The position numbers and the translations under genes were made by a program. The notes beneath the pieces were generated by a model. The model was given only the letters and a program-made list of their open reading frames with translations, searched no databases and had not been told where the DNA came from. This document shows positions 1 through 64,000 of a DNA stretch of 64,000 nucleotides, one piece after another (within the stretch, counting starts at the first letter, position 1; each line of letters begins with the position of its first letter). The stretch comes from Stenocarpella maydis (Eukaryota; Ascomycota; Sordariomycetes; Diaporthales; Diaporthaceae): the NCBI GenBank assembly GCA_002270565.1, contig NQMI01000178.1, positions 1 to 64,000 on the forward strand, in the 5' to 3' direction.

Positions 1-1939
1 TAGCCCAAGGGTAAGGAAGTATGTAATGCAGTCCTTTATATGGGGGTATATCCTATTATGAGTTCTCTAATTAGGATGAGTATTGATTATATTGAGTTAT
101 TTGGTATCCCTATTGAAGATGCTTAATACCTAATGGCCTAAAGTATATATAACTTGGATAATGAACCTCTGGCTGTTCTTTAGTAAGTGGTATCTTTATA
201 ATCTGGGGGGTTCTCCGTTAATATTATAGGTTATGGGCATCATAAAGACTAGGTTGCTGAAATCGATTAGCTGCTAATTAATAAGCCCTAGAATATGATT
301 AGTATGCAGGCATGCCTCTTGAGCTAGGAGACCTTCTGTATTATAAAGGGTTATAAGGAAGTTGCTATAGTGAGTGCTAAACAGGTTTTTCTGCCTAGGG
401 GGGTCTCTAAACTAAGGATAGGGATTGATGCTCTTGAAATATATATCTACTACCCGCTGCATATAATTATTATGCTCCTATTTTTGGTTCTAAAAGAATG
501 GTGGTTGTACCGAAAGGTCTGATATATTAAAAGCTTGGGAGAGTGCTAACCCATTATTAAGGATTCTGATTTCGAACGGGTCTTTTATTAGGTCTGCACT
601 AGCTTTACGATCTTAGTTTCCTTAATTATAGATATTGCATGGGTTGGGAAATCTCAGCTACTATATAGGGTTGATATTATTAAAATTCATAATGAAGGGC
701 AATACTGAAAGTCATGCTTTGAGGCTAACCTAATTAGAAGGGTCTGGGTACTTAATAGTAGGCATGGGGGCGTTAGGATTATTTATGGGGCTGACTTAGC
801 CTTTTAGACTGTTGATAGCTGTAAACTAGATTAACGGGGATTCCTTCTTCTTTCCCTTACCTTTTTTATTGTTTGCTAGCTTAAGGAAGATATCTTTCTA
901 ATCAGTTGGACTAGAGAAAAAGGGTGCTAAGGTAAGGAGAAATTAGGTGATGGAGGGGAGGTAATGAGTTTTAAGGGTAGAGGTTAATGGTTGCAGCAGC
1001 TTTTGAGTCTTAATGATACAAGTTGTGTTGCGCTAATCAGAGATTAGCTGAGGTGTGGTAGTTGTGGAAGAAGTAGTTGGGTTGGAGGTTGTGGCAGAAA
1101 GGTGGGCTTTTATCAGAAGGGGAGCCTTAAGATGGGTGAATCACTCAAGCTAGTGAATCACTTAACTTCCTTCCCTTTTCTGCTAGGCAGCAACCTTTGC
1201 TACTTTAAATGCTTCTAATAAGAGCTTCCCTCTCCAACTTTTCATATTTAAAGTTGCTTTCCCCCTACTGATCCTTTTCTTTAACTTCCCCCCAATAGCA
1301 TTATTAACTATTAATCATTAATCTCGTTATCAAACCGTTAAGCCTCTCTGATTAGATAAGCTTCGCCATTGCTATATCTTCTCCTTCTCAACCGAGCTAA
1401 GAAGAGAAGGGAAAGGGTAAGGAGTAATTGCCTCCTGTCATTAGGGTCTTTAAAATATACAATCCTCCTCCTATCTATAAAGAGGGCATCTATACTTATT
1501 TTCAGCTAAATGCAATCCTTTTATAAAACTAGGTCTATAAATTACCACTTTATAAGGCCTTTGCAATAAATATTAAGATATATAANTTAAGTTTAGGGCG
1601 GTTAGTAATTAGAAACTGATATCTCTAAATATAAGGTAAGCTCATCCTTTCTTTTTAAAGCAAAAATTCCAGATAGCCTTTAGTAAACTTCTTAATACCA
1701 TAATATTCTATATCCCTATAGAAAGCTATAGCTATAGGATTGAGCTGATTAGACCTGCTTTTGTAAATATTCTCTTAAGAGCTGAGGAATAGTAAGGTCT
1801 AAAGGGCAGTATTTCTAAAGGGTATTGAAGGTATGATAGGCTGAGAAGTCGCCTGAATAGGTGGCATAGGAGCATAATGCTCTTGATTAGAGGTCTTAGA
1901 TGGGGTGGGGGCAGGTTCCTGAGGAGACTGGCGTCCTTG

Positions 1940-3768
1940 AGGTGGACCTTTCTTTAATGAGAGCCCCCTTGCCTCATCTACATCCTGCTCCCTTCCCCTA
2001 GAGGGAGAACCTCTAGTGGATGGGGGAGTAGAATGAATATCCCCTATTGGAAAAATAGAAGATATAGGTCCTGATCTATCTCTTGCTATAATAACAGAGG
2101 CGAATGTTTCTTTGCACTAGCATTACGGCTGAAGAGGCGAGGTGTGAGTGCTGTCCGAGATTGTTAAATGTTTCTCTATAACAAGCATATCCAGGAGAAG
2201 TAAAGGCATAAGTGCTGTTCAGGGTCTATAGAGATATATATAGGATAGATTAGGTCCTAATCACTCCCTTGTGGTGATAGTAAAGTTGAATGTTTCTTAA
2301 TACCAAAGGTCCTTTAGGAGAGGCAAGATGCAAGTGCTATCTAAAGGTATCAAATGTTTTTCTACACCAGGTGTGTCCAGAAGAAACAAGGGCATAAGTG
2401 CTATCTAAAGTTCACTAAGATATATATAGGAATAACCAGGTATAATCAGAGTGAAAGGTATTAGTATAGAAGGTTATATTAAGTATTATAAAGTCTTGCT
2501 ATAGGCGAAGGCAGGAGCTACTCAACCGCTAGTCTCACAGGAGAGGACAACATAGATACCCGGAATACCCTTATGCTGCTAACGCCAGCCATCCTAACTG
2601 CAGGGGGTGCCAATAACAGCGGAAGCTCCGAGCTTACCAATCAGAAGGATAGCGGTTGGTAGGGCAGGAACCTCTTTAACTCCCTACAGAAGCACGTAAC
2701 ATTTAGCACCGCTATTGCCCGACTTAATACCATATAATATTAGATAATATCTCAGATATAGTATTTAATAGGGTAACCAGATATTATAATGATAACTTGA
2801 AAGGGAAAACCAAAGAGGGGCTTGATTGGTTAAACTGGGGCTCCATTATACCTNAGGTGGACCTTTCTTTAATGAGAGCCCCCTTGCCTCATCTACATCC
2901 TGCTCCCTTCCCCTAGAGGGAGAACCTCTAGTGGATGGGGGAGTAGAATGAATATCCCCTATTGGAAAAATAGAAGATATGGGTCCTGATCTGTCCCTTG
3001 CTGTAATAATGGAGGCGAATGTTTCTCTACACTAGTGCTGCAGCTAAAGAGGCGAGGTACAAGTGCTGTCTGAGATTGTTAAATGTTTCTCTACAACAAG
3101 CGTGTCTAGGAGAAGCGAAGGCGTAAGTGCTATTCAGGGTCCGCAGAGATGCATATAGGATAGGTTAGGTTCTGATTACTCCCTTATGGTGATAGTAAAG
3201 TTGAATGTTTCTTAATACTAAAGGTCCTTTAGGAGAGGCGAGATGCGAGTGCTGTCTGAAGGTGTTGAATGTTTCTCTATACTAGGTGTGTCCGGAAGAA
3301 ATAAGGGCGTAAGTGCTGTCTAAAGTTTACTGAGATGCGTATAGGAATAACTAGGTATGATCAGAGTGAAAGGTATTAGTATAGAAGGTTATATCAAGTA
3401 TTATAAAGTCTTGCTGTAGGTGAAGGCGGGAGCTACTCGACTGCTAGTCTTACAGGAGAGGATAACATAGATACCCGGAATACCCTTATGCTGCTAACGC
3501 CAGCCATCCTGACCGCAAGGGGTGCTAATAACAGCGGAAGCTCCGAGCTTACTGATTAGAAGGACAGCAGTTAGTAGGGCAGAAACCTCTTTGGCTCCCT
3601 ACAGAAGTATATAACATCCAGCACCACTATTACCCAACCTAATATTATATAATATTAAACAATATCTCAGATATAATATTTAATAGGGTAACCAGACATT
3701 ATAATAACAACTCGAAAGGGAAAACTAAAGAGGGGCTTAATTAGTTAAATTGGGGCTCTATTATACCT
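1940..3768. repeat. 914-bp segment present twice either side of a single N
   Basis: Bases 1940-2853 and 2855-3768 are the same segment, separated only by the N at 2854. The two copies are not identical: they differ at many transition positions (for example around 2070-2110 versus 2985-3025). They therefore look like two different genomic copies joined end to end rather than a simple duplication. Each copy holds four related 60-65 bp subrepeats of the form AATGTTTCT...AAGTGCTGTCT. Confidence 0.8.
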
Positions 3769-4389
3769 AGTTTACCTATATTAGGGAATTAGCATACCGA
3801 ACCTTCGGGTGCTATATTTAAGGGCAAGAGAGTTTCAGGTGATATAGGCGGTTGGAATTTATTAAACCTTCTTAATATCAGTCCTTTATATCCCTTCTAA
3901 GGAAATGAGCCCTAATTAGATGCTATTAAATCCAATTAGAATGAATTTCTAAGGCCTAAGGATATAAATCCTTTAGTAGCTTTTCCAGGAATGTATAGCT
4001 AGGCTAGAGGTTTTATACTTTACTACTGAATTAGGTATACCAGGAGGGGGTCTAAGATATAGCCGAGGTGATAGAGTCAGCTCGGTATAGAGATCAGACT
4101 AGCCTTGTATATACCTGCTCCTATTGCTACTAGGTCAACTGTGGGCAACTTGGGAGGGTAAATCTGGCCTTCGCATGATAGCAAAATCCTCTATTAAGAG
4201 TGAGAGGGCGCTGTAGCTCTGATTAGAATCAAATGGTATTAGAAGTATGGAGATTTACTCCCCTGAAGTAGCTAATAACCTTATAAATAAAATAGGAAAT
4301 CCAGGCCTAAAAGCTAAGGAACTTTATAATGGCTGAAGAAACCTTATTGGCTGAAGAAACCCATGTTCAATTTATAGGGCAGATACTAG

Positions 4390-4786
4390 TAAAAACGGGC
4401 CTAAAGGGGAGAGCGAGAGGATAAAACCTCTATACACACAAAAAGGTATACATTCTGCCAGAGCCTTAATCAAGCAACCACTCTAAGAGGAGCGTGGAAG
4501 GCAAGAAGAGGAGCCCCTAACACAATAGGAGAGTTATAAGGGGAATAGAGGGTATCAAAAAGGAGAGGTAGAAAAAGAGGGCATAAGAAATAGTTTCACA
4601 GTACACACATATATATCTGATAGATACAAATTCACAGGGTATAAAAAGATTGATTCTCTAGGACTAGAAATTTCTCAAAAGCAATGCACGAAGGCCCCTT
4701 CTTATAGTCTTGGAGGGGGGGGGGGATGCTAAGGCTGGTTTTCCTCCGGATTCCGAAACATGCCGGTTCCTCTAGACCCCGGAACA
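4390..4786 (-). repeat. LTR of family 1 (copy A)
   Basis: This 397-bp segment matches the LTRs at 39392-39789 and 47071-47470 in reverse complement. Read on the minus strand it starts TGTTCCGGGG and ends with a terminal ...CGTTTTTA, where the expected CA is mutated. It contains the C-run next to CTCCCTCC and the polypyrimidine-rich tail seen in the other copies. Confidence 0.85.
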
Positions 4787-5480
4787 ATATAAGCTATATA
4801 AGTTATTATAATTACTACTAATACTTAAGTAATTATAAAACTTAATTAGTTTAAACTTCATAATTAAACTCCTTTTATTAATTAAACTAATAACTAAGGT
4901 TATATATAATAGCTTTCTAATTATAATATATAGATTTATAAAGTATATCTATTTTATATCCTATAAAGAAGTAAGTATACTCGAAGAACTTATTTATATC
5001 TTCACAAGGATTATTATTAGTTAGTATAAATTACTTACGGAAATTATATCTAATAGAGATAAGCTATTTATATTAAACTTCTAGTTCTCTTTAATAAGAT
5101 AACTAAGAGCTAAATATAAGCTATTACTTATAATATAGTTATAGATAGATAGATAGATGAAATGCCTTAAATAGATTCTAGAATAGTATTTGGATTACTT
5201 CCTTATATAAGGAAAGGATTACTTAGATTACTAGAATTACTAACCTACTAGTAAACTAGGTAAGCTAGGCTGAAGAGATAGACTATATATACTTACAATT
5301 ATTACCACTAGATAGTATAGCTTAGGATAGCTCTTTAGCAGTTAGTCTAAGTATTTACTTAGGAATAGCTTTAATAGCTTTTAATTATTATTATTATATT
5401 GCTTAGAATGATTTTACCTTAAACGCCCCTTAAATATAAACCCGCTTACTAGATTTATTAGCCAAGAGCTACCTGTAATT
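4787..5480 (+). pseudogene. Ty3/gypsy integrase remnant, truncated by family-1 element
   Basis: Plus-strand translation from about 4845 to 5150 gives a degraded integrase core. The runs RFIKYIYFISYKE and IISNRDKLFILNF are visible, interrupted by stops. The latter corresponds to the segment around the second catalytic Asp of retroviral-type integrases, with Asp replaced by Asn as RIP would do. The same sequence appears on the minus strand at about 36250-36560. Bases 5190-5480 match the 3' part of that element (34400-34620). The upstream end is cut by the family-1 LTR at 4786. Confidence 0.7.
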
Positions 5481-6100
5481 GTCATACCTAATAGGCTTGC
5501 ATGCAATCTAACAGGGCAATATTTCAACATTTAGATCTTTAATATCTTATATATAATACTATGTTAATCCCTCCAAATTAGTAATATTAATTAAAAATAA
5601 GTAATTAAGTATAGTTAGTATTAATTAGTATTATCTTTCATTAATTATTTAGTCTTATTTAAGTAATAGGATTAATAACAGTTAGTAAATATTATAAAAT
5701 TAATTTAGTTACTAATATAGTTTACTTATTAGCAAACTATATTAGGTTATTTTAGTAAAATATTAAAAAGAATATTATTAAAACTTAATTAATTGATATT
5801 TTAATATTCTTCTTAATTGGTAACTATTGTTTTAAAAAAAATCAAAACTAATTTAGATTTATAATCTTTTATAATTTTAAGAAATAAGTAGAGATGATTT
5901 ATTTTAATCAAGGCTAATTATTATAATTTATTGAGGTATTATTCAGTTTATATAATTAATATTATATATTATAATATAAAAAGAAATATTACATTATATA
6001 AGATATTGTTATGTCATATAATAATATGATAGTGTAAGGGTCTTATAAGAGTAATATATAATTATAGGCAATTGCTTAATGTGACGGGATGACTCTATAT
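5481..6100. other. AT-rich degenerate DNA
   Basis: This stretch is extremely AT-rich with no coding signal. It probably continues the RIP-mutated repeat block. I recognise no domain or terminal repeat in it. Confidence 0.5.
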
Positions 6101-6473
6101 ACTGCTTGGGAATTCCAACTACTGGTTGGAAATTCTGGTCTTTTGGTCTATTTGGCTATTATACTATGTCAAGCAGATTATATTATGTGTCACTTAAGGG
6201 GGTGCTCAGACTGGTGAGTCTGAGGGTGGTTAAGGTGGTGCTTCGTGGGCGGCCCAGTTTCGCTGCACCCCGGGCCTGAACGTTAGAGTGACGTTAGTTA
6301 GCGTTCCCCGCAGTGCACAGCTTACGCATGTACGCGCTCTTAGTCAACGAGGGATCCGGGCGACCTATCATGGAGCGCCTTCTATGAAGAAGGTCGCCTC
6401 TAATGACAGAGGGGTTCTCTAGCAGCCTTCTCCCTCACAGCTTACCCTTCATCATTCAACAACGAGAGCACCT
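6101..6473. other. Boundary of gene island 1 and upstream region of the F-box-like gene
   Basis: Base composition changes sharply from AT-rich to balanced at about 6190. This stretch should hold the promoter and 5' UTR of the gene at 6474, but I see no distinct TATA or operator motif to call. Confidence 0.4.
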
Positions 6474-7845
6474 ATGGAGTCAAAGTATCTGCAAAGACCG
6501 GGATCCGGGCGTGAGGATCGCGGCCAACCGACCAAATGCATTGAAAACCTGCCCGTCGAGATACAGCGGCAAATTATGTTCTGCCTCCCCAGCCTGGCGT
6601 CTCTCGGCACAATCATCCGTGCATCCCCTGCATTCTATTCTTTGTTTCAGAGCGAACCCAGAAACTTCATCGCAAACTGTTTGATAATCGTTCTTGGAAA
6701 TGCATTTCTTGATGCCTGTGCCGTGCGGGCCGCCCTGCAAGAGGACTTTCAGAGTCAGCGGCGAGACGCAATGAAGATGCGTTGTGAGTCAAGCATGGTG
6801 TGGCCGTTCCTGGAGGCATACCGGAAGAAGGTGAATGAACTGCCCTACGATGCCTGGATTCATTCCATCTCACTGCCGGACGCTGTGAAAATGGCTGCGT
6901 TTCACACCTCAATTATTGAGCCCTTGATGGAACAATATGCATGCTGGGCATTGGGAAACATCGGCACCTCCAGAGTCAAGCAACCAAAAGCCCTCAGCAG
7001 CACAGAGCGTATCCGGATTCAAAGAGCCATGTATCGCTTCCAATTATTATGTGATGTTTTCGGAAGCAGGCTCAAGGATGACCACTTATCGACTAATCGA
7101 CCACGAGAACTGGGCTGTCTGCGATTTCTCTCATTCTACGAACCCTGGGAAATTGAGGAGATTCTTTGCATCAACGCCTTTTGCCAAAAGCAGTATGATA
7201 AGAGACTACCAGTGGCCTCTAACGGTCTAAATTCGAAGAATAACATAATTCCCAGCTGTACAGCTGGGACGGAAGAGGCATTCGATCTTGGCCAAGGCCG
7301 TACGTTGCTGTACCTGATTGGATCAAATGCTATTTACCTAGGTAGCCATGCTGACACAGTTGGCAGGTAACAGGGAATTCTCCCTTAACTTCCTAGTCAG
7401 CCAGGGCCTTCCGCTTCTGGCGACGGTGTTAGGAATCCAAGACCATGACCAGCTCGTGGATGCTCTGCATGGAAACATGTACTACTCGGTGGCGGCTCAT
7501 GCCTGGGTCGACGACATCACCGGAAATACCGATATGCACCAGAGGTGGGAGACGTCCTATTCAGAGCGCGATGCTGCCCAGGATGAGGGCCAACCGATGC
7601 CTTACCGAGGAGATGACCCAGATTCGCCGCCGCTGGCTTGGGTACTCATCTGGGCTGAGACATATAGTAACTTGTTCGGTGTTTTTATCCCAAAGCCGCT
7701 TCGTCGGTGGGGTTACATCATGTGGGATGAACAGCGCCTGGAGGAGACGGGTGCTAAGGATCTGTTGATGCGTGAGTGGCATGAGATGTGGCAGGGTGGT
7801 GATTATAGGGAAAGCCTGAGGGCTTGGGGGCATCACAGAGGGTAA
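6474..7845 (+). CDS. F-box-like domain protein (2 exons)
   Basis: The coding region is 6474-7299 joined to 7367-7845, giving 434 residues. The intron (7300-7366, 67 nt) has a GTACGT donor, a GCTGACA branch site and a GGCAG acceptor. Removing it joins two open frames exactly (...FDLGQG-R-NREFSLNFLVSQGLP...). Residues about 22-60 contain CIENLPVEIQRQIMFCLPSL followed by a helix with ASPAFYSLF, the pattern of fungal F-box or F-box-like N termini. The rest, including the GYIMWDEQRL segment near the C terminus, resembles fungal proteins of unknown function that share this architecture. F-box proteins usually recruit substrates to SCF ubiquitin ligases through Skp1, but that role is only inferred. 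There is no signal peptide or membrane segment. Confidence 0.75.
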
Positions 7846-8943
7846 CTAATACACGTCCAGTATTTCCGAAGATATGTCATAGGGCATTAATCGACACCGA
7901 AAATAAGTGTTCCTGAACACCTGGGGATACATCCATGAATTAGGAACCACCACATGCGGATTTGAGGTCGAGATCTGAAGTTGGGCATTCAAATTAGTGC
8001 TCGCCCATTCGATTTGCACACGTCGGGGAATCCGGGCTAGCCTTGGAGGTTCCGCGCAAGAAATTGGGTTGTTTGGAGTGGGTGTAATCGGCTGCCGGGC
8101 TCGAGGAGAATATAATTCTTACGAACCACGACTAGTAGTTCTAGGTCGGCCGTGGCGAGTGGTCAATGGGGAACTTCTAACCCAGCCGCGACCGGCCACT
8201 GTCCATTGGTAATAATGGGAAATCGGAACGATGAGAGAAGACTTGAGGACAAGAGGGTCCGGGAAAGGTCCAGACCTGACGCATCCCTGCCGACAGTGAT
8301 GGTGTCTACGCGCGAAGCCCACATGTGCAAGCAGGCTAGCCTCTATAGGAGAAAGTGATGTCGAGGCGCCACAATTCCTGATTTTGCACGTCTCTCTCAG
8401 GCCGGCCAGCACCGGCCTGCCGGCTAACTGCAGGTGTGCAGGAGCCTGGTGTCGTTGTGCAGCAAGGTCTCGGCCGATGATGCAGAGGAGCGAAGATCGT
8501 CACAGCTATCGTGTGGCTTGTGCAGCTGCGTGATTGCGGTAACATGCAGCCCATGTCGCCCATGGACATTCTTCTGGACGACGCGAGTGGCTGCTGGTCT
8601 GCGTCAGCTAGGCCCAGGTGTGGCGAGTGAGTTCGAGGCGAGATGGGCATCGTGCATGAAGGGGGTGCTGTCCAGGCGAATCAGCATCAACACAGCTCGA
8701 CGCCCCGACGTCACCGGCACCAGACCCCAGCTGTCATCTCATCAGACCTCATACGCACCCCCTCAGCCCCTTCGACCATGTCGTGGCGCACTACGTCACC
8801 GGTCAGCCATTCCATTTACATATGTTCCATGTCCTCAGCCACATCTCGCCTGTCAGAATGGAGATGTGCCTCCCATTCTTTTGAATCATTCCTATCCGGG
8901 ACAGTTCTGGCTGCGCCCCATTAATCACCTACTCTCGATCGAT
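7846..8943. other. Intergenic region
   Basis: Balanced composition; only short overlapping frames without codon structure. It separates two plus-strand genes and should hold the promoter of the coiled-coil protein. An open frame continuous with that gene extends upstream from 8944 to 8434, but its translation is Cys/Pro/Ser-rich and does not look like protein. Confidence 0.45.
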
Positions 8944-11296
8944 ATGGCGGATATACTGAAACAGAACGAGCAGCTACAGCGGGAGGTTGCTCGCCTGAAA
9001 AGAGAAGCAGCACTCATGAAACAAAATGAGGTCCTCCAGAAGGAGATCGCCCAGCTCAAGAAAGCAGCTACTCTCCAGTGTAAGTCATTTGATCCTCCAG
9101 GCCTCGTGACCTCCTGCGAGTTCATCACACAGCCGTTACACTCGCTAATACCCACCGTCCATAGCCTCTAAGAAGCCTACAGCAGACGAAGCGGTAAAGA
9201 AGGTCGCTACGGCCAAGAAATCTACGGACGACGCCTTGAAAAAGGTGTCATCCAAAAAGCCAGAAACGAGTGATGCCGTCAAGGCTTCCCAGGACAAGAC
9301 AGCCGAGGCAAAAAGAACCTCAAGGCAGGCCATCAAAGCCGCAGCATCCAAGCCCAAGCCAAGCATTCCTCAGGCCTCGGATATCAAGGACCATGCACCC
9401 GTCAAGAAGTCAACCTCGGCTTCCAAGCCATCATTGAGCAAGACCGCCGCCGACGCCAAGAAGGCAGTCAAGGACTCTGCCGCCCACGACGTCGGGTCCG
9501 AAGCCACGACGGAGAAGAAAAAGAAGAAAAAGAAGATCAGACACACGCCCAAGTACGACATGGCAGCTGCCTTGTCGCGGGGTGAGGAGATCCCCGGCCT
9601 CACGGACAAGAAGCCTCTCGTCCGCAAGGTGCCCAAAGCAGCCGTCAGGGCGCCCCAGGCCGCGGCAGAGACCCTGCCCCAGGAGCAACAGGCCGCGGTC
9701 AGGAAACCTGTGCCCCAAGCCCAGGCCCAGGCGGCGCCGAAGAAACAAAAGATCTACTCGGAAGACGCCAAGGTCCCCACGCACCAGATCCTCGCGCAGC
9801 GCAAGAAGCAGGAGGCCCTCCAGCAGCAGCAGCAGAATCTCCAGCGACAGCAGGGCCAGGGCCAGGGCCACGGTGGAGCTCTCGAAGGTGTCACAGGTAC
9901 CGTCGGAAAGACAGGAAAGGGCGCATTGAACACTGTCGGCAATCTCGGCCAGCAAGGAGTCCTGACAATCGGGGATGTCGGCAAGGGCCTACCAGTGGCT
10001 GGCAAGGCAGTCGACGGAGCGACGCGCGGTGCTGGCAAGACCCTTGGAGCTGCCACTGGCGGGCTGGGCCAGACGCTGGGTGACACAACCGGTGCTCTGG
10101 GCCGTGGCGATATCGGTGGCACTCTGGGCGGCGCGACCAAGGGACTCGGAGACACAGTCGGAGGAGTCGGAAAAGGACTGGTAAGCCATCCGGGATTACT
10201 TTTGCGTCTTGGTGCGCTGACACTAACAACCACTCCAGGGCGACACTGTCGGAGGAAGTAAGCCACAACTACCACCACCGCCCCCGCCCCCGAAACCCAA
10301 AGTAGTGCTGTCTCGAGGCCAGCCACTCTCAGAGGGTGCGCTGCAGCGGCTCGTTGAGATGTCGGGCCCGAGGAAGAGTCTGCAGAAGTCTGCTTCGTGG
10401 ATCTTGTCGACACAAAGCGAGAAACAACACTAACAACTGGGTGATTTCGCAGCTGTCGGCGGCCTCGGAGACAGCCTTCCAGGACCAGTCGTGAGTTATA
10501 CCCATTCATTGTTGTCCCCTTGCACCACAGCCACAGATAGACAGTATTCCTGCGTGTTGTCGAGGAATCTACCCTCTCTTCAGTGGGGCAATCGCTCTCA
10601 GTACCGCCCATGCTAAAAGCTTGGGATCAATCGTCGTCGCCCCACATTGTTGAAAAATGGCGAAACTAACTGCTATCAACCAGGGCGGAATTGTCGGCGG
10701 AGCCGGTCGAGGTGTCGTAAGTCAAGAACCCCAGGTTTTGCTCACCACATTCCATACTGACATCTGGACAGGGCGACGCTGTCGGCGGGATTACAGGTGG
10801 ACTAGGCAAGGGCGTCGGCAAGGTTGGCCAAGGAGACCTGTAGGTTGAAGCTCGATAGGTTCCTCGACTTTGAGTGTGTAACACTGACAAATCGTAGACT
10901 CGGCGGTGTGGGCGACGTTGTGTAAGTGTCTGGCCCCCGAAGATCCCGACGTTTCTTGGGGCCCTGCGTCCTTTGGCTACGGAAGTCGACAGGCTTACGC
11001 GTCTCGTTCTACCTGCAGCCAAACTGGTTGACACTTTTGAGTTATTTTGTTGGATGTACATGGCTAACAGTATCTCAGCGGTGGAGTAGGCGATGGTGTC
11101 GGCGGTAAGTCTCCTCTTTCTATCTACACACTAATCCATCCCAAAGCTGACCCACATTCAAGGCCTTCTAGGAGGAATTCTAGGTGGATTGGGCGGGCCA
11201 CAGCAGGGCAAGAGTGGCAAGAAGCAGGGAGGCGGCGGGCTTCTCGGCCTCAGAGGGGGTGGTGGCCAAGGTGGTGGTGGTCTCCTCGGTCTCTAA
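8944..11296 (+). CDS. Coiled-coil / Lys-rich / glycine-repeat protein (9 exons)
   Basis: Exons by splice signals: 8944-9079, 9165-10180, 10239-10257, 10453-10490, 10684-10716, 10772-10839, 10898-10921, 11079-11104 and 11163-11296. They total 1494 nt, or 497 residues, and every junction keeps the frame. Residues 1-45 form a leucine-heptad coiled coil (MADILKQNEQLQREVARLKR...). A long Lys/Ala/Ser-rich stretch with a KKKKKKK run follows, then KYDMAAALSRGEEIPGL, then a Gln-rich stretch. From about residue 290 the chain consists of degenerate repeats around G-D-x-V-G-G / G-L-G, ending in a Gly-Leu tail. The composition is LEA-like or structural, with no enzyme motif and no signal peptide. I do not recognise the family. 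The start at 8944 was chosen because the coiled coil begins there. Confidence 0.75.
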
Positions 11297-11957
11297 ACAA
11301 CATGATTGTTGATATGCGCTTTGAACGAGACCAGGACTTCAGCGATACATTGCGTGGTCTGGTGTTGCGAAGACGCTCACAGTGTAAGGATTACCGTATG
11401 CATATTATGTTTGAGTCACAGGCTGAACAGACAAGGTAGTGAGTAGTGTTATTATTTCCTGGTATATTTCAATTCGAGAATAGGGCTTAACTCCGAAGAC
11501 ACCCTCCATGTCACGTCTGTAAAAGATTTCCACCCTCGACGTAGTTGGCACCACCACAGGCCAGCACACCACGCCACCGCGTCTTCTCCATTATTAGCGA
11601 TACACTTATTCTAGTATTAGTTGCCAACCATCCGTGTGACCTTACCGCACACAGATTTCAAATTGAGTATCTTGAGGTCCCAATTGCCGTCACATATGTG
11701 CCAAGCTTTTGCTAGGAGCCTTTGAATGCGCGGGTGTTGGACGCTGAAGTTTCCACACAGTTTTCCAATGGGTAGGTGTTATTGCTCATTTGCCACAGGA
11801 CTTGTAAATCATGCGCCGAGTCCATATCGACAATAAAATAATAAGCCAAGTGGCATGCATACAAAGCCAAATTCGAAGAGCAGCTTGTGGTCAATGGCGG
11901 CCTGTGCTTGAGTAAGACAAGCAGAACTCGGATGCTGGACCGGATTTTATCGAGTCA
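11297..11957. other. Intergenic region between convergent genes
   Basis: This should hold the 3' UTRs of the convergent glycine-repeat and GH128 genes. I see no coding signal. Confidence 0.45.
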
Positions 11958-12704
11958 CTACACATCCCTATATGCTTTCCCAAGAGGCGTCAACCTGCCT
12001 TCTCCGTCAAGCATTGCAGCCCAGCGGCCAACAGTCCCACAGTCTCTCATGGGACCGAACCAGGCGTAGCGCTCCACCCACTCCAAGGTATCGAGATACT
12101 TGGCACTCTCCCTCGCAAAATTCTCGACGTGCTCCCGCGGCAGAGGATTCTCAACGCTCCAATTGGTGCAGGCATACTCGGTGATCCACGCCGGCCTGTC
12201 CGGGCCAAGCTGGTGGTACGTGCTCCAGATGTAATCGTAGAATTGACCCAGCTCGACCCCGTACCAATGGAAGCAGTAGAAGTCAACGTCGGAGCCGCCC
12301 TTGCGGATCTTGGCCAGAAACTGCTGCAGCCAGCCGACCGCATGCGGTGCCGAAGATATGCCGGGGCTCCCCGCGCGGACGCCAGCCTTGCGAAGGGGCT
12401 CGATGCACCGCAGCCACTCCTGCGCGGCGAGGTCGACGGGCATGTTGGACTGGTCTGGGAGCTCGGGCTCGTTGAAGCCGAGGATTGCTGATGCGCCGGC
12501 GCTGCGGGCATGGTCCGGCAGCTCGTCTATGTTGACGTGGTTCCACTGCATTGGGACGAACTGAAGAGAGCTATTGGGCGTCGGGCGTGGGGACCAGTTG
12601 TACAGCCAGGATACTCGGGAGCCTGGCTTCGTGAAAGGCAGAACATCATCCCTGCCGTGGTTGTCGGTGGGCCAGCAAAGGCCACGTTTTGATGATGTCC
12701 CCAT
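11958..12704 (-). CDS. GH128 (Asl1-like) endo-beta-1,3-glucanase
   Basis: Single-exon, 248 residues. The N terminus has the family opening KRGLCWPTDN (residues 6-15), followed by YNWSP (35-39) and QFVPMQWN (48-55). The two expected catalytic glutamates are present: the acid/base in GFNEPE (Glu79) and the nucleophile in WITEYA (Glu176). DFYCFHWYG (141-149) lines the cleft in this family. GH128 enzymes hydrolyse beta-1,3-glucan and in fungi act in cell-wall remodelling or defence-related wall turnover. This copy has no obvious signal peptide, so it is either cytosolic, exported unconventionally, or has an unseen 5' exon. Length is normal for the bare catalytic domain. Confidence 0.88.
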   Translation of the reverse strand: MGTSSKRGLCWPTDNHGRDDVLPFTKPGSRVSWLYNWSPRPTPNSSLQFVPMQWNHVNIDELPDHARSAGASAILGFNEPELPDQSNMPVDLAAQEWLRCIEPLRKAGVRAGSPGISSAPHAVGWLQQFLAKIRKGGSDVDFYCFHWYGVELGQFYDYIWSTYHQLGPDRPAWITEYACTNWSVENPLPREHVENFARESAKYLDTLEWVERYAWFGPMRDCGTVGRWAAMLDGEGRLTPLGKAYRDV

Positions 12705-13029
12705 GCCGTATGTACTCGAGTACTGAGCTGGATGTCAAGCTGGAGGTCAAGCTGGATAACTAAATTTTCTCTGGCGATGGGTTGGTGGACCAAGGAATGT
12801 TGGCTTTTGCCCCGGGCATGATGATGATGATGATGATGTCGAGAGTGGCTGAGCAGCTGACGTAATGGCCAAGAGGGATGTTGCTATTCTGATTTGCAAG
12901 CGAGAGTGCCAAAAACGCGCTAGTGACGCGCACATGTTGACACACACCCGTTCCCCATATAAATCGGCATCCCTTCGGCATTAACGCACATAACGTTGTC
13001 GTCATCGTCGCACGTTTGTAACTATCACC
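12705..13029. other. Upstream region of the GH128 gene with trinucleotide microsatellite
   Basis: A short ATG/GAT microsatellite lies at about 12820-12838. The plus strand has a TATAAAT motif at about 12957, but no plausible gene follows it. No other signal is seen. Confidence 0.4.
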
Positions 13030-14549
13030 ACTCGGAATCATGGTGTTTCTCGTGGTATATATAGCGGTTACCCCTAAACGTTAATTATCACCCTATGACC
13101 CACCATCGGGGTTAATTGAGGTTGCTAACGCCTTGCTAGAGTTGCACGCAGGTTGGTCTAGTGCCCTCTTCGCATAATATATCGCCATAGCTGATGATAT
13201 TCTGAATAGGGTCTTTGAGTATTACCCCTAAGCTGAGGTTGATTTTGTATACTGATCTGCAGCCCCTGACTACGAGTTCTTGCCAACTGCGCTCCCGGCT
13301 GAAACAATGAATTGTCTTTAATAACAGTCCAGTTAAAACCACCAGAATGGTCCTATTAAAGAGAAGGAATACCAAATCTATATCATTAGGCGGCTCTGTT
13401 GTAAAGAAGACCCGGACCGTTAAGTTGGCTGCGCTAGCTCTAGTGAAGCAGTCAGCCCCGGCAAAGAGGAAGGCTCCAGTGAAGAGGAAGGCCCCGGCGA
13501 AGCTACTATCGCCGGCGCCGCCGGTGCTGCTGCTGGAGAGTAGCCCTGCTGAGCCTGATCAAGAGGAGCCGGACCTAACTAAAGCTCCTGATTATAATCC
13601 CTTTGACGACTAGGTGCTTCCCCTAGATGATAATGTTATGGAGATCCCTAAGGAGGTTGCTATAGCTAGCTTTCATTAGAAAAAAGCCCCTATTTGGATT
13701 AAAGTCCCAACCAATGTTAGGGTGGTCTTTAAATATACTTCAAGCAAGGCTAGCTAGTTTAGAGATATTACCTCCCCTTTAGTACTCATGAAGTACCGGA
13801 AGCTTTAAAGATGATATTTGGGGGTACTCTTATTAGGTCTCTTAATATGTAGCTTAAGGAATTAAAGACCCGGGTTGCTAAGACTATCCATGGCCATGAG
13901 ATCAACCAGGACTATATTAGCACTCTAATCCAGCTAAAGAAGGCTACCACCAGGAAAGTTAAACACTCTAATGAGTTTCCAGCTGGAGCAACCCTTAAGA
14001 TAATTTAAAATTTAATAATCAGCCTTATAGGGCAGATATAAGTAGAGTCTCGCTACACACTTAATATATTATATTTATTTTGGCTATCAACTGCTCGCTA
14101 TATAATCCCGGGGCGCTAGTAGGGACTAACAACACCCTTATCTTCTAGTTGAGGAGGATGGGCTTCTATTAGTGTTATATCTCGTGATATTAGGGGTGCT
14201 ATTATTACAGAGGCTGTAGAGGATGACGAGGGCTGTTTATTTTGGGCAAGGCTAAACAGTAGCAATAGTACTGATATTAATATCACTCCACTTAATGATC
14301 GGCTAGGAATCCCGTCCTCCTTAAAGTTAAAGTCCTCTATAATATAAGAGGAGATTGCTATAATAAGGGAAGCAAAAACTAACTATTTTACAAGGCTAAG
14401 CCAAAGATAGAAGTATCATAATAGGGGCAAGTACCCAAACTATAAGAGGGAAGCCAAGTTAGCCTTATGGTATTTTAAGAGGAGGGATAGGTCACATCTA
14501 GCACTTAGCTATAAGGACTTAATTAAGTGGGCTGATTTAATTAAAAATC
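13030..14549 (+). pseudogene. Retroelement gag-like remnant, with a short intact 5' ORF at 13347-13613
   Basis: The ORF at 13347-13613 (88 aa) begins MVLLKRRNTKSISLGGSVVKK and has tandem APxKRKAPxK basic repeats followed by an acidic DQEEPDL...NPFDD end. The same frame continues past the stop through degraded but protein-like sequence (for example APIWIKVPTNVRVVFKYTSSKAS) to about 14540, with many stops. The base composition becomes AT-rich. It is followed by the LTR-like sequence at 14550. The gag-like reading is inferred from position and composition; no zinc knuckle was found. Confidence 0.5.
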
Positions 14550-14720
14550 TGATGAATTTGTGCTATAGAATAGCATTCAGTTCAGCGTGTGTGTTTCGGC
14601 AGGGTCGCAGTATGGTGCTCTGAGGCGAATTGGGACGATTGACAATGGTCTGGACAACTTTGTATTGAATTAAGTTGGGCTTCTGTAAGCCCTCCTTATA
14701 TACCCTCCGACCCTGTCTCA
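14550..14720 (-). repeat. LTR-like fragment shared with 49917-50087
   Basis: This segment of about 170 bp is nearly identical, in reverse complement, to 49917-50087. That includes the GTGTGTGTTTCGGCAGGGTCGC core and the TTGTGCTATAGAATAGCATTC end. The minus-strand end is ...TTCATCA, consistent with an LTR CA terminus. The other end was not resolved. Confidence 0.65.
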
Positions 14721-15161
14721 CCCCTGGGCACGCTGCGGTAGGCTCTGGTGCAAATTTGCAAATGCCGGAGAATTCGCCCTTCCAACACACCATCTTTGGT
14801 TCCAAGCCACCAGCCAACCATAGCCCTGGTAATGCCCAAATTAAGTACATACAAACTTCAGAAATCAAGCTATCTAATGCACTAAGTTATATACTTTTTG
14901 GGTAAGAAATAAGGGTAATGCAGAGGTCTGAATTAAGGTGCAAATGCAGGCCAAAATAATCGACTCACGGCCACCAAACTCATCTTGCGTCGCGCACGCA
15001 CTAGGCGTACTCAGCGAAAATCGCCTGACTCGCAAGAAGTCTAGGGTAACTCCTTACTAGAAGTCTAGGGTAACTCCTTACAAGAAGTCTAGGGTAACTC
15101 CTTGCAGGAAGTGCCAACGCCCTGCTGAGCGGTTCCGTTTAACAACATCCTTTATCTGGGT
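14721..15161. other. Mixed non-coding sequence
   Basis: Balanced composition up to about 15130. It probably holds the rest of the LTR-like element starting at 14550, then a small tandem repeat (separate entry). No gene is seen. Confidence 0.4.
15035..15106. repeat. 24-bp direct tandem repeat, three copies
   Basis: Three consecutive units of AGAAGTCTAGGGTAACTCCT plus four variable bases. The units differ only near their ends. Confidence 0.9.
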
Positions 15162-16409
15162 CCTAATTTAGATATATTTAATATTAGTTATATATATTTA
15201 TTCTATAGATGTAGTACTTATTTGTAAGTTCCCATTATGGTTTAGACCTGGGTGGTCCTTATGTGCTGCAAGCAGTCATATTAGCCTAATAGGTAGCTTT
15301 ATTAGCCTATTAGGTTCCTTTAGGTACTAACTTCTAGTCCCTATTCTTTTTTAAAACCCTATATTCTAAAGCAAAGTATTCTATTTCATTATAGTTATAG
15401 TACTTAATGCTTTTCTTGTTTTTATATTAGGCAGTATCCAGCTTTATGGGGCTTGCATGTTATCCCTACTAGGTATTTAGTTTCTAATACTTCTTTTCTA
15501 TATTTAGTTTATGCTTATAGAATGGGGGTTATTTAGAAGTTTATTCTTCTTTTTCTAAGTGTTATTTATAGAGTCTATTATTAATTTAGATAGCTATTTC
15601 TATATAGTATAGAAAATTATTAGGTTGGTTTACAATTTTATTAAGTTTATTCTTTACTTTATTCTTTAATCTGTAATAAAATATGAATTTCTTTATATTA
15701 TTAGTATAGTTGATTTTAATATAGATTTATTAGAATTCTGCAGTATAGTTGATTACTAAGCTGTACTATTTGTAATTCACTAGGTCTCTTTTTGCTTATC
15801 ATTCTTTATTTGGGTCCTGGAATAGGGACCTAAGGACATTCTTATAGCCTTTATAGCTGCTAAAAATCCGCTATATTTTAAGCTTATAGCCTTTAAATGA
15901 TTCTATATTGATAAAATCGGTTAAGTAGGGTTTAAATTAAGCTAAGGCTTATCCTTTAAAGAAAGAGGATGTGTATATAACCCTTTTCCCGCTAGGCTAT
16001 GCATCCAACCTATGGAAGCGCTAGTAGGCCCTGACCTGCATTAGATGTGCCTAAAGCTGCCTAGTAGTTCCATTGTATGGGGCTGGAGTATTAAGCTTGA
16101 TATATTCCTTTATCTGGATGGGGGTGTTGATGATGTTGGCTCCTACTTGAAGGGTAGTAATTTCCTATTGAAGCTGTTTAACTTCTATATTGCGTTAAGC
16201 TTATCCTTTTATAAGGAGGTATAGCTGCCCAATCTCATTAGCTAGTTCCTGGATACAGGGGTTTATAGTTTCATTATTAGTAAGTTTATTTAAATTATAG
16301 AGAAGGTTATAGGTAGGGGTGGTTATTCCGGAGTCTAATATTATAAAGGGTTCTACGTGTAATATTACTTAAAGTCTGTATAGTGATATATAAATAAGAG
16401 TTATTAAAA
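15162..16409 (-). pseudogene. Gag-region remnant of family-2 LTR retrotransposon
   Basis: Reverse complement of about 37973-39215, the gag region of family 2. For example 16140-16400 mirrors 38000-38260. The frame is broken throughout by AT-rich substitutions. It joins the LTR at 16410-16888, which is the 5' LTR in minus orientation. Confidence 0.7.
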
Positions 16410-16888
16410 TGTAATGATTAGAGGGTTTTTGAGTATATTAAACCTGATAAATTAAGGATTTATATTTAGAATATGTTGTTAGGTGGTTATTAAGTAATAT
16501 TGTTGACTAATAATGATTACTAGCTATAAGGCTATCTAATATTGGAATTAAATACTTAGATTAATAACTAAAGAGTCTATTCTATAAAAGCTATCTACTA
16601 TGGTGATAATTATATCTGTATATATATTGTAACTCTTTAGTGACTTGATAGGATTGATAATGATCTCATTGATTTATTCGTGGTGTTGCTCGACTGGATT
16701 GATATTAAGCTTATTAATCTAAACCTATAAGGTGGGTCTATGACCCTAGCCCTTAGGGTTTAGCAAGTAGTGCTGATTTATTAGTTGGGGTCCTGCGGGG
16801 TTATGCGGGAGCGTGCTGCGGTGCTCGTTCCCATGTGCCTGGATTCTCGAATGGGTCCCCGGGGTGCCATTAGTGTTGGTTTATAATA
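16410..16888 (-). repeat. LTR of family 2 (copy A)
   Basis: Homologous to 36779-37194, 37529-37972 and 50251-50714. It shares the TGTAATGATTAGAGGG end, the GACTAAAGAGTCTATTCTA motif and the GGGGTCCTGCGGGGTTATGC core. The opposite terminus, expected to read ...ACA, is mutated to ATA. Confidence 0.8.
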
Positions 16889-18289
16889 TACTCTGCTAAT
16901 ATAAACTCTAAAAGTTACTCACTGAACTCCATAAAGGTTTGGTTTAATCATTACATAATTATTCTTATAAATATTATAAAAAAGATAAATCTTATTATTA
17001 AGAATCCTTATTAATACTTTAATATACTTCTTATTATCTTAATAGTATTTAGTTATATTAGCACTTATACTCTTCTTAAGGGGCATTTTATTAAGGTATT
17101 ATAAAGGGATTATAGTATATCTAGTATATATAATAGTTAAAATCTCTAATTTAAGTAATAATTAATATTTATTAGTTATCTTAGTACTATATAATCTAAA
17201 TAAATAAAGAAGAGGAGGTAGTTACTAGGGTACTTCTAGAGGAAGAGAAGGATAAGGAAGTAGTAGTTCTAAGGTATTAATAATAATATTATTATTACTA
17301 ATTAATAGCTTATAACTTAAGTATATTAAATAAGGCTTAATTTCTTGATAAGGAATATAATTATAATACTTCTTTAATTATATATTTATTATTTAGCTAA
17401 AGGCTTAGTACTCTTTAGCTATATTAATATTAATAATAAGGTAAGGATATTTATAAATGCTTTAGCATTATTATTACCTAAGTATATAGGTATCTTCTTA
17501 TAGAGAAATATTCTTTTCAGGGGGGTTTTTATATTATAATAGAGTTTTTTAAATATTATTTTTATATATCTCTTAAAGTTAATATAGAATTTATTATATG
17601 TCCTTTCTTAGCTAATAGTCTTAATATAATATATATATATTTTATGTTTTATTATAGCTATAGTAATTATAAGTAAATCCTTATATTATAAATAAGGGTT
17701 AAGATACTTAGCTGTATTTTTAATAAGTAAAGTATTCTTAATTATATTTTAGATATTAATTAGGTTAATATTTATAGAAAGTATATTATTATTACCTTAT
17801 TAAGTAGCTATTATAGTACTTAGATAGCTTAGTATATAGAGTAGTAATGTAGATTAAGGGTAAAAAGGTATGCTTAAATAAGGTAGAAATAAATAAATAA
17901 TAATAATAATTACTACATAAATATAAGTAGGGTAGTAGTAATGTTACTAGCTAATTAGTATTAACCTTAGTTATATATAGCTTTTATTAAAGTAGTTGTT
18001 AAGATAATTACTAAAAGAAATGCTAAGGTATTAATATCTTTAATATTAACTTAAGGATTAATAAGTTATATAGCTAATAGGTATCCCTTAAGTAGTTACA
18101 ATTCTTATAATTACTTAAAGATTATAATATATATAAATATAATATTATAGCCTATAGTATACAGTTATTTCTTAAGTAATAATCTTCTTAAGACTATTAG
18201 TATAGCTGCTATTAAAAAATAAAAAAAAAAAAAATAAAAAGAAAAAGTCTATCTCTTTAACCTTATTAATTTGTGGTTACTCTTATAAC
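16889..18289. other. AT-rich RIP-like block
   Basis: Very AT-rich with no open frames over 60 codons. A poly-A-rich tract (runs of A with T and G) lies at about 18215-18247. It is probably degraded transposon DNA; no domain was recognised. Confidence 0.5.
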
Positions 18290-18539
18290 TACTGATTAGT
18301 ATTAGATGGGTTATATATTATAATATGAGTGATGGTGGTTATTATATTTGATCTATCTAGGAAGTAATAGTTTGGTGGGCGTAGCCTACATGATTAGTTT
18401 AGGCATATATAGTGAAGGGTGATTACTTAGTCATCCGACTTATTTAGTAACTACTCGTTGCTACTATAGTACTGACTATAGTAGTAGCCTATTGATATGC
18501 TATGCATATTACTGTTGCTATAATAATTACCTTTAAAAT
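18290..18539 (+). repeat. Palindrome-headed repeat, copy 1
   Basis: This unit begins with TATATTATAATAT, then GTGATGGTGGTTATTAT and GGTGGGCGTAGCCTACATGA. It aligns with copy 2 (18540-18790) and, in reverse complement, with copy 3 (19500-19800). It is the most AT-shifted copy. Confidence 0.6.
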
Positions 18540-18790
18540 TATTAATTAGTATTAGATAGGTTATATATTATAATATAATTATAGGTTGTAATAGTTATAG
18601 TAAAATTTACTATAGAAGAGGTTGTACTATTGTAGGCGTAGCCCGTATAGCCAGTAGGGGTCTATATATGTATGTATACATGGGTCACGTGGCCGCAGTG
18701 CCTATAGTTAGTTACTATGGTTTGTACTGCACTGCCCTGCTGGCTGGTAGTTGCCCACTACTATTGCCACAGTGAGGATATTAAGTTATC
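18540..18790 (+). repeat. Palindrome-headed repeat, copy 2
   Basis: Directly follows copy 1. The ATTAGTATTAGATRGGTTATATATTATAATAT head is repeated, followed by GGCGTAGCCCGTATAGCCAG and GGGTCTATATA. It ends near TTGCCCACTACTATTGCCACAGTG. Confidence 0.6.
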
Positions 18791-19499
18791 AGCGTAATAT
18801 CCTTAATACAGAAGGCCGTAGGGAATAGGCCTGGAGGCTCCTTAACAATCATAGTATTCATAATATTGCTTGATTACTCCTCTATCTCATATCTAGGTGA
18901 TCTGTCTCATGAGACTCCCGAGACCATTTTCTGTTTAATAGAAACTACTCGGCCCAATTATTTCTTTATTTTGCCCACCATCAGTACCGCTTAAGGCTAT
19001 CAGCTAGCGAGGAGCAAATGGGTAACAGTGGGACGAGATAACATTTGATTAAACCATAGTAAATTAGGGCATCAATATGCACGTGATGGCATAAGTCATT
19101 CATTGTTCTCATGGCGCGCACAAAAGCGTCTGATTTAATGTTGCGAAGATGTCTTCGGGTCACGATAAGGCCCTGGTACTGGTGTCAACGTAACACAAGC
19201 AAAGTCCTATCCTCGTGTCTGGTGTTACGGAGTGACCATCTTCCTTGGAGACATCTGCACCAGTTCACTGTTGCTGAAATATATGTTGTACTCGAGTACT
19301 CATTGTATGTCGGATAACTACCACAAGGATCTAGGTAGGCATCTGGGTACCTAGGTAGGCACTTAAAGGACGGACACTACCTAGGTACTAACGCTGGGTC
19401 TTTGGGCGTTTACGACTGTATGAAGGGACCGCCGCAGCTCTTTTTTTGCGTTTAAAAAGGGTATTGTGATGGGATTAAGACAGAAGCCAGCTACTAAAT
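18791..19499. other. Non-coding spacer
   Basis: Balanced composition with CCTAGGTA-type palindromic steps at 19330-19390. Short open frames here lack codon structure. No gene is called. Confidence 0.4.
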
Positions 19500-19800
19500 G
19501 CACCGTCCCTTCAAATTGCCAATGGTGTAGCAATAGCAGTGGGCGACTGCACACCAGTGGGCTACTACTACAGTCACAGTACTACAGTCACAGCACCACT
19601 GTCACAACAGTAGGCAACCACATTAGGTGAAGACTACAGTGGATGTAGTAGGGTGCTAACTGAGCATCCACTGCCAACTATATAGACCCGAACTGGCTGT
19701 GCGGGCTACACCCACTACACTACCGCTTCCTCCATAGAGCGAATATACCAACTACCACCACAACCCACGATCGTATTGCAATACGTGACTCAACCAACAA
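19500..19800 (-). repeat. Palindrome-headed repeat, copy 3 (least mutated)
   Basis: In reverse complement it reads GTATTGCAATACGATCG, then GGGTTGTGGTGGTAGTT, GTAGCCCGCACAGCCAG and GGGTCTATATA. This order matches copies 1 and 2. The head palindrome ATTGCAAT corresponds to the AT-shifted ATTATAAT in the other copies. Confidence 0.6.
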
Positions 19801-20713
19801 ATGGATACTTGCAATGTAAAATAAACGTCGGCCGCTGCATTTAAGTGGTACCTTCGGGTTAAATATTTCCTAAACATAGGCTAAGTCCTTAAGCAGCTCC
19901 AGCATAACGGCCAATGAATAAGGGTAGTGAGTAAGTTGCCCCTGGAGCAAAGCGGAAGAAGGGTAATGCATCTGGACTGCACCACTCCTCACCCCCTTCC
20001 TCGCTATCTTGATGTTCATAATATCCTCCCTCAGATACGTTCAGTACATAAAAATACATCAATTAACCAATCCACACTTTCGGTTTAAAATCCGATCAAT
20101 TCACGCATGAGAAACTCTAACACTTTGCAGGGTAAATAGAAAGCTCCGCTCATCATTACACTTCAACTTCCCTTCAGGGCAACTTCCTTGCTACGCTTGA
20201 CAAAACAAAATTAAGAGTGGCTACATCATTTTCATCCAACAGCCACACAATGCCAGTATAAATGAGGAGGAGAAACCAAAAGCACTGTTTACATCCTACT
20301 TTGCACCCCTACGCTTTACCAAACGGTAGCTCTCTCTTCACCTCCACTTCCTCCACCAACTGCGTGTGATTGACTCTCAGTTTAGAAGGTTTAACCACTT
20401 ACCCTCACAATCAAAGCATCTACCGAAAGGGGAACACCAGACCCATCGTGGTCCACCTCAGCAGCTTGGCCTTGTCTACTAATTCGGCACTGTTCCCTGG
20501 TGTGAGCTGGCCTTTGGCTACTCGCCTTGACGGGTTCTAGTCTACGCGCTGCTTGAAGTCTGTCTCGACCAGCCTCATCACGAGGTTATCGCTATTTCAT
20601 TAGTAGCTATTACAGCAGCTGCCATCCACCATTCTCGCTTCATCGTCAGACGTGATTGGCATCTCTACTGCGTCCCGTCTTTTTGTCTCGATGGCATCCT
20701 GGAGACACTCACC
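19801..20713. other. Non-coding region before the ankyrin pseudogene
   Basis: Balanced composition with no supported coding frame. It may contain the former promoter of the pseudogene that follows. Confidence 0.4.
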
Positions 20714-21460
20714 ATGCCGCCGGGTATATATCGCCTTCCTCTTGAACTTGTTCGAGAAGTCGCCGATTTGTCTAGCAGTCGCGACGTAGCTGCTGTCGCT
20801 GCGATATCTCATTATTTCCATGCTTGGGCTAATCCTTACCTCTACGAGCACAACGTCAGTATGAAGAAGCCAATGCTGCAGTTTGGGCTGCTACTCATGG
20901 CAGCCTGAATACCTTGATTTTACTCGACCAAGCAGAGCCTCGGTCTCCAAGCCCTTTCATTTTCAGGACTTGGTTTTGCAGGGCTCCGACAATTTTTGCC
21001 CCAACTCCGGCAACGCCCTCTGTCGCAGAAGACTTGGACTCTTCTTCATTTGTCCGCACACGGGTAAGCATCATTCCGTTCCTTTTACGCCGGTAAATCA
21101 AAAGCGGTTAGAGAATCATGCTAACTTAGAATTAAACTCGCGTAGTGGTCATGACCATGTGGTACCATGGCTTTTACAACACGGCGCCGATGTCAATGCC
21201 CAGTCGACAAATTTTGTGCATATGTGTGGGCTTGGGCCTTCCGGGACTTGTTCCGCGGGCGCCTCTACACGTCGCAATTTGCAATTCCAAGGAAGAGACG
21301 GTCGAGCTTCTTTTGGCTAACAACGCCTCCCTTCAAACAAATGAACGAGATCGCATCGAGGCCCTTCACATGGAGATGAACACCGACGGCTCACCATGGC
21401 CTTCAAGATATTGCATCTACATCATCACACTGTTAGGGGGACGTACGATGAATTATTAGT
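20714..21460 (+). pseudogene. F-box / ankyrin-repeat protein pseudogene
   Basis: The first frame starts MPPGIYRLPLELVREVADLS and runs through DVAAVAAISHYFHAWANPYLYEHN, a typical N terminus of fungal F-box/ankyrin proteins. At about 20853 the coding sense moves to another frame, which reads EEANAAVWAATHGSLNTLIL. That is a one-base frameshift, since no splice signals fit. A plausible intron follows (21064-21145: GTAAGC donor, TGCTAACT branch site, CGTAG acceptor). Then comes GHDHVVPWLLQHGADVNAQ, another ankyrin repeat. The frame shifts again near 21235 before APLHVAICNSKEETVELLLA. At least two frameshifts and an early end show it is inactive. Confidence 0.7.
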
Positions 21461-22106
21461 TCAGAGAGTATTACGGCTTAAATTCCTAAGGCATGGCGTG
21501 CTTGAGTGCCATACCACCTGGGTCTGTTCCATCGCAAATCGTATCCTTGTTCTGGCGTGCTAGGATAAGGAAAGGAGGGAGTGTACAGCATTGCAAGAGT
21601 GCCTTACGAAGGGGCCTGTATAAGCGACCGAAACCAGTGACTAACTATATTAGGTGTCTCTGCTGGTAGGTTAACGAACGTATGTACGTGTAGTGCTAAG
21701 TAAATCGTTCGATTGATGGTTGTTTGGCTAAGTTCTGCGAGGGCCCAGAGGGCCCAGTCTAGAACCAAATAGGCACCCCCCTGCCGACAGTCGCACAGCC
21801 TGCTGCAGTAAGAGATGGGCAGGATGCATGAGGTAGGTGTATTCGCCTCTCAGTCAGGTACTGTCGAAATGCAGACATAGACTGGCGGGGAAACAAAAAT
21901 GAAATGTTTTTGGTATATTCATTCTCGGGCTACGGACAAGCCTATATGCTGGTATAATACGTACATGTCTAATCTGAAGGCTTCAAACGCAGAACCAACC
22001 GTAACACCTCAATCCTGATGACCTCGTTCCCATGCCAGGCGCATTTACTCCCGCACTCACCGTCAAGCACTTCATGCTGTCTCTTCTTTTTCAAAGAGAA
22101 CCCTCC
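21461..22106. other. Intergenic region
   Basis: No coding signal. Probably holds the 3' UTR of the minus-strand HsbA gene. Confidence 0.4.
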
Positions 22107-22823
22107 TTACAGCATCAGCAGACCAGCAACACCCGCGACCACGAAGCCGAGAGCGCCGGCAGCGTTGACCGAGGCAGCAGACGCGCCGAGGGTGCTGGCG
22201 CCGGTCGACGAGCCCGGGCTGATGGTACTGTTGCTCATGGTGATGCCGGCATTGGCCGCCGACCCGCCCGAGGCGTTTGTGCAGTTTCCGGGGGCGAAGG
22301 TGCCGGAGACGCCGTCCAGCTGCTGGGTGAACTGGGCGGTGAGCTGGCCGGCGATCTGCTGGATCTCGGCGGGCGTCTTCATGACGGTGGCGTCGATGAG
22401 GCCCTTGGCGGCGGTGCCGATGTCCTTGGTCTGCGAGAAGACGACGTCGCACAGGCTGGCCTGCTCGATCTGGGACTTCTTGGACGCGAGGTCGGCGCTG
22501 AGGCCCTGGGCGGCCGTCTGGACCGGGCCCAGCGAGCTCTGCAGGCTGATGGCGTCGTTGGCCGTGATGGGGCTCGTGGCCTGGATCTGCTGTGTGCCCT
22601 GGGTCAGGACCGTCTTGAGGTTGGCGGCGTCGGTGGCCAGCTTGGTGAAGTCCTGGCCGTTGAAGGCCTTGACCGTCGTGTCGAGCTGTGTGAGGGCGGC
22701 TTGTGCGTTTGTGATGACGGTCTGGATGGTTGCCACGTCTCGCTTCTTTGGGAGGGTCCAGTCATCGGCGGCGAGGGCTGATGCCGCGAGGGCGAGGGTG
22801 GTGAATGTCGTGGTGGCCTTCAT
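22107..22823 (-). CDS. HsbA-type (galactomannoprotein family) GPI-anchored cell-surface protein
   Basis: 238 residues from the ATG at 22823. The start gives a classical signal peptide (MKATTTFTTLALAASALA) just before the mature N terminus. An upstream in-frame extension exists but is not protein-like. The helical core (DVATIQTVITNAQAALTQLD...; about residues 27-185) matches the hydrophobic-surface-binding protein A / Mp1 galactomannoprotein fold. In that fold amphipathic helices enclose a lipid-binding cavity. A Ser/Gly/Ala-rich linker with NCT and NST glycosylation sites and a hydrophobic C-terminal tail (ALGFVVAGVAGLLML) indicates GPI anchoring. Expected location is cell wall or membrane, with roles in surface attachment or lipid binding. 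The specific role is inferred from the family. Confidence 0.85.
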   Translation of the reverse strand: MKATTTFTTLALAASALAADDWTLPKKRDVATIQTVITNAQAALTQLDTTVKAFNGQDFTKLATDAANLKTVLTQGTQQIQATSPITANDAISLQSSLGPVQTAAQGLSADLASKKSQIEQASLCDVVFSQTKDIGTAAKGLIDATVMKTPAEIQQIAGQLTAQFTQQLDGVSGTFAPGNCTNASGGSAANAGITMSNSTISPGSSTGASTLGASAASVNAAGALGFVVAGVAGLLML

Positions 22824-23905
22824 TGTTGCAGTTGCAGGTCGTGCGAAGTCAGAAACCAGGAGGCTCGAAAGTCTGGAAATTCCCAATTGCTTGAGCACAG
22901 CTCGTGGAAGCGAAGAATGGTGTGGTATGCGTATGAGTATATCTGTGGTGATGGTCAACATGCGGATCAAGAGGAAACAGGCCACCAAGGAAGGATGGGC
23001 GTCGAGGGATATAAGTGCCATCGCCAAGCAACCAGCCCACATGCCCTGCAGACCAGAGAGCTGCTCAGGGCCTTGCCCAACGGGGAAACCAGAGGAGAAG
23101 TCGTTGCTACTGCTGCGGTTTGGATTCTGACACAAGTTTCGAGGGGCTCTGTCCTTGGCAAGGAGCCAAGCTGCAATGTTTCCGCGCCCTGGGTGGTATG
23201 GCCTCAAGATGCCCAAACCCCGTCCGATCACGGCCTCGCGCTGCCCAATTCGCTAGGCGTTTCAACAGCACCAGACTTGGGACGACTCCCACCTCACAGC
23301 CAGAATTGGCCGCCGCAGCCGTCGCCGCAGCCGCCCGGCGATTCGACTGATGTCGTACTGACCGAGGAGACAAAACACAGTGGCTGAGGTGATGGCGATG
23401 GCATGCCGGATTGGGCAACACGGTGGGAAGAGGGTTCGAGAAGCAGGCTCCCGGGGGGGGGTGCAAAATTGACAGCTTGGCTCTCTTGTTCGTACGATCT
23501 TGTGGCCTGGCATGTAACAAAAGAAGGAGAGATACGATATTTGTGGTGGCGGGGGCAAGCCTGCATGCACGTGCGGGTTTAATCATTTATTAATACTTCG
23601 GGTGGCCAACCGGTCGAGGACAAGCATCGTCAGCGGAGGGTTTCTACACACGATTACCTTGACAGCTTCACAGCAGCTCTTGCCAGCATATTCTAAGCAG
23701 GAAGGAGGAGCTTGTTTGGAGGTTTTTACAGCATGTATAGAATAGTTGGGCGTAGCATCGAATACATGGACTCTCTCACCCAACGAAGGCCCGTTCTCGG
23801 ATTATGCCACGCGCTGCTTACTCTCCTCTTCTTCCACGGTTCCGTAAGCTGTTGCCGATGAAAAACTCCTGCCAATGACCAGACCAACAGCGAGAGTTCG
23901 CTCAA
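22824..23905. other. Intergenic region upstream of HsbA gene
   Basis: Contains the promoter side of the HsbA gene. Several overlapping frames on both strands are Pro/Arg/Ser-rich and show no recognisable domain. No gene is called. Confidence 0.4.
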
Positions 23906-24070
23906 GCACCATCTGCCCTTCCAATAATCATCGGCGCCGGCCCCACTTCTGGAGCCACCATCGCTCGCGTGCTGGCCCACCCGTCCCGTGGGAACCCGGC
24001 CGTAGCCCTCCTCCTGGTCCGGAACGTGGACAGCCTCTCCAAGCCCGGCGGCTCGGTCCGCCGGTCCTAG
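23906..24070 (+). pseudogene. Short-chain dehydrogenase/reductase N-terminal fragment
   Basis: The frame reads ALPIIIGAGPTSGATIARVL followed by NPAVALLLVRNVDSLSK. This is the Rossmann-fold nucleotide-binding start of the SDR superfamily (Gly-rich GAGPxxGxxIA, then a beta strand ending in Arg). No ATG is available in frame close upstream, and the frame stops at 24068-24070. Possible downstream SDR-like words (for example NSLEKLAPII at about 24530) are in other frames. The catalytic YxxxK motif is not found. This is a decayed copy. Confidence 0.5.
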
Positions 24071-24886
24071 GGCGGCGGCGTGCTGCACTCGTTCCCCGCG
24101 GACAATGCAGCCGCACGCCATCCGCCAGGCGTCCAGGGGACATCGCCTCGCACCCGGAGCCCTCGGGCCTGAAGCTCAAGCCGGCTATCTACCTCGTCAG
24201 GCACGGCAGTATGGGACCCCTCCTCGAGATTGTGCCTTGCGAGAGTGCCTTGCGGGGGCGGAGTGGGCATGCCTGAACTCCTCGTCGCCTGGATCCGAAA
24301 CACTTGAGGAGCCGCAGAGGGCGACGGTCCGTGTGCCTCGCGAGGCTCAGCCCATCTCGGAGCCGCTTATGAAATCAAATGCCCAAGTATGCCTATTCAG
24401 AGCTACGCGCGACGCCGTCATGTGCCAAGTTCAACATCGCATGCCTCGGGCGGCCGTATTTGTGGAGGGCTGTCAGGGGAAGCCGCCGAGGGGGTTAAAA
24501 GCTGGCTATGCGGAATATCGGACGGCAACTCTCTCGAAAAGCTAGCACCAATCATCGTACGAGGCTAGTACAGGTCGAAACCAGCCACCGGAAGTGAGAC
24601 GGGTAGGGCTCGCCATCCGTAATGGGATGGACTTGGGACAGCCCGAGCTTTCGATTTTCAGCGACCTTCTCCTTTGGGTAGACATCACGACAGCAGTCCA
24701 CCATGCTTTTGACATGTAGAATTGAACCTAGGGCAGCAGGCCTGAATTGTTTTGTCAACGTCCTTTCAGCTGAACTCTGCCGAAAGACGAAGTCCTCGTT
24801 ACAACATGCTACACGGCATTATTTCCATTTGCTGGGTTCTGCTTTCGATATTCTGGACACTCATCTACAATGCTGGATTGCGCGCT
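24071..24886. other. Decayed sequence / 3' flank of DUG1
   Basis: May contain further remains of the dehydrogenase (24071-24545). No intact frame is supported. Confidence 0.35.
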
Positions 24887-26323
24887 TTACTGCATAGGCT
24901 CAACGGCCGCGTAGTGCAAGTATGCGCCCAGCAGCTTGATGCCTTCCACATAGTTCTTCTTGTCCAGCTTCTCGTTGATCGAGTGAGCGCCGTCGTTTGA
25001 GCTTCCCATGGGCAGCAGCAGCACGTTCTTGCCCGTGGCCTGCTCGAATGTCAAGGTGACCGGGATACTGCCACCCTCGCGGGTGTAGTCAGGCTCGACA
25101 CCCCATACCCTCTCGACGGCCTTGGCGGCGGCGCCGAAGTTCCAGTGCTTGGGGCTCGCGACCCACCACTTGCCCGTGTGCTGGGGATAGACCCTGAGGG
25201 TGTTCTTGGACTTGAGCTTGGCGAACTGCTCCTTGACGTACTTCTCGACACAGGCGTTGGTCTTGTCGATGTCCATGTCAGGCACAGTGCGGATGCTGAA
25301 CTTGCCGATGACCTTGGCCGGGATGACAGTCTTCGCACCGGGGTTGAAGAAGGCGCCCTCGATACCGTGCAGAGACAGGGAAGGGTAGCGCCACCGCGCC
25401 ATCAGGGTGGACTTCTTGTCCTCGAAGATGGTCGTCTTGCTGCCCAACGATTCGTGCAGCGTCTCCATGGTGAAGCTGATGTTATCGTAGAGCGTCTCCT
25501 CGTCGGCGGTGACCGGGGCCACTTGCTCCATGATGCCGGGGATCTGGATCTTGCCATCGGTGTCGACCAGCGAAGCCATGATGCGAGTCAGATCGGTCAT
25601 TGGCTCCTGCGCCGTGCCGCCGAAGACGCCCGAGTGCAGGTCAGCGCCAGGTCCCGACACCTCGATGTTGTAGTAGTTGCAGCCGCGGAGACCGTAGGTC
25701 AGGCAGGGCTTCTCCGTGCCGAGCCAGTAGTTGTCGCTGATACAGACGGCGTCGGCGTCCTTGAAGAACTTGTCCTTCTCGGCCATGATGAAGTCGTCGA
25801 GGCCGTCGGATCCGTACTCCTCCATACCCTCGAAGCACATCAGCAGGTTGACAGGGAACTCGACACCGGCCTTCTGGTGCGCCTCGATGGCGTTCAGCCA
25901 GCCCAGGACAGGCCCCTTGTCGTCCGTGGAGCCACGGCCAAGCATCCTCCCGTCCTCGGCGACCTTGAGCTCGAAGGGCTCGGTTGCCCAGCCGTCTGAC
26001 TTCTCGGCGGGCTGCACATCGTAGTGGCCGTACACGAGGATGGTGCGCTTGTTCTTGTCGTTTCCGTAGCGGGCCACGACGACGGGCGGCAGGTCAAGGT
26101 TGTCCTTGCCGTGCTGCTTGCCAAGGGGGCGGAGCTCGACCTCAGCACCCAGCGACCTGAGCTCCTTCTCGAGAAAGTGGGCCATGCGGATGACATCTGG
26201 GCGACGAGCATCTTCGGCGGAAACAGAGGGAATGGCGACCGCAGCAGCGAGGCGTTCGATAAACTTGGGGGCGAGAGCGTCCACCTGGCTGAAGAAGCCG
26301 TCGAGCTGAGGAGCACCGGCCAT
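24887..26323 (-). CDS. DUG1: Cys-Gly metallodipeptidase (M20 family)
   Basis: 478 residues from MAGAPQLDGFF at 26323, matching the usual DUG1/CNDP length. The M20 di-zinc site is intact: GHYDVQP (His100, Asp102), GRGSTDDKG (Asp134/135), CFEGMEE (Glu168/169) and SDN further on. The dimerisation-domain HSGVFGG motif and the C-terminal GSSNDGAHSINEK metal/substrate motif are also present. In yeast, DUG1 cleaves Cys-Gly, and with DUG2/DUG3 acts in cytosolic glutathione breakdown. It is single-exon here. The same frame extends upstream to ATGs at 26530 and 26704. The extension from 26530 is Arg/Ser/Thr/Pro-rich with almost no acidic residues, like a mitochondrial presequence, so a longer isoform is possible. 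Confidence 0.92.
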   Translation of the reverse strand: MAGAPQLDGFFSQVDALAPKFIERLAAAVAIPSVSAEDARRPDVIRMAHFLEKELRSLGAEVELRPLGKQHGKDNLDLPPVVVARYGNDKNKRTILVYGHYDVQPAEKSDGWATEPFELKVAEDGRMLGRGSTDDKGPVLGWLNAIEAHQKAGVEFPVNLLMCFEGMEEYGSDGLDDFIMAEKDKFFKDADAVCISDNYWLGTEKPCLTYGLRGCNYYNIEVSGPGADLHSGVFGGTAQEPMTDLTRIMASLVDTDGKIQIPGIMEQVAPVTADEETLYDNISFTMETLHESLGSKTTIFEDKKSTLMARWRYPSLSLHGIEGAFFNPGAKTVIPAKVIGKFSIRTVPDMDIDKTNACVEKYVKEQFAKLKSKNTLRVYPQHTGKWWVASPKHWNFGAAAKAVERVWGVEPDYTREGGSIPVTLTFEQATGKNVLLLPMGSSNDGAHSINEKLDKKNYVEGIKLLGAYLHYAAVEPMQ

Positions 26324-26530
26324 CTTGCGGGCTTGGTATGTACGGATGGCCTCGGTCAGATAGCTTCGAGAGTGCTGTGGTGGAAGGGGGCGGGGTCGTG
26401 TTGGACGAGAGCAAACCCCAAAGATCAGGCTGGGAGTGGCTGTTGCTGTTCGTCTCGTGAGTGCGGACGACAGTCGGGAGGGTACTCTTGCTGAGCAACA
26501 CGGTCGAGGGAGGAGGGATGTGCGGGGCAT

Positions 26531-27428
26531 TTGAAATGGCAAGCTCACGAGAGGAGGATAGAAGCGGCGTAGCGGTTTGCTGAGAGGCGACGTGAGCCGA
26601 GGCGTGCTTGATCGACGGGCGGTGGGGTGGGGGCCCCTTGTCCGCCTGCCCGCCTGCCCACCTGCCCACCTGCCCTGCTCGCCTGACAGCCCCGCCCCCA
26701 CCAAGCAAACCCGCTACGCGCCTACCTACTTCCACATCCCAGCTGGCTCTGGCCCGCTTCTGCGAGAAGTGGAAACAGGTCGCCATGTTCTGTTCGCGGG
26801 CTACAAGGCGTGGCTTGATAATACTAGACCTGCCGCGATGCTAGTTCAGCTCTGATTACTAGCGGTTGGTAGACGTTACGGCTCCTGCCAGGTGCTATTG
26901 TACTGCTGGCCAACAATATGCCGTCGGCCAAAAGGCCATAATAACCAATCTCGTATTGGTTATTCCCAGGCAAGTATCGCAAAGTGTCTCAGTGGTTGAA
27001 AGATGAAGGATATTTCTGGCCAGTCTATCCTGCTCACCACCGCTATGAGGACATGACCGCTCCTTCACCACTCCGTCTTTGCACCACTAGGACCGGGAAG
27101 GAAACAACGAACCAGCCGTCACAACACCGGAACCTTGGTAGCCGACCGAGACAACAAGACCAACACCGGGGCAATGCTTTTGGCACGCTCTGAACGTGGC
27201 AGGAATGAGGCGGGCTACGCTCGGGCGTGGCGCGGTACCGACCCAACATCTCCGTTTTCATCTCCAGGAATCAAGCAATGCAACAGGAACAGAAAAAACG
27301 AGGGTATTTTCAAGGCGACAGCTCCACGGGCATGTCCTTTCTATGAGTAGATGCAATGAAAACCAGAGGGGAAAAAAAAAGGTAAAGAGGAGGCGGAAAG
27401 ATCGCTCCTCCGCAGTCTTCCTGGCCCC
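26531..27428. other. Intergenic region between DUG1 and the FHIP gene
   Basis: Promoter side of DUG1 and 3' flank of the FHIP-like gene. No coding frame is supported. Confidence 0.4.
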
Positions 27429-30400
27429 TTAGACGAACCGCACCTCGTCGTCAAAGATGCCGGCCCTCACTTGCACCAGCGCCGCAAGCTCGAACAGGAA
27501 CGACTGCAGGATGATAATGTTGGTGAGGACGTGTGAGACGGACACCTTCTTCTCCTCAGGTGGCGTGCGCGCGTCTGTGCCCGCGACGCTGCTGTCTGCG
27601 CCGGGTGCGTCGTCCTTGGCTGGCGGCGTCGGAGGTGTCTCGTCCTCAATCTTCCCTCCCAGCTTCAACGGCGTGGATGCAAGCTTGCTCTTATCAGGGA
27701 GGCCGACCTTTCTGGCTAGGATCTGCTGGTCAACTGCCTGGAAGGCGGCGGCCTGGCTCGCCTTGATGGGATCTTGGTCGGACTGTATGCCGGCAGGGGA
27801 ATATGGTCGGTGGAGTCCACCGCCGCCTTTGACCGGTGTTTCGAACTTGTATGAGTCCTTGGGCGGGACAGGTGGCCCCTTGTTCACAGACGAGGGAGTT
27901 CCTATGCCGAAGCCTGCTGCTAGGGGTGGGCCGCCTGGGACGGCCAGGTGCGGCCCACGGGGGCTGACGGATCGACTGGGTGTCCCGAGGTCATTGAGGT
28001 CCTTGAGAATGCGCTGCGCGAAGCCTTCCAACCCGCCTGCCCGTTGGGGAGAGCCGCTCCTAGAGGTGTCCATACTCGACGGGCCCCAGGCGGGTGTGTT
28101 CGACCCAGGAGTGCTAGAGGGCATCGTAACACGCCTGGGCATTGGCGTAGAAGCCGAGTCAGCAATCTGGAAGGATTCTCTTCGCTGCTGAAGAAGATCA
28201 TGGAAACGAGGGATCGTTTCGCGGTACACCGCAACCTCGTCAGACAGCAATTGCAGTATCCTCAACAGCCGTGGCAGATCGGACGATGACCACATCGGCC
28301 TGCGACGACACTTGTTGATTTTATCAAATACTTCAGGATCGTCGGCAACCATCTTCTCGAGATCTCGATCGAGAGGATCGTCGCCTTGATCTTTCGGAGA
28401 CAGAGGCTGATATGAATCGTCCGCGTCGTAAATGTACGTCTCCGGATGCCGTACAAGCCAGCCTTCAAGGTTCATAAAGCCACAAATTCCAAGGTCAAAG
28501 AGTGTCTCCGTAACGCCTAGATTTGTCTCCACCGGATTGAGGAAAAACAGCTCGAGGTGATCAAGAAGAGTGCTCAACAGCGGGTCGTCGGCTCGTATAG
28601 TATGCGGTCGAACATCCCGAGGAGCACCTGGCAGGGAGTCTGGAGCAGAGGGCAACTTGTGGTGGTCGACGTTAATCTTGGGCACGGTAAGCTTCAGCGA
28701 ACAAGGATGGCTCTCTAGTCGTGATGTGGTGTCCTTGAGGATGTTCTCGTAAACCTCGTCAAAGTTATCTTGGCCTCCAATCGACCCGGCAAGGGACATG
28801 AGGAACTCCAGCTCCTGCTGCTGGGCTCCAACAGTGCGGTGTGGTATTTCACCGTAGAGGTTCTCAGTCCGTATCAGGGTCACTATAGCGTATCTATGAT
28901 GCCTCTTAAGGATCGCTGACACGAGTTGAAGTGTGACATGTATGGTCTGATCGTTGGGTGATCGTAGACAGGCGAGGACCAGATCGACGAGGGTGTACAA
29001 GAGAGGGTCGAGGGTATCATCGGCTTTGGAGGCCATCAGTGTCGCCAGATCCAGCGACTTTCTTTTCCTAGCCTTACTGACGGAGTCTGAAGTGGCTTCC
29101 GGCGACGATGTCTCGAAATCGGGCAAACCAAGCAGGTAGTGAAGAATAAGGTTGATCATATCAGGGTGATCCAGGGCCTCGAGGATCTGGCGCAGATAGG
29201 TTAAGACTGCCACTGACGAGCCTCCATCAAGATCAGATGATTCCAAAAGGGACGGGTATCTGCAGATCATCAGCTTGGCGCCGGGTGCTCTCCATTTGGG
29301 TTGCAACATACAGCAATTGTTGGAGGAAGATGATCTGAAAGTGTTCTAACAGTGTCGACTTGACGTCGATAGATTTGCAATGATTGAGTACATCCTGCCA
29401 GAATACAAGATGCGATAAGAATGTCTCCAAATTTGCCTGGAACCCAGGGTCTGTGGACGGCATGACCTCGTGGGTAGCCACAGGGGGCTGATAGTCAGAC
29501 AGGGCGAGAATAGGAGGGAGATCGTGGGTCGGATAGTCAATAACCAGCTTCCCGCTCAGTTGACTGTAAAGGGCTCCTAGACCTGTGGCCATGAGTGTTG
29601 CTAGGTCGCTCTCCACAATCCATTGCTCGAGCTCGACCGAATTGGCGGCAGCCTCGATGATGTAGAGCAAGCCGGTCCTCGCGAAGTCACCGACCTTGCC
29701 CTCATGATGGATATAGTCGACCAGCAGGTAGAAAAGGGGGAAGTCTTGTTTCTGGGTCCTCCCTTCGAACTTGTCCCGGTTGTCCTGGCTCATGTCATCC
29801 TGTTTCCTATCGCGGTGTAGTTTGAACCACGAGGACAGTATATTTGGTTCCAGGCGGATCTTTGTGGTGATATTGAAGGCCAGTTCGACGACTCGGGACT
29901 CGGTGTCTGAGCCCAGGCGGATGCTGTTGGCACCTGTAATCTTAACAAGGAGGTTTGTCAGGCTCGAGGCGAATGCGTCGCTCTCGACAAAGGCCTCCTC
30001 CTCGCTCTCGACGAGGGTTGCGAAGAACAGCACCGCCTCCTTGATGATCCATTCGTTGTACGAGGTGGTGGCTATCTTTGCGATTGGTATGTACAGCTGC
30101 TTGTTTGCGGAGAATGCGATGCAGGGGTGGGGGAGAGGCCGTCGTGTCTCGTCGCTGAGGATGTCGGTGAGGTCTTGGAGGCGGATCTCGACCTCCTCGG
30201 CAGCCTCATAGTCGTTGGCGAGGTTCGAGGAGTGGCGCCATGCTTGCTGTTGGGGTGGGGGCAGGTCAGAGGTGAGGGCCGGTGTGGGAGACAACAGTGT
30301 GCAGCTGCACGCACCAGAAGACGGCTGTATTCCTTTTCGAAGCGCCGCAGGCGCCGGACGGGGTCCTTTGCGGCTTCTCGTCGCGAGCTCTCGGCTAAGG

Positions 30401-30505
30401 GGGTATTCGCAATCAGTCGCGACCACTGGCGGGCAGAGACTCTTGTCAGCGCAAGCACTGTCCACGCGTGAGAGCTGGCCGGATACTGTGACCTACGAAG
30501 TCCAT
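27429..30505 (-). CDS. fhipA: FHIP-family protein (FTS-Hook-FHIP dynein adaptor subunit)
   Basis: Minus-strand exons: 30505-30497, 30425-30315, 30246-29312 and 29259-27429 (2886 nt, 961 residues). Introns are 71, 68 and 52 nt, with GTAGGT, GTGCGT and GTATGT donors. The first coding exon is only 9 nt (Met-Asp-Phe) and joins WSRLIANTPLAESS. The third junction restores FLQQLLYPSLLESSDLDGGS, a strongly conserved segment of the RAI16/FHIP family. Residues about 60-500 form the helical RAI16-like domain. The C-terminal third is Pro/Ser-rich and low complexity, ending with a conserved LTNIIILQSFLFELAALVQVRA helix pair. FHIP joins Hook and FTS to couple early endosomes to cytoplasmic dynein, as shown for Aspergillus FhipA. 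That role is inferred from family. Confidence 0.88.
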
Positions 30506-31738
30506 GTCGTCTGTAGAGGCATGCCGATGCTCCGACGTGCTTGAATCCTGTGGTGTTGGCTCTGTCGCCGGTGAGGGGGAGTCGTGGTTCTGGTCGGAGG
30601 CTGTCTCGAGACCACATGCATGAAATCCAGAACCTGGGTCATGGTATATGCAAGCCAACGCTCGGGACGGCCAGGCCCCACTACTCCGTACCGGCGGCAT
30701 GGGACCCTTGTCAGGTCAAGTCAAGCCTTCTGGGCTTGCGGTCTGCGACCCCAACTTGCAGCCAAGATTGGTTGCGTTGTAGTGTACCTAGGTATGTAGT
30801 GTGTGTATGTATGTACATGTACTATGGTGGTCGGGGTAATTTTGGGCACCATAGCAGGTAGCCCTCATAATATCCTTGCTCACACTGTACCTAATTTTAT
30901 ATAAATTTACTAACTTCTATATTATAATTACTATTTTATATACTCATCCTGCATCTTAATTATATTAGCATACCTCTTGAATATACTTAAAGTAAAGTCT
31001 TTAAAGAATTTTATTAATATTATATTTTAGCTTTCTTAATTTATTTTCAAATTACTCCTTAATTATTTTTTAATTAATATATAATTAACCTTTTATATAA
31101 ATTTTTATTAAACTTTAAATATTTTTTAATAAGGTTAAAATTAAATTAAAAAAATACTAAAGTAGTGATATTAAAAAGAATTAATATAATATATTAAGAT
31201 GTAAGGGGCTTGGGCTAGGGGCCCAAGCCTTATAGTAGCTAGCTAGATAACTAAGACTAAGCTTAGTGGTTATGTACCTTTTGGCTCAACCAGAAGGTAG
31301 CTACCTTATGTAGCTTATGGCAGTAGGTACTAGCTAGCCTTAAGCCTCTCTGGGGCCAGCCCATAACATAAGAAGTAATATACTTTTTTTAATATTTACT
31401 AACTTTCTAAATTTTTCATATATAACAGTACTTAACATATATAGTATATTTTATAATATTCTATAAAAATTAAAAAATCTTAATGAAATTATAAAATAAT
31501 ATTAAAGCATGAATGTAATTTACTAATAAGTAAACTATATTAATAAGTAAATTAATTTTTAATGTCTACCTTCTTTGATTTAAATGTAAGTATTAATAAT
31601 ACTTAATATATATATAAAGATATATATTATATTAAAGCTAATTTAAATTTTAATACTATTTTATAATTATAGTATTATATTTATTAATTTATTACGTAAA
31701 CAATTTGAGTTAAAAATATAGATTTAACATATAGCTAT
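30506..31738. other. Promoter side of FHIP gene, then AT-rich block
   Basis: From about 30890 the composition becomes AT-rich and degenerate. A short GC-richer island at 31200-31370 contains CTTGGGCTAGGGGCCCAAGC. No gene is seen. Confidence 0.4.
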
Positions 31739-32222
31739 GTAAGAAGAAAAAATTTAAAAAAAAAACTCATCTTTTAGTCCATATAACGTAGGGTACCAGG
31801 AAGTGGCCAGGACCAGGAAGCTGTGATCGTCACAGAAGTGGCCATCCTGCTTTCCCATTGAAAACGGGAAGGGCCACCAGAGAGAGGGACGATAGGGAAA
31901 GCATCCAACGCCCTCCGATCTGAGGCACGCCGTTCTGCCAGAGCCCTCAGGCGCTCTAACAAGCGCAAGTAGAGGAGCCTCCAACGCGATAGGGGGCAGA
32001 AAGAGGGGGATAGAAGGTACAAGAGAGAGAAGATAGAGAAGAGGGATCGGAAATAGGTATTTTACAATATACAAAGAATAATCAGACAAATAGATTATCA
32101 AGAGAGCAAAAAGGATTATTCTTTTAAAGCTAGAAATTTTTTAAAGCAGGGGTTTTATAAAAGGTACTTGATTTTGTATGAGGCTATACGCTTAATTCTT
32201 TGTATTTTTGGGCGCACCCAAA
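31739..32222 (-). repeat. LTR-like sequence distantly related to the family-1 LTR
   Basis: In reverse complement, 31859-32222 follows the family-1 LTR. It has a TTTCTAG box and a CTCTTTCTGCCCCCTATCGCG stretch, then GGGCTCTGGCAGAACG, ending ...CCCGTTTTCA at 31859. It is much less AT-shifted than the other copies. The open frame at 31754-32101 on this strand is a by-product of the LTR. Start coordinates are approximate. Confidence 0.5.
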
Positions 32223-32640
32223 AAGCTGGGTGGGCATACGTTGACTGGAAGCATGTCAAATGCTGAGACTGCTCTTTTCCGTCTCCTATGACGAAATATT
32301 TATGTGCTCACCATCGGGCTTAATGACGGCACCTAATACTGGTAGGTTTCGTTTTAATCCGATCACAATTCTTTTTTTTTTTAAAAAAAAAAGAAGGGAA
32401 AGGGAAAAGAGCTTGGGTGGTATGTAACCAAAACTATTTCTTTCTTTCCCGATCGCGGTCGTATATTTCTTCTCAGCTCTTATTGTCTTCTGTCTCTGAC
32501 TAAGTATATCTCATTGACAGAGATGCTTGAGGTATCTCTATGTGAACACCACCAGAGCTGTGTTCCTTGCTTTTTATATCCAAATCATAAAACTGGTACC
32601 CTACTGAGGAAACAAAATTCTTGCGCCCCTACCGGAGACG
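32223..32640. other. Non-coding flank of the paraoxonase-like gene
   Basis: Contains a T-run/A-run palindrome at about 32371-32392. Otherwise nothing is seen beyond the likely 3' UTR of the downstream gene. Confidence 0.4.
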
Positions 32641-33992
32641 TCAATCCCGCCATACTAGCAGACCTTTAGCATAAAGTCCAGCTACAATCCCCATACCTGC
32701 ATTTCTATCCCTCACAACCGACGCGCTCGTTGGGTACTCCCACCCGGCATATATATGCCTCAACCCATCCTCTGGCGTCCACTCGCTCGCCCACGACCCA
32801 CCGCCTGTCTTCCCACACTTGGCTTTCACATCATCGCCCTGCGATTCAAGCACCCCCGAGCGGTGGCAAATACGCCTCGAGCGTGCGAACTTGGTCAGGC
32901 TCGGGAAATGTGGGTGGCCCGCGATCAACAGAGCGCCTTCACTCTTCGAAACCGCCAGATTGTCCGGCAGGAACGGCAGCCAAATGCTCGAAGCCCACTT
33001 CATGGTCGGGTGCTGTTGCGTCTGCGATGTGGACCCCACAGCTGGGGAGACAGTGTACAGTTCAATGGTGCGCTGATTCGTTGCCGCGACAGCCAGGGTC
33101 GTCTCGTTGAGCAGGACGATGCCATTGGGGTAGGCCTGGCGGGCCACGACCGCGGCGTCAACGGTTCCATTTTCCAGGATTTGCGCGTGCACCACCGTCC
33201 CGATTGGCAGCCCGGCATACGTCTCGATGGCCCAAAGCAGCGGGTGCTCACGGGCGGTGAAGTAATGCTGGTTGGTAACATAAAACTCTGACTCGCTGAT
33301 CGCAGCAATGGAGTTCGGTGTGTTTATTACGGGGTGTGCGATAGAGCGGATGTGTATAGCTGTCAAAGTGTCAAAGTCTAAATGAAATTGTTCGATGCGA
33401 GACCCCTGCCGACCGTGGTTCGTCACAAAGAGCGTGGAGCTGGCCTCGTGATATTCAAATCCTATGGTGCGGAGCTCTGCGTCAAGGCCCACAAGATTGA
33501 TACGCCTAAGTCTATCCCCTTCAGACTCGGATAAGTCTGCATAGTTATAGGCGTAGAGCTCAGCATTGGGGTCAGGTTCGGAATTGTGAACAAAGTCCCC
33601 CTACTTCTAGTTAGTCTTTCAATGGTAAGAATGACGGGATGCCTTGGGCGAGCACTTACCATGACCGTGTTCCAGGTTTCCCGGCCTGGATCACACGCCA
33701 ATAGTGCTAGGCCCCTGCTTTCGACAAGAACCGCATCTTCGCAATTTCGGATGCGGTCTGCAAACTGAACCTCGTACGAACTGAAGTTGGCGTGCTTGGG
33801 CATCCTCTCAGGGGCATTGTAGTATGCCACAGACAAGACGCGAGCTCGTGCTGCCAGAAAAGCCGCGAGCGGTGCGAACAGGACCACGAGCTGTGAATCA
33901 AGTCAGCCGTCAGAGCTCACTGAGTGGATAGGGCAGCCTGAGGTGGCAGTAAGAGACCGTCTTACGACGCTTGTTCTTATGTTGACACGCAT
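32641..33992 (-). CDS. Paraoxonase/arylesterase-family (PON-like) beta-propeller protein
   Basis: Minus-strand exons: 33992-33966, 33890-33660 and 33600-32641 (405 residues). Introns are 75 nt (GTAAGA...TTCACAG) and 59 nt (GTAAGT...AAGTAG), and both keep the frame. The spliced N terminus is MRVNIRTSVLVVLFAPLAAF, a short basic head followed by a hydrophobic signal-anchor, as in PON proteins. The junction restores NTVMGDFVHNSEPDPNAELY, and FYVTNQHYF with NTPNSIAAISESE follows. These are Asn-containing calcium-site loops of the six-bladed PON propeller. C-terminal blades contain NGIVLLNETTLAVA. PON enzymes hydrolyse lactones and aryl esters and are secreted or membrane-tethered. The fungal substrate is unknown. 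The catalytic His dyad was not verified. Confidence 0.85.
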
Positions 33993-34376
33993 TATGAAAG
34001 TATGCTTGTGTTAACTCCAAACAATTGAGTAGGACGAAGGGACGCGCCAGCACTTATTAAGCTCGACGACGTCTAGATGTTGGATGATGTCGAGGTGCAG
34101 GGCAGGCCAAGGCCGGCGTATCAGCGTTGAAGCCAAGCCTGAAGACCTAGCCACTGAGAAAGCGGGGCAGCAACGGAGGGCCTTGGCATGAACTGACATT
34201 AATACATATAAGCTAGTTTTATTCTTACTCTAGTTATAATATTTTATAAATTAAATAATCAGTTATACATAATACAGAAAAGATTATCTTGCACTTTAAA
34301 TTTAATATATAATACTTAAATATTAATTTAGGTAACTTATTTATAAAATAATTAATAATTCAAATTTAATGTAACC
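33993..34376. other. Upstream flank of PON-like gene
   Basis: Balanced up to about 34200, then AT-rich. No signal is recognised. Confidence 0.4.
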
Positions 34377-36778
34377 ATCACAGCTGGTTCTTAACTAATA
34401 GACCAAGTGCGTGGGTTTATATTTAAGAGGCATTTAAGGTGAAATCATGCTAAGCAATATAATAATAGTGATCAAAAGCCATTAAAGCTATTCCAGAGTA
34501 AATACTTAAATTAACTACTAAAGAGCTATCCTAAGCTATACTATCTAACAGTAATAATTATAAGTCTATATAATCTATCTCTTTAGTCTAACTTGCTAAG
34601 AGCACTAGTTATACTTAGTAATCTAATATAAGGGAGCATCTAGCGTAAGTATTACTTTAGTTACGCCTTAGTATTAGAGTGCTAGGAGTAATTATCACTT
34701 TAATTACTTTAGCTTACCTAACTTAGGTTATATACTAAGCTATACCTATTTATACTACTTCCTTTAGTCTACTAAGCTAGTCTAATAGGTCTCTATCCTA
34801 CTTATAGTTAACTATTAGTCCTATTTTTATTAAAGTTATAATATTATCTCCCTTATTTAATATATCTTTACTCTTAAAGATTTCTATAAGTTTCTTATCT
34901 TATTTCCTTTATATACCATTATAATATTCTTTTTATTTTTTATTTTTCTTATTATAGGTTCTTAAATATTAGGTAGCTATATAATAAAACTCTATACCTA
35001 AGAGACTAATAAGTGCTTTACTTTAGCTAACCTAATTAACTAAGGAGGTATTATAGCTAAACATATATCTTATTCTTATTATTTTAAGGTAAATCACCCT
35101 TACTAGTTTATAATTAAACTTTTATAATATAGCAGGTATATATATATTTAGAAGTTATATAATAAGAATTCTATAATTATATCTTATAAGTAGGTTTTCT
35201 ATCTTTATTTCATTATATTTACTAATTCTATAATTACATATCTTTTATTCAAATAAGAGTATTTAGAGAAGGAAGAAATTAATATAAAGGAAGAGTTATT
35301 TATTCTTTAAATAAAGCTTTAGACTACTATAAGCTAGCTTAAGGAGGATTCTATATCTATATATGAGTATTATAAGGAGGAGGAGGCTTGGGTTACTACT
35401 AATCTCTAACTAGCATCCCTTAGGTTTAGATTTAAATAAGTTAAGGGTTCCTATAGATTTTCTTATGATATCTAATAATCCTATAAGGCCTATTAATAGT
35501 TTCTTAAGTTTATAATAGGTTTCTATAAATTATTTTTATCCTTATATCCTTCTTATTTAATTAATTATTGTATTATATTACTATATATCCTATAATTAAG
35601 AATCTTTTTAACTTTATATTTTAGTTTATAGTTATTAAGTTCTACTTCTATTGCTAATTTTATTAATTTAAGTATTAGTTCTAATATTAAAATATAAAAG
35701 ACTAGGTAGATTCTTATTCTTGTACGTAATATAAGTTTATATTTAATTTCTGATATCCATTTATTAACTTAAAATAATCTAAGCTTTTTAAAATTAAGCT
35801 TATTATTAGGCCTTTTAATCTTAATTTATTTTTTATAAAATAAGTAAACTATATCTTCCTCCTTAAAAGTTAGTCCATTTAGTATTTTTTTAGTTTATCT
35901 ATTTTATCATTTATTTTTATATAAATTATAAGTTTAAATAAAGTTATTTCTAAACTTCTTTAATTTATTTTATATAATTCATAGTTTTAAGTGCTTCAGT
36001 TTCTTTAGTAAGGTATCTATAGGTGTTTAGATTAAATCTATAATTAGTATTAAATAGGAATGTATTAGTTATATATATATTTATACTATTATATACGAAT
36101 TGTATAAGTAGTAGCAGCTATACCTAATTATCTTACTAATAGTTAATATAGTAGTATAGATACTATTTTAGGATCTAGTTAAGTTATTCTATCTATTTAT
36201 TTATCTGTAAGTATACTATAGTTAATAGCTTATATTTAATTTCTAGTTATGTTATTAAAGAGGACTAGAATTGTAATATAAATAGCTTATATTTATTAGA
36301 GATAACTTCCTTAGGTAATCTATACTAACTAATATTGATCCTTAGGAAGGTATAAGTAATTTCTTCTTCTATACTTGCTTCCTTATAGGGTATGAAATAG
36401 GTATACTTTATAAATCTACCCACTATAACTAGGATGCTATTATACTTAATCTTAGTTATTAGTTTAATTAATAGAGGGAGTTTAATTATAAAGTTTAAAC
36501 TAATTAACTTTTATATTCCCTCAGGTATTAGTAGTAGTTATAGTAGCCTATATAGCTTATATTTATTTAGCTTGCTTTTATAGTAAATATTATATCTATT
36601 AATAACTTTTATAATAGTATTCCTTATATTTAGGATGTTCTAGTATTATCTAAGTTTTAAGTATATTACTTATATGCCTTAGTATCTATATACTAATAGT
36701 TTATAAAGTCCTTAGATAACTTCTTTTTAAAGAGATAGAGGTAGGTAATACGTGCTTTTATAGTACTAAATTCCTCTA
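34377..36778 (-). mobile_element. Ty3/gypsy retrotransposon remnant with integrase
   Basis: Minus-strand translation near 36250-36560 reads LLIPEG, then NFIIKLPLL, SILVIVGRFIKYTYFIPYKE and YTFLRINIS. It continues to VISNKYKLFILQF. This is the integrase core of fungal Ty3/gypsy elements, with stops and Asp-to-Asn/Gly changes at catalytic positions. The 34400-34640 end matches 5190-5450 in reverse complement and may be part of the LTR. The rest is AT-rich and unreadable. It is interrupted on the right by the family-2 LTR at 36779. Confidence 0.7.
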
Positions 36779-37194
36779 TGTAATGATCAGAGGGTTTCCG
36801 AGTATGTTAAACCTGAAAGATTAAGGGTTTATGTTTGGAATACGTTGTTAGGCAGTTGTTGAGCAATATCGTTAACTGATAATGATTACTAGCTGTAAGG
36901 CTATCCAATACTGGGATTGAATACTTAGATTGACGACTAAAGAGTCTATTCTAAAGAAGCTATCTACTATAGTGATAACTATATCCTTATATATTCTGAC
37001 TCTTCATTTGTAACTGGTAATAGCTTTATTAGCTTCATCCTAATTGACTAAAGCTAGATTGGGGCTCTTCTTAACCCTAACCCTAGTGAGGTGCTAGTCT
37101 TGGGGTCCTGCGGGGTCATGCCGTGGTGTCCGCCCTAAGAGCCTGGGTCCTCAAATAGGTCTTCCGGGGTGCCATTTATATTTAGCTCATAACA
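36779..37194 (-). repeat. LTR of family 2 (copy B, 3' LTR in minus sense)
   Basis: It starts TGTAATGATCAGAGGG and ends TCATAACA. The CTATCTCCCTTCTTACTTC immediately to its right is the reverse complement of a polypurine tract like the one before 50251. This copy is therefore a 3' LTR of a minus-strand element. Confidence 0.85.
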
Positions 37195-37528
37195 CTATCT
37201 CCCTTCTTACTTCTTTTATCCTTAAAAGTACTCCATAAGTTATTTCCGTTTATCTATATTTTTATTTATGCCTTCCTAATTCATTATATTAAGTAGAGTC
37301 ATTTAGTCCTATATCCAGAAGTTTAGTATCCTAAAGTTAACTATAAATTATTATGCTTTACTATAGACTATTAAAGAGAACTGTATTAATATGCCTGCAT
37401 ATTCTTCTTGTAAATCCTGAGGTCTTAGGGAGAGTTATTAGGTTTCTAAGTATTATTCTAGTTATTACTATAAGTATATTTATTAGAATCTTTTAGGGTG
37501 CAACGTTCTTGGTCTATCTGCTGCTAAC
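37195..37528 (-). mobile_element. 3' internal end of family-2 element
   Basis: The first 150 bp match, in reverse complement, the region just before the LTR at 50251, including the polypurine tract and the ATTTATGCCTTC stretch. The rest is unmatched and ends at the 5' LTR of the next element. Confidence 0.6.
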
Positions 37529-39391
37529 TGTTATGAACCACCAAGCATCAGCGGCTGACTACCGCAGAAGACAACCCCGCAGGCCGGGAAGTAACCCCCA
37601 AAAGGAGCGCCCCGCCTGATCCAATCAGTAACACCACCTTATTAGGGTTAGGGTCAGGGACCCACTAGGATCAATGGGATCTATATTAATTCCATCAAGT
37701 GGCACCCAGTCGACAGCATCACCATCAATTCCATCAAGCCACTAAAGAGTCGGAATATATATATAAATATAGTCATTACCACAGTAGATAGTTTTCATAG
37801 AACAGACTCTTTAGTCATTAATCTACGTATATAATCCTAACATTAGATAGCCTTACAGCTAGTAATCATTATTAGTTAATAATATTACTTAATAATTGCC
37901 TAATAATATATTCCAAATATAAACCCTCAATCTTTTAGGTTTAATATACTTAGAAACCTTTTAATTATTACATTTTAATGACTCTTGTTTATATATTACT
38001 ATATAAACTTTAAGCAATATTATACACGGAACCCTTTGTAATATTAGACTCTAGAATAACTACCCCTACCCATAACCTTCTCTATAAGCTGGATGAACTT
38101 GCTAATAATGAGATTATAAACCCCTATATCTAGGAACTAGTTAATAAGGTTAGATAGTTACACCTCCTTATAGAGGGATAAGCTCAACATAATACGGAAG
38201 TCAAACAGCTTTAATAGGAAATCACCACCCTCCAGGTAGAAGCCAATATCATTAATACCCTAATCCAAATGAAGAAACATATTAAGCTTAATACTCTAGC
38301 CCCCTATAATAGAACTGCTGGATAACTTTAGGTATACCTAATGCAGGTTAGGGCCCATTAGCGCTTCCATAGGCTAGATATACAGCCTAGCGGGAAAAGG
38401 GTTATATATATATCTTCTTTCCTTAAAGGATAAGCCTTAGCTTGGTTTAAACCCTACCTAACCAACTTTATCAATGCGGAATCATTTAAAGCCTGCAAGC
38501 TTAAAATATAATAGATTTTTAGCAGCTATAAAGGATATAAGGATGCCCTCAGGTCCCTATTTCAGGACCCAAATAAGGAATAATAGACAGAAAGGGACCT
38601 AGCGAATTACAAGCAGCACAATTTAGCAATCAACTATACAGCAGAATTCCAATGAATCTATACTAAAATCAACTATACTAATAACATAAAGAAATTCATA
38701 TTCTACCGCAAATTAAAGGATAAAGTAAAGAATAAACTCAGTAAAGTTATAAACCAACCCAACAATTTTTTATGCTATATGGAAATAGCGATCCAGATGA
38801 ATAATAGACTCTATAAATAACGCTTGGAAAAAAAAGGATGAACTTTAGAGTAACCCCCATTCTATAAGTACAAACCAAATATAAGAAAGAAGTATCAAAA
38901 GCCAAGCACCCAGTAGGGACAGCATATAGGCCCCATAGAGCTGGATGTTGTCTAACATAAGGATAAGAAAAACATCAAGTGCTATAACTGCAATAAGATG
39001 GGGCACTTTGCTTCAGAATGCAGGGCTCTAAAGAAAAATAGGGACTAGAAGTTAGTACCTAAAGGAACCCAACAAGCTAATAAAGCTACCCATCAAGCCA
39101 ATATGGCCACCTATAGCGCACAAGGACCACTTAGGTCCAAACCACAATGAGAGCTTACAAACAAGTACTATATTTATAGAACAAATATATACAACTAATA
39201 TTAGATATACCTAAATTAAGACCTAGATAAAGAATATAACTTCTATAATCCTAATAAAGAAGACCTTTATAATAGTCTATACTTCTCATAATATACTAAG
39301 TTCTAGTGCAAAAAACATCAGAAAGACAAGGCATAATAGCAGCCTATCCCACCAACAAAGAATCCCCAGAAGCCCAGAATAATACACATAT
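37529..39391 (+). mobile_element. Family-2 retrotransposon: 5' LTR and broken gag with CCHC zinc knuckle
   Basis: The LTR is 37529-37972 (TGTTATGAACC...ATTACA). The following 1.4 kb is a stop-riddled gag region. At 38980-39021 the frame still reads CYNCNKMGHFASEC, a complete C-x2-C-x4-H-x4-C zinc knuckle of the nucleocapsid type. A second copy of this region is at 15162-16409 on the minus strand. The element is interrupted at 39391 by the family-1 LTR. Its 3' LTR is likely the one at 50251-50714. Confidence 0.8.
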
Positions 39392-39789
39392 TGTTCCGGG
39401 GTCTAGGGGAACCAGCATATTTCGGAATCCGGAGGAAAACCAGCCTTAGCATCCCCCCCCTCCCTCCAAGACTATAAGAAGGGGCCTTCCTACATTGCTT
39501 TTAAGAAATTTCTAGTCCTAGAGAATCAATCTTTTTATACCCTATGAATTTATATCTATTAGATATATACATATATACTATAAAATCATTTCTTATGCCC
39601 TCTTTTTCTACCTCTCCTTTTTGGCACCCTCTATTCCCCTTATAACTCTCCTATCACATCAGGGGCTCCTCTTCTTGCCTTCCACGCTCCTCTTGGGGTG
39701 GTTGCTTAATCAGGGCTCTAGCAGAACGTGTGCCTTTTTGTATATATGGAGGTTTTATCCTTTTGCTCTCCCCTTTGGGCCCGTTTTCA
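39392..39789 (+). repeat. 5' LTR of family-1 element
   Basis: 398 bp, TG...CA. It is colinear with 47071-47470. The frame at 39621-39812 inside it has a counterpart at 47302-47490 and is not a gene. Confidence 0.88.
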
Positions 39790-42039
39790 CTAGTATCTGC
39801 CCCATAAATTAAACATGGGTTTCTTTAGCTAATAAGGTTTCTTCAGCCATTATGAAGTTCCTTAGCTTTTAGGCCTGGATTCCCTATTTTATTTATGAGG
39901 TTGTTGGCCACTTTAGGGGAGTGAATCTCTATACTTCTGATACCATTTGATTCTGATCAGAACTATAGCGCCCTCTCGCTCTTGATAGAGGATTTTGCTA
40001 TCATGCAAAGGCCAGATTTACCCTCCCAAGTTACCTATAGTTAACCCAGTGGCAATAAGAGCAGGTATGTGCAAGGCTGGTCTGATCTCTATACCGAGCT
40101 AACTCCATTACCTTAGCTATATCTTAGACCCCCTCCTGGCATACCTAATTTGGTAGTAAAGTATGGAACCTCTAGCCTAGCCATATATTCCTGGAAAAGC
40201 TACTAAGGGATTTATATCCTTAGGCCTTAGAAATTCATTCCAATTAGATTTAATGGCATCTAATTAGGGCTTATTTCCTTAAAAGGGATATAAAGGATTG
40301 GTATTAAGAAGGTTTGGTGGATCCTAACTGCTTATATTACTTAAAACTCTCTTGCCCTTAGATGTAGCACCTGAAGGTTCGGTATATTAATTCCCTAATA
40401 TGGGTAAACTAAGTATAATAAAGCCCCGGTTTAACTAATTAGGCCCCTCTTTAGTTTTCCCTTTTAAGTTATTATTATAATGTCTGGTTACCCTATTAAA
40501 CACTATATTTAAGATATTATCTAATATTATATAATGTTGGGTTGGGTAATAGTGGTACTAAATGTTGCATACTTCTGTAGGGAGTTGAAGAGGTTCCTGC
40601 CCTACCAACTGCTATTCTTCTGATTAATAAGCTTAAAGCTTCCACTATTATTAGCACCCCCTGCGATTAGGATAGCTGGCATTAGTAGCATAAGGGTATT
40701 CCGGGTATCTATATTGTCCTCTCCTATAAGACTAGCAATTAAGTAGCTCCCGCCTTCACCTATAGCAAGACTTCATAATACTTAATGTAACCTTCTATAC
40801 TAATACCTTTCACTCTAATCATACCTAGTTATTCCTATATATATCTTAGTGAACTTTAGATAGCACTTATGCCCTTATTTCTTCTGGATACACCTGGTAT
40901 AGAGAAACATTCAATACCTTCAGATAGCACTTATATCTCGCCTCTCCTAAAGGACCTTTAGTATTAAGAAACATTCAACTTCACTATTACCGCGAGGGAG
41001 TAATTAGGACCTAACCTATCCTATATGCATCTCTATAAACCCTGAATAGCACTTATGCCTTTACTTCTCCTAGATATACTTATTATAGAGAAATATTCAA
41101 TAATCTCGGATAGCACTTATACCTTGCCTCTTTAGCTGTAGCGCTAATGCAGAAAAACATTTGCCTTCATTATTATAGCAAGGGATAGATTAGGACTTAT
41201 ATCTTTTATTTTTCTAATAGGGGATGTTTATTTTACTCCCCTATTTACTGGAGGTTCTCCCTTTAGGGAAAGGGAGCAGGATATAGATAAGGTAAGGGGG
41301 CTCTTATTAAAGAAAGGTTCACCTTAAGGATACCAGTCTCCTTAGGAACCTGCCCCCACCCCATCTGGGACCTCTAATCAGGAGCATTATGCTCTTATGC
41401 TACCTATTCAGGCGACTTCTTAGCCTATTATACCTTTAATGCCCTTTGGAAATGCTGCCCTTTAGACCTTACTATTCCTTAGCTCTTAAGAGGATATTTA
41501 CAAAGGTAGGTCTAATTAGCTTAATCCTATAGCTATAGCTTTCTATAGGGATATAGAATATTATAGTATTAAGAAGTTTACTAGAGGCTATTTGGAATTT
41601 TTGCTTTAAAAAGGAAGGATGAGCTTACCTTGCATTTAGAGATATTAGTCTCTAATTGCTAGCTATCCCAAACTTAAGGGCAATATATCTCTTAAGGAAC
41701 TAAAGAATGATTTCTAATAAAGAGAAGGTAGTGCTAGAAATATAGCAAGGGACTTCCATTATGACTGGGGAGGGGAAAAGTAAAATAAAGGGTAATCTAA
41801 TTAGTCCGAGTAAGACTGAAAAGTTAATTAAAGCTAAGCCCAAATAAGGACCCCTAATCCCCCAGACCCCTAAAGCTAAGGCTATAGATGCTATCCTTGC
41901 TACCTCAATTAAAATGCTAATTTTGGATATTCTCACGCTTAGTAAGACTAATGCTATTCTAATTAGAAAGCTCCTTGCTTGCAGGGATAATACCTCTCTT
42001 AATGAGTGGCCTTTCAAGCCAGTCCTAGATAGGGATATG

Positions 42040-42589
42040 CCTCAAGCTATAGGTCCAGGACTTAGTATGGTCTCTACTTTATCTAAAATTGGATATAAGC
42101 AATGCTCGAGCTCTGATCAGATGCATATCATTAGGTATGAGGTAAATTTAATATTATCTTAAACTACTAATGTGGTGAACCATGGTTGCTACAGATCTGC
42201 CTACCTAAACATTAGGATTGCTTTAGAGAGCTATAAGATCCTCCCAGCCCTACTGGATATAAGTATTAAGATGAATCTTCTTCCTTTATCCTATTGCTAC
42301 CGGAATAAGTTATNACCTTAAGCTATAGATCCAGGACTTAGTATGGTCTCTACTTCATCCAAAATTGGATATAAGCAATGCTTGAGCTCTAATTAGACGC
42401 ATATCATTAGGTATAAGGTAAATTCAATATTATCTTAAACTACTAATATAGTAAACTATAGTTGCTGCAGATCCGCCTATCTAAACGTTAAGATTGCTTT
42501 AGAGAGCTATAAGATCCTCCCAGCCCTACTAAATATAGGTGCTAAGATAAATCTTCTTCCTTTATCCTATTATTACTAGAATAAGTTAT
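42040..42589. repeat. 274-bp segment twice around a single N
   Basis: 42040-42313 and 42316-42589 are diverged copies (mainly transitions), with the N at 42314 between them. Both contain the protease active-site region, so this looks like a join of two repeat copies. Confidence 0.75.
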
Positions 42590-45500
42590 CTTATGCTTTA
42601 CTTTAAAATATAAACTCTATAGTTTATAATGGAGTATTACTAGTACTAATCGGAATAACTAAGGAGTGGGTATGCATTAGCTATAATAGAATAAGGGCTA
42701 TTTTCTTTATTATAAATAATAAAATGAATAATACTACCTATAACATCCTTTTAGGGATGCCTTTCTTTTTAGATATAAATTTAACTTTTAAGCGATTAAG
42801 GGGGTTCCTTTTTGCATATATTACTCTTAATAGGTTGCAAGTAATATATAGGCTGGGGAGGAGGAATCAGAAGCCCTTTTAGGTAGCTGCTACCAAAGCA
42901 GTCTTCTGTTTGGATAGATATATACCCTAAAGACCTGCAACCTGATTCTAGCTAGACCTAGAAAAGGGGGCAGATTACTATTAATAGGACCTATCCCCTA
43001 ATGCGCCTAAAGAAATTTATCTATAAAAGGGGAATTTGAGAGCTAGTGGTACCTTTTCTTTAGGAGAACAACCCTCCTAAAAGTTAATAAACCGGGAGGA
43101 AGCTATTAGAGGTAGCTGGATATAATGTCTTCCTAGATATGCTAAATAATATACTCCATCCCACCACCCCTAATTAGGATAATAATAATTGGTACTAAGA
43201 CTGGTCTCTTTCTAGCCGGATGGTCCCCTAAGCGTAAGTATGCTTGGATATAGATAGCTTATATAATTCGGACTTATTGGATTCAGCTAATTAGACTTAA
43301 AGGATAACACTACATATAGATATTCCGCTTATTAACCCTAATAACCCCAAGCTAAAGGAATATGAATTCTGGGATAAGATATAAAAAAGTTACGATATAA
43401 AAAAAGTTAAGATAACATTATATCTTTAATCAGATAAGTATATTTCTCTTAGGACTACATGCGAGATAAAAATCATTAGTTCTTAATTTACTACTAAAAG
43501 AAGTATTAGCAACCTAAAAAACTGGATCCACCCTAGCCTTGCCTAACCCTTCTAATTACCTCATAACCATAACTAGAGATCCATAAGCTTATACTTGAAC
43601 TTCCTGGGCATATATCTAGTAATCTTGCCTACAGCATCTGCGCAAGTTTCCTCATATCCTATCTTAGTAGCTGCCTTAGTATACTTACCTAGCGAGAGCT
43701 CTAAAGGAGGCATATTTAAAGGCTTATTAATTAGATCGGAATGCACATTAATAATATAGTTGTAACTACTCTTAGAAATCTTTAGCATCTTAAAATTATA
43801 AAGGTAACCCTTAATATAGTAGATATAATTAGCGAAGCATACCTTAAAACCTAAAGCAATACATTAAAAGCAAAAGGATAAATCTGGATGAATGCCCTTG
43901 GAGAAGTTATTGTTTGGTTATAGTTAGTCCCTATCTGCTATATGTAATAGTTGCATGGGTTCGCATTGTAATAACCAAAGAAGGCAATAAGGAGAGCCAG
44001 GCCTCAATGAAGGTTATTCCCCTAGCACAGTTAAGACATATACTTCTTATAAGGGCCACCATTTATACTGTCTCTTATAAAAACATATTCAGACATCCTT
44101 TAATCAGAGTGCTAAGGTAAGACTGTAGGTACTTGCAAGCCTTTAGGGCTTTTAAGAAGGGAAAGAACAGTTTAAGTAGCTTAAATTTGTATAAGGAGAG
44201 GCCATAGAATAAAAGACCCCTTCGCCTTCCCTTGAGTTTATCACTTAAATTCATTATAAAGGCTTATAAGCGTAATTATAGACCATTTTATAAAAGGAGC
44301 CGTTTAGCTGAAAGTGCAGATGCCCCTCTTTAGGATAGGAGAGAGGATGATATTTAAGACCCTAACAATAGAAAAGGCAATTACTCCTTACCCTTTCCCT
44401 TCTCTTCTTGGCTCAATTAAGGAAGAGAAGATATAGTAATAGCGAAGCTCATCTAATCAGAGAGGCTTAATAGTTTAATAACAAGATTAATAATTAATAG
44501 TTAATAATACTATTAGGGGGAAGTTAAAGAAAAGGATTAATAGGGGAAAAGCAACTTTAAATACAAAAAGTTAGAAAGGGGAGCTCTTATTAGAAGCATT
44601 TAAAGCAGCAAAGGTTGCTACCTAGCAGAAAAGGGAAGGAAGTTAAGTAATTCACTAGCTCGAGTAATTCACCCATCTTAAGGCTCCCCTTCTAATAAAA
44701 GCCTACCTTTCTGCCACAACCTCCAACCCAACTACTTCTTCCACAACCACCACACCTCAACTAATCTCTAATCAGCGCAGCACAACTTGCATCATTAAGA
44801 CTCAAAAGCTGCTACAACCATCAACCTCTACCCTCAAAACTTATCACCTCCCCTCCATTACCTAATTTCTCCTTGCCTTAGCACCCTTTTCCCCAATCTA
44901 ACTAATCAGAAAGATATCTTCCTCAAGCTAGCAAATAATAAAAAAAGGTAAGGGAAAGAAGAAGGGATCCCCATTAATCCAATTTACAGCTATCAATAAT
45001 CCAAAAGGCTAAGTCAGCCCTATGAACGATCCCAACGCCCCTATGCCTACTATTGAGTACCCAGACCCTTTTAATTAGGTTGGCCTTAAAGCACGACTTT
45101 TAGTATTGCCCTTTATTACAAATTTTAATGATATCAACCCTATATAGTAGCTAAGATTTCCCAACCCATATAATATCCGCAATTAAGGAAACTAGGATCA
45201 CGGAGCTAGTGCAGACCTAATAAAAGACTCATTTGAAACTAGAATCCTTAATAATAGGTTAGCACTCTCCCAAGCTTTTAATATATCAGACCTTTTGGTG
45301 CGACCGCTATTCTTTTAGAATTAAAAATAGGGGTATAGTAATCATGCGTAGCGGGTAGTGGACATATATTTCAAGGGCATTAATCCCTATCCTTAGTTTA
45401 GAGACCCCCCTAGGCAGAAGAACCTATTTGGCACTCACTATAGTAACTTCCTTATAACCCTTTATAATACAGAAGGTCTCCTAGCTCAAGAGGCATACCT

Positions 45501-47070
45501 GCATACTAATTATATTCTGGGGCTTATTAATTAGCAGCTAATTAATTTCAGTAACCTGGTCTTTATAGTGCCCATAACCTATAATATTAATGGAGAACCC
45601 CCCAGATTATAGAGATACTACTTACTAAAGGACAGCTAGAGGTTCATCATCTAAGTCATATATACCCCAGGCCATTAGGTATTAAGTATCTTCAACAGGG
45701 ATACCAAACGACTCAGTATAATCAATACTTATCCTAATTAGAGAACTTATAATAGGATATACCCCCATATAAGGGACTGCATTGCATACTTCCTTACCCT
45801 TAGGTTACCTAAAGGATTCTTAAAATAAGTATGCATAGCGATCCAAGTAAAGGTTATGCTATAGCTAGGATCAACTACCTATAGACTCCTTATGGCTACC
45901 TATATTACCTTTTTCTTCCGAGAAAATTATGGAAAAAATGGCTAGGAGTTCAGAGACTAGATTAAGACTAGGCTGCTTGAATCCACCCCTCTTAGCTTGC
46001 CCGCTAAAAAAGCCTTAGCTCTTATCTAGGGTTTTGCTATCCAATCAGAAATTAATAGATCCAGGCGTCTAATTAGGGGCATCCAGAATATTCCAGTCAT
46101 TAACTACAACAAGTATAAGAGGCTCATAACAGGAAAGAATATCATATACTCTCAAGCTAATATCTTAGGGATAAATAAGGGGGAGACCAAGTATTATGCT
46201 ACACCCAGTGTGGGATTAGAACTGGGATAAAATCTGCTGGGCTTCCTTATAGTAAGATTTAATAAGGCTAATCTTTTAAGGCCTACTAATATCCGGACTT
46301 CTAGGTTGAGTAAAACTCTTATTACCCCTGACAGCTTGAAGAACCAGCCACCTATCCTAACATTTAAGATACCTAGTGTGGCCGTGAAGGATCTAATTAT
46401 AATATCTAGGCTTGGACTTCATAAGGACCCGTCCAAGACACCTAAGCCTCTGCCTCAGGCAGATAGGGTATGAACATATGGAGAAGATGGTCTTAGGATA
46501 CTAAGTGAAGCAAGAACTACTTTATGGATGCCTGATCGGAGTAGGGCTGGAATGCCACAGGGTGACCCTATTAAACTTCTCTTGTAGCAGATGTTGGAGG
46601 TAAGCATTAGGAATATATCCCTAGGAGGAAATATAAATATGGGTGGGATAACCCCTAAGTAATTAGGTATCTCAAGGTCTTTATTATTATCTCTATCCTC
46701 TATTCCGGCTATACCGCCACTATATCGCCTATTGCCTACTGTAATAAGAATCATAATGATTTAAGAGTATAACTGGAATGTGAGTAAGTAGGTAGGGACT
46801 GAGGAAGCGAATTGCTAGGTTCCCATGCTGGCAATTAATAACAGCTATTAATCCTGGGCTTATAAAAAGGCAGCTGAGTAAGAGGAGAAGGATTGTAGAC
46901 TGAGTGTGCTGTAATAGAATGAGAATAGGGATAAGCGGGCTAGGAATTAAGAGCTATAAAGGGTCCAACAGAGCTGAATTCGGGTGGCTTATCTAATTAG
47001 AGGAGGAAAGTGATTTTGGTTATTTTAGGCGGACTATTGCTTGTTCTTTATAATGGTTTGGAGAGGGGTG

Positions 47071-47470
47071 TATTCCGGGGTTTAGGGGAACCGGTATATT
47101 TTAGAATCTGAAGGAAAACCAGCCTTAGCATCCCCCCCCCCTCCCTCCAAGGCTATAAAAAGGGGCCTTCCTGCATTGCTTTTAAGAAATTTCTAGTCCT
47201 AGAGAATCAATCTTTTTATACCCTGTGAATTTATATCTATTAGATATATATATATATACTGTGAAACTATTTCTTGTGCCCTCTTTTTCTGCCTCTCCTT
47301 TTTGGCACCCTTTATTCCCCTTATAACTCTCCTATCGCGTCAGGGGCTCCTCTTCTTGCCTTCCACGCTCCTCTTAGGGTGGTTGCTTGATCAGGGCTCT
47401 GGCAGAACGTGTGCCTTTTTGTGTGTGTGGAGGTTTTGTCCTCTCGCTCTCCCCTCTGGGCCCGTTTTCA
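47071..47470 (+). repeat. 3' LTR of family-1 element
   Basis: 400 bp, preceded by a polypurine tract. The terminal TG has become TA. Confidence 0.88.
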
Positions 47471-49908
47471 ATATAACTTATATTATATAATATATTAAGG
47501 TAAACTTTAAGATATAAAAGCTACTAAAGTATTAACTATAAGTAAGAATTAAGTTCTTTTCTACTTAAATAAGAATTCTTATAAAAAGATCTTATAAGTA
47601 TTAAAGGATATTAAAGTAAATTTTAAATTATATAAAATATAATCTTTAATTAGTATTATTTAAAAGAAAAACTAACTAAGTCTAATTACCTATTATATTT
47701 TAAATATATTAACTCTATTCCTTCTCTCCTTAAACAATATTAATAAATTAAAAGTATACTTTAATAACCTTAAAAATGTTATTATATAAGAAGATATAGT
47801 TAAATTCCAATAATGTAGTAATAAGGATACTTATTTTTTAATATTAGCTATGAAATATCTAGAAACGTTTTGATAAACCTTAAGCTAAAATACCTATACA
47901 AATATTTTAAATATCCTTAAATAGAAAGAATAATAAATTACTTACGAATACTAGATATAATAATATAAAATAGTCTATTTTAAAAGAAATCTAGAAGTAT
48001 TATTGTTAGTATCAATTATATAAATAAGCTCCAAAATATTTTGAGCTCTTTATTAAGGATAAGATATACTTTAACTACTAAATTATAATTAACATTATAT
48101 AATTAAATAATAATGATATCCTCTATATAGTAAATATAAAAACTAACTTTTAAGCTAGAATATTTTAAATTTACTCTTTATATAAAACATATAAAATGCT
48201 TTCTACTAACATTAGATTTATATATATATTAAATCTTTAAATTAAATATTATATAGCTTAAAAATAACCTTAATATTTAAGGAATTCTAAAATAATATAA
48301 AACTCTTAAGTATTTCATATAAAGATATACTAATAGAAGTACATTAAGTAATTAGAAAGGTTAAAAAGCTATATATCATCCTTTAAAAAGAATATATAAT
48401 ATCCTAAATAAGGGAATTAAATATATTATAAATAAGGAGACTATATTCTAAGTAGCTATTAAAGCCCTTAATAATAGTATTAGCTTAAATAATATCATAC
48501 TAATTCTTTTAGTCTTTACGGCATATCTTTAAATTAACTAAGATTTATCCTTTTCTCTAGATATTATTCTTTATATAGAGGTAATTTAAAGAATAATAGG
48601 ATATTTTACAAAATATATGTAAAATTAGAGATTAAATCTATAGTTAATACTAAAAATAGTCTAACTTAATATAAATTCTTTATACTTTTGATAGGTATTA
48701 AAGTAACAATTTGAAAAAAAAATGGTTATACTAAACTATATAAACTAAAGGTTATAAAAGGTTATAACTTAACTATTAATATAATTAATAAGGTTTAAAT
48801 ATTATATATAATATAGGTTAAAATATATTTTTAGAAAATACGTCATTGAAAAATTAAAAGGTAAAATTATTATATAATTAAAGATAAATTAACCCTAAAA
48901 AAGAAGAAGTCTTTAAAAGATTATTATATAATCCTTCTATATATTCATTATACAAAAGAAGATAAATAACTTTAATTTAACTACTAAGTTTCATATAAAT
49001 AATATTATTAATATACCTAAAGGACTATTAAAGAAATTAAACATTTTGGAACTTAATATTATTAAAGATAAGAATATATTAACCTTTATATAATATAAAC
49101 CTAAAGGGATATATAAAGAGCTATAGATATAAAGATCTAGATAATATAGAAGATTAAGAATAAGTTTATATAATTAGTTAAAAAGTTAAAACCAGTTATA
49201 TAACGCTATAGAATTAAATAGAAATAAGCTATTTTACTTAAGCTTTAAAAGTTTAGTAGATAAGCTAATAGCTAATATTTACCGTTAAACTTCCCTTTAT
49301 ATAAAACTTTTATGCCTATAGTAAACTTAAAATATTACCTAGGTATATACTTAATTAAAAGACAAGCTAGAAAGAATAATTATTATATAACTACTAAAGG
49401 AGCTAGAGGAAAAGTACCACCTAAAAATGATTCATTTAATCTCTAAACTATTACATAATTTAATAAAGTTTAAGCTATATTAATACAAAACCTATTGTAT
49501 TTATTATATAAAGGCCTTAAAGATAAAAGTCTCTATATATAACTTATATGTAATAAATATACTTAATAGATTCAAGAATTTTATAATTATAAGAATATAA
49601 ATAAATAATACTTTTATATTTATAATTAAACCTTTCTTCTAAAGAAAGGAAGAGAAGCTATAGAAAAAGAAGTTTTATATAATGCTAAAAATTATGCTAT
49701 CTTAAGAATAATTTACTGAGTTTAATAAAGAGAGAATCTATCTTAAGAGTAAAGATATTACCTTTATTTAAAAAGAATAAGTAAACTAATTATATTTAGT
49801 AAACCCTTATATAAAAGATACTCCTTCATAATATATTATATAGTAAGCCTAAAGTACCTATACAGCCTTAATTTATTAACTAGAGGCTTTATATAACCTA
49901 TCTACAGC
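47471..49908. other. AT-rich degenerate block, possibly internal part of the family-2 element
   Basis: Extremely AT-rich with no readable domain. By position, between the inserted family-1 element and the family-2 3' LTR, it may be the eroded pol region of family 2. This is inference only. Confidence 0.4.
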
Positions 49909-49916
49909 NNNNNNNN
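49909..49916. other. Assembly gap (8 N)
   Basis: A run of eight N. Sequence on its right (49917-50087) is a copy of the LTR-like fragment at 14550-14720, starting abruptly at the gap. Confidence 0.95.
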
Positions 49917-50250
49917 AGACGACGTCGGAGGGTATATAAGGAGGGCTTACAGAAGCCCAACTTAATTCAATATAAAGTTGTCCAGACCATTGTCAATCGT
50001 CTGAATTCGCCTCAGAGCACCATACTGCGACCCTGCCGAAACACACACACGCTGAACTGAATGCTATTCTATAGCACAAATTCATCAGAATATTACTTAA
50101 CCTTTTTGGAATGGTAGGATAACTTAGAGATCTAAGAATCTTTAACTTTAGACAATATAATAAATTAAGAAGGCATAAATGAAAAACACAATAAATAAAA
50201 AATTACTTATGAAACACCTTTGAGGATAAAGGATGTAAGGAGGGAGATAG
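49917..50250 (+). mobile_element. LTR-like fragment, then 3' internal end of family-2 element
   Basis: 49917-50087 is the reverse complement of 14550-14720. 50100-50250 matches 37195-37350 in reverse complement and ends in the polypurine tract GGAGGGAGATAG. Confidence 0.65.
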
Positions 50251-50714
50251 TATTATGAACTACCTAGTATTAGCGGCTAACTACTGTAAAAAGCACCCCT
50301 AGCCTCAGCAGGGTAATCCTCAAGCTAGCTAAACACCTGATGGGCTAGTAACAACCCACCCCACTAAAGGTTAGGATCTGGCTCACAACGCTCAATTGCA
50401 AGCTATGTGAGCCCGCTTGCAGAATAAGGTATTAAGCCTTGCATTATAGCTTAATGGCTTGATAGGCAAGCCTATAAGCTACTAAAGAGTCGAAATATAT
50501 ATATAAGACATAGTTATTACCACAAGTAGATAGCTTTTATAGAATAGACTCTTTAGTCGTTAATCTAAGTATTTAATCCTAGTATTGGATAGCCTTATAG
50601 CTAGTGATTATTGTTAGTTAATAATATTGCTTAATAACTGCCTAATAATGTATTCTGAATATAAACCCTTGATCTTTCAGGTTTAATGTACTCGGAAACC
50701 CTCTGATCATTACA
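50251..50714 (+). repeat. LTR of family 2 (copy C, 3' LTR)
   Basis: 464 bp, starting TATTATGAAC (TG changed to TA) and ending GATCATTACA. It shares GACTCTTTAGTCGTTAATC and TAATGTACTCGGAAACC with the other copies and follows a polypurine tract. Confidence 0.85.
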
Positions 50715-51685
50715 TCCGGCTCCCTCCGGACCCACTTAGGATTCCACACACAAGAGCGCGGATTCCGGACTTATAGGATTTTCCTTCTACTTTTTCTTTC
50801 CTTATCAAACCTAGCTTAGCTACGGCCAATATATAGCGTTAGCTTATATGCACCCGTTATAATATTAATAGTATTCTATAAGAAAAAGATATAAGTTTTA
50901 AGAATATACTTAAATTTTAGCTTTTTAAAAATAATAAAAGATTCTAAAATAAGCTATATTAATATAAATCTTTAATTATATTATAAATTACTCTTATTAT
51001 AATAATATTAGGGTAATGTTAAATAGTTAGGAAAGGTTTTAATTCAAGATTTATAGGTTACTACTTAATATTAATAAGAGGGAGGTATAGAGTGATATTA
51101 CAGGCCTTATATAGGAGCTCTGGGCTGAAGAGGAGCGGGAAAACCTAGATAGGGAATAGATAATATAATGTGGCCGAAGCCCTTGTTAATAAGAAGACTG
51201 ATGCGCAATGTGAAAGGCGTGATGCGGCCTGGGACTGGGCTTAAGTGACTTTGACAGCTAAGGTAAACCTGAGCCACGGCACCTGCTCATCTTCGAAGGA
51301 CAACTACTCGTCAGCGGAATGCGATGGAGTAACATTAGCATGCTACCGGAGCCGCTATGTCTCCAAATAGGATGATAGTAGCATCTAACCAGCGAGACGC
51401 CAAGAAATACTTGTAGGAGCTTCGCAATGTCTCATAATGGAGCGTGCTGAAGCGGAATCTGGTGGAGGGCCAGATCTTACGGGATAATGGTACTGGTCAA
51501 CGGGTGGTATGGTTCGCATAATACTTACGTATTTGGTCTCAAACAAAATTGGTCGTTCCTTAAATATTTAGGTCCTGTTTAATCATTCCACAGCGTACCT
51601 CGTGCCGAACAGCTTTTTATATAGCCTACCTACTCAAGTAACTAGCTTAAAATTATCACCTCGTAGTTTTTGTCGAGTGTTCTAG
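50715..51685. other. Transition from repeat block to gene island 3
   Basis: AT-rich up to about 51060, then balanced. No gene is seen. Confidence 0.4.
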
Positions 51686-52030
51686 TTAGAAGCATTGTTG
51701 GCCATTTGCTTGCAACAAATCGGCATACCCACGGAGATTGGTTGGGTTGAATCTGTATTCCGGGTCTTGAATTTGTGTGTCTGTTATTCCAATCAGTACC
51801 TGACCAACAATGCTTGACAGTAGTTCCGCATCTTCGTAACTCCCAACCTTACTACTTAGTGGAACCAGAATCTCATGAATTTCCAAGCATTGTGTTATAA
51901 ACAAACTTGCTACAGTCTCTTTCACTCTCCCCAGATTCCTTCTTGGCAATACCATTGTATAATACTTTGTTGTTTTCTTTGGCCACCTTCCTAACGCCCG
52001 TTTGGCCTTCATTCTGACTACACGTCTCAA
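51686..52030 (-). CDS. Hypothetical 114-aa ORF, possibly a gene fragment
   Basis: The frame (MRRVVRMKAKRALGRWPKK..., ending ADLLQANGQQCF) has a fairly protein-like composition with an amphipathic middle (TQCLEIHEILVPLSSKVGSY). I recognise no domain. It sits at the edge of the repeat block and could be a pseudogene piece. Confidence 0.25.
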   Translation of the reverse strand: MRRVVRMKAKRALGRWPKKTTKYYTMVLPRRNLGRVKETVASLFITQCLEIHEILVPLSSKVGSYEDAELLSSIVGQVLIGITDTQIQDPEYRFNPTNLRGYADLLQANGQQCF

Positions 52031-53299
52031 CTACACTTGGCCCATGTCTGACTACGCCACGGACGATGCAGAAGATACTCTGAGCTTCAGCTACTTAGGC
52101 ATCCTGTTTATTTACCGGAATTAAAAATCCGAAAGCTGAGAATCCTTTTTCTGTCAACCGAGATCCTAGATATGACAGACTGGAGTATCAAGTACACACG
52201 AGTGCCTGCTGAACATGGATCAAACAGTTTGAAAATATCACTGTAAAATTCCGAACGAATAAATCTGTCGTATAGTTATACCGGAGCATTGTAACCTTGG
52301 AAGAGCCTGACATACAGTTCCTATTCATGTGCTTTACAGCCGACTATGGCTGACTGCTAACTAGTAGTGCGCTGTCTTGACCCCTGATAATTCTGCTTGT
52401 TATCTCTCCAAACTTATCTAGGTTTGGGACGCAGATTCCTAGGAAAGGTTACAACATGGAAGTCTATCTCAGCTCCAGAAGCAGGCTCCCGGAGGCGCCT
52501 TAAGCTTGATACTCATTTTTACCAGCATCTATGTGAAACGGCACGCACAGCCACCTGGACAGCTCTGTGAACTCGCTTTGAGCCAGGGGCTCGGAACATG
52601 TGGCACAAGTTTCAGTAAGTACGCTCTATGTGTATTGGTTGGTCCGTTGTAGCAGGAGTGCTGCCATCAAGTGAATCTGAATGGCCCTTGTTGCCAGTAT
52701 CAAGAGGAGTTGGCTGGAGAGAACCCCACAACTGCACCTACCTACCTAGGTAGGTATCGGGCCTCGGTGGAATCGAGTTGATTGATTTAGGAGGAGAGGT
52801 GCCCCCGGAAGGGGCCTTAGTGTCACGAGAGGGAACAGAGACATAGCAATTGTACTCAAATACGTCAATTCGAGCTGAGTGGAGCGCTATTCAAGTTCTA
52901 AAAGAGAGGGAAGGGTCTGCTTCAGGCCCTAGGCTGAGGAGGTATTTTATGGTGGGGGTTGCCGTCAATGCAGCGGTCACGTGACCGATGCTCCAAAGAA
53001 CGGCACCAACCTCTCTGACAATTAGAATATGTTGCTTCATGTCTACCTGCTTGGCATTCCTCCGCACCCAACCCACGGGCCGACGACCATCGGGACTTAC
53101 TTGCCTTGGCCCCTGGGTGATGCAGGGTCCATTTGCACGCTAACCTCGTACGACACAGAACGGAGGAAAGTCTTGCCGCATCACCTACATACATATAACC
53201 TTTGCCGGGCTACGTTCTTTAGTAGTCACTGCGGAGAATAGTCAGACGACATCATCAAAGAAAGGGTATGGTACCTTATCAGCAAAACCACAAATAACT
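52031..53299. other. Intergenic region upstream of the CocE/S15 hydrolase
   Basis: Contains a TACCTACCTAGGTAGGTA palindromic tract at about 52740-52757. No coding frame is supported. Confidence 0.4.
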
Positions 53300-55003
53300 G
53301 TGCATCCCAACGCTCTGTCAATGACAGCGCGACCAGTGCAGCGGGGCTATGGGGGCGCCCTGTTCGACCGCCTTGTATCGTGGCTGCAGGGCGTGCCGGC
53401 AGGAACATGCAGCTACACCATAACGCCGTTGAAGATACCCCTGGAGGGCGAAGACGTCCAGCTCGCAGCAGACCTCTACCAACCGGTCCTGAAGAACAAT
53501 GAGGCTCCAGCAGGAACAATCCTGATTCAATGTCCTTATGGCCGCGTCCTGATGACTTTGAGCACACGCTACTTTGCGTCGCGCGGCTACGTTGTGCTGT
53601 TCGTCTCCTGCCGTGGCACCTTCGGTTCAGGCGGAAAGTTCGACGCAGGCAGGATGGAATCGGATGACGGTCCACGTGTCGTGGAATGGATGCGTCAGCA
53701 GCTGTGGTACACAGGAAGCTTCGCGACGATAGGCGAGAGCTACCTGGCTTATACGCAGTGGGCTCTGATGAGCGACCCTGGGGGCCCACCCGACGATATG
53801 GTCGCGGCCATTCCAATGATAGGCCCTCACGACTTTTCCAAGTTGCTATGGGGCACCGGTGCTCTCTGGCTCACTTGCGTGGATTGGGCGAACATTACGA
53901 ATACCCAAGAGACGCAGCCCCTTTTTGGTCATATTTACCGCATGTTGACGACTGATATGAACACACTGGCCCACGTCAAGAAGTCTGTGCCGCTCATCGA
54001 CGGCGCCAGATCCTTTCTTAAAGGGAAGTCACCCTGGCTACTTGAATGGATTGCTCGCCCGGACCCGGCTAAAGATCCTTTCTATGACTCCATGAAACAC
54101 GAAAGGGCTTTTTACACCTCAAAGGTCTCAATCCTCCTGATTGCTGGCTGGCAGGATGTCTTTTGCGACACGGTGATCGAGCAATATCAGCTACTACGAG
54201 ACAATGGCTGTAATGTGGCTTTGACCGTGGGGCCTTGGAATCATCTACAGGCCGCGACCGGAGAAGGAGTGACAAAGCAGTCGTTAGAATGGTTTGACAA
54301 GCACCTTGCTAAACGGGTGGTGGAGGAAATCCGGCCAGCCCCAGTGAGAATCCACGTCACAGGAGTCAACGAGTGGAGATGGCTGCCCAGCTGGCCCCCT
54401 ACTACAACACCTTTGGAACTTAGCCTCGCCCCTCAAAGGGCCCTTGCCAAACAGCAGCCAGACAAAAGAACCGAGGTTTCGTTCACCTTCGACCCTCACG
54501 ACCCGAATCCAACAATGGGTGGCCCGCTCCTGTTCCACGGCGGTGTAGTCGACGACACCGCGCTGTCAAAACGCTCCGACGTTCTCACCTTTACCACGGC
54601 ACCCTTAGAACAAGGCCTCGAAGTCCTCGGCAGGGCGCACATCGAACTATGCCACAGCAGCGACAGTGTTCACGTTGACCTATTTGTCCGCCTGTGCGAG
54701 GTGAATGCCAAGGGTGTCTCGCACAACGTTACTGAGGTGTACAAGCGACTCGATCCCGGGCGTGCCAGGGCTGGAGAGGCGGTCAAGGTAGAGCTGGACC
54801 TGACGGACTGTGCTCATAGGTTCAACAAGGGGGCTTCCATTAGGGTGCTTGTCGCCGGTGGAAACTGGCCTTCATATTCATTCAACTTGGGCACTGGAGA
54901 GGACCAGGGCACGGGGACCACGATGAAGCCGGTGACGCACACTCTGCAGTTGGGCGGCAAATTAGGATCCAAGCTGGTGTTGCCTGTAAAATTGCTTGAT
55001 TGA
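53300..55003 (+). CDS. CocE/NonD-type hydrolase, X-Pro dipeptidyl-peptidase (S15) superfamily
   Basis: Single-exon, 567 residues; an alternative start is Met8 (53321). The alpha/beta-hydrolase domain (about 35-330) begins with LEGEDVQLAADLYQP and has SCRGTFGSGG (oxyanion/turn region). The nucleophile is in IGESYLAY (Ser147), the acid in GWQDVFCD (Asp286 or Asp290) and the histidine in GPWNH (His315). This is the order of the CocE/S15 catalytic triad. The C-terminal domain (about 340-560) has the jelly-roll pattern with GGVVDDTALSKRSDVLTF and LGRAHIELCHSSDSVHVDLF. Members cleave X-Pro dipeptides, esters or acyl groups. Substrate cannot be read from sequence. There is no signal peptide, so it is probably cytosolic. 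It lies 1.7 kb from the UstYa gene, with a pseudogene between. Confidence 0.85.
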   Translation: MHPNALSMTARPVQRGYGGALFDRLVSWLQGVPAGTCSYTITPLKIPLEGEDVQLAADLYQPVLKNNEAPAGTILIQCPYGRVLMTLSTRYFASRGYVVLFVSCRGTFGSGGKFDAGRMESDDGPRVVEWMRQQLWYTGSFATIGESYLAYTQWALMSDPGGPPDDMVAAIPMIGPHDFSKLLWGTGALWLTCVDWANITNTQETQPLFGHIYRMLTTDMNTLAHVKKSVPLIDGARSFLKGKSPWLLEWIARPDPAKDPFYDSMKHERAFYTSKVSILLIAGWQDVFCDTVIEQYQLLRDNGCNVALTVGPWNHLQAATGEGVTKQSLEWFDKHLAKRVVEEIRPAPVRIHVTGVNEWRWLPSWPPTTTPLELSLAPQRALAKQQPDKRTEVSFTFDPHDPNPTMGGPLLFHGGVVDDTALSKRSDVLTFTTAPLEQGLEVLGRAHIELCHSSDSVHVDLFVRLCEVNAKGVSHNVTEVYKRLDPGRARAGEAVKVELDLTDCAHRFNKGASIRVLVAGGNWPSYSFNLGTGEDQGTGTTMKPVTHTLQLGGKLGSKLVLPVKLLD

Positions 55004-55323
55004 GCGTCAAAATTCATCCCCTGTGTTCTATCCTTTCCCTTGTAACCATACTCCATGTATCTCTGGCGAAATCCATCTCGGAACACTCCAATTTAAACCC
55101 CCCTCGCCTTCCTTCCCCAAGCCAACTAAAGACTCAAATCATCTAGCTAGCTACGCACCGACGCTTTCACCAGTAAATCTAGTAATAAAAGCTGTCAACT
55201 GGTTGCTCTGACATTCCCCATGGCCTCGCTAGACACTCCATAAGCGCTCCAGCACCTTCAGAAAATATAGTCTTCTGGCTCTGGTCCTTATTCAGTATCC
55301 GCTTCTCCGCTTCAATGTCCAGC
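55004..55323. other. 3' flank of hydrolase gene
   Basis: No coding signal. Likely terminator and 3' UTR region. Confidence 0.4.
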
Positions 55324-55880
55324 TCACGATTCGATTGACATGAGACGATTATGCCCATCCGTAGTTATACCACTTTCCCGATCGAAGTTGGCCCTTTTGA
55401 TATTTAGCCGAAAAAGGTAGAGGATTCGACCCTCCGAGGATGTATACTCCTCAATTGGTACATTCACCCAAACCCCACGGCATGTGATGATAATGGGACC
55501 GCTCGTGCTGTTAGTTCCATCCGGGCTAAGGTATGGTGCCACATCACCAGAAGAGGCAAAGGAGGTGCCAGCAGGCCGGAGGTCTCACTGATGATTGTGC
55601 TCGCCCACGTGGAAGAGATTCATCGTCGTACGACCTGGCGATTTCTTCTTGCAGGCGAATCAAAGCCTCTGGACCTTCTCCGTATAGCAGAGGCCTCGAG
55701 ATGTCAAAGATCCCCAGCAAGCAGTATGCGATGCACTCCTTGAGAGTCGCCTTCCGAGTTGAGGCCCAAGGCATCTTGCGCGCAACGTCGAAGAAGCGCA
55801 GATTTCCACCACCTAGGGCCTTGATGTTGCCTTGGAACCCTTCGGGATCCAATTCTTGTTGTAGTCAACAAGAACCTTAC
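55324..55880 (-). pseudogene. HET-domain (heterokaryon incompatibility) protein fragment
   Basis: The minus-strand frame at 55544-55852 reads ...KMPWASTRKATLKECIAYCLLGIFDISRPLLYGEGPEALIRLQEEI. This is the conserved end of the HET domain region of HET-E/HET-6-like proteins (WASxRxT..ED.AY.LLGIFD...LLYGEG..AF.RLQEEI). Downstream the coding sense changes frame twice in about 60 bp before GTSFASSGDVAPYLSP and VWVNVPIEE. The upstream HET core is missing and runs into AT-rich DNA. Both frameshifts and truncation mark it as inactive. HET genes control non-self recognition at hyphal fusion. Confidence 0.75.
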
Positions 55881-56747
55881 GTGCTCCACAGCAACTACTT
55901 CTTAGATAAATGCTATAGCTAGAAGTATACTTACTCAAAACTGAATAGTTTGTAACTAAGTTCTAAGACAATAATAAGAAGGAGCTAACTTAAAAGGTGG
56001 ATGATATTAGAATGAATGTTAAAATTAACAAGTATATCCTAGATATTACAGGCAGGTACAAATGGGCCTATCACCGACTTTATTTTGTATCATTTTCTCA
56101 GCCTTATCCATCGCATCCCAGCCCGAGAGAACCAGATGCTAATTATCTACTAGGCACGTGCAGGTGAGCTCAGAGGTGGCTGGGAGACAGACTGAAGTGT
56201 GTAATGCAGCTCTCGATACAAGGCAGAGTCTGCCCAAATACGCTGGGTGGGTAGCCGCAATCATCACCGCTTGCGACTTAGGAACCGGACAGACGATGAT
56301 TCCTGACATACGACACATCTTGCGCAAAGCGCTGCAGCGAGCGATGACCGTGGAGCTCACTTCTTAGAAAATAAATAGAAACTGCTGCTCACGCCTATCA
56401 AAAGTTGGTTCCTCCACTGGATAGATGAAGGAGCAGGCTGCTAGGAATTTTCACCGAGGCTAGCAGTACACTTGAACAAAGGTAGACATACACAGCTCCA
56501 TCACGCGCTCCAAAAGCATACATAGCGTTCATAGTAACCGGGTCCAAAAGCGAACTACTCCGAAGGCCGCTCGAATCGGGCAGACCTCCTCCGTCACGGA
56601 AATTGCTCCAAGACCTAGTGTCTCTTTTCTCTTGCCCCTAAAAGAGTAAGAGCCATTCCCTAAGAACGAGCGGGAATATGCCTCCCAACCAACAGAGAGC
56701 GGCCGCAAAATAGACTCCGGCAGCTAGGCTTCCCTGGATCTCAGCTC
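55881..56747. other. Spacer between HET pseudogene and UstYa gene
   Basis: AT-richer to about 56100, then balanced. A 69-codon frame at 56158-56367 has no recognisable domain. No gene is called. Confidence 0.4.
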
Positions 56748-58091
56748 TCAATGAGGCTTTACATCCTCCGGCGACTCACCAACGTGGCGGAAGTCGGAAG
56801 GATATGACATCCTGTCAGGGAACTCAGTATCCTTCCCATCCGGCACCACGGGACCTGTAGAAGAGCAGATAGGGTCAGCTTTCTGTCCCCACAAAAACAA
56901 GCACCGCTTAGAGTGGTAAAAACTCACCAAGGACAGGATGCACCAACAGGCCAGGCTCCCACGGGTTGACGTGGCGCCTCCTGAGCTCGCCCTTGAGCAT
57001 GTCCCAGTTGACACATTCGTGCGCAATATCGGAGTTGCCAGTGGGGCGGGGGTCCAGCGCGTACCACCTTGAGGTGTATGGGGCAGTGTCTGCATGGCAA
57101 ATAACCTGCTGAACGAGGTCCTCGAGACAGTGCACTGCAAGAAAGTTGCCGTGTTAGCTCGACCCGAGATCATGCTGCGAGGTTTTGAAGCTCTTCCGCT
57201 TACTGTCATGCTTGTTCATCTTCTGCTGCTCATCCTCTGTTATATTAGGATAATAATATTCCGAATACCGTGAGTGATGAAGGCGTTTCTTGAGGCCACG
57301 TCAGTAGACTGTGTGCACACAGACAGCGGAGGAGCAACATTGGCTTACCAAGCAATGAAGCAAATGATTGACAGTATACAGGACGATATAATTTCCTAGC
57401 CATAGTCAGTGTTTGTTTCCAGTATCAAGTGGCCACTTCACAGCACGAAAGTCAGGAGCTCATCATGGAGCGCAGTCACTCTTCGCTGAGTATGCTCACC
57501 ATTAGGTAGTTGTATGGCTTCATCAGCTCGCCCAAGACGTTCCATTTCCTCACGAGGGAACTCTGAGAAGAAGACTAGCACGCGCGAGAGTCATCAGCAA
57601 GCCTCCTGAACAAATCTATACAAAAGACACAGGTTTGGGGGACTCACATTGAGTCAGGTCGTCCCACACCGCATCACGCTCCCCACTGGCGTCCGGAGGT
57701 CCAGCAACCATGAAGTGAGTGGTGTCCATTTTCGGAAACCACTTCTCCTCATACTTGACATATGGTCGCAAAGGTGCTGAAGAGAAAGAAGTCAGCCTCA
57801 TGAACCAGATATCTTGTGGTAAGGAGAGCTCTCCCAGGCATACGCACATCTCACAACTCCGGGCCCGTGTAACATGTCGTTCATCCACCACCATGAAGTC
57901 GCCCCGACAAGGAGCGAGGTGTAGAGCAGGAAGACTGATGTGCGCATAACAAGGGCGCGCATGCGTGATTTGCGCGCGGCGGCGGCCATTGCGCCGTAAA
58001 TCAGGTCATCTTGCTCGCTCGCCTCCTCAGAGTCCCTGGAGTCTGAGACGGGGTCGTACTCGGGGAGGTTCTTCTTCTCGAGCGATGGCAT
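56748..58091 (-). CDS. UstYa-family (DUF3328) oxidase, RiPP/dikaritin type (7 exons)
   Basis: Minus-strand exons: 58091-57848, 57776-57648, 57574-57500, 57395-57349, 57288-57204, 57134-56928 and 56854-56748 (894 nt, 297 residues). Introns are 60-104 nt and phases agree at every junction. The acceptor at 57289 is AAG. Residues 1-45 are acidic then basic, followed by one membrane helix (about 46-66, MRTSVFLLYTSLLVGATSWWW). The lumenal part has AVWDDLTQ (the family's WDDL) and NGNYIVLYTVNHLLHCL with the first HxxHC (His160-Cys164). The second HxxHC is at HDMHC (192-196). These motifs occur only after splicing. UstYa proteins modify and cyclise Kex2-released core peptides in ustiloxin, asperipin and phomopsin pathways. 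The neighbouring divergent gene is such a precursor. I am confident in the family; the reaction is inferred. Confidence 0.9.
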
Positions 58092-59673
58092 CCTGATTTG
58101 AGCGTTTCTGAGAAATTGAAATAATTTCGCAGTAGGCATACTGATCAATAATGTTGTTGGTCTTGAGAGCAACCTGAAGAGAGAGGCTGGTGGTCAAAAT
58201 CCTTAAACACTTCGAAGCGGGATGAGTCCCTGCTTTAAGATCTCGAGCGCGGTGGGCGAGTTTCAATGACATGGTAATTTCCATTGCCAACGAATTCCAA
58301 CCATGGATAGCTCTGCCGCTGCACATGTGACTGATCCCTTCAAGACGGGTGATCCTGCGTTCATCACGCTCAAGGGCCGCCATAGCCGATAATGCCCTGG
58401 GGATCGACCTCGGAGTTCCGCTCGTCCCAAACACTCTGGCCGTAGATCAGCTGCAGTACACGTATACTATACAACCTTAGGAGCCCTGTACGGTCCATAA
58501 CGTATGCAACTGTTCACGCTGATCCGAGGTGGAATGTGACCACTTCTCAGCGGCAAGGTCGGCATGCAGTTTTGTCGTGATCACTTCTGGCCTGTATAAG
58601 TTTCGAAGTTATCTCAGACCCACTCAATACCCTCGCTCTTGGCCGCAGATCAGCTCCAAAACTGCAATCCACGTATACACACTCGCATGAATCACGCCTG
58701 CCCCGCGGTGTATGTATGGGACTGATTACAGCGGCCAGGCTGGCATACGCGCCGTAGCAGGATCTACGGGCTTAGATTGTGGACTCTGGACATCTGGAAA
58801 AGCGGCACGGTGCGCCTGGAGGTCACATGCCAGCTGGATCAGTTCTTCTCCGGAGGTTGGGGCTCCTATCCAGTCCAAAGCAGGACGAGGCTGACTTGTA
58901 TGCATTTCGAAGTTCTTCTATTATACCTTTCACATTATGACCTCTCTTGCAGTCTAATCATCTGCGGTGAGAAACCCATATTTTAAATGGATAGGTCGGT
59001 GGTATACGTTCGTTGACATTACGCTGGTGAAGAGGTGTTGTTGCACAGAGCATATAGTAATGGCAGTACATCACGGCGGAATGTAAACGGAAATCACGGC
59101 TCAGCTCCGAAGATCTACGATCCACGACAGAAGCCGTAGAGTTTAAGATCTGGACCCACTCAGTTCGGTCCCGAAAATTACTATCAAGACCGATTCTCGC
59201 GAGTAATTACACGATGCCGGACATCACATCGTTAGTCTATGCATCGGAACCGACTGTTCTCCGCCAGATCAGATTGGGTTGACTGCAGGGTTGTCCGACC
59301 CCAAAGTCCCCAGTTTTCTACGGGGAAGTACGAGGCATAGTAGCAGTGATTGTGTTGTCACAAGTGTAGATCAAAGTTTAAGTTAACGTTATCAACTTGT
59401 CACAAGTCAACTTGACCCACTTTCTACTCATTCACTTGCATACCAATCGAAAAGAATTATACGTTGCGAAGGGCATACCAGTCTGCAGTCTGTCGGCACA
59501 AGCACAAGACAGGACCAATATGGTGTGCAAAGCGTATCTGGAGCTTGGTTCAAAATATATAAACCATCACCACTCCTCTGATGTCTCTTCCCACCTCATC
59601 ATCCCTATATCCAAGTCAAAAAAACACAGAAACATCTTCTATCACGACTTCTTGTCAATCCCCATCCGCAAAA
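58092..59673. promoter_or_regulatory. Divergent intergenic region between UstYa gene and peptide precursor
   Basis: 1.6 kb that should contain both promoters. A short sequence recurs: GGCCGTAGATCAGCTGCAG...ACGTATAC at about 58438-58468 and GGCCGCAGATCAGCTCC...ACGTATAC at about 58641-58678. No complete gene is seen. A shared bidirectional promoter would fit co-regulation, but the distance is long. Confidence 0.4.
59553..59563 (+). promoter_or_regulatory. TATA box of the peptide precursor gene
   Basis: AAATATATAAA lies about 110 nt upstream of the ATG at 59674. It is followed by a pyrimidine-rich leader (CTTCTATCACGACTTCTTG) as in strongly expressed fungal secretory genes. The start context is CAAAAATG. 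Confidence 0.55.
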
Positions 59674-60096
59674 ATGCAGACCAGGCAACTCGTTCTTGTC
59701 GCAGCCTTGATGCTGTCTGGAGCTTATGGCGCTCCGCACATGAAGCACTGTATGTGAGATCACCTGTGTTTGTGCCGACAGCCAACTAATGATACTGCAG
59801 CTACTGCGAAGGCAGCCCCGGGCGCTGGCGTCGATGATGATGCCGTCTGGTCTCTGATTAGCGAGAAGCGTGAGGCCAAGCCGGGTGTTGATGATGATGC
59901 CGTCTGGTCTCTGATCAGCGAGAAGCGTGAGGCCAAGCCGGGCGTTGATGATGATGCCGTCTGGTCTCTGATCAGCGAGAAGCGTGAGGCCAAGCCGGGC
60001 GTCGATGACGATACCGTCTGGTCTCTGATCAGCGAGAAGCGTGAGGCCAAGCCGGGCGTCGATGACGATACCGTCTGGTCTCTGATCAGCGAGTAA
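59674..60096 (+). CDS. Kex2-processed repeat peptide precursor (dikaritin-like RiPP precursor)
   Basis: Exons 59674-59749 and 59801-60096 (intron 51 nt: GTATGT donor, CTAAT branch site, CTGCAG acceptor) give 123 residues. Residues 1-20 are a signal peptide (MQTRQLVLVAALMLSGAYGA). A short spacer follows, then five copies of an acidic peptide. Units 2-4 are 19 residues, EAKPGVDDD(A/T)VWSLISEKR. Unit 1 starts APGAGVDDD and unit 5 ends at ISE before the stop. Lys-Arg Kex2 sites lie at 48-49, 67-68, 86-87 and 105-106. After each KR the Glu-Ala pair resembles the Ste13-trimmed spacer of alpha-factor. The architecture is that of UstA/PhomA/GigA-type precursors, and a UstYa gene lies next to it. There are no cysteines and no tyrosine in the repeats; Trp is the only aromatic. 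A pheromone or other secreted signal peptide is the main alternative. Confidence 0.88.
59815..60093 (+). repeat. 57-bp coding tandem repeat (five units)
   Basis: Five in-frame units of 57 bp (first and last partial) encode the repeated peptide. Units are almost identical at DNA level. Units 1-3 carry GCC (Ala) and units 4-5 carry ACC (Thr) at the same codon, plus a few silent changes (GTT/GTC, GAT/GAC). This indicates recent unit duplication or homogenisation. Confidence 0.9.
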
Positions 60097-61057
60097 AGAC
60101 AATCCATGTATTTAGTTCAACGGAGAGCCCTCTTATTGCTATGGGCAGCAAGGCGGAGTACACGAGCGCCGTAACTGCTCAGTTAACCACTGGCAAGTCT
60201 TTGATACAAATAGTCACCCGGGGAGGCCTTTCCCCATGGAACTAACGGAATCATTCTCTCCCCTTTGCAACCTGCGTCACATTGATAAAACTGAGCCACA
60301 ATTTCTACTCTTTGGGATTAACCAAACACCGTCGAGTGTTCCTGTGTGACAGTGTCATGCGCTCAGACAGATGAGATCAGTTGTTCTAGAAGAGATACTG
60401 GCGATCCGCGTCACCGTCGTGGTCCTCCATGGACCAACACCAGACTTCATAGTTGATTTAAAATGCTGCCGTGTATAAACAAGGGCATCCTTAGCGAGTC
60501 TACCTGATCCGTGCGTTTTGTAGCTTCTTGGATGTCTGGCTGGGGAAGTACACTACACTAGTGCACCTATGTATGTACCCGGGAGGTGGGCCCGAGTGGG
60601 TCTGACCCGCAAATAGTTGACGTGACAGGTCGTTGGCAGCGGCATCAGCCGTGGCCAAGGGTCCCTGGCAGTGCGCCTTTGCGGCAACACCCCCCTGGCC
60701 CAGCGTACACTACATACCCCACGCTGCCACGCCCGGCACCAGCCAGCCGAGAAACTTGCTCAGGTGGATGGATAGCAAATCGTTTCCTGGTTTGCTCGGA
60801 TTTGGCCGAGCATGAAACGTTACGGTCCACTCCTCCAACCCGGGCATCCAGTAGTCTAACGGATCTTGTATGCAAGGTTATGTGTTTAAGAAGAAGGGGG
60901 GGGGGGGGGAGTGACCACACCGGGAAGAAATGTGGGCCGACTATGGAGGTATCTAAACTCATCCGCTCTCATATCATTGCTTTATGTCTATATGAAATAA
61001 TATAGAGCACCTGAAACTGTATTCCGGCTGCAGAGGGACCCAGGTTTATGCTAATCA
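60097..61057. other. Intergenic region downstream of the peptide precursor
   Basis: Contains the 3' UTR of the precursor and a poly-G run at about 60897-60909. The frame at 60586-61005 lacks codon structure. No gene is seen. Confidence 0.4.
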
Positions 61058-63253
61058 TCAATGTCGTGCCATAATGTATTCTATGCTCACACACTTTGGA
61101 TCCCACAAATCCGTGTCATCACCCATCCACCATGGTCCTCGCGCTGGAATTCTAAAGCCCGGCCTCCTTGGCCGGGTTCCATTATGGTTAGGGGGAGAAG
61201 GCCGCCCCAGCGGCGGTGGTAAGCATCTATCCCCATCACCATCACCACTATGTGGTGGATATTCACACCTTGGCCCATATCCCGGCCCTCCGACCCGAGA
61301 ACCTCGTCCCCTACCGGGCTGACGTGGACGCGTCCCATTCCCATGGTGCCTGCCTGGGCGACCACCAGGACCACCTCCTCCTATGCTGTGAGCCAATGGC
61401 CACATCGGGATGTAGCAACGCTCGTCCCACGCGCACGTCTCCCGGCACCCATAGTACTCGCTCTCCCACCCTAGCCAGGCCTGTAGCTCCTCGAGATGCC
61501 CGTGCCACCGGTCCGCTCTGGCAGCGAGCGCACCCACAAGGATATCCGCGTGCCCTTTGGTGCCGTCTGTATAGTCCAACCACGCTTGCTCGATTTCAAA
61601 GCCCAGCGTCAGGAGTACCGAGCATATTGTCCCGTGGACGACTTCCACAGCTATACGGATGTCCTCTTCCTCGGGGGGCAGGGATATCCGGAGTTCCTCT
61701 GGGACTAGTAGTCTCGTATACCTGTACTTGCAGCGAGAATATGTTTCTTGGTAGAGAATCGCTTGCGTAGACCATGTTCCTGGTCCGATATTGTCGGGGT
61801 ACTCCAGGTATCCCACCATGAAGAGGTGGGTCTGGGCTCTCAGGTCATAGAGCCACCTGGATACCGCCGTCTCGTTCCGCTGGTCCAATGGGAACGACAT
61901 GATCTTGGTGTCTACCATGGTGAGGTGGTTGGTCGTCCGCTGCAAGATCTCGGATGTGATCAAAACCCAGTCCGCGCCGCTGCAGTTGTTGTTGTCAGTC
62001 AGAAGGCTCCGCAGCGACCTCTCTGAGTTCACTCTCATGAGCGAGGCCTCACCTGGCACGGCCTCCTCCAGGTGATGAAACCGCCGCCTCCGCGCCAGCT
62101 GCCTGATGGCTCTAGTCCTGTTGCCGGACTCGCCAGGTCCCTTCCAGAGGCCCTCGGCCGTCAAATTTAGGCTTTTTTGCTCGTCCAATGCCCGGTTGAG
62201 TGACTGGTTTGGGAATTGATGCGAGTAGTAGCTCAGAATGCCACAGCTCAGCACCCTGGCCCTGACTTCACCACGTCCAGGCCCGTTCCGTGTCGAGCCG
62301 TAGTGCCATGTGGCGGAATCAAACCAACCCCAGCCCTGTATACCCAAGAATGGTTCACGGCCGAGGTCGTGACGCCAATTTGGTGGCGCCGCGGGGTGCG
62401 AAGGCTCAGAGTCGCGCCCTGTTCTTGTTGGTTGCGGTGGCAGAGGGTAATAAGACGTTGGCTGCTTCTCAATAGTGCTCAGGACAGGCGCCTGCGAGGG
62501 CTCGTCGAGCTCGTCGCCTGTAATCTTGCCGTCGTCTTCCGCAGCTAACAAGGGCGCCGTGACGTTTAGCCTTGAGACCAGCCGCAGGCTTGGACTTGAG
62601 AAGTCGCACCAAATCATCTCAAACCCAGCGTTCATTCTCACCACTCCTTCAAACCCCCAGCCTCTTCCCCCGAGCCCCGCGTCTTCGAGCCACTGGCACA
62701 GTCCATGCGCCCTCAAGTACTCCTGCCCTAGGCCGAAGAAGCCCTCTCCCGGAGGCCCGGTCACATTCCCAAAGAGCTGAAGCATCTGCGTGTCCAGCTG
62801 ACCCAGGCCCATGAGTGCAGCCGACTCGCCGTCAAAGTAGAGGGCCTTGATGGGGCGGGTGGTCTGGTAGGTCAGCAGGAAGGAGTTGCGCGTCGAGCCC
62901 ATGATGCCGTAAGCCATCTCCAGGTCGAAGGCCAGCCACTCGGGGCTGGGCGGGGCCGGGGCAGATTCATCCGGGGATATGAGGCCGTGGTAGAAGAGTG
63001 TGTAGGCCGGGACCTCGACAGGCGCGAGGGTGTGGCCGTTGGGGAAGATGGTGTTGCTCCATTGATGCAGCAGACTGGAAATGGAGGCAAAAAGGTGGGG
63101 GGTCGGGGATGTGAAGTTCAGGGTGCATCGAGTTTGTCCCTGCAGCTCCTCCGGGATTCGCGCGTCGTCAATCAACGGCTTCTGCAGAGAAGCAGCCAGA
63201 ACGCAGCCGGGCACGACAGCAACAGTGCATAGCACGAGATACCACAACATCAT
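61058..63253 (-). CDS. Conserved-looking secreted glycoprotein of unknown function
   Basis: Single-exon, 731 residues. The start at 63253 gives a signal peptide (MMLWYLVLCTVAVVPGCVLA); Met2 is an equivalent start. The ectodomain has many N-glycosylation sequons (NFT, NVT, NQS, NLT, NRT, NCS, NET, NGT). It also has several Cys pairs, notably CRETCAWDERCYIP near residue 615. FDLEMAYGIMGSTRNSFLLT and LYFDGESAALMGLGQLDTQM are strongly patterned segments. The C terminus is Gly/Pro/Arg/His-rich low complexity with no membrane anchor. I recognise no named domain. It is minus-strand, 1 kb from the peptide precursor. Whether it belongs to that pathway cannot be told. Confidence 0.75.
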   Translation of the reverse strand: MMLWYLVLCTVAVVPGCVLAASLQKPLIDDARIPEELQGQTRCTLNFTSPTPHLFASISSLLHQWSNTIFPNGHTLAPVEVPAYTLFYHGLISPDESAPAPPSPEWLAFDLEMAYGIMGSTRNSFLLTYQTTRPIKALYFDGESAALMGLGQLDTQMLQLFGNVTGPPGEGFFGLGQEYLRAHGLCQWLEDAGLGGRGWGFEGVVRMNAGFEMIWCDFSSPSLRLVSRLNVTAPLLAAEDDGKITGDELDEPSQAPVLSTIEKQPTSYYPLPPQPTRTGRDSEPSHPAAPPNWRHDLGREPFLGIQGWGWFDSATWHYGSTRNGPGRGEVRARVLSCGILSYYSHQFPNQSLNRALDEQKSLNLTAEGLWKGPGESGNRTRAIRQLARRRRFHHLEEAVPGEASLMRVNSERSLRSLLTDNNNCSGADWVLITSEILQRTTNHLTMVDTKIMSFPLDQRNETAVSRWLYDLRAQTHLFMVGYLEYPDNIGPGTWSTQAILYQETYSRCKYRYTRLLVPEELRISLPPEEEDIRIAVEVVHGTICSVLLTLGFEIEQAWLDYTDGTKGHADILVGALAARADRWHGHLEELQAWLGWESEYYGCRETCAWDERCYIPMWPLAHSIGGGGPGGRPGRHHGNGTRPRQPGRGRGSRVGGPGYGPRCEYPPHSGDGDGDRCLPPPLGRPSPPNHNGTRPRRPGFRIPARGPWWMGDDTDLWDPKCVSIEYIMARH

Positions 63254-63692
63254 CGCCGTGGCTCGGGCAGCCTTCCATTATGAGCCATTTACAGTGGTAG
63301 AGGAAGGACCCGTCGTCTCCTTATTATGCTGATTGAGACTTCAGGGTGCAATGGCGAGTCATGGAAACGCGCGTCACCCTAAGAAGATCCTTGTCGTCCA
63401 AGACTCCATGCCCCTCGGTGTTCCGAGAGTCATTTTCCCAAGAGCCACAACCGTAATACAAAATGCCGTCTACAGCGGGCGACAGTGACATGGGTAGAGC
63501 GCCTTTGTAAGAGGGTTGTACTAGCTATATATTTAAGTAGTGCTTGATGGAACTTAGATGGTATAGGCGGCGCTTCAGGGCAATTACTTAACTACTTAGT
63601 TACATCTACCCCAACTCACGCACCACCATATTTATATACAGCTACTTCTCATCTAAAAGTATAAATTTAAGGATATAATTAATATAGCATCT
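63254..63692. other. Upstream flank of the secreted glycoprotein gene
   Basis: Becomes AT-richer from about 63520. No signal is called. Confidence 0.35.
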
Positions 63693-63998
63693 TTGCACTT
63701 TAGCTGCTTGATATGGTATATTAGGCCCGGTATGCTACTTTCATCTGCAGTGGCGTTCGACAACGAAGAGGTTCTTGTCATCGCTCAACCGACACGGCGC
63801 CAGCCACCTAATGAGGCACCAAGGACCGCCAGCCACGGCCAGTCGCAAGATGCTGCGGGTATAGATTCGCAGCAACAAGAAAATCAACCCAATAAACTAC
63901 AACAAGGCGATAGCGATGAATTGCCAATGGCCGAGTCTACCATGATCCCCAACGGGCCTGCTCAACACCTGACAGACAACATGCGTTCTACGACATAG
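63693..63998 (+). CDS. Hypothetical 101-aa ORF at window edge
   Basis: The frame is Gln/Asn/Ser/Pro-rich after residue 20 (QPTRRQPPNEAPRTASHGQ...) and ends two bases before the window end. A CTGCAG at about 63750 could be a splice acceptor, so this may be an exon of a gene starting upstream. No domain is recognised. Confidence 0.25.
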   Translation: MHFSCLIWYIRPGMLLSSAVAFDNEEVLVIAQPTRRQPPNEAPRTASHGQSQDAAGIDSQQQENQPNKLQQGDSDELPMAESTMIPNGPAQHLTDNMRSTT

Positions 63999-64000
63999 CA

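Follow-up and report, generated by a model that had tools for sequence, protein, structure and literature searches.

A conserved, dikaritin-like precursor and UstYa gene pair with a tryptophan core in Stenocarpella maydis

The precursor gene, the UstYa gene and their surroundings

The window analyzed here is a stretch of 64,000 nucleotides of S. maydis DNA from the start of a contig of 78.3 kb. It contains a gene for a secreted-type repeat protein and a UstYa/DUF3328 gene, which point away from each other and have 1582 bases (~1.6 kb) between their start codons. The features are shown in Table 1.

Table 1. Features of the locus (positions in the window)
Feature	Position	Strand	Remarks
Precursor gene, repeat protein	59674..60096	+	123 aa after splicing
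Predicted signal peptide, MQTRQLVLVAALMLSGAYGA	59674..59733	+	Cleavage point by eye
Predicted intron, 51 nt	59750..59800	+	GTATGT donor, CTAAT branch, CAG acceptor; frame open after removal
Core 1, VDDDAVWSLISE	59830..59865	+	
First KR-EAKPG spacer	59866..59886	+	Kex2 site, then X-Ala and X-Pro dipeptides
Core 2, VDDDAVWSLISE	59887..59922	+	
Core 3, VDDDAVWSLISE	59944..59979	+	
Core 4, VDDDTVWSLISE	60001..60036	+	
Core 5, VDDDTVWSLISE	60058..60093	+	Stop codon directly after
TATA-like site TATATA, upstream of the precursor gene	59556..59561	+	
Region shared by the divergent genes	58092..59673		
UstYa/DUF3328 gene	56748..58091	-	7 exons, 297 aa, HLLHC and HDMHC motifs
UstYa exons	58091-57848, 57776-57648, 57574-57500, 57395-57349, 57288-57204, 57134-56928, 56854-56748	-	
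CocE/NonD-like hydrolase (Peptidase_S15 Pfam)	53321..55003	+	Neighbour; candidate cassette member at most
731-aa protein	61058..63253	-	Neighbour; signal-like N-terminus by eye; candidate cassette member at most

The precursor gene starts with an ATG at 59674 and ends with a stop codon at 60094-60096. Its predicted signal peptide, read from hydropathy and by eye, includes a hydrophobic 11-mer (residues 6-16, mean Kyte-Doolittle value 2.54). Seven GT..AG pairings of 45-120 nt gave an open product, three of which kept the signal peptide; the donor and branch consensus, judged by eye, were best for 59750/59800. A sequence-only reading had placed the gene at 59674..60096 with a 51-nt intron, and our model agrees with these coordinates and this intron length. 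Transcription and the intron are both predicted from the DNA letters.

The five 12-residue cores follow one another in a 57-nt register, with the consensus VDDD(A/T)VWSLISE. The KR-EAKPG spacer is also found after cores 2, 3 and 4, which makes four internal KR sites, each followed by EA and KP. Tandem Repeats Finder reported a period of 57, 4.7 copies, 96% matches and a score of 478, a tandem repeat beyond any chance pattern. The earlier description of a signal peptide and five near-identical peptides delimited by Lys-Arg is borne out, and Trp without Tyr or Cys was found, as claimed, in all five window units. The whole precursor has no Cys, and its only Tyr lies within the signal peptide. Pairwise codon differences among the repeats in the reading frame were 16 synonymous and 6 nonsynonymous; this pattern was dropped as strand evidence because one open antisense frame also gave 16:6. 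The plus strand is assigned from the start codon, the signal peptide, the intron and four database proteins with a like architecture. A search of the S. maydis genome (53.5 Mb, 312 contigs) returned one match, so that a second copy of the precursor was absent.

The intact, divergent UstYa/DUF3328 gene is the key neighbour that the first reading had missed. The spliced protein matched the Pfam UstYa profile with 125.2 bits (E 4.4e-36), with HLLHC at residue 160, HDMHC at residue 192, and a hydrophobic 19-mer (residues 46-64) as a predicted transmembrane helix. The gene model is based on splice consensus and aligned relatives; its first donor is the least sure, with two open alternatives. A search of the PDB found no UstYa-like sequence, the only match being unrelated (E 0.53), and an AlphaFold2 model of the Claviceps relative, built with 12 sequences, was of too low a quality for use (mean pLDDT 50, pTM 0.37).

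The hydrolase gene was considered as an X-Pro dipeptidyl peptidase that trims the spacer, and was rejected: it is S15 by Pfam name, but in NCBIfam and the PDB it matches esterases of the CocE type. These matches, together with the lack of any signal peptide to the eye, make it unlikely that the protein acts in the secretory pathway. The 731-aa protein had no match in Pfam or NCBIfam. Between the hydrolase and UstYa genes, a 106-aa frame (55544-55864, minus strand) had no Pfam match; by eye it looks like the terminal part of a HET-domain protein of fungi. Other genes on the contig code for an SDR, a purple acid phosphatase and a gamma-glutamyltranspeptidase, and no tie between them and the precursor/UstYa pair was seen.

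AT-rich, RIP-like blocks (34000-52000 in the window, and 74.0-78.3 kb of the contig) flank a gene island of ~22 kb that includes the cassette. One of them holds a tandem duplication at 42036-42589 (a 276-base unit in two copies, 88% matches). Such flanks, with their RIP-like dinucleotide indices, could suggest that the locus lies in an AT-rich region marked by RIP and is dead or not expressed, a reading that we regard as very improbable: both genes are open, their TA/AT values of 0.35 and 0.63 are gene-like against 1.3-1.4 in the AT-rich blocks, the UstYa metal motifs are intact, and the relatives are conserved.

Relatives, core conservation and linkage

The precursor had been called new, and it turned out not to be unique. 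A protein search (7992 candidates scored, E up to 1) found at least two related proteins, E4U57_002278 of Claviceps arundinis, the best among the matches listed, and DHEL01_v210499 of D. helianthi, whose signal peptide is similar to that of S. maydis. Two further Claviceps precursors, E4U17_006715 and E4U32_003233, came from a profile search (7989 candidates scored, E up to 10). There are therefore at least four annotated relatives, three from Claviceps and one from D. helianthi, and five precursors were compared, including that of the window.

Splitting the five precursors at KR gave 20 pieces, of which 15 end in a core and three are signal region only; the remaining two, a dipeptide and an 11-residue tail of E4U32_003233, lack the core. 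All 15 units end in VW-x-L-(I/L)-(S/A)-(E/D), with V, W and the L two residues after W invariant. The residue directly after W is S in 12 units, A in two and F in one, and the last three positions are I (13) or L (2), S (13) or A (2), and E (8) or D (7). Ahead of the core, D occupies each position of the acidic pair in 14 of the 15 units; this count used a pattern requiring VW-x-L, and the unconditioned list of pieces gives the same 15 units. In 13 units Trp is the sole aromatic residue; of the other two, one has Phe as well and one has Tyr. The units are not independent, because those within a protein, as well as two of the Claviceps precursors, are near-copies. The core strings had no match in the literature searched, and our literature search on Claviceps RiPPs returned no description of a VW-x-L precursor family.

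The UstYa protein search (1521 candidates, E up to 0.001) found at least 12 proteins. Among them, E4U57_002277 of C. arundinis is 66% identical over 97% to the window's UstYa, and a Diaporthe fragment aligns with 59% of the query at 90% identity. All 13 aligned UstYa proteins have both HXXHC motifs without variation. None of the 12 matches listed is from D. helianthi, although its precursor is annotated. Pyrenochaeta and Claviceps proteins are 70.6-76.7% identical to each other (four comparisons), and either is 64.2-67.5% identical to the window's UstYa. In the tree, Pyrenochaeta groups with the Diaporthe pair (support 94/91) and the placement of Claviceps is unresolved. As this grouping is at odds with the identity values, we make no claim of horizontal transfer.

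Beyond the S. maydis window, linkage was assessed in C. arundinis alone, where E4U57_002277 (UstYa) and E4U57_002278 (precursor) have consecutive locus tags, from which we take the genes to be neighbours. The consecutive tags argue for a pairing that has been kept in both Claviceps and the Diaporthe-like source fungus. The proposal of a Kex2-type repeat precursor of the fungal RiPP kind is strengthened by the intact UstYa gene ~1.6 kb away and by the recurrence of the pair in Claviceps.

The UstYa/DUF3328 profile had 62 matches in the genome, one of them in the window; merging gave about 43 loci. With ~43 loci in 53.5 Mb, a rough estimate is that ~0.56% of random points fall within 3 kb of a UstYa locus. 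Several of these loci occur in groups of three to five (contigs C240, C20, C67, C219, C150 and C23 listed), for example five merged loci within 15 kb at 316-331 kb of C240, and loci at 134-140 kb of C20. A scan for KR-delimited repeats (49 records, 295,607 bases) found two precursors, the one in the window and one on C219. Two is a lower bound, because the scan misses diverged repeats; of the 43 loci, 29 were covered with at least 1 kb on both sides and 11 with 4 kb, and 12 had no cover at all. The C219 precursor (about 142.0-142.3 kb) lies less than 1 kb from another UstYa match and has a 55-nt intron after the signal region. It reads MKFF...LPRAG followed by three units ending in VDGTQIAEGW, with KR between them; the units contain Trp and no Tyr, and are unrelated to the window's precursor.

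Proposed processing and modification

The cassette is real and conserved, and it is dikaritin-like with an unusual Trp core. We consider the precursor and UstYa genes to be a minimal two-gene, dikaritin-like RiPP cassette, with a probability of roughly three in four, and the cassette probably makes a peptide natural product. The pairing of a KEX2-processed repeat protein (KEP) with a UstYa gene is a published hallmark (PMC7329392), and one UstY gene is reported to be enough for asperipin-2a (PMC12048977).

The precursor would enter the secretory pathway and be cleaved by Kex2 after KR; trimming by a carboxypeptidase would take off the KR, and EA and KP may then be lost to a dipeptidyl peptidase of the Ste13 type, leaving about GVDDD(A/T)VWSLISE. 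Kex2 is reported to cut after KR and Ste13-type enzymes to remove X-Ala and X-Pro (PMC6339444). In the S. maydis genome there is one Kex2-type match (proprotein-convertase P domain) and two Ste13-type matches (DPPIV_N). The calculated [M+H]+ values are 1405.648 for GVDDDAVWSLISE (1403.633 with -2H), 1435.659 for GVDDDTVWSLISE (1433.643 with -2H), 1348.627 for VDDDAVWSLISE (1346.611 with -2H), and 1830.876 for the untrimmed EAKPGVDDDAVWSLISE (1828.860 with -2H).

According to one published view, Ste13 does not act on the precursors of ustiloxin and phomopsin (PMC6339444), which makes the X-Ala/X-Pro spacer more pheromone-like. The units could then be secreted linear signalling peptides of the pheromone or KEP type, with the neighbouring UstYa serving something else; the EA-KP spacer fits X-Ala/X-Pro trimming by Ste13, of which most descriptions in Ascomycota concern alpha-pheromones (PMC6339444). 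We judge this improbable, given that the unit has neither Cys nor a pheromone-like core, that the UstYa link recurs in Claviceps, and that pheromone KEPs near DUF3328 genes are given as only three exceptions in a published survey (PMC7329392). An alpha-pheromone pattern search of the S. maydis genome gave 40 matches against 16 in the reversed control; KR repeats were present in none of the six candidate loci read, and a protein query had no match.

In the two-gene RiPP cassette, the membrane-anchored UstYa, predicted by motif and family to be a dicopper enzyme, would act as an oxidase in a Golgi-type lumen on the invariant VW-x-L. DUF3328 proteins are described as dicopper membrane enzymes that depend on O2 and face the lumen of the organelle; HxxHC is the dicopper site, and the loss of its residues abolishes the activity of CctR (PMC12435403). 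UstY enzymes are reported to form the bond between Tyr-O and Phe-C-beta of asperipin-2a (PMC12186524).

As for the product of the S. maydis enzyme, we hypothesize a bond from the Trp indole to the side chain of the Leu two residues on. Ustiloxin and phomopsin cores have a Tyr-x-Ile spacing, and a Trp-Leu bond in VW-x-L would copy that of ustiloxin. We tentatively suggest, at odds that lean against it, that UstYa forms a ring by way of the Trp indole, with this Leu as the probable partner, so that the product would be the fungal equivalent of the Trp-Leu burpitides that an unrelated dicopper enzyme makes in plants. There would then be a Trp-linked class of UstYa RiPPs common to Diaporthe-like and ergot fungi, with the C219 precursor as a possible independent case. 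A precedent for the proposed bond was found only outside the UstYa family: the stephanotic acids and moroidin of plants have a link between Leu-C-beta and Trp-C6 (PMC11253845). In the literature searched there was no report of a Trp cross-link made by UstYa, a weak negative since subscription papers and survey supplements were outside its scope.

A UstYa gene does not imply cross-linking, because UstYa-family proteins are also reported to hydroxylate, halogenate, and desaturate or install dehydroamino acids (PMC10512285, PMC12435403, PMC12186524). It is quite plausible, if short of an even chance, that the product is a UstYa-linked RiPP without a Trp cross-link, hydroxylated or desaturated (e.g., at Leu, Ile or Val) or modified at another residue, with Trp kept for binding or activity. 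Across the 15 units, Val and Leu vary no more than Trp does. The survey of 1461 strains reported 7878 KEPs, 1758 of which had DUF3328 genes near them, and Trp occurred in 20.5% of the repeats with such genes near and in 24.5% of those without (PMC7329392). Trp was not enriched, and is therefore not marked as a general UstYa partner. The corresponding values for Tyr were 65.6% and 38.2% (PMC7329392). It speaks against a product without a Trp cross-link that 13 of the 15 units have no aromatic residue but Trp, as the UstYa macrocycles reported usually join through an aromatic side chain.

The dicopper nature of UstYa/DUF3328 enzymes was shown only recently, and the UstYa macrocycles described in the literature searched use Tyr or Phe. 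A small, conserved pair of precursor and enzyme in which most units have Trp as their sole aromatic residue offers a clean way to ask whether the family can couple indole, and it invites comparison with the plant dicopper cyclases that do so. The presence of the cassette in Claviceps and Diaporthe-like plant associates makes its natural role a testable question.

Comparison with known systems

The cassette shares with the dikaritins (ustiloxin, phomopsin, asperipin-2a, victorin and epichloecyclin) a signal peptide, repeated cores delimited by Kex2 sites, and an adjoining UstYa/DUF3328 gene (PMC10512285, PMC9233826). It differs in having Trp where they have Tyr or Phe, a single UstYa gene, and the X-Ala/X-Pro spacer. 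The view of the sequence-only reading that known dikaritin cores carry a Tyr was too narrow: the victorin ring is reported to be closed through Phe and Leu (PMC9233826), and 34.4% of the repeat sequences of UstYa-linked precursors have no Tyr (PMC7329392). In a broad, gene-based sense the locus is a dikaritin one, with an HXXHC-bearing UstYa/DUF3328 gene beside the precursor. A strict definition asks for a core Tyr for the Tyr-ether cross-link, and Tyr was found in none of the five units. The five-gene definition of Ding et al. includes tyrosinase and methyltransferase genes (quoted in PMC12048977). The genome has 27 tyrosinase matches, none of them on the window's contig (C87), and Pfam scans of nine window frames and six further frames named no methyltransferase. 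Because of the Tyr and tyrosinase results, we do not file the cassette as a strict dikaritin.

The architecture is also that of the KEPs, with a signal peptide and KR-delimited units, which average about five repeats (PMC10512285); the S. maydis precursor has a UstYa neighbour, as only 22% of the 7878 KEPs do (PMC7329392). Ascomycete alpha-factor precursors share KR followed by X-Ala/X-Pro dipeptides, found here at all four KR sites. In contrast to the Cys-containing core asked of that class, the core of S. maydis is acidic, free of Cys and accompanied by a UstYa gene. CctR, a DUF3328 hydroxylase, has the same HxxHC(x)nHxxHC motif and single transmembrane helix as the window's UstYa, and acts on a different kind of substrate, a non-ribosomal cyclic peptide (PMC12435403). 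The plant burpitides of the stephanotic acid/moroidin type, in which dicopper enzymes join the Trp indole to Leu, are comparable in working only (PMC11253845). Their QLLVW cores share VW with the S. maydis core (PMC11253845); theirs are plant systems with BURP enzymes and have Leu before Trp, whereas in S. maydis the Leu comes after it.
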